A stretch of DNA of 64,000 nt from Limnohabitans sp. (GTDB lineage: Bacteria > Pseudomonadota > Gammaproteobacteria > Burkholderiales > Burkholderiaceae_C): assembly GCA_030158125.1 (NCBI GenBank), contig JAOATL010000003.1, positions 26,070-90,069 on the forward strand, in the 5' to 3' direction. Position numbers and translations under genes: made by a program. This document shows, piece by piece, positions 1 to 64,000 of this stretch. A model generated the notes under the pieces. The model saw only the letters and a list, made by a program, of their open reading frames with translations. It did not search any database and had not been told where the DNA came from. The stretch's first letter is position 1, and each line of letters starts with the position of its first letter.

Positions 1-404
1 CGCTGCCCGTGCCAGTGAATGGAGGTATGCTCTGGCAGCTTGTTGGTCACGAAGATCCGCACGCGATCGCCCTCGACCACTTCAATCGTGGGCCCCGGGC
101 TCTGGCCGTTGTAGCCCCAGAGATGGGCTTTAAAGCCAGGGGCCATTTCCCGCACTACTGGTTCGGCGACCAGGTGAAATTCCTTGACGCCTTGATTCAT
201 GCGCCATGGCAAAGTCCATCCATTCAGCGTCACCACCGGGTTGTAGGCGCGTCCGCTGTTGGGGACAAGCGGCGCCATGGTGTTAGGGCTGGTCTGTATT
301 ACAGGCTCAGGCAGAGCGGCCATCGCCACGCGGCTGACCGCGCTGGCGGCCACGGCACCACCAGCAATCCCGGCGTACTTAAAAAAGTCTCTTCTGGAAG
401 TCAT
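1..404 (-). CDS. Multicopper oxidase, CopA-like (partial, N-terminal part)
   Basis: Periplasmic multicopper oxidase of the copper-resistance type, which oxidises Cu(I) to the less toxic Cu(II). Only the first 134 codons are in the window; the rest runs off the left edge. The protein opens with a twin-arginine signal ([12 protein letters not shown], fitting the S-R-R-x-F-L-K consensus) followed by a small-residue stretch ending near AMA. The first cupredoxin domain follows, with the ligand motif HWHG near residue 130, right at the edge. The start is ATG at 404. It lies 15 bp downstream of the TolC-like gene on the same strand, so it is probably the third gene of a copper operon controlled by the divergent two-component system. 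The exact subfamily cannot be fixed from the fragment. Confidence 0.85.
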
Positions 405-419
405 CGTTGTATCTTTCAT

Positions 420-1853
420 TCAATGAGGCGCAGCGCCACCGGCTGGCGCACTGGGCATGGCTGCCAGCGGAGTGTTCATCGGTCGCCCGACCAGTGAGGC
501 TTGTAGCGCGGCATCCGCTAGCCAAAACTGCTGCTCGGCTCCGATCGCAGCCATGACCGTAGAGACCTGATCACGTGAGTCCGCCAGCAACTCGAAGATG
601 CCGATGATCATTCCGTTGTAGCGCAGTTGGTTCTCTTCTGAGATCACCTTACGAAGCGGTATCACCTCGTCCCGGTTGTGCCGTGCAATGTCATAAGCCG
701 TGCGATAGGAGGAGTAGCTTTCTCGCAAGCTTGAACCCGCCGAGCGGACGGTCGCCTCAAGCTGATTGGCTGCGGCCAAGGTGCGTGCGTTCATGGCATC
801 GCGCTGCATGCCCCCCCAATCAAAGATGGGCAGGCGTACCGCGATTTCATACCCTCGCGCTGCGCTGCGCTCACCCGCCACGCTGTTCGTGCTGGTGTTG
901 CGCATGGCCCTCAGTTCAATGTCGGTGATGCTGGTGACCATGTTCAAACCCTGGGCTCTGGCGGAAGCATCCAGTGTGCTTTGGGCAAGACGGATGTCGA
1001 GGCGGTTACGCGTAGCAAACGTCGCAACGCCCTGCGGATCGAGCGCCTGTTTGGGTAGTTCAGGCAAGCGGTCCGGCAGTTTGAGCATCTGGGCCTGTTG
1101 GGCATCCAGACCGAGTACGCGTACGAACTCTTCGCGGGCAGCAGTTACTTGGTGAGTTGCTGTTGCCAATCGGGTCCCTGCGTCCGCATAGAAGGCCTGC
1201 TCACGAGCCCGTGTGAGGCGATTGAAGTTGCCTATGGCCTGCATCCTGCGAGCCAGTTCGGAACTCGCTGCAGCGCTTTCATACACCTGCTTGGCATACT
1301 GAAGCGTCTGTTGGGCAGCCACGGCGCGGACCCATGCCTGGCGCACGCGGGTGACCTGGTCGACCACATCACTCGACAGTCGCAGATGGGCCACTTCGAT
1401 GCGACGGTTGGCGATTCCCTGGCGACTAGGGAGGGTCAGAATATCGAGCAGACCAAAGGAAAGCGCACGGTTTAACTCCAGCGCATCACCGGCCACCATG
1501 CGTTCCAGGGAGAAGACCGGGTTTGCAATCCTGCCCACTTGTGCCGCATCTGCGGACTCCGCCCAACCTTGAGCCAGCAACGCCTGGAGCGATGGGCTGT
1601 TGACGAGCGCCAGCTGGACCGCCTCGCGCTGACCCAGAATGTTTTGAAGCAGCTTCTGGGCCGCCTGCGCACGCTGTTCGCGCTCATCGGCAGTCCGCGC
1701 GAGAGAAATCTGCCCTTCGGCAAAACTCTTGGCCTCCTCGTTCACCCGGGCAACGTTTTGTTCGAGGCTAACAGTGGCGCAACCGGCAAGCGTGGCCAAG
1801 GCGATCGCGGATAGCGCCAGTTTCCCTAGCGAGGTGCTTGGGATGCGCTTCAT
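420..1853 (-). CDS. TolC-family outer membrane lipoprotein (metal efflux/resistance cluster)
   Basis: Outer membrane factor of the TolC superfamily, 477 residues. The N-terminus is a lipoprotein signal with lipobox LAGC near residue 25, so the mature protein should be lipidated. The body shows the long helical, Ala/Gln/Arg-rich repeats of OEP domains, for instance the segment DVVDQVTRVRQAWVRAVAAQ and a matching second half with RLDIRLAQSTLDASARA. It overlaps the upstream small periplasmic gene by 4 bp (ATGA at 1850-1853) and precedes the multicopper oxidase, which implies translational coupling and a shared role in exporting copper or another metal. No inner-membrane pump or adaptor is visible beside it in the window; a partner may lie to the left. 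Confidence 0.85.
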   Translation of the reverse strand: MKRIPSTSLGKLALSAIALATLAGCATVSLEQNVARVNEEAKSFAEGQISLARTADEREQRAQAAQKLLQNILGQREAVQLALVNSPSLQALLAQGWAESADAAQVGRIANPVFSLERMVAGDALELNRALSFGLLDILTLPSRQGIANRRIEVAHLRLSSDVVDQVTRVRQAWVRAVAAQQTLQYAKQVYESAAASSELARRMQAIGNFNRLTRAREQAFYADAGTRLATATHQVTAAREEFVRVLGLDAQQAQMLKLPDRLPELPKQALDPQGVATFATRNRLDIRLAQSTLDASARAQGLNMVTSITDIELRAMRNTSTNSVAGERSAARGYEIAVRLPIFDWGGMQRDAMNARTLAAANQLEATVRSAGSSLRESYSSYRTAYDIARHNRDEVIPLRKVISEENQLRYNGMIIGIFELLADSRDQVSTVMAAIGAEQQFWLADAALQASLVGRPMNTPLAAMPSAPAGGAAPH

Positions 1854-2173
1854 GGCTTGACTCCCCCATGATGACCAGATTGCGTATCAGGCACGTCAGA
1901 GGCGTCCTTCAGGGCCTCACCTGTCGCGACCTCCTTGGCATAGCTGCGCCAGCCTCCAATACGACCTACCAAGTCGTTGGCTTTGACCCATGACTGAATG
2001 GCCTGGTCGTTATAGGGGCGGAAGTCACTAAGTGCAGACTTGTACTCAACTTCCACCACCGAAAGATTTTTCACGGGCTCGCTGGTGGCTTGGGCCGCGG
2101 CTACACCAGCTAACATGGCACAACTCAGGGCGAGACATGTCTGTGCGAATAATAGTGAACGTCTGACGAGCAT
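1850..2173 (-). CDS. Small periplasmic protein of copper-resistance cluster
   Basis: A 107-residue protein with a clear cleavable signal peptide (hydrophobic stretch ending AGVAAAQA near residue 28). The mature part is short and charged, with a conserved-looking core around DFRPYNDQAIQSWVKANDLV and a WRSYAKE segment, and a His-rich tail (SGHHGG). Proteins of this shape accompany TolC and multicopper oxidase genes in metal-resistance clusters of beta- and gammaproteobacteria, but no biochemical role is known to me. The His-rich tail could bind metal; that is inference. It is the first gene of the minus-strand operon and overlaps the TolC-like gene by 4 bp. Confidence 0.7.
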   Translation of the reverse strand: MLVRRSLLFAQTCLALSCAMLAGVAAAQATSEPVKNLSVVEVEYKSALSDFRPYNDQAIQSWVKANDLVGRIGGWRSYAKEVATGEALKDASDVPDTQSGHHGGVKP

Positions 2174-2249
2174 GGTTTCCTCAATGTGATCGGTAACATA
2201 GATAGGGGGAATTATTAAAATACCAAGTCGTCAGCACGATGTCGAAAAG

Positions 2250-2265
2250 ATTACATATTTGTCAT
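2250..2265. promoter_or_regulatory. Probable response-regulator box in the divergent copper promoter
   Basis: ATTACATATTTGTCAT is an imperfect palindrome with half-sites ATTACA and TGTCAT (five of six positions match) around a 4-bp centre. It lies between the minus-strand copper operon (first start at 2173) and the plus-strand regulator (start at 2327). Its spacing and sequence resemble boxes bound by CopR/CusR-type regulators. Assignment is by position and resemblance only. Confidence 0.5.
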
Positions 2266-2326
2266 CTTGCCATCGCAACAAATGGAAGTCGTCATACTCA
2301 GGTCTGCCATAGAGGGTCAGTTGCCA

Positions 2327-3010
2327 ATGAAAATTTTGATTGTGGAAGATGAGCCCAAGACCGGGGCATATCTGCGCCAGGGACTGATCGAGGCCGGTTT
2401 CGTTGTGGACTTGGCCAGAAATGGGCCCGACGGCCTTCACCTAGCTCTTGGCGGTAACTACGATCTCGCGATCCTGGATGTGATGATGCCGGGCATGAAC
2501 GGTTGGGAGGTCCTGCAGGCGATACGTCATGAAGGCCTACAAGTGCCAGCCATGTTTCTCACCGCCCGCGATCAGGTGGAAGATCGCGTGAAGGGGCTTG
2601 AATTAGGCGCCGACGATTACCTCGTCAAGCCGTTTTCCTTTGCCGAGCTCTTGGCCCGAGTTCGCACCATTGTGCGCCGCGGTCGTAGTGGCACCGAATC
2701 CACGATCTTGCAGGTGGCAGACCTCCAACTTGATCTGCTACGCCGCCGCGTCACCCGAGACGGCAAGCGCCTTAATCTCACCGCCAAGGAGTTTGGATTG
2801 CTAGAACTGCTGATGCGTAGGCAGGGAGAAGTCCTGCCCAGGTCGCTGATCGCCTCTCAGGTTTGGGACATGAACTTCGACAGCGACACTAACGTCATCG
2901 AGGTGGCCATGAGGCGTCTGCGCGTCAAGATCGATGATGATCACCAGTTCAAGCTGATCCAAACTGTACGCGGCATGGGCTACGTGCTCGAAGCGCCGGA
3001 GGGTCGCTAG
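2327..3010 (+). CDS. Heavy-metal response regulator (CusR/CopR type)
   Basis: OmpR-family transcriptional activator, 227 residues. The receiver domain (about 1-120) has the acidic pocket (VEDEP), phospho-acceptor Asp51 (AILDVMMPG), Thr in FLTARD and Lys in [10 protein letters not shown]. The C-terminal winged-helix domain (about 130-225) carries the typical [20 protein letters not shown] and [17 protein letters not shown] segments. The start was set at ATG 2327 because family members begin MKILIVEDE; an in-frame extension to 2267 has no support and would run through the likely operator. The stop abuts the kinase start with no gap, so the pair is co-translated. Context says it controls the divergent copper genes. 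Confidence 0.9.
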
Positions 3011-4432
3011 ATGTTTCGCAGGCTGTCACTGACATCCCGCCTCACCATCTTTTTTATAGCGCTGGCCAGTTCGGTCATCCTGGGCTTGGCGCTTCTTTTC
3101 ATGGTAGAGGCTGATAGGCACTTCGTCGACCTCGATAGCGCCGCCTTGGATGATAAAAAGCACCTGATCGAGGGCATTCTGGCCAGTTCTCGATCCCATG
3201 AAGAAGCTCGCAGTCGCCTGAACGAAGCATTGAGCCATCACCACGGCCTTTACGCTCTGGTCAAAGGACCGCAGGGTGAAAAGTTGTACCAGACCAACGG
3301 ATACAGCGGCCCGACTACGCAAGCATCATTCATCACGAATGACGACGGCCACGGGCTTCAGTCTTGGAGGAGTGGCGGTCGCGAGTTCCATGAGATGAGC
3401 TTTACTGCTGGCATGGTTCAGGGAATGGCCGGGCCGCTCCAAATATCACTCGCCGTCGATACGCAGCACCACCAAGAATTCATGAGGGAGCTCCGGCGCA
3501 GCATTGCGATCTATGCTGTGCTGGCCATTCTTCTAAGCGGATTCTTGGCTTGGTTCGCGGCTCATCAAGGCATGTCTCCGCTGCGCGCAATGAAACGTCG
3601 CGCCGCTGCAGTGACAGGCCAACAGTTGCAAGAGCGCATGCCCGAGGATGCCGTCCCGATTGAAATGGCAGATTTGGCAAGGGAACTCAATGAGATGTTG
3701 GGTCGCCTGCAGAACGACTTCAAACAGCTTGCTGATTTTGCGGCGGATTTGGCACATGAACTTCGCACACCCATCAGCAATCTCCTCACCCAAACACAGG
3801 TGACGCTGTCCACCCAACGCGACCTTAAGACATACCAAGATACGCTGGCGTCCAACGCAGAGGAATTGCAGCGTTTGGCTCGGGTGGTATCAGACATGCT
3901 ATTCCTCGCCAAGACAGAGCGGGGGGTAGACCTGCCCCATAAGGAGTCCTTCTCGGCAGCACAAGGAGCTCGCGAACTCGTTGAATTTTATGAAGCCGTT
4001 GCGGACGAAAAACGCATCTTGATGAGCGTGGAAGGTGATGGGCGAATCTATGGCGATCGTTTGATGTTCAGACGTGCCTTGAGCAACCTCCTATCCAATG
4101 CGCTCAGGCATGCACCAGTCGGCGGTGTCGTGGGCGTCAGAATCGAAAGTTCGTCGCGTGGAATTGAAGTCACTGTCAAAAACACGGGCAAGGAGATTCC
4201 ATTGGATGTCCAGCAGAGAGTCTTCGAGCGCTTCTATCGCGCAGACTCAGCACGCAGGCACCCAGCTTCTGACGGGGCAGGCTTGGGGCTGTCGATTACC
4301 AAAGCCATCGTCGAGGCCCATGGCGGGGCGATCTCGGTTACTTCAGACCAGGAGTGGACTCGATTCAGGCTTGTTTTTCCAGGGCTTCAAGCAAGGATGA
4401 GGCAAGCGACGGAACTACTTAGTCGGCCCTGA
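3011..4432 (+). CDS. Heavy-metal sensor histidine kinase (CusS/CopS type)
   Basis: Inner-membrane sensor kinase, 473 residues, partner of the regulator directly upstream. A first membrane helix lies around residues 12-32 (LTIFFIALASSVILGLALLF) and a second around 165-185. Between them is a periplasmic sensor loop of about 130 residues. A HAMP region follows, then the H-box with phospho-acceptor His249 (LAHELRTPISN), the N-box (LSNLLSNALRHA), and the G-boxes (DGAGLGLSI). Length and order match the heavy-metal sensor kinase family. The sensed metal is probably copper, judging by the multicopper oxidase across the divergent promoter; silver or other ions cannot be excluded. Confidence 0.9.
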   Translation: MFRRLSLTSRLTIFFIALASSVILGLALLFMVEADRHFVDLDSAALDDKKHLIEGILASSRSHEEARSRLNEALSHHHGLYALVKGPQGEKLYQTNGYSGPTTQASFITNDDGHGLQSWRSGGREFHEMSFTAGMVQGMAGPLQISLAVDTQHHQEFMRELRRSIAIYAVLAILLSGFLAWFAAHQGMSPLRAMKRRAAAVTGQQLQERMPEDAVPIEMADLARELNEMLGRLQNDFKQLADFAADLAHELRTPISNLLTQTQVTLSTQRDLKTYQDTLASNAEELQRLARVVSDMLFLAKTERGVDLPHKESFSAAQGARELVEFYEAVADEKRILMSVEGDGRIYGDRLMFRRALSNLLSNALRHAPVGGVVGVRIESSSRGIEVTVKNTGKEIPLDVQQRVFERFYRADSARRHPASDGAGLGLSITKAIVEAHGGAISVTSDQEWTRFRLVFPGLQARMRQATELLSRP

Positions 4433-4446
4433 ATAACGCCTTTTGC

Positions 4447-4839
4447 GTGAACAAGAGAGGGCCGGATCGCGCTGTACCGATTCATAACAACCGCCGCAGC
4501 GGGCGCAAACAAATGAGACTGCCCAATGAGCAATCAAGGCGACCGGGGAAACTGCTGCGGCCGTGGGACGTGGCGGCCACACCGCTGGAACTGGCGCTGG
4601 CCAGGGGCCACCGGTGGTTGGCAATGCTGGAGTACGGCAAGTTGAAAAACCTGACTGAAAATGTAGCGCTGGAGGGAGTCGACAACAGCTACGTCAGCCG
4701 GATGGTGAATTTGACTACGCTGGCACCGGACATCGTCGAGGCGATTTTGGAGGATACGCTGCCGGATCACCTGACGCTGTTTGATCTTGCGGTGGACCCG
4801 CCTGCGCTGTGGGAGGAGCAGCGGTTACGGATTTGGTGA
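4447..4839 (+). CDS. Recombinase-associated helix-turn-helix protein (probable mobile-element remnant)
   Basis: A 108-130-residue basic protein with an HTH-like core, NLTENVALEGVDNSYVSRMV, followed by LAPDIVEAILED and the ending DPPALWEEQ. This core resembles small proteins encoded next to site-specific recombinases and DUF2924 proteins in proteobacterial mobile elements. Here no recombinase or transposase is adjacent. Two starts are possible: GTG 4447, which includes an RRSGRK segment that the family usually has, and ATG 4513. Neither has a good ribosome-binding site. It follows the sensor kinase by 14 bp, marking the edge of the copper block. I take it as a leftover of the element that brought the block in; it may not be functional. 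Confidence 0.5.
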   Translation: MNKRGPDRAVPIHNNRRSGRKQMRLPNEQSRRPGKLLRPWDVAATPLELALARGHRWLAMLEYGKLKNLTENVALEGVDNSYVSRMVNLTTLAPDIVEAILEDTLPDHLTLFDLAVDPPALWEEQRLRIW

Positions 4840-5341
4840 GACGGGACTGTAAAAGATAGTGATGGCGACTGACTCCATGACAGCGGGGTGTCTGTACAGC
4901 CAGCACCAGACCGCCCGATCATGTTCGCATAAGCACGGATCGCATACGCGGCATGTCGAGTGACCGGTATTTCAATTACAACGGTCCTCGTAGCTCCTCC
5001 CGCTTAAATGACCGGTAGTAATCGCCGCAACTATGACGTCCACTTACCGCGAGTGACTACAACCAGCCTAAATCACAGATTGATACAACAACAGCATCGT
5101 CCGCTTTTGGCCGACAGCTGTAGCTCCGTTTGCGACGATCGATGACCGCAAACGCTGCATTCCAGACCTTCGCCCTTGTAAGTTGCCTAAAGGCTGAAAG
5201 CAGCCATAAAGACATTGAGCAAGTGGCATTTAGCAACCACCCCGAAGCAGACAAACATCCTGAAACCGAGGATCAGTTTTCCATCGTAAGCGACTCAGTA
5301 GTCAATTCATTTTGAGTAGTCTTCAAAAAATATCTATTTGG
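4840..5341. other. Non-coding, scarred intergenic region
   Basis: About 500 bp between the recombinase-associated remnant and the LysR gene. No convincing coding frame is present on either strand. Short similar pieces recur (gagtgaccggtatt, aatgaccggtagta), and the composition changes from GC-rich at the left to AT-rich at the right, as expected for an old insertion or deletion junction. No intact terminal inverted repeats or transposase fragments were recognised. Confidence 0.4.
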
Positions 5342-6283
5342 TCATGCGTGGTGCATGTATGAACTTTGCAAAAAATGCACCAATGTATGCAAAGCTGGCG
5401 AATGATCCGCCGCAGGTACGAGCAAACCTATGTCACTGACCGAAATGGGGCTGGCTAATGGCAACTCTAAAAGCTGACCTTGTACTAATTGTTTGCTGAC
5501 CAAACTTTTTGGCACGATGGTCAACAAGTTTTCCCGCTGCAACTGGTGCAACACCACTGAGGCAGCAGATGAGACGATGCCATGCATTTTTGGAGGCTTG
5601 GGCGCTGTCTCAAACAACTGGTCGAAGGCCTGGCGAGCAATCACACCTGTGGGTGACACCATCCACACACAATTCAACAAATCCTGCTGGCTAATGACTT
5701 TTCGTTGTGCCAACGGGTGTCCACTGTTGCAAACAATCACCAACCGATCGGGCATCCAGGGTAAAAACGTCCAACCCTCAGGGGGGAACTCTGGTTGGCG
5801 ACACACAGCAACATCAATCTCATGGGCTGCAATCAGGCTGAACTGACGACGTGCATCGGCCTCCTGCAACTGAATTGTGATGTGCGGATGCTTTTGGCAA
5901 AAGACCGACAAAGCATCGCCTAGTAAACCAGTAATGGCTGCAGAAATAGAAGCTATGCTGACCATAGAGCGAGAACGATCGTCCATCGCTGAGAGGACCG
6001 TGGCACTGTCGTCCACCAAAGCCAGCATACGGTTCACCATCGGTGCCAATGCCAACGCATTATCAGTGGGTGCCATACCTTTGGTATGTCGCAAAAACAA
6101 GGAGCATCCCAGCAATCTCTCCAGCTCTGCAAGTGCCTCTGTGGCGGAGGGTTGCGTCATGCCAATGGCCTGTCCAGCTAGACGCAATGAGCCCAGTTCG
6201 AGCACTTTCTGAAAAAGGAGCAGATGACGCAGTCGCACCTTGGTCAGTAGGCGATTGCGAATGACTGTAGCGGAAAGGATCAT
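5342..6283 (-). CDS. LysR-family transcriptional regulator
   Basis: 313 residues. The N-terminal winged HTH (about 16-75) is clear: LRHLLLFQKVLELGSLRLAG, MTQPSATEALAELERLLG, then LFLRHTKGMAPTD. The C-terminal effector-binding domain (about 100-305) has the usual periplasmic-binding fold pattern (DVAVCRQP, LVIVCNSGHPLA). It is divergent from the Bug receptor gene with 99 bp between starts, and a T-N11-A palindrome sits there, so it very likely controls the receptor/hydrolase pair and itself. The ligand is unknown; a small organic acid or ester that the neighbours handle is the likeliest guess. An alternative start a few codons in (GTG/TTG region before the HTH) cannot be excluded. Confidence 0.9.
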   Translation of the reverse strand: MILSATVIRNRLLTKVRLRHLLLFQKVLELGSLRLAGQAIGMTQPSATEALAELERLLGCSLFLRHTKGMAPTDNALALAPMVNRMLALVDDSATVLSAMDDRSRSMVSIASISAAITGLLGDALSVFCQKHPHITIQLQEADARRQFSLIAAHEIDVAVCRQPEFPPEGWTFLPWMPDRLVIVCNSGHPLAQRKVISQQDLLNCVWMVSPTGVIARQAFDQLFETAPKPPKMHGIVSSAASVVLHQLQRENLLTIVPKSLVSKQLVQGQLLELPLASPISVSDIGLLVPAADHSPALHTLVHFLQSSYMHHA

Positions 6284-6291
6284 GATGGGTA

Positions 6292-6304
6292 TAGGTAAAC
6301 CTTA
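6292..6304. promoter_or_regulatory. LysR-type T-N11-A box
   Basis: TAGGTAAACCTTA has a T and an A separated by 11 bases around the perfect palindrome AGGTAAACCT. It lies 8 bp upstream of the LysR start and about 80 bp upstream of the Bug gene, the expected place for the recognition site of a divergently transcribed LysR regulator. Confidence 0.55.
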
Positions 6305-6382
6305 TGAGAGAGCACCTTATTCTATTAGACCACCTATGACTTGCAGCATAAGCTTCGTCCACATCATTAAAGGAGACCATTC

Positions 6383-7357
6383 ATGTTCAATTCATTTTCG
6401 CGTCGCAAGTTGGGGTTACTGGCAGTTTCGCTGACGTTGGGCAGTGGACTGGCAAAAGCCGAAACTTTCCCGGCAAAGCCCATGACCATGGTTGTGCCCT
6501 TTGCGGCTGGTGCGGCAACTGACCGTGCCGCTCGATCGATTGCCAAACAACTTGAAAAGCAGCTGGGTCAAACGTTTGTAATCGAGAACGTTGCAGGCGC
6601 ATCTGGAACACTGGGAGCTAAGCGATTGCTGCGCTCGCAGGCCGATGGCTACACGATCATGCTCGGCACGAACAACGACCTGGTAATTGGGCAGGCAGTG
6701 ATGAAGCCCGGTTACACCTTGGACGATTTCACACCGCTGGCGCGCACGGGTCTGGATATGACAGTGCTGGTGGCTCATCCATCCTTTCCAGCCCAAAATG
6801 CCGATGAATTCGTGAGGATGGCGCGCTCAGCCGCTGCCCCTATTCAGATAGGAGTTCCAGGCCAGGCAACCATGCAGACCTTTGGCGCTAATTTGCTGGC
6901 AGATGCGGGAGATTTCAAAATTCAGACGGTGCCTTACAAAGCAGGCGCACCGCTGGTCACAGACTTGCTTGGGGGCCAAATACAGCTGGGTACCATCGCT
7001 CTGTCCTCTGTGCTTCCACAAATCCGTGCAGGCAAACTCAAAGCCATTGGTGTGCTCTCGGATCGTCGGCATTCCGGTGCGCCAGACATTCCGACAGTCA
7101 ACGAAGGCCAAATGCTAAAGGGGGTGAATGCTGATTTGTGGGTGGCCGTGGTGGCACCCAAAGGCTTGCCACCCGCTGTAAGCCAGCGCTTTAGAGACGC
7201 ACTTGGAAAAATCATGGCCGATCCAGTTTTCCGATCAGATGAGCTGCGGGCAGGATTCATGATTCCCGATATCCAGACACCGATGCAAACCAGCCAATTC
7301 ATGGCTCAAGAGTACCGACGTCTTAAGACGCTCATCGATAGCACTAAGCTCGACTAA
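6383..7357 (+). CDS. Bug-family tripartite tricarboxylate solute receptor
   Basis: Periplasmic solute-binding protein of the Bug (TctC-like) family, 324 residues. A signal peptide ends near AKAETFPAKP (about residue 26). Family landmarks are present: the MVVPFAAGAATDRAAR loop near the start of the mature protein, GQTFVIENVAGASGTLGAKRL, the ADGYTIMLG segment and GVLSDRRHSGAPDIPTVNE. Such proteins bind small carboxylates or related compounds. No TctA/TctB membrane genes are adjacent, which is usual for Bug proteins in Burkholderiales. A strong ribosome-binding site (AAAGGAG, about 6369) precedes ATG 6383. The alpha/beta hydrolase starts 2 bp after its stop, and the LysR gene is divergent. Confidence 0.9.
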   Translation: MFNSFSRRKLGLLAVSLTLGSGLAKAETFPAKPMTMVVPFAAGAATDRAARSIAKQLEKQLGQTFVIENVAGASGTLGAKRLLRSQADGYTIMLGTNNDLVIGQAVMKPGYTLDDFTPLARTGLDMTVLVAHPSFPAQNADEFVRMARSAAAPIQIGVPGQATMQTFGANLLADAGDFKIQTVPYKAGAPLVTDLLGGQIQLGTIALSSVLPQIRAGKLKAIGVLSDRRHSGAPDIPTVNEGQMLKGVNADLWVAVVAPKGLPPAVSQRFRDALGKIMADPVFRSDELRAGFMIPDIQTPMQTSQFMAQEYRRLKTLIDSTKLD

Positions 7358-7359
7358 GC

Positions 7360-8238
7360 ATGAATCACACTATCGAGTCCTTGCCGCTTGAACGCGCTGT
7401 AACGGCAGATGGAACCGAATTCCACTATGTGACTGCTGGACAGGGCTATCCGATCGTTTTCATACACGGCGGCTTTGGTGATTGGACATCTTGGGCGCCT
7501 CAATGGCAGCACTTCACAAATACTTATCGGTGCTTTTCATACAGCCGAAGATTCAGCTGGCCCAACCGCAACCACTGGCGTGAGCATGCGGTTGCTCAGG
7601 ACGCCCAAGATTTGTTGACCTTGCTGGATATCTGGAAATTACCGAAAGCTATTTTGGTGGGTACCTCATACGGCGCTTACACCGCCTTGATGCTCGCATT
7701 GCAAGCTCCAGAACGTATACAAGCCATGGCATTAACAGAGCCTCCACTTCTAGGTCTAGCCGACCAAGCGCCAGGTGGTACACAAGCTCGTAGAGACTTT
7801 GAAGCGGTGTTGGCAATAGGTGCCGAAGCTTATGTGAACGGTGACGAGCGAGAAGCTGTCCGTATTTTGACGACCGGCATTAATGGAGGCCAGATTCAAA
7901 AAGATACTTCGCCAGAAGGCCTCGAAAAACGCATCAAAAATGCTCCCGCGATGCGCGCTATATGTGAAGCCTCCGAGCCTTTCCCGATACCTGGTGATGA
8001 GGCGTTAAGGGGGTTGAAAATGCCGATTTTGCTGACCAGTGGCCATGACAGTCCAGACATTCATCAGTGTGTTTTTTATAGCTTGACTCGTCTAATTTCG
8101 TCGGCACAGATTGTGAGAATAGCGGATGCAGGACATGGTGTGCACAGGGATCAACCAGATGAGTTCAATCAATCACTGTCAGATTTTTTAAAGAATTTCG
8201 AAAGCGACCACCAAGAATCCAAATTTAAGTCTGCGTAA
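7360..8238 (+). CDS. Alpha/beta hydrolase
   Basis: 292-residue hydrolase of the alpha/beta fold. The oxyanion strand-loop FIHGGFGDW is near residue 32, the nucleophile elbow is GTSYG with Ser103, a plausible acid residue lies in TSGHDSPD, and the catalytic His is in DAGHGVH. No signal peptide, so cytoplasmic. It starts 2 bp after the Bug receptor stop and should be cotranscribed with it under LysR control, suggesting hydrolysis of an ester, lactone or C-C bond in the compound the receptor captures. The actual substrate is unknown. Confidence 0.85.
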   Translation: MNHTIESLPLERAVTADGTEFHYVTAGQGYPIVFIHGGFGDWTSWAPQWQHFTNTYRCFSYSRRFSWPNRNHWREHAVAQDAQDLLTLLDIWKLPKAILVGTSYGAYTALMLALQAPERIQAMALTEPPLLGLADQAPGGTQARRDFEAVLAIGAEAYVNGDEREAVRILTTGINGGQIQKDTSPEGLEKRIKNAPAMRAICEASEPFPIPGDEALRGLKMPILLTSGHDSPDIHQCVFYSLTRLISSAQIVRIADAGHGVHRDQPDEFNQSLSDFLKNFESDHQESKFKSA

Positions 8239-8576
8239 ATCGCTCTGTGACTGTTAACTGCTCGACCAGTTCGTTGCGAATCAGGACAGGACCCCCTTCG
8301 AATATTTCTGGTTTACAGATACACGGCATATCAGTCATACCGAAGTATCGTAGGGTGTGTTTGAGTAACCGATACTATTGACAAACCAAAATTGATTGCG
8401 TTTCACGACCGGCCGCTTCCGCTGCATTACCGCCCGCCCAAGGCAGCGCCGCGACCGTTCGCTTTGGGTCGAAGGGGCATAGTGGGACAACCTAGCAGGT
8501 TCTAATTCCGGAGCCTTTAGCACAGAGGTTCTGAAAACTCTCGGTAAAAGAAGATGTCTCAACATTTAGAATAATG
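8239..8576. other. Non-coding intergenic region
   Basis: About 340 bp with no supportable gene. A patch around 8400-8480 is GC-rich with a GACCGTTCGCTTTGGGTCGA-like stretch of a kind often seen as degraded filler near old insertion sites. The short minus-strand open frame here has no family features. The region leads into the candidate structured RNA. Confidence 0.4.
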
Positions 8577-8711
8577 AACTGGGGCCCAAGTACTTGATCG
8601 GCTTGCTCTTGGGAAATTTAGGCGGTTTGCGATCTAGAATCTTCTAGCCCGCCAGCACAACCTAAAGCCTCGAAAGAGGTTTTGCAACAAGCCCCGCAAG
8701 GGGCTTTTTTG
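8577..8711 (+). ncRNA. Candidate small structured RNA
   Basis: Three consecutive stem-loops end in a U-tract. First, GGCGG (8621-8625) can pair with CCGCC (8649-8653), enclosing CTAGAA/TTCTAG (8634-8639 with 8642-8647). Second, CCTC-GAAA-GAGG (8668-8679) has a GNRA tetraloop. Third is the terminator with a GCAA loop (8690-8705). No protein gene ends just upstream: the nearest plus-strand gene stops at 8238. So the terminator must end some other transcript. A possible -10 (TAGAAT, about 8565) lies near the left edge. The 5' end is a guess. It could instead be the untranslated leader of the carboxypeptidase gene with an attenuator. Confidence 0.35.
8690..8710 (+). terminator. Rho-independent terminator upstream of the carboxypeptidase gene
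   Basis: Stem AGCCCC/GGGGCT (8690-8695 with 8700-8705), GCAA tetraloop, followed by a run of T to 8710. It lies 62 bp before ATG 8772. It therefore either ends an upstream small RNA or acts as an attenuator in the dacA leader. Confidence 0.75.
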
Positions 8712-8771
8712 TTGTTTGCAACAAGGGGTTTATTTTTAAACCTGTTCGGCGACACTGCTTTTTATAACGTC

Positions 8772-10034
8772 ATGAAAATCAATACATTCTCCAAATTTTC
8801 CATCCTCTGTGGCTTCACATTGGCAACACTGCTCACCACGCCAAGTTCTTTCGCTGCGAAACAACCTGCAACCAAGCACGTTGCCTCCAAAAAAGCAGCA
8901 GCTTCTAAAAAAGCAGTGGCTTCGGCCAACGCCATGCCGCCATTGCCTGCCCAAGAATCTTTGGCGCCAAACCCGCCTGCACTTGCCGCCAAGGCATGGC
9001 TCTTGATGGATTTTGATTCTGGCGAATTGCTGGCTGCGGCCAATGTGGATGAGCCACTGCCACCTGCATCGCTCACCAAGATGATGACAAGTTACATCGT
9101 TGAGCAAGCCTTGCGTTCTGGTAAGTTGAAACCAAGCGATATGGTCTCGGTCAGTCAAAACGCTTGGTGTCGCGGTACCAATACCGAGTCGTGCATGTAC
9201 TTGCCGCTGAACAGTCAGGCCACGGTCATTGATATTTTGCGCGGCATCATTGTTCAGTCGGGTAACGATGCCTCCAAAGCCATTGCAGAGCACATGGCTG
9301 GCTCGGAGGAAGGCTTTGCCAAGTTGATGAACGAAGAAGCGCAGAAACTGGGCATGACGAAAACAAATTTCGTCAACCCCACAGGCCTTCCTGATCCCGC
9401 GCACAAATCTTCTGCCCGCGATCTGGCCATTTTGGCGCGCGCCATCATTCGCAACAGTGCCGACTATTACGCGATCTACGCGGAGCGTGAATTCAAGTAC
9501 AACGGCATCAAGCAAGGTAATCGCAATGCACTGCTTTATACCGATCCAACGGTGGATGGCTTAAAGACGGGCCACACGCAAGAAGCCGGTTTTTGCTTGG
9601 TGACATCTTCGGTGCGCAATGGCATGCGTTTGATTACCGTGGTGCTGAATGCCAGCAGTGCAAAGTCGCGGGCTGACGAAAGCAGAACCTTGTTAGGTTG
9701 GGGCTTTAGCAGTTTTGAAAAAGTAACGCCTATTCAGGCCGCTGCTGTGGTGGGTTCGGCCAAGGTAGGCTTTGGCAAAGCCGACGCAGTGGCTGCTGGT
9801 CTAGCTGCGCCCTGGATGTTGACGGTGCCTAAAGGTCAACAAATTCAGACTGCGGTAGAGATTAAGACAGGGCTTGAGGCGCCGTTGGCCAAAGGTGCAG
9901 TGGTCGGCAAAGTGGTCGCTACTTCTAATGGCAAGCCAATCGGTGAAATGCCGCTCGTGGCGCAGGCAGATGTTGAGCGGTCTGGCTTGTTACTGCGCGG
10001 TTGGCAGCATGTGACCAAGTTATTTGGAAAGTGA
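8772..10034 (+). CDS. dacA: D-alanyl-D-alanine carboxypeptidase (PBP5/6 type)
   Basis: Peptidoglycan-trimming penicillin-binding protein, 420 residues. A signal peptide (about 1-28, ending SSFAA) is followed by a Lys/Ala-rich linker (AAASKKAVASANA) before the catalytic domain. The active-site motifs are all present: SxxK as SLTK (Ser100, Lys103), SGN, and KTG in GLKTGHT. A C-terminal PBP5_C domain follows (about 300-390), and the end RGWQHVTKLFGK is an amphipathic membrane anchor. ATG 8772 is chosen because an in-frame ATG at 8682 would put the terminator hairpin inside the coding sequence. It acts on the periplasmic face of the inner membrane. dacA and dacC are equally good names. Confidence 0.9.
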   Translation: MKINTFSKFSILCGFTLATLLTTPSSFAAKQPATKHVASKKAAASKKAVASANAMPPLPAQESLAPNPPALAAKAWLLMDFDSGELLAAANVDEPLPPASLTKMMTSYIVEQALRSGKLKPSDMVSVSQNAWCRGTNTESCMYLPLNSQATVIDILRGIIVQSGNDASKAIAEHMAGSEEGFAKLMNEEAQKLGMTKTNFVNPTGLPDPAHKSSARDLAILARAIIRNSADYYAIYAEREFKYNGIKQGNRNALLYTDPTVDGLKTGHTQEAGFCLVTSSVRNGMRLITVVLNASSAKSRADESRTLLGWGFSSFEKVTPIQAAAVVGSAKVGFGKADAVAAGLAAPWMLTVPKGQQIQTAVEIKTGLEAPLAKGAVVGKVVATSNGKPIGEMPLVAQADVERSGLLLRGWQHVTKLFGK

Positions 10035-10103
10035 GTTGGATCTAAAGCCAGGGCTTATTTGCCCTGTCTGTGAAATTCGCTAGACCACGCTAAGCTTCAA
10101 CCT

Positions 10104-10147
10104 TCCAAATTAATGTTGCTCTGACCCCAATTAATGACCCCAATTAA
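10104..10147. repeat. Dispersed repeat, copy 1
   Basis: The core TTAATGTTGCTCTGACCCCA, flanked by further matching bases, is followed by a partial tandem copy (gaccccaattaa, 10136-10147). A second copy lies at 12204-12233, with one base changed in the core (TTAATGTTACTCTGACCCCA). The two copies bracket the RTX metalloprotease gene in direct orientation. Sequences of the GGGGTCAGAG...TTAAT kind are, to my memory, common around IS200/REP-type transposases; no such gene is here. Confidence 0.7.
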
Positions 10148-10155
10148 ATTTTCTC

Positions 10156-12165
10156 ATGGCCATCAAATATGGAACTGCTGGCAATGACAACCCTTTGCGG
10201 GGAACGTCTGGCAATGACTCGCTGTATGGGCTGGGGGGCGATGACCTTATTTTGTCTGAAGATGGCGAAGACTATGTTGAGGCGGGTGATGGGGATGATG
10301 AGATCAATGGCTACGATGGGGAGGCGGGGTCCTACACCTACTACCCAGTCATTGGTTTAAAAACAATTCACGGTGGCAACGGCAACGACTTCATTGTGGG
10401 CGGCGCCGTTGGTGATGCCTTGTATGGCGATGATGGCAGTGATCAGATTTATGGCCGCAATGGCAACGATGTAATCAGTGGAGGCTTGGGCGCTGACTTC
10501 ATGAGCGGCGGCGCTGGCGATGACACTTTTTATGTGTCTGATTTCCATGATGTGATTGATGACTTGGAAGGCAATGACACCGCATACGTCGCCACCAGTT
10601 TCGTCAAAATTCCAAGCACGATTGAGCGAGTGGTTTACACCGATGGTGCATTGGCGTTGCCTTACTGGATTGATGCATTGTTGCCAGACGATGGCGCAGG
10701 CAACGCATTTGATACCCTGCTGGGAAGTGGTCGCACCTACTTCTACACCTTTCCAACATCACTGCCCTCGTACGACACCAACGCCAGCCATGGCTTGGGT
10801 TTCAAGGCTTTCAGCAATGTGCAAATGGCAAGGACGGAAAGTGCACTGAGTGAGGTGTCTTCTGTGATCAATGTGCATTTTCAGAAAACCAACAATGCCG
10901 GTGTGTTGAACACCTTGGTATTTGCCAACAACGATCAGGTGTCTTCCGCAGGGTTTGGTAATTTTCCCAGCGCCTACATGATCGGCAGCGATTTGTATTT
11001 TGACAACTCAGATTTGAATGCCAGCTTTGCCGATCGAACGTATGGTGCATTAACGCTTGTCCACGAGATTGGCCACGGCTTGGGTTTGGAGCATCCTTTT
11101 TCACATGCGCAGGCCGGTGGCAGTGGGCTGGCCGATCCGCCCTACCTGACAGGTATGGAAGAAAGCACCACTTGGACCGTGATGAGCTACAACGACTCGT
11201 CGGCGCAATACTTTTTAAGCTTCAGCCCCCTCGACATTGCCGCGTTGCAATATGTGTACGGGCCTAGCAAAACGTCACGCACCGGCAACAACACCTATCA
11301 ATTGTCTGCGACTGAACCCAACTTCATTTGGGATGGCGCAGGGGTCGACACGGTGGATGCGTCAGGACTTAACCAAGGTGTCACTGTTTACCTCACGCCT
11401 GGGCACTGGGGACATGTGGGCAATGTCAAATCGAACAGCATCACGGCACCGGGCCAGGTCACTGTCAATTTTGGTTCCGCCATTGAAAACCTCACGGGGA
11501 CATCTTTTGCAGACAAGTTGTTCGGCAATGAGTTGGCCAATGCGCTGATAGGTGGCACAGGCAGCGATTGGCTAGAAGGTTGGGCTGGCCAAGACTATTT
11601 GGTAGGTGGTCTGGGCGACGACCAGTTGACGGGTGGACCAGGCATCGACACCGCGCAGTTTAGCGGCGCTTATGACAGCTACAAGCTCACCCTTTCGTCC
11701 AGTGCATTGGGTGTGAAAGACAAACGCAGCAATGCCGATGGCACCGATGTGCTGAGCAGTGTCGAGCGCCTCAAGTTTGCCGACAAAACAGTGGCCATGG
11801 ACCTGGCGGGCAACGCCGGCGTGGTGGTTAAAGTGATTGGCGCCGTTCTGGGTGCAGATGCTGTCAAGTTACCCAACGTGGTGGGCATTGGCTTGCGCTA
11901 TGTCGACAACGGCATGAGCTATGCCGATTTGGGTTTAACCGCCTTGAACGCCGTGGGCGCCTTCACACCCGATGCCATTGTGTCAACCCTGTGGCGCAAC
12001 GTGGTGGGCTTGGCGGCATCTGACAAAGACAAAGCCCCGTACCTGAAAATGCTGGCAGAGGGCACCCAGCCGGGGGATCTGGTGATCTTGGCCGGCGACT
12101 TTTCAATGAACGTCAGCAAAATCGGGTTGATGGGCTTGTCGCAAACGGGCATTGAGTTCAGTTAG
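10156..12165 (+). CDS. RTX metalloprotease, serralysin-like (M10)
   Basis: 669-residue secreted zinc protease. There is no Sec signal, as expected for type I secretion. The protein begins directly with Gly/Asp-rich calcium-binding RTX nonapeptides (for example GNDSLYGLGGDD, GNGNDFIVGG, GGAGDDTFYV) over about residues 6-130. The catalytic domain follows, with HEIGHGLGLEHP (His303, Glu304, His307, His313) and the Met-turn TVMSYN (Met343). A second RTX block (about 440-490), a FSGAYDSYKL...VERLKFAD module and a Ser/Phe-ending tail complete it. Typical serralysins have RTX repeats only after the protease domain, so the N-terminal block is unusual. No exporter is adjacent; the type I system at 32954-37589 may serve it. 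Confidence 0.88.
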   Translation: MAIKYGTAGNDNPLRGTSGNDSLYGLGGDDLILSEDGEDYVEAGDGDDEINGYDGEAGSYTYYPVIGLKTIHGGNGNDFIVGGAVGDALYGDDGSDQIYGRNGNDVISGGLGADFMSGGAGDDTFYVSDFHDVIDDLEGNDTAYVATSFVKIPSTIERVVYTDGALALPYWIDALLPDDGAGNAFDTLLGSGRTYFYTFPTSLPSYDTNASHGLGFKAFSNVQMARTESALSEVSSVINVHFQKTNNAGVLNTLVFANNDQVSSAGFGNFPSAYMIGSDLYFDNSDLNASFADRTYGALTLVHEIGHGLGLEHPFSHAQAGGSGLADPPYLTGMEESTTWTVMSYNDSSAQYFLSFSPLDIAALQYVYGPSKTSRTGNNTYQLSATEPNFIWDGAGVDTVDASGLNQGVTVYLTPGHWGHVGNVKSNSITAPGQVTVNFGSAIENLTGTSFADKLFGNELANALIGGTGSDWLEGWAGQDYLVGGLGDDQLTGGPGIDTAQFSGAYDSYKLTLSSSALGVKDKRSNADGTDVLSSVERLKFADKTVAMDLAGNAGVVVKVIGAVLGADAVKLPNVVGIGLRYVDNGMSYADLGLTALNAVGAFTPDAIVSTLWRNVVGLAASDKDKAPYLKMLAEGTQPGDLVILAGDFSMNVSKIGLMGLSQTGIEFS

Positions 12166-12203
12166 AGCGACTCTGCGACCCTGCATCTACCTAAAATTCC
12201 TTA

Positions 12204-12233
12204 AAATTAATGTTACTCTGACCCCAATTAATT
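12204..12233. repeat. Dispersed repeat, copy 2
   Basis: Near-identical to 10104-10135 in the same orientation, about 2.1 kb away. It ends 18 bp before the DUF4266 gene start, so it may also carry part of that operon's promoter region. Confidence 0.7.
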
Positions 12234-12251
12234 TGAACAAGGACAAGCTGC

Positions 12252-12470
12252 ATGTGTGCCAAATTCTTGGCGTTGATGGCCCTCTTGGCGTTGCAGGCGT
12301 GCTCGCACATACAGCCTGTGGCGGCTTGGCAAAAAGGAACGCTGGCACTGCCTGAGATGAGCTTTGACGATGACTTGCTAGAGCGCGGTTACAAAGAACA
12401 CATCTACAGCAGCAAAGAAGCATCGGCCGGTGGATCGGGTGTGGGCGGAGGTGGCTGTGGCTGCAACTAA
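12252..12470 (+). CDS. DUF4266-type small lipoprotein
   Basis: 72 residues. The signal ends in a lipobox (LQACSH, Cys17). The mature part has the short core WQKGTLALPEM and FDDDLLERGYKEHIYSSKE, then a Gly-rich tail ending GGGGCGCN with two cysteines. Length, order and tail match the DUF4266 family. The protein should be anchored in the outer membrane or periplasmic face by its lipid. It is the first gene of a four-gene operon with a DUF3570 barrel, an ApbE flavin transferase and a thioredoxin-like protein, and overlaps the next gene by 14 bp. The Cys/Gly tail could bind a metal or take part in redox chemistry; this is inference. Confidence 0.8.
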   Translation: MCAKFLALMALLALQACSHIQPVAAWQKGTLALPEMSFDDDLLERGYKEHIYSSKEASAGGSGVGGGGCGCN

Positions 12471-13653
12471 AACCCCTTCACACAGCACAGAACTGGGCGC
12501 TGCACTGCTCAGTGCCGCCATGGCCTTGCCGTGCATCATGGGGGCGGCCCACGCCGGAAGTGCGCCAGAAAAAGGCACCCTCAGTTTCAAATTCCTCAAC
12601 TACCAAGAGCGACAACAGCTTGGCAAAGATACCGCTGTAGGCGGTGCCCCTCTCAGTGGCTACTCTGGCGCCTCTGCCTTTGATGAGCGCATTCGCGTCA
12701 AAGCCAGTGCCACCAACATCATGTTGCCATTGAACGCTGAGTGGTCCATGGCAGGCACTCTCATTACTGACAGCATCTCGGGTGCATCGCCTGCGTATCA
12801 CACGCAAGCTTTGTCGGGCATGAAAGATTTTCGGCGTGCAGTAGACACCTCGCTCACACGCTACTTGCCGAACGGCACCCTCACAGTGGGCATGAGTCAT
12901 TCTGGTGAGAACGATTACGTGTCGCGAGCGGTGTCTGTTTTGACCACACAAGTGTCTGAAGATAAAAACACCACTTGGACTGCGGGTCTGGGTTTAAACC
13001 GCGACGCCATTCAACCCGCCAATTTCATTGTGACCCATGAACAAAAGAAGGGCGCAGACCTGTTGCTGGGTGTCACACAAGTGTTCAGCATGAATGACAT
13101 TGTGCAAGTCAACCTAGGGCATTACAGCGGCCACGGGTACTTTTCCGATCCGTACAAAATTTACGATGAGCGCCCTAGAGATCGGCAGCATCAAACGTTT
13201 CAGGCCCGATGGAACCACCATGTGGCTGCGTGGGGCGGTACATCGCGCTTGGCTTATCGCTACTACACCGATACGTGGGGCATTCGCTCGCATACCCTCG
13301 ATGCTGAATGGGTGCAGCGCTTGGGAAGTGATTGGCGTGTGGCGCCTTTGCTGCGTTTGTATTCACAAAATGCGGCGCGCTTTTATGTGGAAGTCGATCC
13401 GCGCATTGCGCCTTTTCCACCCAGTCCATTGCCCAGTGCTGTCCATTTTTCCGAAGACCAGCGACTCAGTGCCTTTGGTGCCATCACCATGGGTCTTAAA
13501 GTCACGCGCCAGTTGAATGTGGACACCTCAGTGGATGTGAAGGTGGAACAATACGGACAAAAAGCGGTTTGGAAATTCACAGGCGTAGGCAGTCAAGGGC
13601 TTGCGCCGTTTTATGCGCGCAGCATTCAAGTGGGCATCACGCACGCATTTTGA
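12457..13653 (+). CDS. DUF3570-type outer membrane beta-barrel protein
   Basis: About 398 residues with a signal peptide ending GAAHA. The rest alternates aromatic and polar residues in short strands and ends in a C-terminal Phe (QVGITHAF), typical of outer membrane barrels. GTG 12457 was chosen because GGAGG (12447-12451) sits five bases upstream and family members begin MAAT; GTG 12430 and 12451 are alternatives. The Shine-Dalgarno lies inside the Gly/Cys codons of the DUF4266 gene. The segment DSISGAS (Asp105-Ser111) fits the ApbE flavinylation pattern D-x-x-[ST]-[GS]-A-[ST], notable because apbE follows 2 bp later. DUF3570 has no proven function known to me. Confidence 0.82.
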   Translation: MAATKTPSHSTELGAALLSAAMALPCIMGAAHAGSAPEKGTLSFKFLNYQERQQLGKDTAVGGAPLSGYSGASAFDERIRVKASATNIMLPLNAEWSMAGTLITDSISGASPAYHTQALSGMKDFRRAVDTSLTRYLPNGTLTVGMSHSGENDYVSRAVSVLTTQVSEDKNTTWTAGLGLNRDAIQPANFIVTHEQKKGADLLLGVTQVFSMNDIVQVNLGHYSGHGYFSDPYKIYDERPRDRQHQTFQARWNHHVAAWGGTSRLAYRYYTDTWGIRSHTLDAEWVQRLGSDWRVAPLLRLYSQNAARFYVEVDPRIAPFPPSPLPSAVHFSEDQRLSAFGAITMGLKVTRQLNVDTSVDVKVEQYGQKAVWKFTGVGSQGLAPFYARSIQVGITHAF

Positions 13654-13655
13654 TC

Positions 13656-14570
13656 ATGCACGCTAGTTCAAGCTTGGCCGTTCAGCGCTATCCCTTCAGG
13701 GCCATGGGCAGTGCGTGTGAAGTGGTGCTGGTGGCCAGCAGTGCGCAGGATGCCCAGCGCCTGGCGCAAAGTGCCATTGATGAAGTGCTGCGCATTGAAC
13801 GCAAATACTCGCGCTACACGGCCGATTCGATCGTTGCCAAGATCAACCAAAAAGCAGGTTTGAACGCGGTTGTGTGTGACGATGAAACATGGGCCTTGTT
13901 GCAATATGCGTCTAAGTTGCATGAACAAAGTAATGGCCTGTTTGACATCACATCGGGCGTGCTGCGAGCAGCTTGGAATTTCAAAGTGCCCGCCATACCT
14001 TCAGCAGAAATGCTAGACGAGCTGCGTGCCAAAGTAGGCTGGCAAAAGGTGGTCCTGAAAAATCAAAGCATTGCTTTGCCTATTGCAGGAATGGAAATTG
14101 ACTTAGGCGGCTTTGGCAAAGAGTACGCAGCCGACAGGGCTGCACAAGTGCTGCAAACTCAAGGCGTGGCCAGTGGCTATGTGAACTTGGCAGGCGACAT
14201 GCGATTCTTGGGGCCAAAACTGACGGGTGAGCCTTGGATGATTGGCATTCAAGACCCTCGCCACCCAGACCAGGTTGTGGCCACTTTGCCCATGGTGCAG
14301 GGTGGCTTGGCCACCAGTGGTGACTATGAGCGCTATTTCGAATTGAATGGCGAGCGCTATTGTCATGTGCTCAACCCCTTCACAGGATGGCCGGTGAAGT
14401 ATTGGCGCACTGTGAGTGTGACGGCGCCTGCGGCTGTGGTGGCAGGCTGCACCAGCACCATGGCGATGCTGATGGAACAAGAGGGGCTGTCATTTTTGCA
14501 AGCCACAGGCTTTGATTTTTTGGCAATTGACCATGCAGGCAATGTGCACATGCGTCAGCAAGCCGCTTGA
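13656..14570 (+). CDS. apbE: FAD:protein FMN transferase (ApbE)
   Basis: 304 residues. ApbE moves FMN from FAD to Thr/Ser of target proteins outside the cytoplasm. Family landmarks: FRAMGSACEVVL near the start, ERKYSRYTADSIVAKINQKAG, FDITSGVLRAAWNF, the conserved DLGGFGKEYAADRAAQVL, the GDMRFLGPK region and the metal-site segment CHVLNPFTGWPV followed by SVTAPAAVVAGCTSTMAM. ATG 13656 starts 2 bp after the DUF3570 stop. An obvious signal peptide or lipobox is not visible, so export may depend on a different start or the protein may act before export. The neighbours suggest a dedicated flavinylated partner. Confidence 0.9.
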   Translation: MHASSSLAVQRYPFRAMGSACEVVLVASSAQDAQRLAQSAIDEVLRIERKYSRYTADSIVAKINQKAGLNAVVCDDETWALLQYASKLHEQSNGLFDITSGVLRAAWNFKVPAIPSAEMLDELRAKVGWQKVVLKNQSIALPIAGMEIDLGGFGKEYAADRAAQVLQTQGVASGYVNLAGDMRFLGPKLTGEPWMIGIQDPRHPDQVVATLPMVQGGLATSGDYERYFELNGERYCHVLNPFTGWPVKYWRTVSVTAPAAVVAGCTSTMAMLMEQEGLSFLQATGFDFLAIDHAGNVHMRQQAA

Positions 14571-14616
14571 CCCCCTTTGCATTGCGTCTTTGCCTGGCCC
14601 CATTAAACTGTCGCCT

Positions 14617-15090
14617 ATGAAACTCAAATGGATTGCAGCTTTGCTGTTGGGTCTGCTGTTGCAGACCGGTCGTGTTCTGGCCGTAGAGGCTGGCAAGCCA
14701 TTGCCTGTTTTGGATTTGGCAGAAGTGCAATCTGTCCCAGGGCAGTTTGTCTACATTGACTATTGGGCGTCGTGGTGTGGGCCTTGTCGGCAGTCTTTTC
14801 CTTGGATGAATGTTTTGCAGGCCAAGTTGGGTCCCAAGGGGCTCAAGGTGGTGGCAGTGAATGTGGATGCCAAGCGTGCAGATGCCGACAAGTTTTTGGC
14901 GCACACGCCAGCGCAGTTCACCATTGCTTACGACCCGCAGGGTTTGTCTGCCAAGCGCTTGGCCATCAAGACCATGCCCACTTCGATGTTGGTGAGTCCG
15001 GAGGGGCTGGTGCTGTTGGTTCATTCCGGTTTTAGAACGGAAGAGGCAGGGCAGTTGGAGGCTAAGATCTTAGGCGCCATGGTGCGGTAA
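14617..15090 (+). CDS. TlpA/thioredoxin-like periplasmic protein
   Basis: 157 residues with a signal peptide (MKLKWIAALLLGLLLQTGRVLA) and a thioredoxin fold. The active site is WASWCGPCRQSFPW, with the cis-Pro loop in TMPTSML. Length and signal fit small TlpA/ResA-like thiol reductases of the periplasm. ATG 14617 is chosen because it begins the signal peptide; upstream in-frame codons overlap apbE. It is 46 bp after apbE and probably the last gene of the DUF4266 operon, where it may keep the cysteines of the DUF4266 lipoprotein (CGC tail) reduced. That pairing is inference. Confidence 0.88.
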   Translation: MKLKWIAALLLGLLLQTGRVLAVEAGKPLPVLDLAEVQSVPGQFVYIDYWASWCGPCRQSFPWMNVLQAKLGPKGLKVVAVNVDAKRADADKFLAHTPAQFTIAYDPQGLSAKRLAIKTMPTSMLVSPEGLVLLVHSGFRTEEAGQLEAKILGAMVR

Positions 15091-15112
15091 GGCTTTGCTG
15101 AGCTCGCTGAGT

Positions 15113-15178
15113 GAGTTTGTATTGGGCAGGCTCCTCATGCTGGGGTACCAGAAATCGTCACCTGCCCAATACAAACTC
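15113..15178. repeat. Perfect 18-bp inverted repeat (large hairpin)
   Basis: GAGTTTGTATTGGGCAGG at 15113-15130 is exactly complementary to 15161-15178, with a 30-base spacer. It lies 22 bp after the TlpA-like gene. No T-run follows, so it is not a classical terminator. It could be a 3'-end stabilising hairpin, a REP-like unit or a miniature element. Confidence 0.75.
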
Positions 15179-15268
15179 CCACAGACTGCGAACAAGATGG
15201 TTGGTAGCAAAACCCTTCACGCCACTTGTCCAGTTATGATGCCAAGCAAATTCTGGAGCGCTTAAAGC

Positions 15269-15679
15269 ATGCAACAACTTGTCAGGTTCATGGGTTTGTT
15301 GTTCGCCGCTGTGCTGGCTTTGAGTTTTTCTGGCTGTGCCAGCCAAACGCGCAACATGGCGGAGAGTATCAACCCCCATGGTTTGCAATACAAAGAGGTG
15401 GTTTGTCAACGATCGTTTGAGTTGGCACCTTTTCACGATGACATCAAACTCACGCGTTTTATTGCAACCCCCACTTTGTTGTTGCTAAGTGGCGGCAGTT
15501 ATTTGTTGCCACTGTTGGGTGTCAACATGGGCTTGGATGCACTGGACCATTTGGATGCATCGCATGTGTCGCAAGCTTGCGGTGGATTTGCGACGCCTTC
15601 TGAGAATATTTTGGAGAAGGTGGTGCTCGGTGCGGGCTTCAGTTTGTTCAGTGGCAATGTGCGCTTGGGACCTAATTAA
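15269..15679 (+). CDS. Hypothetical lipoprotein
   Basis: 136 residues with a lipoprotein signal (lipobox FSGC, Cys23). The mature protein has two cysteines (in VVCQRSF and SQACGGF) and a hydrophobic middle, TPTLLLLSGGSYLLPLLGVNMGLDAL, that could be a membrane-associated hairpin. I recognise no family. It stands between the 18-bp inverted repeat and a Bug receptor gene, with no obvious operon partner. Start ATG 15269 gives a sensible signal peptide. Confidence 0.6.
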   Translation: MQQLVRFMGLLFAAVLALSFSGCASQTRNMAESINPHGLQYKEVVCQRSFELAPFHDDIKLTRFIATPTLLLLSGGSYLLPLLGVNMGLDALDHLDASHVSQACGGFATPSENILEKVVLGAGFSLFSGNVRLGPN

Positions 15680-15732
15680 GTGATGGGCTAGGCCCAATTC
15701 AGTATGATGGTGTTTTAGAAGGAGTTTCGTTC

Positions 15733-16731
15733 ATGCAATTCAAAACAAGACGTCAATTGATTCAAGGTTTGATGGGGGCTGTGGCTGTCACGGCACTTGC
15801 ATTGGCATCGTTCAGTGTTTCTGCGCAAAGCACGTGGCCAAGCAAGCCTGTCAAAGTCATCGTGCCTGCGCCTGCTGGCAGCTCCTTAGATGTCATTGTG
15901 CGCGGCATGTCCGAAACGCTCAAAACCCGCTGGGGCCAGCCCTTGGTTGTAGAGAACAAGCCCGGTGCTGGTGGCACCATTGGCATGGATGCTGTGGCCA
16001 AGTCAGCACCCGATGGCCATACCTTGGGCATTGGCTTCAATGGGCCCATTGCGTTCGGTCCCTTCATGTTCAAAAAAATGGCCTATGACCCTGCCAAAGA
16101 TTTGATTCCTGTCGTCTTGACCACCTCGCAACCTAACGTTCTGGCCGTGCCAGCCTCACATCCCGCGCAAAACTTCAAAGAGTTTGTGACGTGGGCTAAA
16201 GCCCAAGGTGACAAGGTCAGCTACGCATCAGTGGGTCAGGGGAGCTCTTCCCACTTGTCCATGGAGTTGCTGAAAACAACGGCTGGTTTTGAAGCCACGC
16301 ATGTGCCTTTTACGGGCTCACCGCCAGCGGCTTTGTCGGTGGCTCAAAACGAAACACAGGCCTTGTTGGCTGTTGAGCCTGCGCTCTTGTCCTTGGTACA
16401 AGGTGGTCGTTTGAAATTGTTGGCAGTCACCAGCCCACAACGCTTGCCGTCGCGTCCCGACTTGCCCACAGTGGCCGAAGCAGGCTTTGCCGGATTTGAT
16501 GCCTTGGCATGGAATGGCTTGTTTGCACCTGCGGGCACACCTGCGGATGTGATTCAGCGCATCAATGCCGATGTCAATGCCGCCATGGCCGACCCCGCAT
16601 TTCGTCAAAACATGGTTAAGCAAGGGTTGATCATTGGCGGTGGAAGTGCTGCCAACTTCAAGTCTTTCATCGACAGCGAGTCTCGCAAATGGGGTGCCAT
16701 CATCACCAAAGCCGGCATCAAAATCGATTGA
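15733..16731 (+). CDS. Bug-family tripartite tricarboxylate solute receptor
   Basis: 332 residues. A signal peptide ends SVSAQSTWPSKP (about residue 32). Bug landmarks are present: VKVIVPAPAGSSLDVIVRGM, PLVVENKPGAGGTIGMDAVAKSAPDGHTL, VPFTGSPPAAL and AVTSPQRLPSRPDLPTVAEAGF. A strong ribosome-binding site (AGAAGGAG, 15717-15724) precedes ATG 15733. It stands alone and converges on the lipid kinase gene with 11 bp between stops. The ligand is unknown. Together with the receptor at 6383 it reflects the expansion of this family in Burkholderiales. Confidence 0.9.
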   Translation: MQFKTRRQLIQGLMGAVAVTALALASFSVSAQSTWPSKPVKVIVPAPAGSSLDVIVRGMSETLKTRWGQPLVVENKPGAGGTIGMDAVAKSAPDGHTLGIGFNGPIAFGPFMFKKMAYDPAKDLIPVVLTTSQPNVLAVPASHPAQNFKEFVTWAKAQGDKVSYASVGQGSSSHLSMELLKTTAGFEATHVPFTGSPPAALSVAQNETQALLAVEPALLSLVQGGRLKLLAVTSPQRLPSRPDLPTVAEAGFAGFDALAWNGLFAPAGTPADVIQRINADVNAAMADPAFRQNMVKQGLIIGGGSAANFKSFIDSESRKWGAIITKAGIKID

Positions 16732-16742
16732 ACAGTTTGAAC

Positions 16743-17660
16743 TCAAGCGCCTTCAAGTTGCTTTGATTTTTTGACAACTTGCAGGGTTTGAGGCATCACC
16801 TGTACCTGGATGCTGCGGGCCTCGCCCAAAGGCTCGCCGTCCGCGGCCACAGGTACATTGACACTGCTTGTCAAGCTTGCCGATTGAAATGAGCGGCACG
16901 ATATCCTGGCATGACTCAGGTGCGTCCCCGTCAACAAGCGCGGCAACATCAACAGGGTTTGAAGCCTGTTGAAATGGGATGCCACCAACAAGTTCAATTG
17001 GCCATCGTCTATCAAGGCGTGTGGAACAGCGGGCATGCCTGCACCATAGCTTGACGTATTCAAACTAGATGCCAGCAAGCACAGTCCGTCGTGCATTAAA
17101 TGGCCATCCGCTTGAATGCAAAGTGGCCAGTTGCGTAGATTTTGAAGTTCTCGCAATGTGGCCAACAGGTATCTGGGCAGCCCTCGCAAGAAGCTAGGGC
17201 CTGCCAACGCGCGATTGCCAACCGATGCGTCAAATCCGATGGCCAGGCTGGAGTGAAAATAGTGTGACTTGCCTAGATCAAGCGCAATGCGGCCCACATC
17301 GACAGGGCTTGACACGCCACTCAATGCAAACGCCAAGGCGTCTTGCCACGATAGCTTGTGCAAACCCCAAGCGCGTGCGCAGTCGTTGCCACTGCCAGAA
17401 GGCACCAGCCCAACAACGTGTTTGCCGTTGATCAAACTGGGCAGCATTTGGTTCAGCGTGCCATCGCCGCCCACCACAACAATTTTGGACCTCGTTGCAC
17501 GCTGGGCAATGTCGCGATGCGCCTCTTGCAAACTTGCGGGCATCACAATTTCAGGCTTCATCGGCAAGTGAAGTGACGTCAGCCACGCATCCATTGGCTG
17601 CAAAAGGCGTCTGGTGCTGCCACCTGCAGCGTGGGGGTTGATCAGGATGAGTGTCTGCAT
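16743..17660 (-). CDS. Diacylglycerol/lipid kinase family protein
   Basis: 305 residues. The DAGK catalytic domain opens with LILINPHAAGGS, then has the nucleotide loop VVVGGDGTLNQMLPSL and the VPSGSGNDCARAWGL segment. The C-terminal beta-sandwich ends with VPVAADGEPLGEARSIQV, matching the DGE motif of the family (YegS, DgkB-like). Such enzymes phosphorylate diacylglycerol or related lipids at the inner membrane. ATG 17660 is chosen because the family begins at the first strand; an in-frame extension to 17819 has no homologous content and would overlap the divergent protease promoter. Confidence 0.85.
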   Translation of the reverse strand: MQTLILINPHAAGGSTRRLLQPMDAWLTSLHLPMKPEIVMPASLQEAHRDIAQRATRSKIVVVGGDGTLNQMLPSLINGKHVVGLVPSGSGNDCARAWGLHKLSWQDALAFALSGVSSPVDVGRIALDLGKSHYFHSSLAIGFDASVGNRALAGPSFLRGLPRYLLATLRELQNLRNWPLCIQADGHLMHDGLCLLASSLNTSSYGAGMPAVPHALIDDGQLNLLVASHFNRLQTLLMLPRLLTGTHLSHARISCRSFQSASLTSSVNVPVAADGEPLGEARSIQVQVMPQTLQVVKKSKQLEGA

Positions 17661-17808
17661 CGCCTGATTGTGCAAGTTTGCGCGCCATCGAATGACGCGG
17701 ACAAACCCTGTTGAGCGCTTAACCCTAAGCACATCAGGGCTTGGTGTTAACCCCAGTGAAGGCCTCTTTAGAATGCTCACATTACTGAATTCTAGACTTG
17801 GACTTCTC

Positions 17809-20472
17809 ATGGCTCGCATTGAATGTCAATTAACCTGCTTCAACCGTTCACTGCTGTCGGCAGCTTGTTGGAGTTTGTTGGCGTGGTCTTCAGTGCAGGC
17901 GCAATCGCCTACTGCACCCCCGGTTGCCCCCGCCAATGGTTCAGCCCCGGTTGCCGGCGCCGCCACAGCGGCTTCACCCGTAGCAGCCCCCGGTGCCCTG
18001 CGTCCCATGAAGGACATTCTGAAAGACGCCAAGTCCACCCCTGGCTTTTTCACTTTGCATCAACGGGATGAGAAGGTTTGGTTGGAAATCTTGCCATCGC
18101 AATTGGGCAAACCATTTTTCTTTTCATACAACGTGCCTCGCTCGATCGGTGAGCGCGGTTTGTACGGTAGCCAAATGGGTGGCTCCAAATTGGTGGCGTT
18201 TCAAAAAGTGGGCAACCAGGTTCAGCTGATTGCCAAGAACACACAGTTTTTCGCAAAAGAGGGCACGCCCCAAGCGCAGTTTGTGTCTGAGTCTTTCTCT
18301 GACAGTTTGATGAGCAGCGCAGCTGTGGTGTCTGCCCCGCATCCTGAAACCAAATCTATTTTGATTGAGGCCAACGCGCTGTTGTTCACGGACATTCCGG
18401 GTTATCAAACTCGCATCGAAGCAGCCTTTCGCATGCCCTTTGGGCTTGATGTCAGAAACACCTCGTTTAGCAGTCTCAAAAATACAAGCACCCTCACAGG
18501 CCTTGAGGTCAGAGCGCATTTTGCGGTGCCTAAGTTGCCTGCGCCGCCCATGATGCCTTCGCCCGTGCCAACACCGCCACCGCCCAGCGCCACGCCCGAT
18601 CCGCGCAGCATGTTTGTGTCCTTCTATTACAGCTTCATGCCGTTGCCCGAACCTATGGCAACGCGCGTGGCCGATGAGCGTGTGGGCTTTTTTACAGTGC
18701 CTCGCACAGACTACACCACCGACCTCAACGTCAAATCCAAAACGCATTTGCTCAAACGTTGGCGCCTGGAAAAGAAGGACGCGAGTGCCGCTGTGTCCGA
18801 GCCCAAAGAACCCATCGTGTATTGGCTGGACAAGAACATTCCAGAAAAATACCGTGAGTCTGTGATGCTGGGCATTTTGGAATGGAACAAAGCCTTTGAA
18901 CGTGCTGGTTTCAAGAACGCCATTGTTGCCAAGCAGCAGCAAGCGTCTGATGATTTCAACAACATGGACGCGCGCCATGCCTCGGTGCGTTGGTTCACAG
19001 GTGCCGATGTGGGCTTTGCCATTGGCCCGTCACAAGCCGATCCACGTACGGGTGAAATCTTGGACGCCGACATCGGCATGGCCGATGTGTTCACGCGCGG
19101 TGCACGCCGTTTGGTCATCGAAGATTTGGCGCGTGTGCGCGGAGCCGATGGCGAGTTGTGTGAGCATGCAGCAGATGCAGCACAAGAGTTGCATTACGCG
19201 CTCGATTTGCTGGAAGCCCGTGGTTTGGAATTGGACAGCCCACAAGCAGAAGCCTTGGCCAAAGCATATTTGAAAGACGTCATCATGCACGAGGTGGGTC
19301 ACACCTTGGGCTTGCGCCACAATTTCCGTGCGTCAACGGTATATGACTTGAAGCAAATTCAAGATCCCAATTTCACCAAAGTCAATGGTGTCACGGCATC
19401 GGTCATGGATTACACGCCCTACAACATCGCAGTCAAGGGCGAGAAACAAGGTGAGTACGTCATGTCCACCCTAGGCCCTTACGATTACTGGGCCATTGAG
19501 TTTGGCTACAAACAGTTTGACGCCGGCCAAGAAGCGCAAGGCTTGGCGCAAATTTTGGCCAAGGCCGGTCAACGTGAGCTGCAATTTGACACCGATGAAG
19601 ACGCAGGCTACGGCAGCACGGGCGGCATCGACCCCTTGGTGAACCGCTTTGATTTGGGTGCCGATCCGCTGGCGTACTACAAACAGCGCATGAAGCTGTC
19701 ACGCGAGTTGTGGGACCGTTTGCAAAATATGAACTTGGCCACAGGCGAGAGTTACGAACGCCTCACACGCAGCTTCCGCAGTGGTTTCAGTCAATTGGCG
19801 CGTGTGGCGCCTTTGGCCGCCAAGTACATTGGCGGCGTGCACACACGTCGCGAGCGTGCGGGTAGCAACAAGCCTTTGTTTGAGCCCGTGAGTGCCGCTC
19901 AGCAACGAGAGGCTTTGAGCTTGGTGACCAAAGATTTCTTTGGGACTGACAGCTTCAAGTTCAAGCCAGAACTGATTGCCCGTTTGGCTACCGACCGTTT
20001 GGACAGGGGTGCCACAGACAGTGGCTTGCAAACTTCTGTCGCCTCTTTGGTGGCCGGTGTGCAAAGAGGCATCCTTGACCATATTTACGCTCCCTCTGTC
20101 GCTGCTCGATTGGCTGAAGTCAGCATGAAGGTCAACGATCCCAAAGACAGTTTGGGCTTGGCCGATGTTTACGATGCAGTGCAAGACGCCATATGGTCGG
20201 AAGCCAAATCGGGTCAAGAAACCAACTTGATGCGACGCAATTTGCAGCGCGAACAGTTGCGCCGCATGACCGATGTATTGGTGAAGCCTGCCGGGCCATG
20301 GCCTGCAGATGCGCGCAGCATCTTGCGTGAAAATGCACGCCAGTTGGCCAATGCCTTAGAGAAGGCTTTGGCCAAACCAGGTTTGTCTAAAACCACGCGC
20401 GCCCATTACGCCGACGCACTCGATGCCCTCAATGCCACCCTGAAAGCCTCGGTACAACGCGCAGCGCCTTGA
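17809..20472 (+). CDS. Secreted zinc metalloprotease with DUF5117/DUF5118-type regions
   Basis: 887 residues. A signal peptide (SLLSAACWSLLAWSSVQAQS) is followed by a Pro/Ala-rich linker. The N-terminal part resembles DUF5118/DUF5117 (STPGFFTLHQRDEKVWLEI, then VGFFTVPRTDYTTD). The zinc site is HEVGHTLGLRHNF (His494, Glu495, His498, His504), with SVMDYTPYN as a probable Met-turn. A C-terminal helical region with the LADVYDAVQDAIW segment completes the family pattern. ATG 17809 is chosen because it places the signal peptide at the start; ATG 17773 is possible. Substrates are unknown. It converges with the giant adhesin gene, 7 bp between stops. Confidence 0.85.
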   Translation: MARIECQLTCFNRSLLSAACWSLLAWSSVQAQSPTAPPVAPANGSAPVAGAATAASPVAAPGALRPMKDILKDAKSTPGFFTLHQRDEKVWLEILPSQLGKPFFFSYNVPRSIGERGLYGSQMGGSKLVAFQKVGNQVQLIAKNTQFFAKEGTPQAQFVSESFSDSLMSSAAVVSAPHPETKSILIEANALLFTDIPGYQTRIEAAFRMPFGLDVRNTSFSSLKNTSTLTGLEVRAHFAVPKLPAPPMMPSPVPTPPPPSATPDPRSMFVSFYYSFMPLPEPMATRVADERVGFFTVPRTDYTTDLNVKSKTHLLKRWRLEKKDASAAVSEPKEPIVYWLDKNIPEKYRESVMLGILEWNKAFERAGFKNAIVAKQQQASDDFNNMDARHASVRWFTGADVGFAIGPSQADPRTGEILDADIGMADVFTRGARRLVIEDLARVRGADGELCEHAADAAQELHYALDLLEARGLELDSPQAEALAKAYLKDVIMHEVGHTLGLRHNFRASTVYDLKQIQDPNFTKVNGVTASVMDYTPYNIAVKGEKQGEYVMSTLGPYDYWAIEFGYKQFDAGQEAQGLAQILAKAGQRELQFDTDEDAGYGSTGGIDPLVNRFDLGADPLAYYKQRMKLSRELWDRLQNMNLATGESYERLTRSFRSGFSQLARVAPLAAKYIGGVHTRRERAGSNKPLFEPVSAAQQREALSLVTKDFFGTDSFKFKPELIARLATDRLDRGATDSGLQTSVASLVAGVQRGILDHIYAPSVAARLAEVSMKVNDPKDSLGLADVYDAVQDAIWSEAKSGQETNLMRRNLQREQLRRMTDVLVKPAGPWPADARSILRENARQLANALEKALAKPGLSKTTRAHYADALDALNATLKASVQRAAP

Positions 20473-20479
20473 GCTTGCT

Positions 20480-23400
20480 TCAAAGAATGCTGCTGCGTTG
20501 AATGTCTGTTTGCACCAACAACATGGCAGGTGCACCACTGGTGGCGGTGTAAACGCTGTAATAGATGCCGGCACTGTCCATCACCTCACCGGTGGTGTTC
20601 AAGGTCCAGCCGGTGGTGCTCACCTTGTCATCGCCGCTGCCGGTCACGGCCACTTGGTGGTAGTTCATCAGCGTTGAATTGATGCCCGTTGTACTGAATG
20701 TTGTTTTATTCCAGCCGCCTGCGCCCTGGCTGTTCAGGGCGCTTAAGTTGGCCCAGTTGCTGCCCGCCATGTCGAGTACATCGGCCACACGGATGGTCAA
20801 TTCGTTGGCGCCAGTGTTGGTGAGCAAATCAATGCGTTCAATGCTGTTGATTCGGCTGCTGCCTTCAATGTTGCCCGCGGAAGTATTGCTGACCAAGGAC
20901 AGATTCAAATTAAGGGTGCCCGTGCCGCCCAAGCGCAAGGTGTCAATGGCCCCACCCCCATCGATCTTGGCCAATTGAGTCGTGTTGCCACCTGCGCCAA
21001 ACTTACTTTGAAGTGCCGTGATGGTGGTTTGGTTCAAAACGAAGGTGTCTTTGCCCATGCCGCCCAACAGCACGTCTGCACCGTTGGAGGTGAAGGTGTC
21101 ATTGCCCGTTCCTGCTGAATTGCTGCCGCCCGCCAATGTTTGAGCGCCGGCAGAGGTGAGGGTGTCGTTGGCGCTGGTGCCTGTGTTGTCAACCGCACTG
21201 CCGGCGGCAAACGCGCCCGTCTTGCTGCCAAAGATGATGTAGGAGCGACCTGTTAGAACACTGCTGTGAGCTGCGTCATACCCATGTGCACCCACAATCA
21301 AATCGGCCAAGCCATCGCCGTTCACATCACCTGCAGCACCGACTGAATAGCCGCTCAAATCTTGTGCGCCTTGTCCAATGATGGCAAAGCCGCCCGTGTT
21401 GTTGAGAACATCACTCAGGTTGACATTGGTGGTGGTCGATTTGCCATAGACCACGAAGCTTCGGCCCGCGCTAGCGCCGCCATCAACTGAACCAAAAGGT
21501 GCGCCCAAAATAATGTCAGCCAAACCATCACCGTTGATATCACCGGCGCTGCTCACGCTGTGACCACTTTGCTCGACGGCCGTTGTGGACAGAATGGCAA
21601 AGCCACCAGTGCCTGCAGCAATTTGCCCTAAATCGATGGTGGCATTGGCGGTGTTTCGACCGAAGATGACATAGGTCTTGCCGCTCTCTGGGTTGGCATT
21701 GCCGGTGCCAGCAATGACGGCACCAATCAGAATGTCGCCCAAGCCATCGCCATTGATGTCGCCGCCGCTGCTCACCGACACACCGCTCATGTCTTGGCCG
21801 TTTTCTCCCAAAATCACAAAGCCGCCTGAGTTGTTTTTGATGTTGGTCAAATCAACGGCGGTGTTGCCTGTTTTGCCCAAGATGACGTATGTGGCACCGG
21901 CTTGAGTGCCTGCGGTGTCGTTGAAATAGGCACTCACCAGCAAGTCGGCTTTGCCATCGCCGTTGAAATCGCCCGCACTGCTGACCGAGGTCCCGCTTTC
22001 TTCGCCGGCTTGCCAACCCGAAATGACAAAGCCCGGCACAGTGCCGCCCACATTCCCTAAAGAGATGGTTTGCAAAGCGGATAAAGCCGCGCTGCCATAC
22101 ACAACATAGGTGTTGCCAGTGTTACCCGACAGTCCGCTGACTGTTTGAAAATGCGCACTGATGATCATGTCGATCCAGCCGTCACCGTTCACGTCACCTG
22201 CGCTACTCACTGAAAAACCTGCCGTATCAAAGGTGCTGGTGATGCTGAGCGCATCAGGCGTCGTGGCCAAAGCAGAGATGTCTTTTTGATATTCCGCCAA
22301 GCTGCCTGTCGTTGAATTCGCTTTTCCGTAGACCAAGAATGCGCCGCCTGGATTGGTGCTGGCGGCATCTTGTGGCATGCCAATTAACAGATCGGCCAGA
22401 CCATCGTTGTTCATGTCGCCTACACCCGCTACAGAAAAACCCAGCCAACCTTTGTTGACACTGTAGGTGTAATAGTGGCCATTGACCTGTCCGGTGCCGC
22501 TGTAACCTTTGGGCACCAGGCTGGTGTTCAGGCCGCCTTCATACAGCACGACACCACCACCTTGGGTGCGCAATGCGGTGTCGGTGAAGGTGTTGAGCGG
22601 CGCACCCATCACCACGTCGCCATACCCATCGCCATTGAAGTCGCCGGCCAAGCTGACCGCAAAACCAAAGTACGAACCCGTGTTGGGTGCCTCAATGGCA
22701 TAGCCGCCAATGTTGTTGGCAATGTCGTCCAAGTAGATGGCGTTTTTGAAGGTGTTGACGTTGAGGGTGGGGGAGGTGCCGGCAACGCCTGCATTGTATT
22801 TGGCATCTGTGTAGCTGCCAGCTGGCAAGGTGATGCTGGCAGCAACCAAAGGTGTGTCTGCAAAGGGTGTGTAAACCGCCGTGCGCGTCAGACCCGTTCC
22901 TGAAATGGCGCTGAGCGTGCCTTGTGTCACCACGACATCGCCCGTTGTGCCATTCCATGCAAAACTGCTGCCAGGGTCTTCACTGAAGGTGAAGGTGATG
23001 TTGGCGGTTTGACCCATGCCTAAGGTCGACACGTTTGAGGTGATGCTCACAGTCGGCACAACAGTGTCGTAGTTGATTGTGATGACCCCGCTGGCCGACC
23101 CCAGATTGGCCGCTGCATCTTGGTAGCTGTTGTTTTTGACCGAGACTGTGCTTGTGCCATAAGTAACATTGGCTGGCGGCGTGAAAATAAAGCCCCTCGA
23201 AACGCCCACTTGTTGGCTGGGGTGAGGGACCAAAGTGCCCGCGCCAGTCAATGTTAAGTCGCCAATGCTGCCATCCCAAGAGAAGCTGGTTCCTGGGTCT
23301 TCACTGAAGGTGAAATAAACCGGTGTGGTTTGGTTTGTAATCAAGTTGTTACTGCCTGCATAACCTGAAACAGTGGGTGTACGCGTGTCAATGCTGAGGC

Positions 23401-26400
23401 TGGGCGATGTGCCTGCCGTGCCCAAATTGCCTACGGTGTCCTGATAGCTAAGTGCCGTGACAGTGATACTGGCATTGCCACTGGCCAAATTGGCGGTGGG
23501 TGTAAACACTGCGGTACGTGTGAGCCCTGTGCCGCTGATGGCACCCAGTGTGCCGCCCGAAACCACCACATCGCCCGTTGTGCCATTCCATGCAAAACTG
23601 CTGCCAGGATCTTCGCTGAAGGTGAAGGTGATGTTGGCGGTACCGCCCGCTTTGACGGCAGAGACATTGGATGTGATGACCACAGACGGCGCAACCGTGT
23701 CAATGCTGATGGCAGGTGATGTGCCTGCGCTGCCATTGTTACCCGGCACGTCTTGGTAGCTGTTGGCCGTCACCGTGATGCTGGCATTGCTGCTGGCTGT
23801 GTTGGCTGTTGGTGTAAATGTAGCAGTCCGTGTCAGTCCAGTACCGCTAATCGCGCCCAATGTGCCGCCTAAAACACTGATGTCACCTGTTGACCCATCC
23901 CAGACAAATGTACTGCTCGGGTCTTCACTGAAGGTGAAGGTGATGGTGGCCGTTTCGCCTGTTTTCAAACTTAATTTGTTGCTTGTAATGGTGACAGTGG
24001 GGGGCGTTGTATCAACTTTTGCCCCCGAGTTGACAAGACCTGAAAAAAGCGGGCTGGCCGTGTTGCCAGACCTGTCTTGAATGGTTGCACCATTCAATGC
24101 CAATGAATTGGCCACAAGGCTTACGCCATCGGTATCTGTTTGACCTGGTAAAACTGTGTAGGCAAACTTTTTGCGAAGTTCACTTGTATCATAAAAAAAT
24201 TCGGCTTTGACTAAAGTACTGCCAATGAGCAAATCAACTGTAGGCAAGCCATTGCTTATACCAACCATGGCACGTTCTGGGTAAAAAAGATACACGACAA
24301 TTTCTGTACCCGCCTTGACTGTATACGTGTTGTTGTTGGGTAACTGTACAGAAGAGATGCTCAGCCCCAAGGTGTCTATTGAAATACCGGGTAGGCTGCC
24401 CAGTGTGCCTGCATTGCCGGCGACATCGCTGTAGCTGCCTGCAGTTACCGCAATGCTGGCATTGCCGCTGGCCAAATTGGCGGTGGGTGTGAAGATGGCG
24501 GTACGTGTAAGCCCCGTGCCACTGATGGCACTCAAGGTGCCGTTGCTGAGCGTGATGTCGCCTGCGCTGCCATCCCATACAAAGGTACTGCCTGGATCTT
24601 CAGAAAACGAGAACGTGATGTTGGCCGTTTGGCCGATCAATAAGTTTGATTTGTTACTTGAGATGCTCACCGTGGGTGCGGTGGTGTCGACTTTGTAGGC
24701 GGCGTTGTCTGCACGGGCAATGGCGGTGAGAACTGCGTTGTTGCCGGCGCTGTCTTTGATGGAGCCACCATTCAGTTGCAAGGCATTGACGCCATAGCTC
24801 AAACCATTCGCATCGTTCTCACCTGCTACAACGGTGTAGTTGAACAGCAAGTCGGTGGTGCCAGAGCCGGAAACATATGTGGCCGAGTTGCTGGCGCCGC
24901 CAATGTTCAAAACCACCTTGGGGTTGCCACCTGTGGCATTGACGGTCACAGCTTCACTGAAGGTGGCTGTGATTTGCACCACATCACCTGCATTCAAAAT
25001 GTTGCTCACGATGCCGCTGGCGCCAGTGATGTTCATGCTGGTGAGGGTGGGCACGCCCGTGTCGATGGACACGCTGGCACTGCTGCCGACTTGGCCTGGG
25101 TTGCCAGCCAAGTCGGTGTAGACAGCCGCGGCTGTTGATACGACTCCGGCTACTGTGCTGCCAGCTGTGGGCGTGAAAGTGGCAGTGCTGACATAGTTGG
25201 CGCCACTTAGTACAAAGGGGCTGAGGGCACCGAGGGTGCCGCCAGTGACGGTTAAATCGCCTGCAGTGCCATTCCAAGTGAAGCTGGTGCCTGTTTTGTC
25301 GTTGGCTGTGACGGTGAGGGTGGCCGTTTCGCCTACTTTCAGCGAAGCCACGTTGAAAGCCAGCGACACGGAAGGGGCAAGCGTGTCAACCATGTATGCG
25401 CTGTTGCTGCTCACGGCGGCAGAGGTGGGTGTCGATGTGTTGCCACTGGCATCCGTGAGCACAGCGCCATTCAAGCTGAGCGCATTCAGTGCAATGGCAA
25501 TGCCATCGACATCGTTTTGCCCAGATGCAATGGTGGTGGTGAACACCAGGGTGTTACTGCCAGCGCCCGATACATAGGTGGCCTGCACAGTGCTGCTCCC
25601 TACCAGCAAGGCCAAGGTGGGCGAGCCGCCCGCCACATTCAAATTGACCACTTCATTGAAGGTCACACTGACGTTGGCGGTATCAGCTTCATTCAAATAG
25701 TTATTCAGAATGCCAGTTGAGCCGCTGAGTGCAATTGAAGAAATGGTAGGCGCCAGGGTGTCAAGGGTGAGGCTGGGTGTGCCGCCTGCACTGCCATTGT
25801 TGCCAGCAGCATCTTGGTAAGTGCCAGCGCCAACAGAAATGCTTGCGGTGCCTGAGTTCACACCAGGTGTAGGGGTGAATACCGCAGTGCGCGTAACGCC
25901 TGTGCCCGAGATAGCGCTCAAGGTGCCATTGCTGAGCGTCACATCGCCCGCGGTGCCATTCCACACAAACGTGTTGCCCGGATCTTCGCTGAAGGTGAAG
26001 GTGATGTTGGCTGTTTCGCCTACTTTGACCTGAGCCACATCTGACGTGATGCTTAAGAAGGGTGCAGTGGTGTCGACGGTGTAGCTGCTGTTGTCAGCGG
26101 TTGCTGGCACGCTGAGCGTGGTGGTGTTGGTGCGCGGATCCTTCAGGGTGCTGCCATTCAATGACAGTGAATTGGCATTGAGGGCAATGCCGTTGGCATC
26201 GGTTTGACCTGCCAGAATGGTGTAGGTGAACAGCAAATCGGCGGTGCCTGCACCAGACGCATAGTTGGCAGTGACCGTGCTGCCGCCAATCTGCAAGGCC
26301 ACTGTGGGTGAGCCTGATGTGGTGTTCAGTGTTTGGGCTTCAGAAAAGTGGGCGGTAACCGTGACCACATCGCCTGCATTGAGGGCATTGTTTTGCACGC

Positions 26401-29400
26401 CTACTGCGCTGGTAATTTGCACATCCATCAAGGTGGCGGGCGAGGTGTTTAGCACCAAGCTGCCAAGTGTGTTGCCGACCCCTAAATTGCCTGCACTGTC
26501 TGTGAACAGATCGTTGTTGACGGTGATGCTGGCGCTACCGCCGGTTAAACCCTGTGTTGGCAAAAATGTAGCGGTGCGGGTGAGGCCTGTGCCGCTGATA
26601 GCGGACAAGGTGCCGTTGACCAATGTCACATCGCCCACACTGCCGTTCCATGTGAAAGTGCTGCCAGGGTCTTCACTGAAGGTGAAGGTGATGAGCGCAG
26701 TTTCGCCGCTTAAGAAAGTGCTGCGACTGCTGCTGATGTTCACCACCGTGGGTGCGGTGGTGTCGACCAAATAGTTGGCATTGTCGGCGACAGCAGAAAA
26801 GTTCAGAGTGGGTGTGTTGCCTGCTGTGTCGGTTAAGACTTTGCCATTCAAGCTGAGGCTGTTGGCATTGATGGCAATGCCATTGACATCGTTTTGGCCG
26901 GTCAGAATGGTGTAGTTAAAAACCAGTTGTGCGGTGCCAGCGCCCGAAACATATTGCGCGCTGACTGCACTGCTGCCAATGGTCAGATCAATGCTGGGCG
27001 TACCTACGTTGGCATCCAAAAACACAGCCTCCGTGAAATTGACAGCCACCGACACCACGTCGCCTGAGTTCAATAAATTATTTTGAATGCCCGTGGCACT
27101 GAGTAAGGCCACACTGGCAACGGTGGTGGTTGTGGTGTTGACACTGATGTTTGCAGATTTATCAGTCACACCAGCCGATGCCTCTTGACCGATGTTGCCA
27201 GCAGCGTCGGTATAGCTGTTGAGTGCAATGGCCACGTTGGCGGTACCAGCACTCACGCCAGAAGTGGGCGTGAGAAGCGCGGTGCGGGTTAGCGGATTTC
27301 CCGTGGTGCTTAGCGCGCCCAAGGTGCCTCCTGAAACCACCACGTCGCCGCTGGTGCCATCCCATACAAAGCTGCTGCCGGGATCTTCACTGAAGGTGAA
27401 GGTGATCGTCGCGGTTTGACCGGAAATTAAGGCGTTGGTGCTGGTGGTGACGGTGGCCGTTGGGCGGGTTGTGTCCACCAAATACTTGGCGTTATCTGCT
27501 ACTGCCAATGCGGTGATGCTGCTGATGTTGCCCGAGGCATCCGTCAAAGTACCGCCATTCAGGCTGATTGCATCTGCACCGATGGCCACACCGTTGCTGT
27601 CGTTGTGTCCGCTGACCACGGTGGCCGTAAAGACCAAGGCATTGCTGCCAGAACCCGACACGTATGTGGCTTGGACCGAACTGCCACCCACATTCAGTGT
27701 CAAGGTGGGTGTGCCGCCGGAGGTGTTGACTGTGATCAGATCATTGAAAGTGACGGTGGCACTGAGCGTATCGCCAGCGTTTAAATTGTTGACAGTGGCA
27801 TCTGATGCGCTGACCACACCGCCTGTGGAACTGCTAAGTGCCAAGCTTGAGAGGGTGGGTGCGAGGGTGTCTAAATTGAGCGTGGGTGTGGTGCCTGCAG
27901 TGCCATTGTTGCCTGCTGCATCTTGGTAGCTGTTGCCTAAGACGGTGATGCTGGCTGAACCATTGCCTTGGTTTGCGGTCGGTGTGAAGACGGCGGTGCG
28001 TGTCAGCCCTGTGCCACTGATGGCGCCCAAACTGCCACCGGAAACCACGACATCGCCAGCTGCGCCGTTCCATGAAAAACTGCTGCCTGGCGCTTCAGAA
28101 AAAGTGAAGGTGATGGTGGCAGTGTCTGTTGCCAGCAAGTTTGACTTGTTGGATGTGATGAGCACGCTAGGTGCTGTGGTGTCCACTGAATAATTGAGGT
28201 TGCTACTGACAAATGAAGACAAAGTGTTGCTGGCATTGCCATTGGCATCTATGAGGGTGGCACCGTTCAATGTAATTGCATTGGCCGGTATGGCGACGCC
28301 ATCGGCATCGGTTTGGCCACTGACGATGATGGTGCTGAACACCAAAGCGTTGGTCCCCGAACCCGACACGTAGGTGGCTTGTACCGTGCTGCTGCCAATC
28401 TCCAATGCCAAAGTGGGCGCGCCCCCGTCTGTGTTGAGGGTTACGACATCGCTGAAGGTTGCAGTCACAGACAAGCTATCGCCGGCATTCAGGGTGTTGT
28501 TGAGTTGACCCGTTGCGCCGCTCAATGCCACGGCGCTGATGCTGGGTGCCAAGGTGTCAATGCTGATGCTGGGTGTGGTGCCAGCGGTACCCAAGTTGCC
28601 TGCTACATCGTGATAGCTTGAATCGGCCACGGTGATGCTGGCTGTGCCACTGCCCAGATTGACCGTGGGTGTGAACGTGCTGCGCCGCACGGTACCCAAG
28701 CCTGTGAGTGCGCTCAGGGTGCCCCCCGTCACCGTCACATCCGACACAGAAAAGCTTGTATCGGGGTCTTCTGAAAATGTGAAGTAAATCAAACTGGTTT
28801 CGCCACTCTTCAAGCTTGCCGCAGAAGACGTGATGCCGACGCTGGGTGCTGTGGTGTCCACAGGGTACAAGAGGTTGTCGGCCACGATGGCATTGCCCAA
28901 AGTGACGGCATTGCCAGGCACACTTCTGAGTGTGCTGCCATTGAGGGTGATGGCAGCTGCGGGAATGGCAATGCCATTGGCGTCATTTTGGCCAGACAAA
29001 AGGGTGTAACTGAACACAAAGTCGGTGCTGCCACTGCCAGACACATATGCCGCTTGAACCAAGGTGTTGCCCACCATCAACCCCAGTGTGGGTGAGCCAC
29101 CCGTGGTGTCCAAGGCGATGGCTTCGCTGAAAACCACCGTGGCAAACACCACATCGCCTGCATTCAACAGATTGTTCACAGCGCCCGTGGCGCTGCTCAG
29201 GCCGACTTGACTGACAGTTGGGGTGGACGTTGAAAACGTGAGCAAAGGTGTGCCGGCGGCACCGCCGGTGTTGCCCGCCGCATCGGTGTAGGTGCCCGCA
29301 TTGACGGCAATGCTGGCGGTACCCGACACCACATTGGCCGTAGGTGTGAAGGTGGCGGTGCGCGTTAATCCGCTGCCACTGAGGTTGCTCAAAGTGCCAT

Positions 29401-32400
29401 CACTTACAAGCACATCGCCCGCATTGGATGCCCAAACAAAACTGCTGCCAGGGTCTTCGCTGAATGTAAAGCTGATGGCTGCGGTCTCTCCAATTTTCAA
29501 AGTGGCAACATCCGAGCTGATGCTGAGCGTGGGGGCTGTGGTGTCCACCAGGTACTGTGCATTGTTGGCAATTGCAATCGACGTGATGGCGCTGCTGTTG
29601 CCTGTCGCATCTTTGAGGGTGGCACCATTCAGGCTGAGTGCATTCAGGGCGATGGCGACGCCATCGGTGTCGGTTTGTCCGTTGACGATGGTGCTCGTGA
29701 AAACCAAGGTGTTGGTGCCAGAGCCCGACGCATACGTGGCCTGCACAGTGCTGCTGCCAACGACCAGCGCCAATGTGGGTGAACCTGCCGTGGTGTTGAG
29801 CGTGACGGCTTCGCTGAAGCTGACTGTGGCGCTGAGCGTGTCGGTGGCGTTGAGAAGTTTGACTGTGGCATCGGCGGGATTTAGGACGTAGCCTGTGGCG
29901 CTGCTCAATGCCACACTGGCCACGCTGGGTGCCAGGGTGTCCAAATTAAGTGTGGCCGAACTGCCAGCACTGCCGTTGTTGTCGGCCAAGTCTTGATAGG
30001 TGCCCGCATTGACTGCAATGCTGGCCGTGCCGGTTGCCAAGTTGGCCGTGGGTGTCAACACTGCTGTTCGCGTCAGCCCCGTGCCACTGATGGCACTCAA
30101 GGTGCCACCGGTGACGAGCAAGTCACCAGCGCTGCCGTCCCATGCAAAGCTGCTGCCCGGGTCTTCAGAAAATGTGAAAGTGATGTTGGCGGTGTCACCG
30201 GCTTTGAGGCTTGCCAGATTGGAGGTGACTGCCACCGTGGGCGTTGTGGTGTCAACCAAGTAGTCTGAATTGCTGCTGACAGCACTGGCGCTGTTGATGC
30301 TGCTGTTACCGGCGATGTCTTTCAGTGTGGCGCCATTCAGGCTAAGCGCATTCAAGTCAATGGCCACACCATCGGTGTCGGTTTGTCCGTTGACAATGGT
30401 GGTCGTGAAAACCAAGGCATTGGTGCCAGAGCCCGATGCATAAGCGGCCTGCACAGTGCTGCTGCCCACCAACAGGGCCAGAGTGGGAGAACCACCCGAC
30501 GTGTTCAAAGTCACTGCATCGTTAAAGTTGAGCGTGGTACTGAGCGTATCGCCCGCATTCAGCAGGTGGTTCATATCGCCCGTAGCACCACTCAAGGCCA
30601 CCGAAGTGACGGTGGGCGCTAAGGTGTCGATGCTGATGCTGGGTGAAAGACCCGCGGTGCCAAGGGTGCCGGCCGCGTTTTGATAGGCATTGGCCGCCAC
30701 GGTGATGCTGGCACTGCCACTGGCCAAATTGGCCGTGGGTGTGAAGACGGCTGTGCGTGAAGTTCCCGTGCCACTGATGGCACCCAAGCTTCCGCCGGTC
30801 ACGGCGATGTCACCGGTGCTGCCATCCCATGCAAAGCTGCTTCCTGGGTCTTCAGAAAATGTGAAGGTGATGGTGGCGGTTTCTCCGACCTTGAGTGCAT
30901 TGGCACTGCTGGTGATGTTGACGCCGGGCGACAAGGTGTTAATGGTGAGAAGGGGGGTGGTGCCTGCGCTGCCATCGTTGCCCGCTGCATCTTGGTAGCT
31001 GTTGGCGGCCACTGTGATGCTGCCGCTGGTGTTGCCTAAGTTGGCTGCGGGCGTGAATGTTGCCGTGCGTGTCAAACCATTGCCACTGATGGCGCTCAGT
31101 GTTCCGCCGCTCACAACAATGTCGCCTGACGTGCCATTCCACGCAAAGCTGCTGCTGGGATCTTCGGAAAAAGTGAAGGTGATGTTGGCAGTTTCGCCAG
31201 TGCTGAGTGTGGCGACGTTAGAACTGATGACGACACTGGGCGCCAGGGTGTCTAGGCTGATGCTAGGGGAAATGCCCGCTGTGCCATTGTTACCCGCAGC
31301 ATCTTGGTAGGTGTTGGCGGCAATGCTGATGCTGGCGCTACCGCTGGCCACGTTGGGTGTAGGTGTGAAGGTGGCTGTGCGTGTGAAGCCACTGCCGCTG
31401 ATGGCGCCCAGAGTGCCGCCCGAAACCAGGATGTCACCTACAGTGCCGTCCCAGCCGAAGCTGCTGCCCGGGTCTTCAGAAAATGTGAAGGTGATGCTTG
31501 CAGTTTGCCCAACTTTGAGCGCAGTCACATTGGCCGTGATGAGCACGCTGGGGGCTGTTGTATCTGCTGGAGGAGGAGGAGGAGGAGGAGGTGGAGGAGC
31601 TGGAGGAGGTGGAGGTGGAGGAGTAGGATTTTCAGTCACCACCAAGGATTCAGAGCTGAGCACGGACACATTGCCAGCCAAGTCAACACTGTAGAGTTGA
31701 TAAATGGCCGCAGGCAAGCCACTCACTGAAATCGGTGTGTTGGTTTGAACAGCCTCGATGGCCACATGCTTGGCGAAGAGCGGGCTGAGATTTTCCAAGT
31801 CAGTCAAACTTGCAATCGGACTGGTGCTGGGCACCAAGTAGGCTTTGCCAAGTTCGTTGCTCTGAACCAAGACCGAGGCTGTCAAGGTTTGCGCCAGTGT
31901 AAGTATTCCGGCTTCCAGTGTGGCAATGGGAGGCGTGGTGTCAACCATGTGCAAGGGGTTGCTGATGACTGCACTGGCGGTGTTCACGGTGGGGTTACCC
32001 AACCCGTCTTTGAGTGTGGCCCCGTTCAATTGAAGTGCGTTGCTGGCAATGGCCACACCATCAAGGTCTGTTAGACCACTGGCGATGGTGGTGACAAAGA
32101 CCAAGGCTTGGGTGCCAGAGCCTGAAACATACAAGGCCTGAATGCTTTGGGAACCTATCAGCAAAGTGAGCGTAGGACTGCCACTGCTTGTGTCGAGTTC
32201 AACTGCGCCACTGAAGGATACGGTGGCGGTGAGGGTGTCGCCTGCATTGAGGCGTTGGTTCATCTCACCTGTGGCACTGGTGAGGGCCATGGCTGTGATG
32301 AGGGTGCTGGCAGGCGGAGGAACGGGTGGTGGAGGAACGGGCGGTGGAGGAACGGGCGGTGGAGGTGCCGGCGGCGGCGTTACAGGCGTGACCGGTGTGT

Positions 32401-32947
32401 CAGAGCCGCCACCACTTAGCGCAATCACACCGAGCACCGCACCAGTCACATCGCCTAAACCAATGCCTGCTGCGACGGGTGCTGCAGGCAAAAATGCCAA
32501 AGCATTGCCAGGGTTGAGCAGTGCCACTTTGCAATCGAGTGCACCATCACGTTCAGTCCACACCAAACTTTCGGGGACCTCAAATGCCTCCTTGGGTAAA
32601 TGGGAGGTGACTTGCACTTCTTCACACGACTGATCTTCGAGTTTGTAAACAGCAGCGTTGGGCAACGGAGAAGCGCTGGCCACAAAATAGTCTTGCAGTT
32701 CAAGTGAAAGGACATCATTGACCAAAACGTGCAGATTTTTTTTCGAGCGGAGCAGTTTCTGACCTTTTACGTGGCCGCCTGCATCGGGGTCAATCAGCTT
32801 GTATTGAAATCCCACTTGGGCTTTGACAACGAGGGTGCGCGTGTTTGGCGCTGAAGCGACTTGGGCGTCACTCAATTTGTCTAGTTGAATAACCTGTACG
32901 CGACCTTCAGGTGTGGTGGCGTGAAATTGGATGTCATTGAATGTCAT
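20480..32947 (-). CDS. Giant type I-secreted adhesin with Ig-like repeats and FG-GAP propeller
   Basis: 4155 residues, nearly one fifth of the window. Order: BapA-like prefix (about 1-150); Ala/Gly-rich hydrophobic stretch with VAAG at 158-161; polyproline linker (185-213); one B-type Ig module; a unique domain (about 336-436); second polyproline linker (about 442-460); then 26 further Ig-like modules to about 3395. Type A modules (16 in all) carry ITFTFSEDPGSSF.W.G..GD; type B (11 in all) carry LNAGD...SPTL.L..GSS and LNGATL.D..GN. Seven FG-GAP repeats (DxNGDGxxD) span about 3403-3905, and a degenerate RTX stretch and C-terminal secretion region follow. The export operon lies directly upstream. 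Likely a surface or released biofilm adhesin; its ligand is unknown. Confidence 0.88.
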   Translation of the reverse strand: MTFNDIQFHATTPEGRVQVIQLDKLSDAQVASAPNTRTLVVKAQVGFQYKLIDPDAGGHVKGQKLLRSKKNLHVLVNDVLSLELQDYFVASASPLPNAAVYKLEDQSCEEVQVTSHLPKEAFEVPESLVWTERDGALDCKVALLNPGNALAFLPAAPVAAGIGLGDVTGAVLGVIALSGGGSDTPVTPVTPPPAPPPPVPPPPVPPPPVPPPASTLITAMALTSATGEMNQRLNAGDTLTATVSFSGAVELDTSSGSPTLTLLIGSQSIQALYVSGSGTQALVFVTTIASGLTDLDGVAIASNALQLNGATLKDGLGNPTVNTASAVISNPLHMVDTTPPIATLEAGILTLAQTLTASVLVQSNELGKAYLVPSTSPIASLTDLENLSPLFAKHVAIEAVQTNTPISVSGLPAAIYQLYSVDLAGNVSVLSSESLVVTENPTPPPPPPPAPPPPPPPPPPADTTAPSVLITANVTALKVGQTASITFTFSEDPGSSFGWDGTVGDILVSGGTLGAISGSGFTRTATFTPTPNVASGSASISIAANTYQDAAGNNGTAGISPSISLDTLAPSVVISSNVATLSTGETANITFTFSEDPSSSFAWNGTSGDIVVSGGTLSAISGNGLTRTATFTPAANLGNTSGSITVAANSYQDAAGNDGSAGTTPLLTINTLSPGVNITSSANALKVGETATITFTFSEDPGSSFAWDGSTGDIAVTGGSLGAISGTGTSRTAVFTPTANLASGSASITVAANAYQNAAGTLGTAGLSPSISIDTLAPTVTSVALSGATGDMNHLLNAGDTLSTTLNFNDAVTLNTSGGSPTLALLVGSSTVQAAYASGSGTNALVFTTTIVNGQTDTDGVAIDLNALSLNGATLKDIAGNSSINSASAVSSNSDYLVDTTTPTVAVTSNLASLKAGDTANITFTFSEDPGSSFAWDGSAGDLLVTGGTLSAISGTGLTRTAVLTPTANLATGTASIAVNAGTYQDLADNNGSAGSSATLNLDTLAPSVASVALSSATGYVLNPADATVKLLNATDTLSATVSFSEAVTLNTTAGSPTLALVVGSSTVQATYASGSGTNTLVFTSTIVNGQTDTDGVAIALNALSLNGATLKDATGNSSAITSIAIANNAQYLVDTTAPTLSISSDVATLKIGETAAISFTFSEDPGSSFVWASNAGDVLVSDGTLSNLSGSGLTRTATFTPTANVVSGTASIAVNAGTYTDAAGNTGGAAGTPLLTFSTSTPTVSQVGLSSATGAVNNLLNAGDVVFATVVFSEAIALDTTGGSPTLGLMVGNTLVQAAYVSGSGSTDFVFSYTLLSGQNDANGIAIPAAAITLNGSTLRSVPGNAVTLGNAIVADNLLYPVDTTAPSVGITSSAASLKSGETSLIYFTFSEDPDTSFSVSDVTVTGGTLSALTGLGTVRRSTFTPTVNLGSGTASITVADSSYHDVAGNLGTAGTTPSISIDTLAPSISAVALSGATGQLNNTLNAGDSLSVTATFSDVVTLNTDGGAPTLALEIGSSTVQATYVSGSGTNALVFSTIIVSGQTDADGVAIPANAITLNGATLIDANGNASNTLSSFVSSNLNYSVDTTAPSVLITSNKSNLLATDTATITFTFSEAPGSSFSWNGAAGDVVVSGGSLGAISGTGLTRTAVFTPTANQGNGSASITVLGNSYQDAAGNNGTAGTTPTLNLDTLAPTLSSLALSSSTGGVVSASDATVNNLNAGDTLSATVTFNDLITVNTSGGTPTLTLNVGGSSVQATYVSGSGSNALVFTATVVSGHNDSNGVAIGADAISLNGGTLTDASGNISSITALAVADNAKYLVDTTRPTATVTTSTNALISGQTATITFTFSEDPGSSFVWDGTSGDVVVSGGTLGALSTTGNPLTRTALLTPTSGVSAGTANVAIALNSYTDAAGNIGQEASAGVTDKSANISVNTTTTTVASVALLSATGIQNNLLNSGDVVSVAVNFTEAVFLDANVGTPSIDLTIGSSAVSAQYVSGAGTAQLVFNYTILTGQNDVNGIAINANSLSLNGKVLTDTAGNTPTLNFSAVADNANYLVDTTAPTVVNISSSRSTFLSGETALITFTFSEDPGSTFTWNGSVGDVTLVNGTLSAISGTGLTRTATFLPTQGLTGGSASITVNNDLFTDSAGNLGVGNTLGSLVLNTSPATLMDVQITSAVGVQNNALNAGDVVTVTAHFSEAQTLNTTSGSPTVALQIGGSTVTANYASGAGTADLLFTYTILAGQTDANGIALNANSLSLNGSTLKDPRTNTTTLSVPATADNSSYTVDTTAPFLSITSDVAQVKVGETANITFTFSEDPGNTFVWNGTAGDVTLSNGTLSAISGTGVTRTAVFTPTPGVNSGTASISVGAGTYQDAAGNNGSAGGTPSLTLDTLAPTISSIALSGSTGILNNYLNEADTANVSVTFNEVVNLNVAGGSPTLALLVGSSTVQATYVSGAGSNTLVFTTTIASGQNDVDGIAIALNALSLNGAVLTDASGNTSTPTSAAVSSNSAYMVDTLAPSVSLAFNVASLKVGETATLTVTANDKTGTSFTWNGTAGDLTVTGGTLGALSPFVLSGANYVSTATFTPTAGSTVAGVVSTAAAVYTDLAGNPGQVGSSASVSIDTGVPTLTSMNITGASGIVSNILNAGDVVQITATFSEAVTVNATGGNPKVVLNIGGASNSATYVSGSGTTDLLFNYTVVAGENDANGLSYGVNALQLNGGSIKDSAGNNAVLTAIARADNAAYKVDTTAPTVSISSNKSNLLIGQTANITFSFSEDPGSTFVWDGSAGDITLSNGTLSAISGTGLTRTAIFTPTANLASGNASIAVTAGSYSDVAGNAGTLGSLPGISIDTLGLSISSVQLPNNNTYTVKAGTEIVVYLFYPERAMVGISNGLPTVDLLIGSTLVKAEFFYDTSELRKKFAYTVLPGQTDTDGVSLVANSLALNGATIQDRSGNTASPLFSGLVNSGAKVDTTPPTVTITSNKLSLKTGETATITFTFSEDPSSTFVWDGSTGDISVLGGTLGAISGTGLTRTATFTPTANTASSNASITVTANSYQDVPGNNGSAGTSPAISIDTVAPSVVITSNVSAVKAGGTANITFTFSEDPGSSFAWNGTTGDVVVSGGTLGAISGTGLTRTAVFTPTANLASGNASITVTALSYQDTVGNLGTAGTSPSLSIDTRTPTVSGYAGSNNLITNQTTPVYFTFSEDPGTSFSWDGSIGDLTLTGAGTLVPHPSQQVGVSRGFIFTPPANVTYGTSTVSVKNNSYQDAAANLGSASGVITINYDTVVPTVSITSNVSTLGMGQTANITFTFSEDPGSSFAWNGTTGDVVVTQGTLSAISGTGLTRTAVYTPFADTPLVAASITLPAGSYTDAKYNAGVAGTSPTLNVNTFKNAIYLDDIANNIGGYAIEAPNTGSYFGFAVSLAGDFNGDGYGDVVMGAPLNTFTDTALRTQGGGVVLYEGGLNTSLVPKGYSGTGQVNGHYYTYSVNKGWLGFSVAGVGDMNNDGLADLLIGMPQDAASTNPGGAFLVYGKANSTTGSLAEYQKDISALATTPDALSITSTFDTAGFSVSSAGDVNGDGWIDMIISAHFQTVSGLSGNTGNTYVVYGSAALSALQTISLGNVGGTVPGFVISGWQAGEESGTSVSSAGDFNGDGKADLLVSAYFNDTAGTQAGATYVILGKTGNTAVDLTNIKNNSGGFVILGENGQDMSGVSVSSGGDINGDGLGDILIGAVIAGTGNANPESGKTYVIFGRNTANATIDLGQIAAGTGGFAILSTTAVEQSGHSVSSAGDINGDGLADIILGAPFGSVDGGASAGRSFVVYGKSTTTNVNLSDVLNNTGGFAIIGQGAQDLSGYSVGAAGDVNGDGLADLIVGAHGYDAAHSSVLTGRSYIIFGSKTGAFAAGSAVDNTGTSANDTLTSAGAQTLAGGSNSAGTGNDTFTSNGADVLLGGMGKDTFVLNQTTITALQSKFGAGGNTTQLAKIDGGGAIDTLRLGGTGTLNLNLSLVSNTSAGNIEGSSRINSIERIDLLTNTGANELTIRVADVLDMAGSNWANLSALNSQGAGGWNKTTFSTTGINSTLMNYHQVAVTGSGDDKVSTTGWTLNTTGEVMDSAGIYYSVYTATSGAPAMLLVQTDIQRSSIL
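21230..22740 (-). repeat. Seven FG-GAP repeats in the adhesin
   Basis: Seven consecutive units of about 65-75 codons, each with a calcium-loop motif: DFNGDGYGD, DMNNDGLAD, DVNGDGWID, DFNGDGKAD, DINGDGLGD, DINGDGLAD and DVNGDGLAD. Seven is the number of blades in the integrin alpha-subunit propeller, so a closed propeller is plausible. Confidence 0.85.
22745..32308 (-). repeat. Tandem Ig-like module array in the adhesin
   Basis: 27 modules of roughly 100 codons. Order from the N-terminus: B, unique domain, A-A-A, then B and A alternating ten times, then A-A-A. At DNA level a stretch coding TFTFSEDPGSSF recurs almost unchanged in most A modules, so recombination or assembly collapse is possible. 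Confidence 0.85.
31568..31623 (-). repeat. Polyproline codon tract (second linker)
   Basis: An almost pure GGA/GGT tract on the plus strand codes a Pro-rich run with one Ala in the adhesin. It separates the unique domain from the main Ig array. Confidence 0.85.
32316..32360 (-). repeat. 15-bp tandem repeat in the first proline linker
   Basis: Three units GGAGGAACGGGYGGT (32316-32330, 32331-32345, 32346-32360), each coding a Pro-Pro-Val-Pro-Pro-type pentapeptide. In-frame gain or loss of units would change linker length without breaking the gene. Confidence 0.85.
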
Positions 32948-32953
32948 GAAATA

Positions 32954-34171
32954 TTAGCGCTCGTGCAATGCGCCCGAAAAAGCTTTTTGAACTGGTTTGA
33001 CGAGGTACTGAAGAACCGACCTGGCGCGTGTTTGGATGTCGAGGGTGGCTGTCATGCCCGGCTTGAGGTCACTCAAGCGCAAACTGTTGGGGGTGTGCTT
33101 GGGTGCGCGATCAGCTTCGGCATTTGCATGGACTTGAACTTGCACCCGGTAATAGGTTTGTGCGGCACCCGAGGGGCTGCTTTCTGTCAGGGTGTCTGAA
33201 CTGATGTAACTCAGTGTGCCATTCAGCATGCCGTAAACACTGTAGTCAAATGCATCAAACTTCAAGCTCACAGGCAAGCCAACGCGCAATTCACCAATGT
33301 CGCTTGGATGAATTTTGGCTTCAAGCACGTGGCCACCTGTGCTAGGTGAAATGTGCATGAGTTCATCGCCAGAGCGCAACACGCCGCCAACCGTGTTGAT
33401 GCGCAAAATCTTGACAATGCCATCCACGGGCGTGGTGAGCACGCTGTGATCGAGCAAGCTTTGACGTTCATGCAGTTTGAATTGATTGGCCGAAATCTCT
33501 TCTTCTAATCGAACCACATCTTGCTTGGCGTCTTGCAAGTACTTATTTTTCAAGCTGGCCATTCGCCCTTGCGTTTCTTGTACTTGACGTTGCGCGCGCA
33601 TCATTTCCAGCTGACTCACATCGCCTGTTTTGAAAAGAGTTTGGCTGATGTGCAACTCTTCTTCCGAGAGTTTTAAGCCTGCCTGCAGCATTTTCAAATC
33701 ATCTTCTAAGCTTTGTCTTTTTTGCGCGTAGGCTAGTTGCTGCCCTGACCTGAACACACTGTTTTGGGTGCTGCGGGTGTCAAAAATCAAAGCTTTGCCA
33801 GAGGACTCTGCGGAGGCCCTTGCCAAGGCGACTTGCAAGGCGTTCAGTTTGGTTTGAATTTCTTGAAATGCTGCTTTGGAGCGAGTGGTTTCCAGGTGCG
33901 CCACGACTTGGCCTGCATGAACATGCTGACCTTCCGATACCAATATTTGTGTCAGTACACCGCCGTCAGCGGCTTGGATGATTTGGTTGCGCGCAATGGC
34001 AATTATTTGACCGTTGCTGCGCACGGTTTGCGCCATGTCGGACATGCTGGCCCATGCAAAAAAACTCAGCAGGCCCAATAACAACAAGCGTGTACCGGTG
34101 AGTTGCCTGATGAGACGGTGCATCCCTCTTTGTGGGGTGATTGGCGGCGGCCAATGGGGGTCTGTGTTCAT
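32954..34171 (-). CDS. Type I secretion periplasmic adaptor (HlyD family)
   Basis: 405 residues. A single N-terminal membrane helix (about 28-45, LLLLGLLSFFAWASM) is followed by a biotinyl-lipoyl-like part (ADGGVLTQILVSEGQHVHAGQVVAHLE), a long coiled-coil hairpin (about 95-235, rich in Gln/Glu/Lys) and a beta-barrel part with LRSGDELMHISPSTGGHVLEAKI and DLKPGMTATLDI. This is the classic HlyD/LapC layout, bridging the inner-membrane ABC exporter to the outer membrane channel. It overlaps the ABC gene by 4 bp (34168-34171) and ends 6 bp before the adhesin start, so the adhesin is its evident substrate. Confidence 0.93.
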   Translation of the reverse strand: MNTDPHWPPPITPQRGMHRLIRQLTGTRLLLLGLLSFFAWASMSDMAQTVRSNGQIIAIARNQIIQAADGGVLTQILVSEGQHVHAGQVVAHLETTRSKAAFQEIQTKLNALQVALARASAESSGKALIFDTRSTQNSVFRSGQQLAYAQKRQSLEDDLKMLQAGLKLSEEELHISQTLFKTGDVSQLEMMRAQRQVQETQGRMASLKNKYLQDAKQDVVRLEEEISANQFKLHERQSLLDHSVLTTPVDGIVKILRINTVGGVLRSGDELMHISPSTGGHVLEAKIHPSDIGELRVGLPVSLKFDAFDYSVYGMLNGTLSYISSDTLTESSPSGAAQTYYRVQVQVHANAEADRAPKHTPNSLRLSDLKPGMTATLDIQTRARSVLQYLVKPVQKAFSGALHER

Positions 34172-36216
34172 GCTTGAAGTTGTTTGAGCACTTGGTCTTT
34201 GGGGCCATCCAACACAATCTCGTGTTTCGCGATGACCACCAGTCGATCGACCAGTGCCAACATTTCCGGTTTGTGGGTGACCAAGATCAAGGTGTCTTGC
34301 GGGCGAAGGGCTTGTGCGAGTGCTTGCGTCACATGATCGGCCAATTGCCTGTCCATGGCCGCTGTGGGTTCATCCATGAGCCAAATGCGAGGACGCCTTA
34401 AAAAGACGCGTGTGAGGTTGACCAGCTGGCGCTGTCCGCCTGACAGCCCATGACCGCCTTCGTGGATGGGCAAGTCAAAGCCCAAAGGGTGATGGGCCAG
34501 CACGGCTTGCTGCAGCCCTGTTTGTTGCGCCGCGCCCTTGAGAATGTCATCACCTGGATCGGTCATGCCAACCAGCAAGTTCTCGCGCAAAGTACCTTCA
34601 AAGAGGCGCCCCTCTTGTTGCAAATAGCCTAATTGTTCTGCCAACAAAGGTTTTGCAATGGCAGACAAGTCGACGCCATCGAGCGTGATGAGGCCAGCTT
34701 GCGGTTTGTACATGCCGCTGAGAAGTCGAAGCAGCGTGGTTTTGCCTGCACCAATGGGACCCAGAACGCCAATTTTTTCACCACCTTTGATGTGCAACTT
34801 GGTGATCTTCAAGGCGGTTTGTTGGTGATAGCCAAAAAGTACATCATTGAGAGAAAAATGTCCCCCCACCGAGTCCAACACCACCGGTGTTTGATTGTGG
34901 TGATCGTTTGGGAGTTGCCAGATTTGGTCCAGTCCCTGCAATGCCGACTTGCAGTGGCCCCATTGCAGAAGTTGCGAGGGCAAGGCCGCAATGGGTTGCA
35001 AAATGCGATTGGACAACATGGTGCAGGCAATGAGACTTCCCATGCTGAGCTCGCCTTTTGAAATCATGAGTGCACCGGCGGCCACCATGGCAACGTAGGC
35101 GATTTGCTGCAGTGCTAGAAGTTGGTGTTGTGACGATTCACTGATGTATCGCAAACGCAGATCTTCTCTGCGTGCAGTGTCTGAGATGTTTTGCCAAAGG
35201 CTGAGTTGTCGCCAGCCGCCTTGTCCAGATTTCAAGGTTTCAGCGCCTTCAATGGCCTCCACCAAAAGACCTGTTTTGCGCATGTTGGCCAATGCGGCCT
35301 GATGGCTTCGGTTTTCAATCTCTTTGAGACCGCGCAGGCCCAAACTCAGAGACAAAAGCAAAAACACAAAAGGTATGAGCGCCAACCAGCCCGCAATTGA
35401 CCAAAGCGCCAGTGTGAAGACGATGGCAAACGGCGCATCGATGATCATTTGCGTGGCCGAGCCGGTGAGAAACGCTCGCACACTCTCATAGGACTTGAGT
35501 TGGCCCGCCAAACTGCCCACACTGGTGGGCAATTTGTCCATTCGCACCTGAAGCAGTCGCATGAAAACTTCGCGCCCCAAGCGCTGATCGACCGCCTCAA
35601 TGACTTTTTCGTTCAACTGCGCCCGAAGTGTTCTGGCCAGCCACTCAAATCCAATGGCGCCCAGCACGCCTAGGCTCAACACCCATAGCGTGGCACTGGC
35701 GCCAGTGGGGACCACGCGGTCATAAACGTGCATGCTGTAGAAAGAAATGCCCAGGGCTACAAAATTCAGCATGACACCGTTCAGGCTGGCATCGATGAAA
35801 GTGCTGCGGTGCTTTTGAATCTCTAGCATGATCAATCGCCAGACTGGGCTAGCGGTGCGATCAAAGGGCACGCTGAGGTTGATTTTTGCGAGCGCAAAGT
35901 TGCCTAAGTTGTGATGGGTTGTTTCGCCATCTGCACCTTCAAGCACCCATTGCATTTGGCTGTTGAAGCTTTTAAGAACGCGCCATTCACCTTGGTGGTC
36001 AATGGCAAGGCAGGGCAGCAGCGACGGGTCTATGTTGGCGCTGCTGTACCACTGCACCGACTGCCAATTTAAAAATAATTTCAGTTGGAGCAGCAGCTTG
36101 GGCGGCTGCAAGTCATGTGGACTGATGCGTTCTAGGATGGCCAGCAGTTCGTGCTTGTCTAGACTTTGGCGTTGCAGTTGTGCCAAGCGTTGAAGTGCGG
36201 GAAGTAGGGATGTCAT
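34168..36216 (-). CDS. Type I secretion ABC transporter (LapB/LssB-like)
   Basis: 682 residues. The N-terminal region (about 1-125) is a C39-like domain without the catalytic Cys, as in exporters of uncleaved RTX adhesins. The membrane domain (about 145-420) has six predicted helices. The ATPase domain has Walker A GPIGAGKTT, signature LSGGQ and Walker B IWLMDEPTAAMD. It energises export of the adhesin from the cytoplasm in one step. ATG 36216 gives a 4-bp overlap with the tolC-like gene; an upstream start at 36264 lacks support. It overlaps hlyD by 4 bp. Confidence 0.93.
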   Translation of the reverse strand: MTSLLPALQRLAQLQRQSLDKHELLAILERISPHDLQPPKLLLQLKLFLNWQSVQWYSSANIDPSLLPCLAIDHQGEWRVLKSFNSQMQWVLEGADGETTHHNLGNFALAKINLSVPFDRTASPVWRLIMLEIQKHRSTFIDASLNGVMLNFVALGISFYSMHVYDRVVPTGASATLWVLSLGVLGAIGFEWLARTLRAQLNEKVIEAVDQRLGREVFMRLLQVRMDKLPTSVGSLAGQLKSYESVRAFLTGSATQMIIDAPFAIVFTLALWSIAGWLALIPFVFLLLSLSLGLRGLKEIENRSHQAALANMRKTGLLVEAIEGAETLKSGQGGWRQLSLWQNISDTARREDLRLRYISESSQHQLLALQQIAYVAMVAAGALMISKGELSMGSLIACTMLSNRILQPIAALPSQLLQWGHCKSALQGLDQIWQLPNDHHNQTPVVLDSVGGHFSLNDVLFGYHQQTALKITKLHIKGGEKIGVLGPIGAGKTTLLRLLSGMYKPQAGLITLDGVDLSAIAKPLLAEQLGYLQQEGRLFEGTLRENLLVGMTDPGDDILKGAAQQTGLQQAVLAHHPLGFDLPIHEGGHGLSGGQRQLVNLTRVFLRRPRIWLMDEPTAAMDRQLADHVTQALAQALRPQDTLILVTHKPEMLALVDRLVVIAKHEIVLDGPKDQVLKQLQA

Positions 36217-37589
36217 GGCGCACCCCAGCCAGAGACGCCATGGGCCAGAATGTGCAGGCGCCAATAAGTTTGCAGCAAGGCCATGTCATTGCTCACAATT
36301 GCCAGTTCGGCTTGGGCGGTTTCGCGTGCAGCGTTCATCACATCGATCCAGCTTTTTTTGCCATTGATAAATTGGCGTTCCCAAGCGAGTTGAAGTTCTT
36401 GTGAAGACTCTAAATTCAGGCGCAGTGCAGCAAGCTTGCTTTTGCTTGCAATTGCATTGATGTACTCAGTCTGAACCGATTCAATGACGCTTCTTTGCGC
36501 TGCCTCAATTTCTTCCAGGGTGCTGTTGCGCTTGACTTGCAGCGCTGCCAATTGATGCACAAGACTGAAGCCAGCACCTGTGCTGGCGGTGAGGCCTATG
36601 AACACACGATTGGTGGGCGGTACATTGGCGTACGCATAATGGCCGCGTTGATGCTCTGCCCGCACATACACCTCAGGTTGGAGGGCTGCACGTTTTTCTG
36701 CCAGCTCTGCCAATTGCACTTGCAACACCATGCGCAGTCGCTGCAACACTGGCGATTGGGCCAGGCTGCGCAACTCCCAGTCGGCCAGCGAGATGGATTC
36801 GTTTGCCGTGAGCAGCTGTGAAAGATGGGCTTGCGTTTCGCGGTCATTGGCGCTTTGCAGTTTGAACCCCATATTGGCGACGTTGGGAATCCATTGCTGG
36901 AGTCGAACCCATGCACGACTTTCTTGTTGTTGTGCGTCACTTAGCGCCTGTCCAGCTTGTAGCAAACGCAATTGGGCGTAATGGGCTTCACTGCGTGAGG
37001 ACAAGCCCTGATCGACACGACGCATCATTTTGCTGAGCAGTTCAGATTGAATGGCTTGACTGTTTCGCAACACCACTTGTTGGCGTTGGGCGCTGACAAG
37101 TTCGGCCCAGGCTTGAATGGTTTGAATGGCCAGTCCTTGTTGAACTTCAGCCAATCGAGCTTGTTCTAGGCCTTGCATGGCCTCTGCTTTGTCAGATTGC
37201 GCTGTTAATCGGCCGCCGGTCCACAGTGCTTGGTGCACCTTGAATGTGAGAACTTGGGGTGGTCCTGCATAAGAGGGGTCGGGCGGGTGGGACTGTGCCC
37301 GCTCTATCGATACGGAGGGTGTCGGCCAATAGGCTTGCTGCGCAATGCGAGTTTGCAAGCCGGCAGCTTGCACGGTTTGCCATTGGCTTTTGACTTGCGG
37401 GTGCTCTAAAACAAGCTTTTCAAGCAGAAGCTGGAGGGCAGCCGCGCTTTGGAAAAAAAGTGACGGCTGTGCAGCCAAGCCAAAATCAGGATCTTTTGCG
37501 TTGGAGTAAAGCGGCTGAGCACTTATCAACGCAAAAATACATAGCAAGGGAAGCCTATATATTCTTTTGTTTTTGTAAAAATGAATCAA
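36213..37589 (-). CDS. TolC-family outer membrane channel of type I secretion
   Basis: 458 residues with a signal peptide (about 1-31, LLCIFALISAQPLYSNA). Two repeated OEP halves are visible, the first with QTRIAQQAYWPTPSVSIERA and KVHQALWTGGRLTAQSDKAEA, the second with LAEKRAALQPEVYVRAEHQ. The C-terminal part is helical with WERQFINGKKSWIDVMNAARE. It is the first gene of the four-gene secretion operon and overlaps the ABC gene by 4 bp. It forms the outer membrane exit duct for the adhesin and possibly for the RTX protease at 10156. Confidence 0.9.
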   Translation of the reverse strand: MIHFYKNKRIYRLPLLCIFALISAQPLYSNAKDPDFGLAAQPSLFFQSAAALQLLLEKLVLEHPQVKSQWQTVQAAGLQTRIAQQAYWPTPSVSIERAQSHPPDPSYAGPPQVLTFKVHQALWTGGRLTAQSDKAEAMQGLEQARLAEVQQGLAIQTIQAWAELVSAQRQQVVLRNSQAIQSELLSKMMRRVDQGLSSRSEAHYAQLRLLQAGQALSDAQQQESRAWVRLQQWIPNVANMGFKLQSANDRETQAHLSQLLTANESISLADWELRSLAQSPVLQRLRMVLQVQLAELAEKRAALQPEVYVRAEHQRGHYAYANVPPTNRVFIGLTASTGAGFSLVHQLAALQVKRNSTLEEIEAAQRSVIESVQTEYINAIASKSKLAALRLNLESSQELQLAWERQFINGKKSWIDVMNAARETAQAELAIVSNDMALLQTYWRLHILAHGVSGWGAP

Positions 37590-37728
37590 TAAAACTTTGA
37601 ATTGTATTTAATACTAGCATGATTTTTAAGGCGCATTGACCCTGCACGGTGCCGCTGAAGGTGTTGACAGCAAGCCAGTTTTGAAATTCACAAAGTTGCA
37701 ACTCAAGCGGGGTATGATGGAAATTAGC

Positions 37729-37784
37729 CCTGCAATGAGCAGGACAATTCGATCCTTTTTAAATGAATTCTTTGGCATTCATTT
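37729..37784 (+). promoter_or_regulatory. Two leader hairpins before the Liv operon
   Basis: CCTGC-AATGA-GCAGG (37729-37743) and AAATGAAT-TCTTTGGC-ATTCATTT (37761-37784), the latter followed by a T-rich run to about 37793. They lie 23-87 bp before ATG 37816. The second resembles a weak terminator, so a leader attenuator is possible. Confidence 0.35.
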
Positions 37785-37815
37785 TTATTTTTAACCAACT
37801 GTTTTGGAGATGTTT

Positions 37816-39015
37816 ATGCAACGCCGATTGGTTCTTCCCGTGCTTGTTTCTACACTTGCTGGTATCGCAAGTTTTTGTATGCCCTCAATGGCATCGGCCC
37901 AAGCCAAAGATTTGAAAATTGCCCACATTTACAGCAAAACAGGCCCTTTGGAGGCTTACGGCAAGCAAACGCAAGTGGGTTTGATGATGGGTTTGGACTA
38001 CGCCACCGGTGGCACCATGCAAGTGGGTGGACGCAAATTGGTGGTCATCGAGAAAGACGACCAAGGCAAGCCTGACTTGGGCAAAAATCTGTTGGCCGCT
38101 GCCTATGGCGACGACAAGGTCGATTTGGCGGTGGGGCCTACCGCTTCACCCGTCGCATTGGCCATGTTGCCCGTGGCTGAAGAGTACAAAAAGATTTTGT
38201 TGGTCGAGCCTGCTGTGGCCGACTCCATCACGGGTGACAAATGGAACAAATACATCTTTCGCACCGGTCGCAACAGCAGTCAAGACGCCATCTCCAATGC
38301 TGTGGCCTTAGACAAAGCTGGCTACAGCATTGCCACTTTGGCGCAAGATTCTGCTTTTGGCCGCGACGGCGTGAAAGCGTTTCGTGAGTCTTTGAAAACA
38401 GCCAAATTGGTTCACGAGGAATATTTGCCCCCCGCCACGACCGATTTCACGGCAGGGGCGCAGCACTTGATCGACAAACTCAAAGCGCAGCCAGGTCGCA
38501 AAATCATTTTCATCATTTGGGCTGGCGGCAATCCTTTCAAAATTGCCGACATGGACCTCAAGCGTTACGGGATTGAAATCGCCACAGGTGGCAACATCCT
38601 GCCAGCCATGGTGGCCTACAAGCAGTTCCCTGGCATGGAAGGCGCGGCTTACTATTACTTCGGCATGCCCAAAAACCCTGTCAACGATGCCATGGTGGCG
38701 CGTCATTATTCGCAGTTCAAATCGCCACCTGATTTTTTCACTGCGGGTGGCTTTGCCTCTGCCATGGCGTTGGTCACAGCTTTGAAGAAAACCAACGGCA
38801 ACACCGATGCCAACACGCTGATCACAGCCATGGAAGGCATGAGTTTTGACACACCCAAGGGCAAGATGACTTTCCGTAAAGAAGATCACCAAGCCATGCA
38901 AAGCATGTATCACTTCAAAATCAAAGTCGACCCGGCATTTGCATGGGGTGTGCCAGAGTTGATTCGCGAAATCAAACCTGAAGAAATGAACGTGCCCATT
39001 CGCAATAAGCGTTGA
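37816..39015 (+). CDS. Branched-chain amino acid-type ABC transporter substrate-binding protein
   Basis: 399 residues. A signal peptide ends SMASAQA (about residue 30). The mature part is a type I periplasmic-binding fold: LKIAHIYSKTGPLEAYGKQTQVG at the start, LVVIEKDDQGKPDLGKNL, DLAVGPTASPVALAMLPVAEEYKKI, and TLAQDSAFGRDGVKAFRE. The C-terminus carries DFFTAGGFASAMALVTALKK. ATG 37816 has a Shine-Dalgarno GGAG six bases upstream; TTG 37804 and ATG 37810 are in frame. It heads the five-gene Liv operon. Family members bind amino acids, amides, urea or aromatic acids, so leucine uptake should not be assumed. Confidence 0.9.
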   Translation: MQRRLVLPVLVSTLAGIASFCMPSMASAQAKDLKIAHIYSKTGPLEAYGKQTQVGLMMGLDYATGGTMQVGGRKLVVIEKDDQGKPDLGKNLLAAAYGDDKVDLAVGPTASPVALAMLPVAEEYKKILLVEPAVADSITGDKWNKYIFRTGRNSSQDAISNAVALDKAGYSIATLAQDSAFGRDGVKAFRESLKTAKLVHEEYLPPATTDFTAGAQHLIDKLKAQPGRKIIFIIWAGGNPFKIADMDLKRYGIEIATGGNILPAMVAYKQFPGMEGAAYYYFGMPKNPVNDAMVARHYSQFKSPPDFFTAGGFASAMALVTALKKTNGNTDANTLITAMEGMSFDTPKGKMTFRKEDHQAMQSMYHFKIKVDPAFAWGVPELIREIKPEEMNVPIRNKR

Positions 39016-39026
39016 GGTGAACTCAG

Positions 39027-39824
39027 TTGGGCGTTTTACAAACGCATGACCTCACTGTCCGCTTCGGCGGACATGTGGCGGTCAATGCCGTCTCCTGTCG
39101 ATTTGAACCTGGCACCCTCACGGCCATTGTGGGCCCCAACGGTGCCGGCAAAACAACCTACTTCAATCTCATCTCAGGTCAACTGTCCGCAAGTGACGGC
39201 AGCGTCCATCTGGATGGCCAAAACTTGACAGGCTTGAGTGCCTCCGCCAGAACCCGCGCGGGCCTGGGCCGAGCGTTTCAGCTCACCAATTTGTTTCCCA
39301 ATTTAACGGTGCTTGAAAACGTGCGCTTGGCTGTGCAAGCCACCGAATCTGGTGCGCATTTGCGTGGGCTCAATTTGTGGTCCATTTGGCAAGACCACGC
39401 CAAGCTCACACACCAAGCGCAAGACATCTTGGCGCAAGTGGCCATGCTGCCGCAGGCCGGTGCATCGGTTGCCAGTTTGCCGCACGGCGATCAGCGCAAA
39501 TTGGAAGTGGCATTGCTGATGGCGCTCAAACCTTCTGTGTACATGTTTGACGAGCCTACAGCGGGTATGAGCCAAGACGAAGCGCCAGTTATTTTGAATC
39601 TCATTCGTCAATTGAAAAACGACAAGACCAAAACCATTTTGCTGGTCGAACACAAAATGGATGTGGTGCGCGAATTGGCCGATCGCATCATTGTGTTGCA
39701 CAACGGGCAGCTGGTGGCCGATGGCGAGCCAGCAGAGGTCATGGCCTCCGCCGTGGTGCAAGAAGCCTATCTGGGCGCTAAACCTACGGCCGCCAAAGCC
39801 GTGCATACAGAGGCGGTTTCTTGA
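39027..39824 (+). CDS. livG: Liv-type ABC transporter ATP-binding protein (LivG-like)
   Basis: 265 residues. Walker A is GPNGAGKTTYFNLI; the FQLTNLFPNLTVLENVRLA segment is typical of LivG. The signature is degenerate (SLPHGDQRKLEVALLMA) and Walker B is VYMFDEPTAGM, followed by the switch His in LLVEHKMDVV. It appears to start at TTG 39027, placed six bases after GAGGTGA; the next in-frame start would remove the first strand. It follows the binding protein by 11 bp and overlaps livF by one base. Confidence 0.92.
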   Translation: MGVLQTHDLTVRFGGHVAVNAVSCRFEPGTLTAIVGPNGAGKTTYFNLISGQLSASDGSVHLDGQNLTGLSASARTRAGLGRAFQLTNLFPNLTVLENVRLAVQATESGAHLRGLNLWSIWQDHAKLTHQAQDILAQVAMLPQAGASVASLPHGDQRKLEVALLMALKPSVYMFDEPTAGMSQDEAPVILNLIRQLKNDKTKTILLVEHKMDVVRELADRIIVLHNGQLVADGEPAEVMASAVVQEAYLGAKPTAAKAVHTEAVS

Positions 39825-40552
39825 TGTCTTCCACGGTTTTGCTTGAATTGAAAGATGTGCACACACACATAGGTGCTTATCACATCTTGCATGGTGTGAA
39901 TTTGCAAATTCCGCGTGGTGAGCTCACGTTGTTGTTGGGCCGCAATGGCGCTGGAAAAACCACCACCCTGCGAACCATCATGGGTTTGTGGCAAGCCTCG
40001 CAAGGCACCCTGCATTTCAATGGGCATGACATCACGCGCATGGCCACGCCCGACATTGCCGCACTGAACATTGCCTATGTGCCCGAGAATATGGGCATTT
40101 TTTCCGACCTCACGGTGGCAGAAAACATGTTGCTGGCTGCACGCAAAGCATCGCGTGCGCAGCAGATGGATGAAGCTCGCTTGGCTTGGATTTACGCCAT
40201 GTTTCCTGCTGTTGAAAAGTTTTGGCATCACCCCGCAGGCAAATTGTCAGGCGGACAAAAACAAATGCTGGCAGTGGCTCGCGCCATGGTCGAGCCGCGA
40301 GACTTGCTCATCGTTGACGAGCCCAGCAAAGGTTTAGCGCCTGCCATTGTGCAAAATATGATCGAGGCGTTTCAAAAAATGAAGGCCAGTGGCGTCAGTA
40401 TTTTGCTGGTGGAACAAAACATTCATTTTGCGCAAGCTTTGGGTGACAGTGTTGCTGTGATGGACAACGGCCGCGTCATTCATGCGGGCAGCATGGCCGC
40501 ACTGAGTGCCGACCCTGTCTTGCAGCAATCTTTGTTGGGCTTGGCCTTGTGA
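39824..40552 (+). CDS. livF: Liv-type ABC transporter ATP-binding protein (LivF-like)
   Basis: 242 residues. Walker A is GRNGAGKTTTLRTIMGL, signature LSGGQKQMLAVARAM, Walker B LLIVDEPSKGLAP, switch region ILLVEQNIHFA. These are canonical for LivF, the second ATPase of branched-chain amino acid-type importers. ATG 39824 shares its first base with the livG stop (TGATG), which indicates translational coupling. The stop overlaps the livH GTG by 4 bp. Confidence 0.93.
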   Translation: MSSTVLLELKDVHTHIGAYHILHGVNLQIPRGELTLLLGRNGAGKTTTLRTIMGLWQASQGTLHFNGHDITRMATPDIAALNIAYVPENMGIFSDLTVAENMLLAARKASRAQQMDEARLAWIYAMFPAVEKFWHHPAGKLSGGQKQMLAVARAMVEPRDLLIVDEPSKGLAPAIVQNMIEAFQKMKASGVSILLVEQNIHFAQALGDSVAVMDNGRVIHAGSMAALSADPVLQQSLLGLAL

Positions 40553-41541
40553 AAGTTAGCATGAAAACAAATTTGGACATCAAGCCATTGCTGTTGGTGC
40601 CTGTCTTGGCTTTGTTGGCATTGCCACTCATTGGTTCGGTGGACACGTGGCTCACACTCAGTGTGGCGGGTTTGGCCATGGGCATGATCATCTTCATCAT
40701 GGCTTCTGGTCTCACCCTGGTTTTTGGTTTGATGGACGTGCTCAATTTTGGTCATGGCGTGTTCATCGCTTTGGGCGCTTTTGTGGCCACCAGTGTGTTG
40801 TCTGGCATGGTCGATTGGACCCAGTCGCAAGAACTTTGGCGTAACTTGGTGGCGGTGGGTTCTGCCATGGCGCTTGCCATGGTGGCTGCTGCTGTCATTG
40901 GCTTGGCATTTGAACGCTTCATTGTTCGGCCGGTGTATGGTCAACACCTGAAGCAAATATTGATCACCATGGGCGGCATGATCATTGGTGAAGAAATCAT
41001 CAAAGTGATCTGGGGGCCTCTCCAAATTGCCCTGCCTTTGCCAGAAGCCATGCGCGGTTCGCTGCTGTGGGGTGATGCTTCCATCGAAAAATACCGGCTC
41101 ATGGCGGTGGTGGTGGGGCTGGTGGTGTTTGCGTTGCAGGCCTGGACCTTAAGCCGAACCAAGGTGGGCTTGCTCATTCGTGCTGGGGTCCAAGACCGTG
41201 AAATGGTGGAGTCATTGGGGTACAAAATTCGCCGCTTGTTTGTAGGCGTGTTTGTCGTGGGCAGTGGCTTGGCTGGTTTGGGAGGTGTGATGTGGGGCCT
41301 TTACCAACAAAACGTGGTGCCGCAAATTGGCGCCCAGGTCAATGTGCTTATTTTCATTGTCATCATCATGGGCGGTTTGGGCTCAACTGGCGGTGCACTC
41401 ATCGGCGCTCTGATGGTGGGGCTGATGGCCAACTACACTGGCTTTTTGCTGCCCAAGCTCGCACTGTTTTCCAACATCGCTCTCATGGCCGCCATCTTGC
41501 TGTGGCGTCCGCAAGGGGTCTACCCTGTGGCCAATCGCTGA
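40549..41541 (+). CDS. livH: Liv-type ABC transporter permease (LivH-like)
   Basis: 330 residues, eight or more membrane helices. The conserved GLTLVFGLMDVLNFGHGVFIALGAF motif near residue 54 and IGAQVNVLIFIVIIMGGLGSTGGALIGAL near the C-terminus define LivH. The start may be GTG 40549 (GTGA overlap with livF) or ATG 40561; the first is favoured by coupling, the second by codon choice. It forms the inner-membrane pore with the next gene. Confidence 0.92.
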   Translation: MKVSMKTNLDIKPLLLVPVLALLALPLIGSVDTWLTLSVAGLAMGMIIFIMASGLTLVFGLMDVLNFGHGVFIALGAFVATSVLSGMVDWTQSQELWRNLVAVGSAMALAMVAAAVIGLAFERFIVRPVYGQHLKQILITMGGMIIGEEIIKVIWGPLQIALPLPEAMRGSLLWGDASIEKYRLMAVVVGLVVFALQAWTLSRTKVGLLIRAGVQDREMVESLGYKIRRLFVGVFVVGSGLAGLGGVMWGLYQQNVVPQIGAQVNVLIFIVIIMGGLGSTGGALIGALMVGLMANYTGFLLPKLALFSNIALMAAILLWRPQGVYPVANR

Positions 41542-41562
41542 AATCCCAAGGAACGTCATTTC

Positions 41563-42627
41563 ATGTTGAAACGCTTGTTGTCCAATGATTTGCCTCGCAG
41601 CACCTGGCTGGCCTGGACGCTGGCTGGCGTGTTGCTGGGCTTGGCTTTTGCACCTTTTTTATTTCCGGGTGTCAAAGCTTTGTCGGTGGCTGCCAAAATT
41701 TTGGTCTTCATCGTTTTGGTGGCCAGCTTTGATTTGTTGCTAGGCTATACCGGTATCGTCAGTTTTGCGCACACCATGTTCTTCGGCATCGGTGCGTATG
41801 GCGTGGCCATGTCTTCCAGCCATTGGGGTGCCACGTGGTCGTCGCTGGGTGTCGGGGTCGTCCTTGCGCTTTTGCTCACCCTGGTGTTGGCGCTGCTCAT
41901 TGGTCTGTTTTCGCTGCGTGTGCGGGCCATTTTTTTTGCCATGATCACTTTGGCGGTGGCGGCGGCGTTTCAAACTTTGGCATCGCAATTGTCTGAATGG
42001 ACCGGGGGTGAAGATGGCCTGAGTTTCAAATTGCCAGCCTTGTTGTTGCCCAGTACCGAGTTCAGCGATACGCCGTTTTGGGGTGTCAATATCGATGGTC
42101 GTTTGCTGTGCTACTACCTCTTGTTTGCCGCGGCTTTGCTTCAATTCCTGATGTTGCTGCGCATTGTGAACTCACCCTTTGGAAGGGTGTTGCAAGCCAT
42201 TCGCGAGAACGAATTCAGGGCAGAAGCCATTGGCTACCGCGTGGTGGTGTACCGCACGTTGTCCAGCGTCCTGTCAGCGCTGTTTGCTTGCATGGCTGGC
42301 GTGATGCTGGCGCTTTGGTTGCGTTACAACGGCCCTGACACATCGCTCAGTTTTGAGATCATGATGGATGTGCTGCTGATTGTGGTGATTGGCGGCATGG
42401 GGACCATTTATGGTTCCGCCATTGGCGCAGTTTTGTTTTTGTGGGCACAAAGTTATCTGCAAGATTTGCTGCGCTGGGCCAGTGACGCGGTGTCTGCTTG
42501 GCCACTCTTGGCCGCACTTTTGTCCCCCGATCGCTGGTTGCTTTGGTTGGGCTTGCTGTTTGTGTTGTCGGTCTATTATTTCCCAACGGGCATTGTGGGC
42601 CGCCTGCGTGCCAAAGCCCTGTTGTGA
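41563..42627 (+). CDS. livM: Liv-type ABC transporter permease (LivM-like)
   Basis: 354 residues with about eight membrane helices. LivM landmarks: LLLGYTGIVSFAHTMFFGIGAYG, then FGRVLQAIRENEFRAEAIGY, and IVVIGGMGTIYGSAIGAVLFLW near the C-terminus. AAGGAA about 12 bases upstream serves ATG 41563. It is the last gene of the Liv operon. A 104-bp gap follows before the iron-type transporter. Confidence 0.92.
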   Translation: MLKRLLSNDLPRSTWLAWTLAGVLLGLAFAPFLFPGVKALSVAAKILVFIVLVASFDLLLGYTGIVSFAHTMFFGIGAYGVAMSSSHWGATWSSLGVGVVLALLLTLVLALLIGLFSLRVRAIFFAMITLAVAAAFQTLASQLSEWTGGEDGLSFKLPALLLPSTEFSDTPFWGVNIDGRLLCYYLLFAAALLQFLMLLRIVNSPFGRVLQAIRENEFRAEAIGYRVVVYRTLSSVLSALFACMAGVMLALWLRYNGPDTSLSFEIMMDVLLIVVIGGMGTIYGSAIGAVLFLWAQSYLQDLLRWASDAVSAWPLLAALLSPDRWLLWLGLLFVLSVYYFPTGIVGRLRAKALL

Positions 42628-42731
42628 GATCTCAAAACTCGCAACTTTGATCACGTCATGAGTGCTTTCCCTGTTGCGGTTTGTTCGAGTATTAAGCACT
42701 ATATTGGCTCTTGAATTGAAGGATATTCGCT

Positions 42732-43778
42732 ATGAAAACAACAAAAATTTCTCGCATTCAACCTTTGGCATTGGCCTTGGCTGTCGGGGGGTGGATGGTC
42801 AGCACTTCTGCCGCGGCACAAAGCAGTGAAGTTAACGTCATTTGCTCGGCCCAAGCGGCCTGGTGCAGCATGATTGCCGTCACCTTCGAAAAGAGCCAAG
42901 GGGTCAAAGTCAACATGACCATGAAGGGTTCGGGCGAAGCCATCGCCCAAATCTTGGCCGAAAAAGCCAATCCCAAAACCGACGTGTGGTTTGGTGGCAC
43001 CGGCGATCCGCACTTGCAAGCCGCTGAGCAAAATCTGAGCTTGGAATACAAGTCGCCTACATTGCCAAAGTTGCACGATTGGGCGCAGCAACAAGCCAAG
43101 CAATCGGGCTACAAAACGGTGGGCATTTACTCAGGCCCCTTGGGTTTTGGATACAACACCGAGTTGTTGGCCAAGAAAAAACTGGCCATTCCCAAAACAT
43201 GGAATGATCTGCTCAAGCCTGAATACAAAGGTGAAATTCAGTCTGCCAACCCCGCATCCAGCGGCACGGCTTACACCATGATTGCCACGTTGGTCCAACT
43301 GATGGGCGAAGATCAAGCCTTCGAGTACCTGAAGAAGTTGCACAAAAACATTGGTGCCTATACACGGTCAGGCACAGCGCCCATCAAGGCTGTTGCGCGA
43401 GGTGAAACCACCGTATCGATCAGTTTTGTGCACGATGGCCCTGGTGAAAAAGCGCAAGGCTTTCCGCTTGAAACCATCACACCTGCCGATGGCACTGGCG
43501 CAGAAATTGGCTCGATGTCTTTGATCAAAGGTGCGCGCAACTTGGCCGCGGCCAAACAATTCTATGAATGGGCCTTAACGCCGTCAGCCCAGGCCTTGGG
43601 TGCTGCCACTTTGCAGTTCCAATTGCCGTCACACAAAGAAACCAAAGTCGATCCGCGTGTACCCGATTTCAAAAAAATCAAGCTCATCAGCTACGACTAC
43701 GCGAAGTACGGCCAAATGGCCGAGCGCAAGCGCCTGATTCAGCGGTGGGAAAAAGAAGTTAACAGCCTGCCGCGATAA
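42732..43778 (+). CDS. Ferric iron-type ABC transporter substrate-binding protein
   Basis: 348 residues. A signal peptide ends TSAAAQSSEV (about residue 30). The mature part has the family pattern VNVICSAQAAWCSMIAVTFEKSQG, PKTDVWFGGTGDPH, GIYSGPLGFGYNTELL, and WNDLLKPEYKGEIQ. The C-terminal SYDYAKYG segment contains two tyrosines of the kind that coordinate Fe(III) in FbpA/FutA proteins. Homologous proteins also bind 2-aminoethylphosphonate or other small anions. No Fur box was recognised upstream, so the iron assignment is probable rather than certain. Its stop overlaps the permease start (TAATG). Confidence 0.85.
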   Translation: MKTTKISRIQPLALALAVGGWMVSTSAAAQSSEVNVICSAQAAWCSMIAVTFEKSQGVKVNMTMKGSGEAIAQILAEKANPKTDVWFGGTGDPHLQAAEQNLSLEYKSPTLPKLHDWAQQQAKQSGYKTVGIYSGPLGFGYNTELLAKKKLAIPKTWNDLLKPEYKGEIQSANPASSGTAYTMIATLVQLMGEDQAFEYLKKLHKNIGAYTRSGTAPIKAVARGETTVSISFVHDGPGEKAQGFPLETITPADGTGAEIGSMSLIKGARNLAAAKQFYEWALTPSAQALGAATLQFQLPSHKETKVDPRVPDFKKIKLISYDYAKYGQMAERKRLIQRWEKEVNSLPR

Positions 43779-45982
43779 TGAACGCAGCGCTGCGCATGCA
43801 GCGAGCTTTAAGCTTGTGGGCCCTGTTGGGCCTGCTCAGCTTTGGCTTGCTGCCTTGGTACTTTCTTCAGCAAGCTTCGCTCACGCAAGCACTGCCGCAA
43901 GTGTGGGCTGGGCCCGAAACAGCCAGCGCCCTCGTGCAAGCTTTGCAACATGGCCGGCAATGGTTGTGGTCGGGTTTTGCCGGTTTGTTCATCTGTCTTG
44001 TCGGACTCATCCTGCCGACCACTGCACACCCCAAACAACAGGGCATTCTGTTGCTGACGGGCGCCTTGCTAGGGCTGTTGGGTCTGGCAGCCAGTGGTTT
44101 TGCCATTGGCGCTGTGGGCTGGGCCTTTGAATTTCTCGAGCAGTGGGCTGGCCCGTTGGCGCAAGGCCAATATGGCATGGGATGGGGGGCCGCGGGGGTT
44201 TTGCTGTCCCTGACCATTTTGTTGGGTGCTGGCATGGCCCGTTTGGGTTATTTTCGAGGTGATGTGTTCATTGCCAGCGCGGTGGTGTGCTGTGTGGTGT
44301 TGTTGGCATTGTTCGTGGTGTATCCCGTCAGCCGTTCCTTGGTGTCAGGCTTTTACACAGAAGCCGGTGAATTGAGTTTGACGTCTTTATGGGATCGCGT
44401 TGGCACGCCACGCATTTGGAGCTTGGGTTGCGTTGGCGCAGACAAACAATGTGGTGTGGCCTGGAACACCTTGGGTTTGGCCTTGGCCACTGCTGCTGGC
44501 ACCACTTTCTTGGGCACCCTCATTGCGCTGTGGGCCGAGCGCAGTGGTACCCGTTTGGGCAAGCCACTCAATGCCTTAGCGCTCATGCCTATCATCACGC
44601 CGCCGTTTGTGGTGGGTCTCGGTTTGATTTTGTTGTTTGGCCGTTCTGGTTTGGTCAATCAAGCGCTCGAATGGGCCTTCGATATTCCGCCTACGCGATG
44701 GTTCTACGGTGTGTTTGGCATTTGGTTGGCTCAAATGTTTGCGTTCACGCCCATTGCCTTCATGATCATGCGCGGTGTGGTGCAGGGCGTTAGCCCCTCA
44801 TTGGAAGAAGCCTCTCAAACCTTGCGCGCCACACGCATGCAAACCTTTTGGCGCATCACATTGCCTCTGCTCAAGCCTGGTTTGGCCAATGCCTTCTTGG
44901 TTGGCTTCATTGAAAGCATGGCCGACTTTGGCAATCCCATCATTTTGGGTGGACAGTTTTCCGTGCTGTCTACCGAAATTTTCTTTGCCATTGTGGGGGC
45001 CGCCATCGATCCTGGCATGGCGGCTGCCTTGTCTTTGGTGCTTACGGTGTTTGCCTTGGCTGTTTTTGTCATTCAGCGTCAAGTGCTCAGTGGTGCGCAG
45101 TTCACCACGGTGTCGGGCAAAGGTGATGCTGGCATTCCCCTTAATTTGCCGCCAGCAGTTTTGAATGTGTGTCGCGGTATTGCAGGACCCTGGCTGGCCT
45201 TCACCCTGGTGGTGTATGTGTTTGCATTCGCTGGCGGCTTTGTCCAAACGTGGGGCCGCGATTACACCTTCACATTGAACCACTTCAAAACGGCTTTCGA
45301 TGTGCAATGGGGCGAATTCGGTTGGGTCTGGGCAGGCACCGCTTGGAACTCATTGTTCAACACTTTGACTTTGTCTGCCATGGCGGCGCCCGTGTGCGCG
45401 GGCCTGGGTTTGTTGATGGCGTGGTTGCTGGCGCGTACCGATTTCAGCGGTAAGAACGCGTTTGAATTTGCGGCGCTGCTCACCTTTGCCATTCCGGGCA
45501 CGGTGCTGGGCGTGAGTTACATCTTGGCTTTCAATGTGCCGCCCGTGGAGCTCACCGGCACAGGTTTGGTCATTGTGCTGTGCTTTATTTTTCGCAACTT
45601 GCCGGTGGGGGTGCGAGCCGGCACGGCGGCGTTCAAGCAACTCGATCGCTCACTCGACGAAGCCTCGGTCATGCTGCGGGCCAGCACACTTACCACCATT
45701 CGGGAAGTGATTTTGCCCTTGCTCAAACCTGCTTTGGTCGCGGCACTTATTTACAGTTTTGTCAGGTCCATGACCACCGTGTCTGCTGTAATTTTCTTGG
45801 TCACGGCCAAGTACGAGTTGGCCACCACCTACATCATTGGCCGTGTAGGCAACGGTGACTATGGTGTGGCGCTGGCGTATTGCACAGTACTGATGGCGCT
45901 CATGGGGTTCATCACGGTGGTTATTCAACGTTGGGTTGGCAGCCGCGAGTTGGGCCGTAGAGAAATGAAAGCAGGAACATGA
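43778..45982 (+). CDS. Ferric iron-type ABC transporter permease (FbpB-like fused)
   Basis: 734 residues; a duplicated permease with two copies of the cytoplasmic EAA loop: EEASQTLRATRMQTFWRITLPLLKPG and DEASVMLRASTLTTIREVILPLLKPA. Twelve or more membrane helices are visible. A long N-terminal extension with four helices (about 1-180) precedes the first core, making it longer than the usual 500-600 residues. It forms the inner-membrane channel for the binding protein upstream and the ATPase downstream, and overlaps both genes by 1-4 bp. Confidence 0.9.
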   Translation: MNAALRMQRALSLWALLGLLSFGLLPWYFLQQASLTQALPQVWAGPETASALVQALQHGRQWLWSGFAGLFICLVGLILPTTAHPKQQGILLLTGALLGLLGLAASGFAIGAVGWAFEFLEQWAGPLAQGQYGMGWGAAGVLLSLTILLGAGMARLGYFRGDVFIASAVVCCVVLLALFVVYPVSRSLVSGFYTEAGELSLTSLWDRVGTPRIWSLGCVGADKQCGVAWNTLGLALATAAGTTFLGTLIALWAERSGTRLGKPLNALALMPIITPPFVVGLGLILLFGRSGLVNQALEWAFDIPPTRWFYGVFGIWLAQMFAFTPIAFMIMRGVVQGVSPSLEEASQTLRATRMQTFWRITLPLLKPGLANAFLVGFIESMADFGNPIILGGQFSVLSTEIFFAIVGAAIDPGMAAALSLVLTVFALAVFVIQRQVLSGAQFTTVSGKGDAGIPLNLPPAVLNVCRGIAGPWLAFTLVVYVFAFAGGFVQTWGRDYTFTLNHFKTAFDVQWGEFGWVWAGTAWNSLFNTLTLSAMAAPVCAGLGLLMAWLLARTDFSGKNAFEFAALLTFAIPGTVLGVSYILAFNVPPVELTGTGLVIVLCFIFRNLPVGVRAGTAAFKQLDRSLDEASVMLRASTLTTIREVILPLLKPALVAALIYSFVRSMTTVSAVIFLVTAKYELATTYIIGRVGNGDYGVALAYCTVLMALMGFITVVIQRWVGSRELGRREMKAGT

Positions 45983-47046
45983 GCTCAAATTCAACACCCG
46001 CCGTGGCTGGCATTGAGTTTCGCCAAGTCACCAAACGTTATGGCGAAGGCGATGCGCCATTGGTGGTCAAAGGCATAGACTTTGTGGTGCCCAAAGGCAC
46101 ACTCACCACCTTGCTGGGTCCATCTGGTTGCGGCAAGACCACCACCTTGCGCATGATTGCGGGTTTGGAAACGGTCAGCGGCGGTCAAATTTTGATTGAT
46201 GGCCAAGATGTGACGCACTTAGGGCCCGCCGAGCGCAACGTCAGCATGGTGTTTCAAAGCTATGCATTGTTTCCGCACATGTCGGTCATTGACAACGTGC
46301 GCTACGGCCTCAAGGTCAGCGGTGTGTCTGTGACTGAAGCCACCGAGCGAGCGCATGTTGCGCTGGAAAATGTAGGCCTCAAGGGTTTTGACAATCGCTT
46401 GCCTAGTGAGTTGTCTGGTGGCCAGCAGCAACGCGTGGCCGTGGCGCGGGCGCTGGTGCTGGAGCCCTCTGTGTTGTTGTTTGATGAGCCACTGTCCAAC
46501 TTGGATGCGCGCTTGCGCCGCTCTATGCGAGACGAAATTCGAAGCTTGCAGCAACGTTTGAGCCTCACGGTGGCCTATGTCACCCACGATCAAAGCGAGG
46601 CCTTGGCCGTCAGCGATCAAATCATTGTGATGGACGCAGGCACCATTGCGCAGTCCGGTGGACCGGAAGATTTGTACGAGCGTCCTGTGTCCGAGTTTGT
46701 GGCGGGCTTTATGGGTGAGGCCATGCTGTTCCAAGGCCAAGTCAATGCGCAAGGTCTTGTGAGTGTGGGGCCGTTGCAGTTTCAAACACGTCAAGCAGTG
46801 AAGGCTGGTCACGTGACGGCCGCTATTCGTCCTGAAGCTTGGACTGTAGTGCCTGCACAAGGTGCAGCGCTCACGGGTGTTTTGCACAAGAAAGCCTACT
46901 TGGGTAGCACCCTTGAACTCAGCTTCGACACCGCGCTGGGGCCCTTGTTTGTGGTCACCTCCGACCTGTCGCAAGATTGGACTTTGGGCATGACACTGGG
47001 CTTGACGCTCACAGGCCGCGGTGTGTCGGTGGTTTCTCGCGTTTAA
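45979..47046 (+). CDS. Ferric iron-type ABC transporter ATP-binding protein (FbpC-like)
   Basis: 355 residues. The ATPase domain (about 1-240) has Walker A GPSGCGKTTTLRM, FQSYALFPHMSV, signature LSGGQQQRVAVARAL, Walker B LLFDEPLSNLDA and the switch VTHDQSEALA. The C-terminal TOBE domain (about 270-350) contains VTAAIRPEAW. It overlaps the permease by 4 bp (ATGA, 45979-45982). It completes a three-gene importer. Confidence 0.93.
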   Translation: MSSNSTPAVAGIEFRQVTKRYGEGDAPLVVKGIDFVVPKGTLTTLLGPSGCGKTTTLRMIAGLETVSGGQILIDGQDVTHLGPAERNVSMVFQSYALFPHMSVIDNVRYGLKVSGVSVTEATERAHVALENVGLKGFDNRLPSELSGGQQQRVAVARALVLEPSVLLFDEPLSNLDARLRRSMRDEIRSLQQRLSLTVAYVTHDQSEALAVSDQIIVMDAGTIAQSGGPEDLYERPVSEFVAGFMGEAMLFQGQVNAQGLVSVGPLQFQTRQAVKAGHVTAAIRPEAWTVVPAQGAALTGVLHKKAYLGSTLELSFDTALGPLFVVTSDLSQDWTLGMTLGLTLTGRGVSVVSRV

Positions 47047-47063
47047 TTTTTTGAAAGTAATTC

Positions 47064-47690
47064 ATGGCAATTGTGTTTGATTTGGGGGGTGTGGTTTTCA
47101 AGTGGAAACCTTTGGAGCTGTTGCAGGACATTTTTCCAGAGCGTGCGCCCAATGAAGTGGCTGCAAAGCAATGGGCCGATCAAATTTTTGAAAGTTTCAA
47201 TCCATTAAGCGATTGGGCGCAGTTCGATTTGGGTCTGATTGAGCCCGATGCTTTGGCTGCCAAAATTTCAAAGCGTGTGGGTATTCCTGAAGCCGACATG
47301 CACTTGTTGATCGCCAGTATCCCGCCGCACATGGTGCCGCAACCTGGCACAGTGGCCATCATTTCAGATTTGAAGGCAGCAGGGCACCCGTTGTTCTTTT
47401 TGTCCAACATGCCTGCAGGTTATGCACATCATCTTGAAAGTTCGCACGATTTTTTCCGCCATTTTTCAGATGGAATTTTTTCTGCCCGCATTCAACAAAT
47501 TAAGCCGCAATTGCCCATCTTCCAAAGTGCCAATGCGCGTTTTGGTGTGTCGGGCAAAGAGACCGTGTTCATTGACGATGTGCAACACAACATCGATGCG
47601 GCCCACGCGCATGGCTGGACCGGTTTGCGTTTCGATGAACCTTCGCAAGTGCGCCGCGACCTGGTGGCCATGGGCTTGTTAGCAGCCTGA
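47064..47690 (+). CDS. HAD-family hydrolase (YihX-like)
   Basis: 208 residues. HAD motif I is FDLGGVVF (nucleophile Asp near residue 6), motif II LFFLSNMP, motif III Lys in QIKPQLPIF and motif IV FIDDVQHNIDAA. A four-helix cap lies between motifs I and II. The pattern matches phosphatases of the YihX type; the substrate is unknown. It begins 17 bp after the iron ATPase gene, so it may be read from the same transcript, and converges with hemH. Confidence 0.85.
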   Translation: MAIVFDLGGVVFKWKPLELLQDIFPERAPNEVAAKQWADQIFESFNPLSDWAQFDLGLIEPDALAAKISKRVGIPEADMHLLIASIPPHMVPQPGTVAIISDLKAAGHPLFFLSNMPAGYAHHLESSHDFFRHFSDGIFSARIQQIKPQLPIFQSANARFGVSGKETVFIDDVQHNIDAAHAHGWTGLRFDEPSQVRRDLVAMGLLAA

Positions 47691-47711
47691 TGCCTCAGGC
47701 CATTGCATCAG
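47685..47711. terminator. Possible hairpin between convergent genes
   Basis: GCCTGA-TGCC-TCAGGC (47685-47700) overlaps a second possible pairing, CTGATGC with GCATCAG (47687-47693 with 47705-47711). It lies between the convergent HAD and hemH stops. No T-run follows on either strand, so termination is uncertain. Confidence 0.35.
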
Positions 47712-47731
47712 TTACCTAGAGCGATTCAGCG

Positions 47732-48832
47732 TCAGTCTTTGGCACCCAGTGCCAATGCGCGCCCACGCGATTGGGCAGATGCCGAAACCTGTTCACTTGC
47801 CGTCTTGCTGGCCGTTGGCCAGCCTTGCAGGTGCTGTTCACAAATGCTTGTCAAAGCATTGATCCAAATGGGCTCGTCGTTCAAGCACGGAATGTAGTGG
47901 AAGGTTTTGCCGCCTGCGTGCAAAAACGCCTCGCGCGCTTCCATGCTGATTTCTTCCAAAGTTTCCAAACAATCGCCTGTAAAACCTGGGCACACCACAT
48001 CCACACTGTGTGTGCCAGCTTGGGCCATGGCAATGAGTGTGGGCTCGGTGTAGGGCTCTAACCATTTTGCTTTGCCAAAGCGTGATTGAAATGTGACTTT
48101 GTACTGGGTTTTGTCGAGCCCCAATTTCTCCGCCAACAAGCGGCCTGTTTTGTAACACTCACAGTGGTAGGGGTCGCCTAGGTGCAAAGTGCGCTCGGGC
48201 ACACCATGAAAACTCATCACCAGTTGTTCGGCTTTGCCGTGTGTCGCCCAATGGTTTTGAATGCGCGTGGCCAAGGCTTGGATGTAGCCAGGGTCGTCAT
48301 GGTAGTGATTCACAAATCGAAACTCTGGCAGGTTGCGAGTGGTCAGACCCCAACGGTAGACCGCGTCAAAGACGGGGGCAGTGGTGGTGCCACTGTATTG
48401 AGGGTAGGCGGGCACCATCAAAATGCGCGTCACGCCTTCAAGGCGCAGGGCATCTATTTGCGCGGCAATGCTGGGCTGCCCATAGGTCATGGCGTATTTG
48501 ACCACCACCTCATGACCGCGTTGTTTGAGTTGCTCGGCCAGGCCTTGGGCTTGTTTGTCGGTCCAAACGCGCAAAGGCGAGCCTTCAGTTGTCCAAATGC
48601 TGGCGTACTTGGCGGCCGATTTGGCGGGGCGCACCCGCAAGATGATGCCGTGCAAGATCAGCCACCAAATGGCTTTGGGAATTTCGACCACACGGGCGTC
48701 GCCTAAAAACTGAGCCAAGTACTGACGCAGCGCAGGGGCTGTGGGTTCTGCGGGGGTGCCAAGGTTGCAATACAGCACCGCTGTTTTTGCAGTTTGACCA
48801 TGTTGGAAGGGGGGTTCTTTTTGGAATGCCAT
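47732..48832 (-). CDS. hemH: Ferrochelatase
   Basis: 366 residues. Inserts Fe(II) into protoporphyrin IX, the last step of haem synthesis. Family landmarks: AVLYCNLGTPAEPTAPALRQYLAQFL at the start, then YPQYSGTTTAPVFDAV, catalytic His in MSFHGVPERTLHLGDPY, and CPGFTGDCLETLEEISMEAREAF near the end. The C-terminus has an additional Ser/Ala tail (SKTASEQVSASAQ). No [2Fe-2S] cysteine cluster is evident at the end. It diverges from the next HAD gene with only 18 bp between start codons, so promoters must overlap coding regions. Confidence 0.93.
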   Translation of the reverse strand: MAFQKEPPFQHGQTAKTAVLYCNLGTPAEPTAPALRQYLAQFLGDARVVEIPKAIWWLILHGIILRVRPAKSAAKYASIWTTEGSPLRVWTDKQAQGLAEQLKQRGHEVVVKYAMTYGQPSIAAQIDALRLEGVTRILMVPAYPQYSGTTTAPVFDAVYRWGLTTRNLPEFRFVNHYHDDPGYIQALATRIQNHWATHGKAEQLVMSFHGVPERTLHLGDPYHCECYKTGRLLAEKLGLDKTQYKVTFQSRFGKAKWLEPYTEPTLIAMAQAGTHSVDVVCPGFTGDCLETLEEISMEAREAFLHAGGKTFHYIPCLNDEPIWINALTSICEQHLQGWPTASKTASEQVSASAQSRGRALALGAKD

Positions 48833-48850
48833 GCGTTATTCTCTCCCACC

Positions 48851-49558
48851 ATGATCGACTTTTCAAAAATTAAGGCCATCTCTCTCGATTTAGACGACAC
48901 CTTGTGGCCCGTTTGGCCCACCATAGGTCGTGCTGAAGAGACCTTGGCCCAGTGGCTTGCCGAGAAAGCGCCGCTCACGTTGCCCTTGTGTGCCATTCCA
49001 GGTTACCAACGGCAAATCAGAGAAGAAATGCCCGCCTTGCGCCCCGACCTGGGCAACGACTTGTCGGCATTGCGCCGCGAAGCCATTCGCGTGTTGTTGC
49101 AGCGCGCTGGCGAGGACCCTGCCTTGGCCGAGCCCGCTTTTGACGTGTTTTTTGAAGCGAGGCAGAAGGTCATATTTTTTGAAGATGCCTTGCCAGCCCT
49201 TCAGTTTTTGAAAGCCAAGTACCCCTTGGTGGCGCTGTCCAATGGCAACGCCGACATTTGCAAAGTGGGCCTTGAGGCCTACTTTGATGCGGCTTTCAAT
49301 CCCATCAATTTGGGCGTGGGCAAACCCGATCCCAAGATGTTCCATGCAGGCGCGCAGGCCCTTGGGGTCTTGCCAGAAGAGGTGCTGCACATTGGCGATG
49401 ATCCGCATTTGGATGTGTTGGCCGCTCAGCGCGCAGGCCTGCAAGCCGTATGGGTCAATCGTGAAGAAAAATTGTGGACTCATGAAGTTCATCCTGCACC
49501 GTTCACGGTGATTAACTTAAAAGAGCTGTGCCAAGCATGGCCCCTTTCAACTCAATGA
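48851..49558 (+). CDS. HAD-family hydrolase (YigB-like)
   Basis: 235 residues. Motif I is DLDDTLWPVWPT (nucleophile Asp near 15), motif II LVALSNGN, motif III GKPDPKMF, motif IV HIGDDPHLDVLAAQRAG. The helical cap lies between motifs I and II. This is the pattern of YigB-like phosphatases, some of which dephosphorylate flavin precursors, but the substrate cannot be read from sequence. ATG 48851 is preferred; an in-frame extension to 48794 would overlap hemH. Confidence 0.85.
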   Translation: MIDFSKIKAISLDLDDTLWPVWPTIGRAEETLAQWLAEKAPLTLPLCAIPGYQRQIREEMPALRPDLGNDLSALRREAIRVLLQRAGEDPALAEPAFDVFFEARQKVIFFEDALPALQFLKAKYPLVALSNGNADICKVGLEAYFDAAFNPINLGVGKPDPKMFHAGAQALGVLPEEVLHIGDDPHLDVLAAQRAGLQAVWVNREEKLWTHEVHPAPFTVINLKELCQAWPLSTQ

Positions 49559-49574
49559 CAACTGGCGTAACGAC

Positions 49575-50225
49575 ATGACTTTGAAAATTTATGGCATTGG
49601 TGCATCTCGCGCAGTGCGTCCATTGTGGGCCGCTGCCGAATTGGGTTTGAAGTTTGAGCATGTGTCTATGCCTTATCAGGGCGGCGCAACGCGAACGCCC
49701 GAATTTTTGGCGCTTAACCCCAATGGCCACATTCCCGTCGTTGAAGACATCCGACCCGAAGGCAAAGTGACCGTGTGGGAAAGCATGGCCTGTACGTTGT
49801 ATGTGGCCAAGGTGCATGGCAAAGCCGATGGTCAGTCCATCACGCCTTCGACACCCCAAGAAGAAGCCGATGCCTTGCGCTGGAGTTTTTGGACTGTGAC
49901 AGAGGTCGAGAAAGATGCCTTGACCGTGTTGATGCACCGCTTGGCCATGCCCGCAGATCAACGCAAACCCGAATTGGCCGATGCCGCAGAACAAAGGCTG
50001 CGCGTGCCTTGTCGTGTTTTGGAAGCGCACCTCAAAGCCCAAGCTGTCGTTGGCGCCCATTATTTGGCGGGCAAGCGTTTTACGGTGGCAGACTTGTGCG
50101 TGGCCAGCGTTTTGGTCTGGGCCAAATCATCAGCCCTGTTGATGGCTGAGTTTCCATTGCTCAAAGTTTGGTTGGAAACTTGCGTGGGCCGTCCTGGTTT
50201 TGCAGCATCACGCAAGCTGGCTTGA
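49575..50225 (+). CDS. Glutathione S-transferase family protein
   Basis: 216 residues. The thioredoxin-like N-domain (about 1-82) has LKIYGIGASRAVRPLWAAAELGLKFEHV and the glutathione-binding NPNGHIPVVED loop with the cis-Pro, then WESMACTLYVA. The helical C-domain has LAGKRFTVADLCVASVL. Cytoplasmic; conjugation or peroxidase activity is expected but the substrate is unknown. It starts 16 bp after the HAD gene. Its end overlaps the 3' end of hpnE by 18 bp in convergent orientation. Confidence 0.88.
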   Translation: MTLKIYGIGASRAVRPLWAAAELGLKFEHVSMPYQGGATRTPEFLALNPNGHIPVVEDIRPEGKVTVWESMACTLYVAKVHGKADGQSITPSTPQEEADALRWSFWTVTEVEKDALTVLMHRLAMPADQRKPELADAAEQRLRVPCRVLEAHLKAQAVVGAHYLAGKRFTVADLCVASVLVWAKSSALLMAEFPLLKVWLETCVGRPGFAASRKLA

Positions 50226-51566
50226 GTGGGCTTGTTGGCCGGCTTCAATGCCCGACATCACCGCACCTTCTAAGGTGGCGGGGTACGGGCCTGACACGTA
50301 ATCACCACACACAGCAATGCCCTCAAATGGATGGGGGCTGGGTCGGTGCAGTTGCGGTGTGCAGGCAAACGTGGCGCGTTTTTCAATCACGGTTTGCAAC
50401 ACTTGAAGCCCGTCGATACTTTGCGCAGAGGCGTTCAGGATGCGCAGCAAGTCTTTGGCCTGCTGCAGTACTTTGGCTGTCAGTCCTTGTTTGCTGTCTT
50501 GTGCGGCGCTGACCACAAAGGCCAACAAGCCTGGTGTGTTGTGTTTGGCCATCATTTGGCCGCGGTCAAACACAAATTGAGCAGGAGCCTCAGTGCTTGA
50601 AGAAAGTGACAGCATGGGCTGTGGCAATGTGACATCCGTCGTCGCTTGGACGTAGACCGTGGCAATGGCTTCGTGCGACATGGCATTGGCCATGTGAGCC
50701 CAAGTGGGGTTGAGTGGCGCCACCAAAGTCGCTGCGTCCCACGCGGGGGTGGCCAACACAAGTTGATCAAATGGCTCATTCAAAATTTGCCAGCGCGCGC
50801 TACCCGGCTCGTTCAATGTGAGCGTCTCAACGCGCGTGCCCAACAGGCATCTGGCCCCATGGGCTTCAAGCCATTGAATGGCCGCATGAGGGAAGACCTC
50901 GCCCAATTCTTGTCGCGGCAACAACAAGTCGGCGCTGCCGGGTGGACCGAAGACGGCATCTTTCAAAACACGCAAGAACACCGAGCCACTGGCTTGATGC
51001 GCCGGTGTGTTCAAGGCCGAGACACACAAGGGCTCTATCAGGTCTTGCCAAATTTGTGGCGACAAGTCGTGACACACCTCGCGTACGGTGAAGGTCTCGT
51101 CACATTCAAATTGCATGCGTTGCCAACGCCAAGCTGTTTGCAGCAATGACCATTTGTCTACGGCTTGCCATCCTTTGGCACGCGCAATGCCCCAGAGCAA
51201 ATTGAAGGGAAAGGGCGCTTGCGGCAGAGACAGTCCTCGGCCATGCACATCTTTTAAGTTCAGTGGCATGCGCCGCAAGGCTTGTTCTGGGTTCACGCCC
51301 ACCGTGCGCATCATGTTCAAGGTGTGCTGGTAGGCACCAATCAAAATGTGTTGGCCATTGTCTAGGGCAGGGCGGTTTGGCAATGATGGGGGCAACGATC
51401 TGGCGCGGCCACCCCACTGGCGACTGGCTTCCAACAATGTGACGGCATGCCCGCGCTGAACGGCCGTGATGGCTGCTGCAAGGCCAGCCCAACCACCGCC
51501 AATGACGGCAATCTTTTGCGCTTGTGTCAAAGCCGTCCTAGCGCTTGCACTTTCCATGCAAGCCAA
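50208..51566 (-). CDS. hpnE: Hydroxysqualene dehydroxylase (HpnE)
   Basis: 452 residues, flavin amine oxidase fold. The dinucleotide-binding motif IAVIGGGWAGLAAAI is near residue 20, followed by LLEASRQWGGRARS and DNGQHILIGAYQHTLNMM. The C-terminus has IAVCGDYVSGPYPATLEGAVMSGIEAG, a typical FAD-contact segment. HpnE reduces hydroxysqualene to squalene, the last step of the HpnCDE route. It overlaps hpnD by about 30-40 bp, depending on whether ATG 51566 or 51557 is used. Confidence 0.92.
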   Translation of the reverse strand: MACMESASARTALTQAQKIAVIGGGWAGLAAAITAVQRGHAVTLLEASRQWGGRARSLPPSLPNRPALDNGQHILIGAYQHTLNMMRTVGVNPEQALRRMPLNLKDVHGRGLSLPQAPFPFNLLWGIARAKGWQAVDKWSLLQTAWRWQRMQFECDETFTVREVCHDLSPQIWQDLIEPLCVSALNTPAHQASGSVFLRVLKDAVFGPPGSADLLLPRQELGEVFPHAAIQWLEAHGARCLLGTRVETLTLNEPGSARWQILNEPFDQLVLATPAWDAATLVAPLNPTWAHMANAMSHEAIATVYVQATTDVTLPQPMLSLSSSTEAPAQFVFDRGQMMAKHNTPGLLAFVVSAAQDSKQGLTAKVLQQAKDLLRILNASAQSIDGLQVLQTVIEKRATFACTPQLHRPSPHPFEGIAVCGDYVSGPYPATLEGAVMSGIEAGQQAHSSQLA

Positions 51567-52366
51567 AGCTTTCGCAAAGGCGTGAGTGAAATGCGCTGGT
51601 GTAAAACTTGAAAGTTGTCGGCTTCAATTTCACGCAACAAAGTTCTGTAAATGCTGGCCATCATGAGGCCAGGTTTTTGAGCGCGCTTGTCTGCAGCAGG
51701 TAACATGGCAAATGCCTCATCGTACAAACGGTGCGCGCGTGCGGCCTGAAATTTCATGAGGGCCGTGAAGCGGTTTGAGTACTGACGCTGCATGAGATCT
51801 TGCGCTTTCACGTCAAACTGTTTGAGCTCGTCAATGGGCAGGTAAATGCGGCCGCGCAGTGCGTCCTCACCGACATCGCGCAAGATGTTGGTCAATTGAA
51901 ATGCCAAACCCAAGGTGTGTGCATACTGTGTGGTGGCTGGATCGGTTTGGCCAAAAATTTTCGCAGCCACTTCCCCCACCACACCAGCCACCAAGTGGCA
52001 ATAGCGTTTCAAGCCTGCGTAGTCCAAATAACGCGTTTGACTCAGGTCCATCTGGCAACCTTCAATCACCGACAACAGATGTTGCGACTCAATGCCATAG
52101 ACCTTCACGTGCGGCATCAAGGCATGCATCACAGGGTGTGTGGCATTTCCGTCAAAGGCCTGAATCACTTCTTTTTGCCACCACGCCAGGGTGCTTTGCG
52201 CCACGCTGGGGTCGGAAATTTCATCGACCACGTCGTCAACTTCCCGGCAAAATGCATAGAAAGCGGTGATGGCCGCGCGTCGCTCAGCGGGTAAAAACAG
52301 GAAGGCGTAATAGAAACTGCTGCCAGAGCTGGCCGCCTTTTGTTGAACGTACTCTTGGGGTGTCAT
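51527..52366 (-). CDS. hpnD: Presqualene diphosphate synthase (HpnD)
   Basis: 279 residues, trans-isoprenyl diphosphate synthase fold. Two aspartate-rich motifs are visible: DDVVDE near residue 50 and the second in LTNILRDVGEDALRGRIYLP. The start SSGSSFYYAFLFLPAERRAA is conserved in the family. HpnD joins two farnesyl diphosphates to presqualene diphosphate. ATG 52366 is chosen because homologues begin MTPxEYVQ; an upstream frame to 52435 would overlap hpnC. It lies 26 bp after hpnC. Confidence 0.93.
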   Translation of the reverse strand: MTPQEYVQQKAASSGSSFYYAFLFLPAERRAAITAFYAFCREVDDVVDEISDPSVAQSTLAWWQKEVIQAFDGNATHPVMHALMPHVKVYGIESQHLLSVIEGCQMDLSQTRYLDYAGLKRYCHLVAGVVGEVAAKIFGQTDPATTQYAHTLGLAFQLTNILRDVGEDALRGRIYLPIDELKQFDVKAQDLMQRQYSNRFTALMKFQAARAHRLYDEAFAMLPAADKRAQKPGLMMASIYRTLLREIEADNFQVLHQRISLTPLRKLWLAWKVQALGRL

Positions 52367-52392
52367 GGTGCTCGATTCTCCCACTGTCTGGC

Positions 52393-53223
52393 TTACATCC
52401 AGAGGCTTCGCCAAAACATCAGTGGAATATCCCACAGACGCAATTGCGGCCGAATGTGCATGGCCCTAGGTCCCAGCTTGCGGACTTTTTCAAGGATGCG
52501 CAGACCCCCTTGCACCACCAAGCGAAGTTCCCAGCCGGCGCGGCCAGGAACTTGGTGAACCAGGGGGGCGCCCGACATCATCAGGTCATGTGCATGCAAG
52601 CACAGCGATTCAATCAATTCGGTCTGATTCAGCTTGGCAGCCAGATCCTGAGGTAAGTAGAAACGACCGCGCGGAATGTCTTCGCTCAAATCTTGCCAAA
52701 AATTGATCAATTGCAGTGCGCTGCAAATGGCATCGCTTTTCGCAAGTGCGCTCTCATCATGGACAGCATACAAGTGCAACAACAGCCTGCCCACAGGGTT
52801 GGCCGATAGTTTGCAATACCGGAGCAGGGCGGGTAAGTCTGCGTAGTTGCTGCCCTGCTCGCTGGCGGTGACATCTTGTTCAAAGGCTTTGAGCAAGTCG
52901 TCCAGCAACTCAACAGGCAAAGCTTTGTCCACAATGACTTGGTGCAAAGGCACAAAAATGGCGGGGTGGAACGCTGTCGTCAAAATTGTTCCGTGCAATG
53001 CTTGGCGAAAGTCTTCCAGTTCTTGAAGCCTTTGCGCCGTTGTCATCTGCCCCTCGTCGGCAATGTCATCGGCTGCACGCGCAAAGGCATAGATGGCTGC
53101 AATGGCAGGACGCAAGGCAGGGGGGCACAGCCATGATGCCACCGGAAAATTTTCTGGATGGGTCACTGGAAGCGCTTGGACTTCGGCGGATGGATGAGTA
53201 GAGGAGGCCATGAATCCTTGCAT
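52393..53223 (-). CDS. hpnC: Hydroxysqualene synthase (HpnC)
   Basis: 276 residues, same fold as HpnD. Motifs: HPENFPVASWLCPPALRPAIAA, first Asp-rich DDIADE, and the second in INFWQDLSEDIPRGRFYLP. HpnC converts presqualene diphosphate to hydroxysqualene. ATG 53211 is an alternative start. It heads the hpnCDE operon. No squalene-hopene cyclase is in the window, so the end product (hopanoid or other) is not shown here. Confidence 0.92.
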   Translation of the reverse strand: MQGFMASSTHPSAEVQALPVTHPENFPVASWLCPPALRPAIAAIYAFARAADDIADEGQMTTAQRLQELEDFRQALHGTILTTAFHPAIFVPLHQVIVDKALPVELLDDLLKAFEQDVTASEQGSNYADLPALLRYCKLSANPVGRLLLHLYAVHDESALAKSDAICSALQLINFWQDLSEDIPRGRFYLPQDLAAKLNQTELIESLCLHAHDLMMSGAPLVHQVPGRAGWELRLVVQGGLRILEKVRKLGPRAMHIRPQLRLWDIPLMFWRSLWM

Positions 53224-53229
53224 TTTCGC

Positions 53230-53258
53230 TTGACAAGCCTCATGGATTACCCTAAATT
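53230..53258 (+). promoter_or_regulatory. Sigma70 promoter of the RND pump operon
   Basis: TTGACA (53230-53235), 17-bp spacer, TAAATT (53253-53258). Transcription would start near 53265, about 25 bases before ATG 53290. Confidence 0.65.
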
Positions 53259-53272
53259 ACTAACCAGTCAGT
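53259..53272. promoter_or_regulatory. TetR/AcrR-like operator
   Basis: ACTAACCAGTCAGT: half-sites ACTAAC and GTCAGT form an imperfect inverted repeat (five of six match). It directly follows the -10 and covers the start of transcription, the position of a repressor site. The sequence resembles operators of AcrR/TtgR-type regulators. No tetR gene is in the window. Confidence 0.5.
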
Positions 53273-53289
53273 CATTAATTTGGATCACC

Positions 53290-54447
53290 ATGCCACATCA
53301 GATTCTGCGCCAGTCTCGGCTCGCGACATTGAAGTCCCTCTATCCAACGAGCCGCCGCCTTGTCGCCATCAGCGCAGTTTGCGCCGTGATGGCATTGGGT
53401 GCTTGTTCAGGAAAAAAAGAAACACCTGAGCCTGTCCGATCAGTCAAATTGATCACCGTCGGTGCATCAGATTTGAATGTGCAAGGTGAATATGCCGCTG
53501 AGGTCAAAGCCCGTGTCGAAAGCCGTTTGGGATTCAGAGTGGGTGGCAAAATTTTGACACGGCAAGCCGAAGCGGGCCAGCGAGTGCAAGCCGGTCAAGT
53601 CTTGGCAGAAGTCGATGTTCAAGACTACGCTTTGGCGGCACAAGCCGCTCAAGCGCAAGTCATTGGGGCGCGATCACAGCGCGATTTGGCAGCTGCCGAC
53701 TACAAACGCTACGAAGCCTTGCTGGCGCAAAACTTCATCAGTGCTGCTGAATTGGAGCGTCGCTCTGCCACCTTGAAAGCTGCGCAAGCCACACTCGATC
53801 AAGCGATGGCGCAAGCGCAAGCACAAAGCAATCAGGCTGGTTATGCCAAGTTGATGGTCAGCACATCGGGTGTCATCACTGGCGTTGAAGCCGAGCCCGG
53901 TCAAGTGGTCTCTGCAGGTCAGCCCGTGGTTCGGTTTGCCCAAGATGGCCCGCGTGATGCTGTGTTTGCTGTGCCCGAGCATGTGGTGGGACGCTTGAAG
54001 TTGGGTCAAAAAATGACAGTCACCTTGAGCAGCGGTCATCAAACCGTCAAAGGACAGGTGCGCGAAATTGGTGCCAGTGCCGATCCGGTCACGCGCACCT
54101 TCACGGTCAAATTGGGTTTGGAAAATGCGGAATCTTTGCCTTTGGGCATCACCCTGAATGTGCATGCGCCTCAATTGGCAGGCAGCCAAACTAACGTCAT
54201 CAAAGTGCCAACCAGTGCATTGAGACAAGAGGGCCAGCAAAGTGCTGTTTGGGTCTTTGACGCTGCTTCTGGCACGGTCACATCGCAAGTCGTTCAAGTG
54301 GCCACTGCCGACGGCAACGAAGTGGTCATTGCTGCTGGTTTAAAGCCAGGTCAACAAATTGTGAGCGCGGGTGTACATGTTTTGTCACCGGGTCAAAAGG
54401 TCACGGTTTACAAGCCTGAAGTCGCCACGCCACCTGCGAGCAAATGA
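53290..54447 (+). CDS. RND efflux periplasmic adaptor
   Basis: 385 residues with a lipoprotein signal (lipobox ALGAC). Adaptor layout: a lipoyl-like half (ARVESRLGFRVGGKILTRQAEAGQRVQAGQVLAEVD), an alpha-hairpin (about 110-175, rich in Ala/Gln), the second half (VSTSGVITGVEAEPGQVVSAGQPVVRF), then beta-barrel and membrane-proximal domains (DPVTRTFTVKLGL). ATG 53290 is chosen because the promoter and operator lie just upstream; earlier in-frame codons overlap them. It links the permease to an outer membrane channel not encoded here. The permease gene overlaps it by 4 bp. Confidence 0.9.
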   Translation: MPHQILRQSRLATLKSLYPTSRRLVAISAVCAVMALGACSGKKETPEPVRSVKLITVGASDLNVQGEYAAEVKARVESRLGFRVGGKILTRQAEAGQRVQAGQVLAEVDVQDYALAAQAAQAQVIGARSQRDLAAADYKRYEALLAQNFISAAELERRSATLKAAQATLDQAMAQAQAQSNQAGYAKLMVSTSGVITGVEAEPGQVVSAGQPVVRFAQDGPRDAVFAVPEHVVGRLKLGQKMTVTLSSGHQTVKGQVREIGASADPVTRTFTVKLGLENAESLPLGITLNVHAPQLAGSQTNVIKVPTSALRQEGQQSAVWVFDAASGTVTSQVVQVATADGNEVVIAAGLKPGQQIVSAGVHVLSPGQKVTVYKPEVATPPASK

Positions 54448-57400
54448 ACATGCGTACAGAACCTAAAGCAGGCTTTAACCTGTCCAAATGGGCGCTGGAG
54501 CATCCAGCGCTCACACGCTATTTGATGCTGGTCTTGATGCTCTTGGGTGTCTTTGCCTTTTTCAATTTAGGTCAAGACGAAGACCCACCTTTCACCTTCC
54601 GTGTCATGGTGGTGCGCGCGTATTGGCCCGGCGCCACAGCACAACAAGTGGCTGAACAAGTGACGGATAAGCTGGAGCGCACGCTGCAAGAAGTGCCCTA
54701 TGCCGACAAAATCCGCAGCTACTCCAAGCCTGGTGAAGCGCAGATCATTTTCCAAATCAAAGACTATTCCAAGCCAGCCGAAGTGGCCAATGTTTGGTAC
54801 ACCGTTCGCAAGAAAATTGGTGACATGCGCGGCAGTTTGCCGCCTGGTGTGGTGGGACCATTTTTTGTCGATGATTTTGGCGATGTGTATGGCGTCATTT
54901 ACGCCCTTCAAGCAGATGGCTTCTCGCCAGCTGAAGTGAAAAAATTTGCCGACGATGTGCGTCAAAAAATTCTGCGTGTGCAAGACGTGGCCAAAGTTGA
55001 ACTGTTTGGTGTGCAAGACGAAAAAGTATTCGTTGAAATTTCTCAAAAGAAATTGGCAGCCATGGGGCTGGACATGGGTGCTGTCATTGCGCAATTGGGG
55101 CAACAAAATGCCGTGGAGTCTGCCGGCACTTTGAACTTGCCCAAAGATGCCATTCAATTGCGCGTCAATGGCCAATTCAACAGCCTTGACGCATTAAGGC
55201 AAATGCCCATTCGAGGCGCATCCGGTCAACAAATCAAGCTAGCCGATTTGGGCACTGTCAAGCAAGACTATATTGATCCGCCCGCTGTCAAAGTGCGCCA
55301 CAACGGCGAGCAAGTCATTGGCTTGGGAGTGGCAATGGCCAAGGGCGGTGACATCATTCAATTGGGCAAAGCACTCAAACTGACTGCGCAAGACATCGAG
55401 GCCACATTGCCTGCTGGCGTCAAACTGATTCAAGTGCAAGACCAACCCAAAGCGGTTTCTAAGTCTGTCAACGAGTTCTTGCAAACATTGGTAGAGGCGG
55501 TGGCCATTGTGTTGGCTGTCAGCTTCTTGGCATTGGGATTGCACAAACGGCCGGGCATTCATCCCTTGTGGCGCCGTTGGACCTTGGACATCCGACCAGG
55601 TCTGGTCGTCGGCATCACCATTCCTTTGGTCATGGCTGTCACATTTTTGGCCATGGATTATTTCAACATTGGCCTCCACAAAATTTCACTGGGATCGCTC
55701 ATCATTGCGTTGGGATTGCTGGTGGACGATGCCATCATTGCGGTTGAAATGATGGTTCGCAAAATGGAAGAGGGCTACGACAAAGTCCGTTCTGCCACTT
55801 TCGCTTATGAACTCACGGCCATGCCCATGCTCACTGGCACGCTGATCACGGCTGCAGGTTTCTTGCCCATCGGTTTGGCCAAGTCGATGACCGGGGAGTA
55901 CACCTTCGCCATCTTTGCGGTCACCGTCATCGCGTTGCTCATCAGCTGGGTGGCCTCGGTTTATTTTGTGCCTTACCTCGGCACCTTGTTGTTGAAGGTG
56001 CCGCCACACGTGGCGGCTGCAGAGGAGGCTGTCATTCATGAGATGTTTGACACACCTTTCTACAAAAGCTTCCGACGCGCTGTGACATGGTGTGTTTTCA
56101 ATAAATGGAAAACCATTGCCATTACCTTGGCCTTGTTTGTCATGGGCATTGTGGGTATGGGCAAAGTGCAGCAGCAGTTCTTCCCAGATTCCAGCCGTCC
56201 AGAAATCATGGTCGACGTTTGGTTGCCTGAAGGCTCTAGCTTTGCTGCAAGCGAAGAAGTGTCCAAGCGCATTGAAAAGCGTTTGATGGCACAAGAGGGC
56301 GTGACCACTGTCAGTACATGGGTGGGTTCAGGTGTGCCGCGTTTTTACTTGCCCTTGGACCAGGTGTTTCCTCAGGCCAACGTGTCACAGTTGATCGTGC
56401 TACCCAAAGACTTGGAGGTGCGAGAAAGTTTGCGCATCAAGTTGCCAGAATTGCTGGCAACTGAATTTCCAGAAGTACGGGGTCGCGTTAAGTTGTTGCC
56501 CAATGGTCCCCCTGTGCCATACCCTGTGCAGTTTCGGGTCGTCGGAGAAGACCCTTTGGCTCTGCGTCTTAAAGCGGATGAGGTCAAGGCGGCCATGCGG
56601 GCCAATACCAATACCCGCGGGGTCAACGACAACTGGAACGAATCAATCAAAGTAATTCGCTTGGAGGTTGATCAAGCCAAAGCGCGTGCTTTGGGAGTTA
56701 CCAGCCAATCCATTGCGCAAGCTTCTCGCACCATGGCCTCGGGTTCTACGGTGGGGCAATACCGCGATGGCGATAAATTGATCGACATTGTGCTGCGCCA
56801 ACCACAGTCAGAGCGCGATGCCATCACCGATTTGGCGGGTGCTTATGTGCCCACCGCATCCGGCAAATCCATTCCTTTGATGCAGATCGCAAAACCCGTT
56901 TTCAATTGGGAGCCTGGTGTGATGTGGCGCGAAGGCCGCAACTACGCCATCACGGTGAATGCTGACTTGATAGAAGGCGTGCAGGGTGCCACTGTTACCA
57001 ACCAATTGCTACCGGACCTTAAAAAGTTGGAAGCAGCTTGGCAAGTGGCAGGATTTGGTGACTATCGCATCGAAGTGGCAGGCGCTGTCGAAGAAAGCTC
57101 CAAAGGCTCTGCTTCAATTGCCGCCGGCATGCCCCTCATGCTGTTTGTCACCTTCACCTTGCTGATGTTGCAGTTGCAAAGCTTCAGCCGCGCTTTGCTG
57201 GTCTTCTTGACAGGTCCTTTGGGCATGGCTGGCGTCGCGGGCGCGCTGTTGGTGTTGGACAGGCCCTTCGGCTTCGTGGCCTTGTTGGGGGTGATTGCCT
57301 TGATGGGCATGATTCAACGCAATTCGGTCATTTTGATCGACCAAATCGAGCAAGACCGCGCAGCGGGGGTGCCTGCTTGGGAAGCCATTGTGGAGTCGGC

Positions 57401-57614
57401 CGTCAGGCGTTTGCGTCCCATTGTGCTCACCGCTGCCGCTGCTGTTTTGGCCATGATCCCCCTGTCCCGTAGCGTGTTTTGGGGCCCCATGGCCGTGGCC
57501 ATCATGGGGGGGCTCATAGTGGCCACCGCCCTGACTTTGCTGGCCTTGCCCGCCATGTACGCCGCTTGGTTCAAGGTCTCGCCACCTGCCAATCCCTCGC
57601 CGACAAGGGGATGA
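54444..57614 (+). CDS. RND efflux permease (AcrB/MexB superfamily)
   Basis: 1056 residues, twelve membrane helices in two repeats of 1 plus 5 around two large periplasmic domains. It opens with LTRYLMLVLMLLGVFAFFNLGQDEDPPF. The conserved GLLVDDAIIAVEMM (proton-relay Asp pair) is in helix 4, and the GVIALMGMIQRNSVILIDQIE segment is in the second half. The sequence belongs to the less-studied branch with DEDPPFTFR at the N-terminus rather than the classical AcrB branch, so drug specificity cannot be named. It is coupled to the adaptor by a 4-bp overlap. Confidence 0.92.
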   Translation: MNMRTEPKAGFNLSKWALEHPALTRYLMLVLMLLGVFAFFNLGQDEDPPFTFRVMVVRAYWPGATAQQVAEQVTDKLERTLQEVPYADKIRSYSKPGEAQIIFQIKDYSKPAEVANVWYTVRKKIGDMRGSLPPGVVGPFFVDDFGDVYGVIYALQADGFSPAEVKKFADDVRQKILRVQDVAKVELFGVQDEKVFVEISQKKLAAMGLDMGAVIAQLGQQNAVESAGTLNLPKDAIQLRVNGQFNSLDALRQMPIRGASGQQIKLADLGTVKQDYIDPPAVKVRHNGEQVIGLGVAMAKGGDIIQLGKALKLTAQDIEATLPAGVKLIQVQDQPKAVSKSVNEFLQTLVEAVAIVLAVSFLALGLHKRPGIHPLWRRWTLDIRPGLVVGITIPLVMAVTFLAMDYFNIGLHKISLGSLIIALGLLVDDAIIAVEMMVRKMEEGYDKVRSATFAYELTAMPMLTGTLITAAGFLPIGLAKSMTGEYTFAIFAVTVIALLISWVASVYFVPYLGTLLLKVPPHVAAAEEAVIHEMFDTPFYKSFRRAVTWCVFNKWKTIAITLALFVMGIVGMGKVQQQFFPDSSRPEIMVDVWLPEGSSFAASEEVSKRIEKRLMAQEGVTTVSTWVGSGVPRFYLPLDQVFPQANVSQLIVLPKDLEVRESLRIKLPELLATEFPEVRGRVKLLPNGPPVPYPVQFRVVGEDPLALRLKADEVKAAMRANTNTRGVNDNWNESIKVIRLEVDQAKARALGVTSQSIAQASRTMASGSTVGQYRDGDKLIDIVLRQPQSERDAITDLAGAYVPTASGKSIPLMQIAKPVFNWEPGVMWREGRNYAITVNADLIEGVQGATVTNQLLPDLKKLEAAWQVAGFGDYRIEVAGAVEESSKGSASIAAGMPLMLFVTFTLLMLQLQSFSRALLVFLTGPLGMAGVAGALLVLDRPFGFVALLGVIALMGMIQRNSVILIDQIEQDRAAGVPAWEAIVESAVRRLRPIVLTAAAAVLAMIPLSRSVFWGPMAVAIMGGLIVATALTLLALPAMYAAWFKVSPPANPSPTRG

Positions 57615-57617
57615 AGG

Positions 57618-57653
57618 GGATATGGGGGCGTCGTCTCAGAAGTCCCCATATCC
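57618..57653. terminator. 10-bp inverted repeat after the RND operon
   Basis: GGATATGGGG (57618-57627) and CCCCATATCC (57644-57653) with a 16-base loop, 3 bp after the permease stop. The stem is strong, but the bases after it are ATGGTTAAAAT rather than a T-run, so it is either a Rho-type 3' end or an RNA-protecting hairpin. Confidence 0.5.
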
Positions 57654-57701
57654 ATGGTTAAAATAGAAGGTTGACCGATTCAACCCATTTAGATGGGACC
57701 C

Positions 57702-57788
57702 GCGCGGGTGGCGAAATTGGTAGACGCACCAGGTTTAGGTCCTGACGGTAGCAATACTGTGCGGGTTCGAGTCCCGCCCCGCGCACCA
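57702..57788 (+). tRNA. tRNA-Leu (anticodon UAG)
   Basis: The acceptor stem GCGCGGG (57702-57708) pairs with CCCGCGC (57778-57784), followed by discriminator A and encoded CCA (57786-57788). The anticodon loop TTTAGGT gives UAG. The D-loop, the long variable arm typical of tRNA-Leu (around TGACGGTAGCAATACTGT) and the TTCGAGT T-loop are all present. It precedes trigger factor by 19 bp. Confidence 0.95.
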
Positions 57789-57807
57789 CTTACTAAAAGA
57801 GAAGACC

Positions 57808-59121
57808 ATGGCAGTTACTGTAGAAACATTGGAAAAATTGGAACGCAAAATTACCTTGTCACTGCCTGTGACTGCAATCCAATCTGAAGTCGATGCACGT
57901 TTGAAAAAATTGGCACGCACCGTCAAGATGGACGGATTCCGCCCAGGCAAAGTGCCCATGAACGTGGTGGCACAACGCTACGGTTACTCAGTCCAATACG
58001 AAGTGATGAACGACAAAGTGGGCGAAGCCTTTGCCATTGCCGCCAACGAAGCCAAGGTGCGAGTTGCCGGTCAGCCCCGAATTTCTGAAAAAGAAGGTGC
58101 ACCCGAAGGCGAGTTGGCCTTTGATGCCATCTTTGAGGTTTACCCTGAAGTGAAGTTGGGCGATCTGAGCACCGCCGCTGTTGAAAAACTCAACGCAGAA
58201 GTCACCGAAGAGGCCGTTGACAAAACTGTCGACATCTTGCGCAAGCAACGCCGCACTTTCTCACAGCGCCCTGCTGCAGAAGCCGCCATCGACGGCGACC
58301 GCGTCACAGTCGACTTTGAAGGCAAGATCGACGGCGAAGTGTTCGCTGGCGGCAAAGCTGCCGACTTCCAATTCTTGGTTGGCGAAGGCCAAATGTTGAA
58401 AGAGTTTGAAGAAGCTGTTCGCGGCATGAAAAATGGCGAAAGCAAAACTTTCCCATTGGCGTTCCCCGCCGACTACCATGGTCAAGATGTCGCTGGCAAA
58501 ACAGCCGACTTCTTGGTCACTGTGAAGAAAATTGAAGCTGCGCATTTGCCAGAAGTGAACGAAGCCTTGGCCAAATCTTTGGGCATTGCCGACGCTTCCG
58601 TTGAAGGCCTGCGCGCTGACATCCGCAAAAACCTCGAGCGCGAAGTGAAATTCCGCTTGCAAGGCCGCAACAAGCAAGCCGCCATGAATGCGTTGGTCGA
58701 AAAAGCCGAACTCGATTTGCCCCAGTCTGTGGTGCAAAACGAAATCGAACGCTTGAAAGATGGCGCACGTGCCGACCTCAAGCAACGCGGCATCAAAGAC
58801 GCCGACAAAGCACCTATTCCTGACGACATCTTCCGTCCCCAAGCCGAAAGCCGTGTGCGTTTGGGCTTGGTGGTGGCCGAGTTGGTCAAAGCCAACACTT
58901 TGAATGCCACTGAAGCGCAAATTAAAGCCCACATCGAAGAACTGGCATCTAGCTACGAGCGCCCAGAAGATGTGTCGCGTTGGTACTATGGTGACCAACA
59001 ACGTTTGGCCGAAGTGGAAGCTGTCGTCATTGAAACCAATGTGGCCGACTTCATCTTGTCTAAAGTCAAAGTCACTGAAAAAGCCATTTCTTTCGACGAA
59101 TTGATGGGCCAACAAGCCTAA
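57808..59121 (+). CDS. tig: Trigger factor
   Basis: 437 residues. Ribosome-bound chaperone and peptidyl-prolyl isomerase that receives nascent chains. The N-terminal ribosome-binding domain has the signature GFRPGKVP (residues about 43-50). The FKBP-type domain (about 160-245) has DGDRVTVDFEGKIDGEVFAGG and FPADYHGQDVAGKTADFLV. The C-terminal helical arms follow (about 265-430). It is the first gene of the tig-clpP-clpX-lon series; clpP starts 34 bp after the stop. Confidence 0.96.
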   Translation: MAVTVETLEKLERKITLSLPVTAIQSEVDARLKKLARTVKMDGFRPGKVPMNVVAQRYGYSVQYEVMNDKVGEAFAIAANEAKVRVAGQPRISEKEGAPEGELAFDAIFEVYPEVKLGDLSTAAVEKLNAEVTEEAVDKTVDILRKQRRTFSQRPAAEAAIDGDRVTVDFEGKIDGEVFAGGKAADFQFLVGEGQMLKEFEEAVRGMKNGESKTFPLAFPADYHGQDVAGKTADFLVTVKKIEAAHLPEVNEALAKSLGIADASVEGLRADIRKNLEREVKFRLQGRNKQAAMNALVEKAELDLPQSVVQNEIERLKDGARADLKQRGIKDADKAPIPDDIFRPQAESRVRLGLVVAELVKANTLNATEAQIKAHIEELASSYERPEDVSRWYYGDQQRLAEVEAVVIETNVADFILSKVKVTEKAISFDELMGQQA

Positions 59122-59155
59122 TCAAGGTTGAAACTTTAAGCAGTTTGGAAACATC

Positions 59156-59764
59156 ATGAATTCACTCGACATTCAAGCTTTGGGCAATGTGCCCATGGTG
59201 ATCGAAACGTCAGGTCGCGGCGAACGCGCCTATGACATTTACTCCCGCTTGCTGAAAGAGCGCGTGATTTTCTTGGTGGGTGAGGTCAATGACTACACCG
59301 CCAATTCGGTGGTGGCGCAGCTCTTGTTTTTGGAGAGCGAAAATCCTGAGAAGGACATTTCGTTCTACATCAACTCACCGGGTGGCTCGGTCAGTGCTGG
59401 CATGGCCATTTATGACACCATGAACTTCATCAAGCCCGATGTTTCTACGCTGTGCACTGGCATGGCAGCCAGCATGGGCGCTTTCTTGTTGTCGGCGGGT
59501 GCCAAAGGCAAGCGTTTTTCACTGCCCAATTCCAAGGTCATGATTCACCAACCGTTGGGCGGCACACGTGGTCAAGCCACTGAAATTGAGATTCACGCAC
59601 GTGAAATCCTCAAAACACGTGAGCAATTGAACCGCATCTTGGCCGAAAACACGGGTCAACCCCTCGAAAAGATCCAATTGGACACAGAGCGCGACTACTA
59701 TTTGTCGGCCGATGAGGCCAAAGAATACGGGCTGATTGACCAAGTTATCTCAAAACGTCCCTGA
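59156..59764 (+). CDS. clpP: ATP-dependent Clp protease proteolytic subunit
   Basis: 202 residues, forms the 14-subunit chamber that degrades substrates delivered by ClpX or ClpA. The catalytic triad is visible: Ser106 in [11 protein letters not shown], His131 in VMIHQPLGG and an Asp in the [12 protein letters not shown] region. The N-terminal [20 protein letters not shown] segment matches the family, including the pro-peptide region. A terminator lies between it and clpX. Confidence 0.96.
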
Positions 59765-59814
59765 GACGCAACACACCAGGATGGAAATTCCCGTTTCCAC
59801 CCTGTTTTTTGAAG

Positions 59815-59847
59815 ACGGCGCCCCCTTTCTGGGAGAGCGCCGTTTTT
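59815..59847 (+). terminator. Rho-independent terminator between clpP and clpX
   Basis: ACGGCGC (59815-59821) pairs with GCGCCGT (59837-59843), with an inner CCC/GGG pairing in the loop, followed by TTTTTC. It lies 50 bp after clpP and 43 bp before clpX. Confidence 0.8.
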
Positions 59848-59889
59848 CTTTCGTTATCATTGGGAAAATAGAACCACAGGGCGTCGTTT

Positions 59890-61155
59890 ATGGCCGATAA
59901 AAAAGGCTCCGTTACCGAAAAGAATTTGTATTGTTCCTTTTGCGGCAAAAGCCAGCACGAGGTGAAAAAACTCATCGCAGGACCTTCTGTCTTCATTTGC
60001 GACGAGTGCATTGATTTGTGCAACGACATCATCCGTGATGAGTTGCCCACTTCCGAAATAGCCAAAGACACCAAAAATGGTTTGCCCACACCGCTGGACA
60101 TCAAAACCAATTTGGACAACTACGTCATCGGCCAAGAAAAAGCCAAGCGTACGTTGGCTGTGGCGGTCTACAACCACTACAAGCGTTTGAAGCACAAAGA
60201 GGGCGCAAAAAAAGAGGACGTCGAATTGGCAAAGAGCAACATCTTGCTGATTGGACCTACAGGCTCTGGAAAAACATTGTTGGCCCAAACGCTGGCTCGC
60301 ATGCTGGATGTGCCATTTGTCATGGCCGATGCCACCACCCTGACCGAAGCGGGTTATGTGGGCGAAGACGTAGAGAACATCGTGTCCAAGTTGCTGCAAA
60401 GCTGCAACTACGATGTCGAGCGTGCGCAGCGTGGCATTGTGTACATCGACGAGATCGACAAGATCACACGCAAGTCTGACAACCCTTCCATCACACGCGA
60501 CGTGTCGGGTGAGGGCGTTCAGCAAGCCTTGCTGAAGTTGATCGAAGGCACCATGGCCAGCGTGCCGCCACAAGGCGGACGCAAGCACCCCAATCAAGAC
60601 TTCTTGCAAATTGACACCACCAACATTTTGTTCATCTGTGGTGGTGCGTTTGCTGGCTTGGAAAAGGTCATTGAAAACCGCACCGAAGCTTCAGGCATTG
60701 GTTTTGGCGCTGTTGTGAAGAGCAAGAAACAACGCTCACTCACCGAAGTGTTCACTGAAGTTGAACCCGAAGATTTGATCAAGTTCGGCCTCATTCCCGA
60801 ACTGGTTGGCCGCATGCCTGTGGTGGCCACTTTGGCCGAACTCACAGAAGAGGCCTTGGTTCAAATTTTGACCGAACCTAAAAATGCGCTGGTCAAACAA
60901 TTTGGCCAACTGCTGAACATGGAAGGTGTCGAGCTCGAGATTCGCCCAGAAGCCTTACACGCCATTGCCAAAAAAGCACTCATCCGCAAAACGGGTGCGC
61001 GCGGTTTGCGCTCTATTTTGGAGCAGGCCCTGATTGACACCATGTTCGAGTTGCCCAACGCAACCAACGTCGAAAAAGTGGTGGTCGATGCCTCCACCAT
61101 TGAAGACAATCACATTCCCTTATTGGTCTACCGAGAGTCGGCCAAACAAGCTTGA
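59890..61155 (+). CDS. clpX: ATP-dependent Clp protease ATP-binding subunit ClpX
   Basis: 421 residues, hexameric unfoldase that feeds ClpP. The N-terminal zinc-binding domain has [10 protein letters not shown] and CDECIDLC. The AAA+ core has Walker [16 protein letters not shown], Walker [10 protein letters not shown], the pore loop YVGEDVENI and a sensor region with [10 protein letters not shown]. The IGF-type loop for ClpP docking appears as SGIGFGA. Separated from clpP by a terminator, so it probably has its own promoter near 59850. Confidence 0.96.
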
Positions 61156-61207
61156 GTTTTTTCCAGCCCACCCCCTGAAACCAATGAATAACCCTACATC
61201 TTTTGGG

Positions 61208-61235
61208 CTTGAAATTGTAAATTCAGGGGCCATTT
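61208..61235 (+). promoter_or_regulatory. Heat-shock (sigma32-type) promoter of lon
   Basis: CTTGAAA (61208-61214) exactly matches the sigma32 -35 consensus. After a 13-bp spacer, GGCCATTT (61228-61235) resembles the CCCCATNT -10. The element ends 24 bp before ATG 61260. Confidence 0.65.
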
Positions 61236-61259
61236 ATCCCCAATAACCTAGGGAATCAC

Positions 61260-63692
61260 ATGTCTGGACATACGCCACTGCCCGCCGAATTGCTCGATCT
61301 ACCGATGTTGCCTTTGCGCGACGTCGTCGTTTTTCCGCACATGGTCATCCCCTTGTTTGTGGGGCGGCCCAAGAGCATCAAGGCCCTTGAAAGCGCCATG
61401 CTCACCGACCGCCGGATCATGTTGGTGGCCCAAAAAACGGCAGCCAAAGATGAGCCTGAAGCCACCGACATGTTTGAAGTCGGTTGCGTCTCCACTATTT
61501 TGCAAATGCTAAAGCTGCCCGACGGCACTGTCAAAGTGTTGGTGGAAGGTCAGCAGCGCGCCAAAGTTCAAAGCATTACCGATGGCGAGGCCCATTTTGT
61601 GGCCACTGTCATGCCCGTGGAAGCCACGCTTGAAAAGACCGAGCAGAGCAGTGAAATTGAAGCGCTGCGTCGTGCCGTTATGCAGCAGTTTGACCAGTAC
61701 GTCAAACTGAACAAAAAGATTCCGCCCGAAATTCTCACGTCAATTTCCAGCATCGATGAGCCAGGCCGTTTGGCTGACACCATTGCGGCCCATTTGCCTC
61801 TTAAGTTGGAAAACAAGCAAGTTGTGCTCGACTTGGCGAGCATTCGCGATCGTTTGGAAAACCTGTTCACGCAACTCGAGCGAGAAGTGGACATCCTCAA
61901 TGTGGACAAAAAAATCCGTGGCCGCGTCAAGCGCCAGATGGAAAAAAATCAACGCGATTTCTATTTGAACGAGCAAGTCAAGGCCATTCAAAAAGAGCTC
62001 GGTGAAGGCGAAGAGGGTGCCGACATCGAAGAGATCGAAAAGAAAATCAAAGCCGCCAAAATGCCTGCGGAAGCGCGCAAAAAGGCCGATGCCGAGTTGA
62101 AGAAACTCAAGCTCATGTCGCCCATGTCGGCAGAAGCGTCTGTGGTGCGCAACTACATCGAAGTGCTAACGGGTTTGCCTTGGAGCAAGAAAACCAAAAT
62201 CAAACACGACTTGGGCAATGCCGAAGTCGTGCTGAATGAAGACCACTATGGTCTTGAAAAAGTCAAAGACCGCATCATGGAATACCTGGCGGTGCAACAG
62301 CGTGTCGACAAGGTCAAAGCGCCCATTCTTTGTTTGGTCGGCCCCCCTGGTGTGGGTAAAACATCTTTGGGTCAATCCATTGCCAAAGCCACGGGTCGCA
62401 AGTATGTTCGCATGGCCTTGGGTGGCATGCGCGACGAAGCCGAAATTCGCGGTCACCGCAGAACCTACATTGGCGCCATGCCTGGCAAAGTGTTGCAAAG
62501 CCTGAACAAGGTAGGCACCCGCAATCCTTTGTTCTTGCTGGACGAAATTGACAAGCTAGGTACCGACTTCCGCGGTGACCCTTCCAGCGCCTTGCTCGAG
62601 GTCTTGGACCCCGAACAAAATCACACCTTTGGCGATCACTATGTTGAAGTCGACTTTGATTTGAGCGACGTCATGTTCGTGGCCACTTCAAACTCAATGA
62701 ACATTCCTTCTGCGCTGCTCGACCGCATGGAAGTGATCCGTTTGTCTGGCTATACAGAAGACGAAAAAACCAGCATTGCCATTAAGTATTTGTTGCCCAA
62801 GCAAATGAAAAACAATGGTGTGAAGAATGAAGAGCTGAGCGTCAGCGATGCCGCTGTACGCGATGTCGTTCGCTATTACACCCGAGAAGCCGGCGTGCGT
62901 TCTCTCGAGCGCGAGCTCTCCAAAATTTGCCGCAAGGTGGTCAAGAGTTTGTTGCTCAAACAAATGACGGCACCGGTGCTGGTCACGCCCGACAACCTGA
63001 ACGATTTCTTGGGTGTCCAGAAATACACCTACGGCCGCGCTGAGGCGGCCAACCAAGTGGGCCAAGTGGTCGGTTTGGCGTGGACCGAAGTGGGCGGCGA
63101 TTTGCTCACCATCGAGGCAGCGCTCATGCCAGGTAAGGGTGTCATTACCCGTACCGGTTCTTTGGGTGATGTGATGAAAGAGTCTGTGGAGGCTGCACGT
63201 ACTGTGGTGCGTAGCCGTGCGCGCATGTTGGGTATCAAAGACGAGGTCTTTGAGAAAAAAGATTTGCACATTCACGTACCCGATGGCGCGACACCAAAAG
63301 ATGGCCCCAGTGCCGGCGCTGCCATGACCACCGCCATGGTGTCAGCCATGACCGGCATTCCTGTGCGAGCCGATGTTGCCATGACGGGCGAGATCACTTT
63401 GCGCGGCGAAGTGACGGCCATTGGTGGTTTGAAAGAAAAGCTGTTGGCTGCATTGCGCGGCGGCATCAAGACGGTCCTTATTCCAGAGGACAATGTCAAA
63501 GACCTTCAAGACATTCCTGAGAATGTCAAAAATGGCTTGGAAATTGTCCCTGTGAAATGGATCGACAAAGTGTTGGAGGTTGCTCTCGAAAAGATGCCTC
63601 AAGCCTTGCCAGAAGAGGAGGCTGTGGCCGTCCCTGCGCCTGTTGCGGCTGACGCCAAAGTGGAAGCAAAAGAGGGCGCTGTTAAACATTGA
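61260..63692 (+). CDS. lon: ATP-dependent protease Lon
   Basis: 810 residues. The N-terminal substrate-binding domain (about 1-210) begins with LPMLPLRDVVVFPHMVIPLFVGR. The AAA+ domain has Walker A GPPGVGKTSLGQSIA and Walker B NPLFLLDEIDKL. The protease domain has the catalytic dyad Ser684 (KDGPSAGAAM) and Lys727 (GGLKEKLLAA). The C-terminal tail is Ala/Val/Glu-rich (EEEAVAVPAPVAADAKVEA) and longer than in E. coli Lon. It degrades misfolded and regulatory proteins in the cytoplasm. A sigma32-like promoter is directly upstream. Confidence 0.96.
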   Translation: MSGHTPLPAELLDLPMLPLRDVVVFPHMVIPLFVGRPKSIKALESAMLTDRRIMLVAQKTAAKDEPEATDMFEVGCVSTILQMLKLPDGTVKVLVEGQQRAKVQSITDGEAHFVATVMPVEATLEKTEQSSEIEALRRAVMQQFDQYVKLNKKIPPEILTSISSIDEPGRLADTIAAHLPLKLENKQVVLDLASIRDRLENLFTQLEREVDILNVDKKIRGRVKRQMEKNQRDFYLNEQVKAIQKELGEGEEGADIEEIEKKIKAAKMPAEARKKADAELKKLKLMSPMSAEASVVRNYIEVLTGLPWSKKTKIKHDLGNAEVVLNEDHYGLEKVKDRIMEYLAVQQRVDKVKAPILCLVGPPGVGKTSLGQSIAKATGRKYVRMALGGMRDEAEIRGHRRTYIGAMPGKVLQSLNKVGTRNPLFLLDEIDKLGTDFRGDPSSALLEVLDPEQNHTFGDHYVEVDFDLSDVMFVATSNSMNIPSALLDRMEVIRLSGYTEDEKTSIAIKYLLPKQMKNNGVKNEELSVSDAAVRDVVRYYTREAGVRSLERELSKICRKVVKSLLLKQMTAPVLVTPDNLNDFLGVQKYTYGRAEAANQVGQVVGLAWTEVGGDLLTIEAALMPGKGVITRTGSLGDVMKESVEAARTVVRSRARMLGIKDEVFEKKDLHIHVPDGATPKDGPSAGAAMTTAMVSAMTGIPVRADVAMTGEITLRGEVTAIGGLKEKLLAALRGGIKTVLIPEDNVKDLQDIPENVKNGLEIVPVKWIDKVLEVALEKMPQALPEEEAVAVPAPVAADAKVEAKEGAVKH

Positions 63693-63788
63693 GAGATTTT
63701 TTTGGGAGACTTTAAAAAATCCCAAAAATTGCGCTACAATTCGTCCAACGCAGACAAAGCGGCATACAATGCCGAGTTGATTGCAAAT

Positions 63789-63864
63789 GCGGGATTAGCT
63801 CAGTTGGTAGAGCGATACCTTGCCAAGGTATAGGTCGAGAGTTCGAGCCTCTTATCCCGCTCCA
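63789..63864 (+). tRNA. tRNA-Gly (anticodon GCC)
   Basis: The acceptor stem GCGGGAT (63789-63795) pairs with ATCCCGC (63854-63860), followed by discriminator T and encoded CCA. The anticodon loop TTGCCAA gives GCC, on stem ATACC/GGTAT. The T-loop GTTCGAGCC is present. Confidence 0.96.
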
Positions 63865-63901
63865 AACATTGAAAGATGAACCAACGTCTTTCAGCAAATT
63901 A

Positions 63902-63925
63902 GGGAAGCAACAGCTTCCCTTTTTT
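63902..63925 (+). terminator. Rho-independent terminator between tRNA-Gly and tRNA-Cys
   Basis: GGGAAGC-AACA-GCTTCCC (63902-63919) followed by six T. It lies 37 bp after tRNA-Gly and only 13 bp before tRNA-Cys. Confidence 0.85.
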
Positions 63926-63938
63926 GTCGGAAAAAATT

Positions 63939-64000
63939 GGCGCGGTAGCAAAGCGGTTATGCACCGGATTGCAAATCCGTGTAGGTCGGTTCGACTCCGG
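63939..64000 (+). tRNA. tRNA-Cys (anticodon GCA), partial
   Basis: GGCGCGG begins at 63939. The D-arm, anticodon loop TTGCAAA (anticodon GCA) and T-loop GGTTCGACTCC are present; the last part of the acceptor stem is outside the window. Confidence 0.93.

Follow-up and report, generated by a model that had tools for sequence, protein, structure and literature searches.

The stretch of Limnohabitans sp. DNA analysed here (the window, 64,000 nucleotides) contains on its reverse strand an open reading frame for an adhesin-type protein of 4155 amino acids built from two module types (20480..32947, (-), ATG start), whereas the opposite (+) reading of 20480-32947 is interrupted by many stops. Genes for type I secretion (T1SS) lie directly upstream on the same strand. 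The predicted T1SS operon opens with a gene for a TolC-family outer membrane factor (36213..37589, (-); PF02321 OEP, 1e-29; TIGR01844 below cut-off), followed by that for an LssB-like type I secretion ABC permease/ATPase (34168..36264, (-); TIGR03375, 7.2e-178, 593 bits and thus below the cut-off of 693; PF00005, PF00664) and that for an HlyD-type periplasmic adaptor (32954..34171, (-); TIGR01843, 2.1e-75, above cut-off), which stops 6 bases before the adhesin start. The downstream neighbour is a met-zincin gene (DUF4953/DUF5117; 17668-20472, (+)) that is convergent with the adhesin gene; the DNA on this side aligns in genomes G006, G001, G031 and G003 and has its own identity pattern. Positions 10156-12165 (+) encode a protein of 669 amino acids that has five stretches of RTX repeats (PF00353) and a C-terminal region of the serralysin type and weakly matches M10 peptidases; by its sequence it is likely a second T1SS substrate, ca. 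8 kb from the adhesin.

From N- to C-terminus, the 4155-residue protein consists of an N-terminal domain, a lone B module (B0), a third module, a proline-rich linker, three A modules, ten B-A pairs, three further A modules, an FG-GAP propeller and a C-terminal end. Profiles made from the protein's own modules gave 16 A and 11 B modules, refined profiles left this tally unchanged, and both agree with the 27 modules counted in an earlier note on this DNA. The order given there, AAA-(BA)10-AAA, is right for 26 of them: a proximal AAA (modules 2-4; 30626..31561, (-); residues 463-774), ten B-A pairs (modules 5-24; 23699..30622, (-); residues 776-3083) and a distal AAA (modules 25-27; 22754..23698, (-); residues 3084-3398). 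It omits the eleventh B, which is B0 (31943..32311, (-); residues 213-335; 164.5 bits with the own B profile, 159 bits with the refined one). B0 lies outside the array proper because the third module and the proline-rich linker separate the two. This third module, situated between B0 and the linker, is Ig-sized (31628..31942, (-); residues 336-440) and matched neither the A nor the B profile, nor any entry in Pfam or NCBIfam. If 10 B and 16 A modules are placed at random in 26 slots, the unbroken (BA)10 has P = 1.3e-6 and the lack of BB neighbours P = 0.004. The tandem repeats that TRF reported for this gene all lie in its two proline-rich linkers, with none in the module array.

The two types are, as the earlier note had proposed, sharply separated by profile search, with no single continuous family. 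All scores of the A profile against B modules and of the B profile against A modules are below 0 bits; the types are therefore distinct, without blending. The A modules belong to Pfam family Big_12 (PF19078), with 16 of 16 places above the family cut-off, and the 16 Big_12 places found in the genome at E <= 0.001 are all inside the adhesin gene, none being a B module. No Pfam family came above cut-off for the 3 of 11 B modules scanned singly, and no NCBIfam family for the 2 of 11 scanned; against Big_12, one of the three singly scanned B modules reached 13.6 bits (cut-off 27) and the other two gave no match. Comparison of the A and B profiles gave a probability of just 36% (E 0.0004 for one comparison), so that any kinship between A and B would be very remote. 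Both are predicted to be Ig-like, and in the rod model they form the long extender of tandem β-sandwich domains expected of an adhesin-type protein. Foldseek searches with this model ranked titin and other Ig proteins first, which therefore indicates an Ig-like fold, not kinship; the top VIA match was 6xi3, an adhesin extender. A PDB sequence search with an A-A-B-A stretch gave a best E of 0.17. An Asp in the linkers hardly varies ahead of A modules but is less strictly conserved ahead of B modules; unequal linker sites are therefore predicted.

The N-terminal domain (32393..32947, (-); residues 1-185) has no sequence match in Pfam, NCBIfam or the PDB, and a retention or anchor role is predicted from its position only. 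It is present in 8 of the 60 genomes searched, own genome counted and some matches being weak, with 46-72% identity in five same-genus genomes and 32% in two further ones. A likeness to BapA-type prefix domains was backed by no search and is not claimed. LapG (PF06035) was found in 0 of 4 genomes and in 1 of 14 control genomes; LapD (PF16448) gave no match in the four genomes and none in the control genomes either. Release of the LapG type was rejected, as LapG was not found in the four genomes and the Ala-Ala-Gly stretch around residue 160 is not conserved in G006, G001 or G031.

At the other end, residues about 3402-3919 (21191..22744, (-)) are predicted to form a seven-bladed propeller of the integrin α type, with seven FG-GAP blades and Ca-loop motifs; pLDDT is below 50 at 120 of the 757 residues of the head model. 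The C-terminal region (20480..21190, (-); residues 3920-4155) is predicted to be the T1SS signal end. It contains the degenerate RTX-like motifs GTGNDTF and GGMGKDTF and has no PF00353 match, so that RTX repeats stay below Pfam detection in the 4155-residue protein; the serralysin-family match of this end is weak (0.0019, far below cut-off). Several tail homologues bear PF00353, and in 27 of 120 homologues examined the tail ends at most 60 residues from the C-terminus. The tail is present in 16 of 60 genomes searched, the own genome again counted and some matches weak. The same-genus genome G026 has 45 tail matches over several contigs (e.g. C17, C7 and C16) with giant open reading frames of up to 9150 residues, on sequence grounds a local expansion of propeller-tailed proteins. 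In another relative a tail homologue (G020:C71 / L018) holds two internal stop codons and looks decayed.

The frequency of such alternation was examined in 226 proteins, comprising matches from two database searches (the best 120 of 597 and the best 120 of 295), three genome relatives and the window protein; the scan profiles were built from the lineage of the window protein, so distant modules may be missed. Among the matches listed, 132 of the 226 proteins have at least six modules. An alternating run of at least 11 occurs in 24 of these 132, the window protein included, and in 108 the run is 3 or shorter. None of the 24 alternating proteins among the matches listed has BB neighbours, whereas plain runs in this set reach 30 A-A neighbours in P0125 and 25 B-B neighbours in P0154. 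The profiles and the Ig-like models thus support the adhesin-type protein with strict two-type alternation described in the earlier note. Distant alternators are P0127 (6170 amino acids), P0133 (2334) and P0126 (3704), with 46-67% identity in the module region. In P0127 about 22 A modules precede a run of B-A pairs, and its sequence makes it a possible intermediate.

For the history of the array 17 relatives were compared, 3 from same-genus genomes and 14 from a protein search; the latter are cluster representatives, of which 8 start inside the array. In all 17 the array alternates, ends distally in three or four consecutive A modules and is followed by a tail of 750-760 residues. Modules 7-27 form a collinear core of 21 modules common to the relatives (22754..29935, (-); residues 1005-3398): in ordered alignments they correspond one-to-one, 21 of 21 in order, in 13 of the 17. 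P0058 and P0079 are truncated, yet their core is complete as far as each reaches; P0065 is without modules 22-23, P0064 without modules 22-24, and an additional A-A-B occurs around modules 23-24 in 5 of the 17. Order-free reciprocal best hits fall on the same position for 21 of 21 modules in G001 and in G031 and for 17 of 21 in G006, where 22-25 fail. Module trees of eight proteins resolve most positions as single clades (8 of 9 for B, 9 of 12 for A; support 0.54 to 1.0), the exceptions being 23B, 16A, 22A and 25A. Because the core is collinear and its positions are mostly single clades, it has been inherited whole, and its collinearity in 13 of 17 relatives indicates that it is old. The closest named protein among the matches listed is from Limnohabitans sp. 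Hippo4; a protein of this strain, P0047, has 93% identity in the tail.

The same comparison bears on the assembly. A repetitive gene in a genome split over 24 contigs could have been misassembled, but all 27 modules follow the same order in P0043, a non-identical protein of 4155 amino acids whose listing names a 569-kb contig, and the core order recurs in the 13 relatives, including the single-contig genome G006. Contradicted by these module orders, misassembly was rejected and is hardly credible.

Another explanation, advanced in the earlier note, is that the array grew within the lineage by repeated duplication of B-A pairs, with the AAA triplets as fixed caps. The strict phase, the lack of BB neighbours in all 24 alternating proteins and the in-phase duplicated blocks of G031 would fit this. 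Within the 4155-residue protein, however, Mantel tests of identity among the ten A partners against that among the ten B partners gave no co-duplication signal, neither for B-then-A partners (raw r -0.21, p 0.76; rate-corrected 0.14, p 0.20) nor for A-then-B partners (raw r 0.13, p 0.27; rate-corrected -0.035, p 0.58), although a very old duplication could escape detection by this test. The consensus of the nine-pair core, for B-then-A only, gave none either (p 0.197 or higher). Rate-corrected A-then-B values are positive in four longer relatives, G031, G001, P0068 and P0092 (r 0.40-0.63, p <= 0.0022), which counts in favour of pair duplication there and shows that the test is able to detect block duplication; in G006 the raw A-then-B value (r 0.44, p 0.045) also points this way, with a rate-corrected value of 0.016 (p 0.45). 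Against the explanation, modules at the same position in different species resemble each other more closely (mean identity 0.76-0.93 across modules 7-27, with 0.59 for module 23) than do modules inside the 4155-residue protein (mean 0.56 for A, 0.48 for B). Nor are both caps fixed: the distal A run is kept in all 17 relatives, at three or four modules, but of the 9 relatives whose sequence extends to the N-terminal domain just one, the sister allele P0043, has the proximal AAA in unaltered form; P0067 has a broken A-x-AA in this region. Pair duplication as the origin of the array is therefore considered quite unlikely, and inheritance of an old core is preferred. Upstream of this core the array varies, with 0-7 A modules in plain succession and as many as five BA pairs. 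The longer relatives G031 and G001 contain in-phase copies of core blocks there; in G031, 2A-3B is 83/86% identical to 6A-7B, and 5B-6A is 72/79% identical to 23B-24A. Judged from these sequences, growth of the array sits upstream of the core, as plain A runs and, in longer relatives, as in-phase duplicated blocks.

Within the core, conservation is uneven. Averaged over pairs of relatives, identity is 0.87-0.92 in modules 14-20, drops to 0.81, 0.75, 0.53, 0.69, 0.75 and 0.78 for modules 21-26 and is 0.88 at module 27. Modules 22-26 (23066..24685, (-); residues 2755-3294) are hypervariable, with a peak at module 23B (24014-24373), and six 85% clusters occur at modules 23 and 24. In blocks of 60 residues, tail identity is 0.90-0.95 over the first five, 0.85-0.91 over the next four and 0.73-0.74 at the very end (the last 120 residues), so the C-terminus varies too, not just modules 22-26. 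Compared with G031, the proximal array and the secretion genes show 64-80% DNA identity, the middle of the gene 80-88%, and 11 of 13 windows over 20.2-25.4 kb 91-98%; the two exceptional windows (21.4-22.2 kb) are at 78 and 85%, and G006 is closer there. The downstream flank returns to 67-79%. A control stretch of 6 kb is 85% identical to G006 and 81% to G031, and the control gene lon 89% and 88%, respectively. The window allele and P0043 show 97 differences, 88 of them in the last 1865 residues. The distal half is a mosaic, and we infer that a distal segment recombined between species. The pattern could partly come from uneven constraint, a cause disfavoured because the DNA identity exceeds that of the control stretches.

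The observed module order, gene neighbourhood, homology, conservation and mosaic pattern, together with the predicted folds, lead us to propose a giant T1SS surface adhesin with an envelope-held N-terminus, an A/B rod, a propeller head and a head-proximal segment exchanged between species, to which we assign a probability of about 0.72. The protein would leave the cell through the type I secretion system encoded directly upstream, and its N-terminal domain is predicted to remain in the envelope, displaying the rest. The A/B rod is likely stiffened by calcium at the linkers, consistent with the accessible part of a description of Ca-stiffened T1SS-exported adhesins (PMC7493085), and the predicted integrin-α-like propeller would serve as the ligand-binding head. 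The old distal core (modules 7-27) would be kept while the proximal part changes length. Interspecies homologous recombination would swap the head-proximal segment and leave most of the array, like the secretion genes, in place; the swapped segment would alter recognition or exposure. As to the alternation itself, unlike neighbours may limit the misfolding to which adjoining similar domains are prone, an idea put forward for the G5-E repeats of SasG/Aap, and may likewise limit slippage between adjacent copies; against both reasons, plain A runs occur in the same proteins. Exact DNA repeats of at least 24 nt number 11 in the adhesin gene (10 of them A-A) and 0 in G006, and these counts therefore do not decide on slippage; G001 has 14 and G031 13, all A-A.

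A more specific version, which we put forward tentatively, is that modules 22-26 act as a five-module specificity cassette beside the integrin-α-like head on a fixed (BA)n rod and are exchanged as an allele between species; if so, one conserved platform of secretion system and rod would serve changing targets. The clusters of alleles and the mosaic pattern towards the distal end would also fit escape from phages or grazers instead of ligand specificity, as would the conservation of the first 300 residues of the head (0.90-0.95); this reading is considered rather unlikely. It is also conceivable, though unlikely, that the protein is a biofilm-matrix or homophilic cell-cell protein that is released or self-associates through its modules and binds no foreign ligand with its head. 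BapP works in biofilms and occurs in the supernatant according to the accessible text of PMC12153261, Aap/SasG G5-E arrays self-associate according to that of PMC4261907, and the missing LapG in the four genomes agrees with such a role, but the predicted distal head and the adjoining hypervariability rather suggest a recognition surface. A surface adhesin with a binding head remains the preferred proposal. Across species of the lineage the two modules alternate strictly and keep their positions, whereas other proteins contain the same A or B families in plain runs; this contrast provides a natural experiment on folding, stiffness or genetic stability as the reason why adhesin stalks alternate. 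In lake bacteria, the variable segment beside the integrin-like head may be a place where recognition evolves.

Adhesins of Limnohabitans are hardly described in the literature searched (mostly without subscription papers); a study of Daphnia microbiota mentions adhesin transport genes in Limnohabitans MAGs in its accessible part (PMC6971282). In the same literature, seen partly as excerpts, no description of an alternating two-module design with a propeller head was found. The overall plan resembles that of LapA, MpIBP, AhLap, MhLap and SiiE, with T1SS genes, a non-repeated N-terminal domain, a long β-sandwich extender, a distal head and a C-terminal end. Going by the available portions of PMC7493085 and PMC12077191, RTX/Bap-type extenders mostly consist of one repeat family plus a few odd domains, and SiiE has two kinds of sandwich without strict alternation being stated there. 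The window protein differs from these RTX/Bap-type adhesins in the strict alternation of its two families and in its head, predicted to be an integrin-type propeller. Acinetobacter Bap also has several Ig-like module types, and its repeat and C-terminal regions vary by strain; the module diversity was suggested to limit slippage and aggregation, but the accessible text describes no fixed-position alternating core of two modules (PMC4647330). In SasG/Aap two different folded units alternate strictly, which was proposed to prevent misfolding; these proteins, however, are staphylococcal and cell-wall-anchored with near-identical G5-E repeats, and G5 is not a β-sandwich, the folds being unrelated (PMC4261907, in part). 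BapP from Pseudoalteromonas tunicata combines three classes of β-sandwich repeat with a β-propeller, and its gene cluster suggests a T1SS, but the propeller is N-terminal and five-bladed and there are 12 repeats (PMC12153261, in the portion available). The bacterial integrin-type β-propellers of PMC3192720 share the seven FG-GAP blades, the Ca-loop motifs and the integrin α fold, and their function was called unknown in the accessible part of that 2011 paper; unlike the propellers described there, the one predicted here belongs to a giant protein encoded behind T1SS genes and is located close to its C-terminus. Giant T1SS adhesins as such are thus known, and what is new here is an alternating core with fixed positions, a head predicted to be integrin-like and, next to this head, a mosaic segment that is hypervariable.
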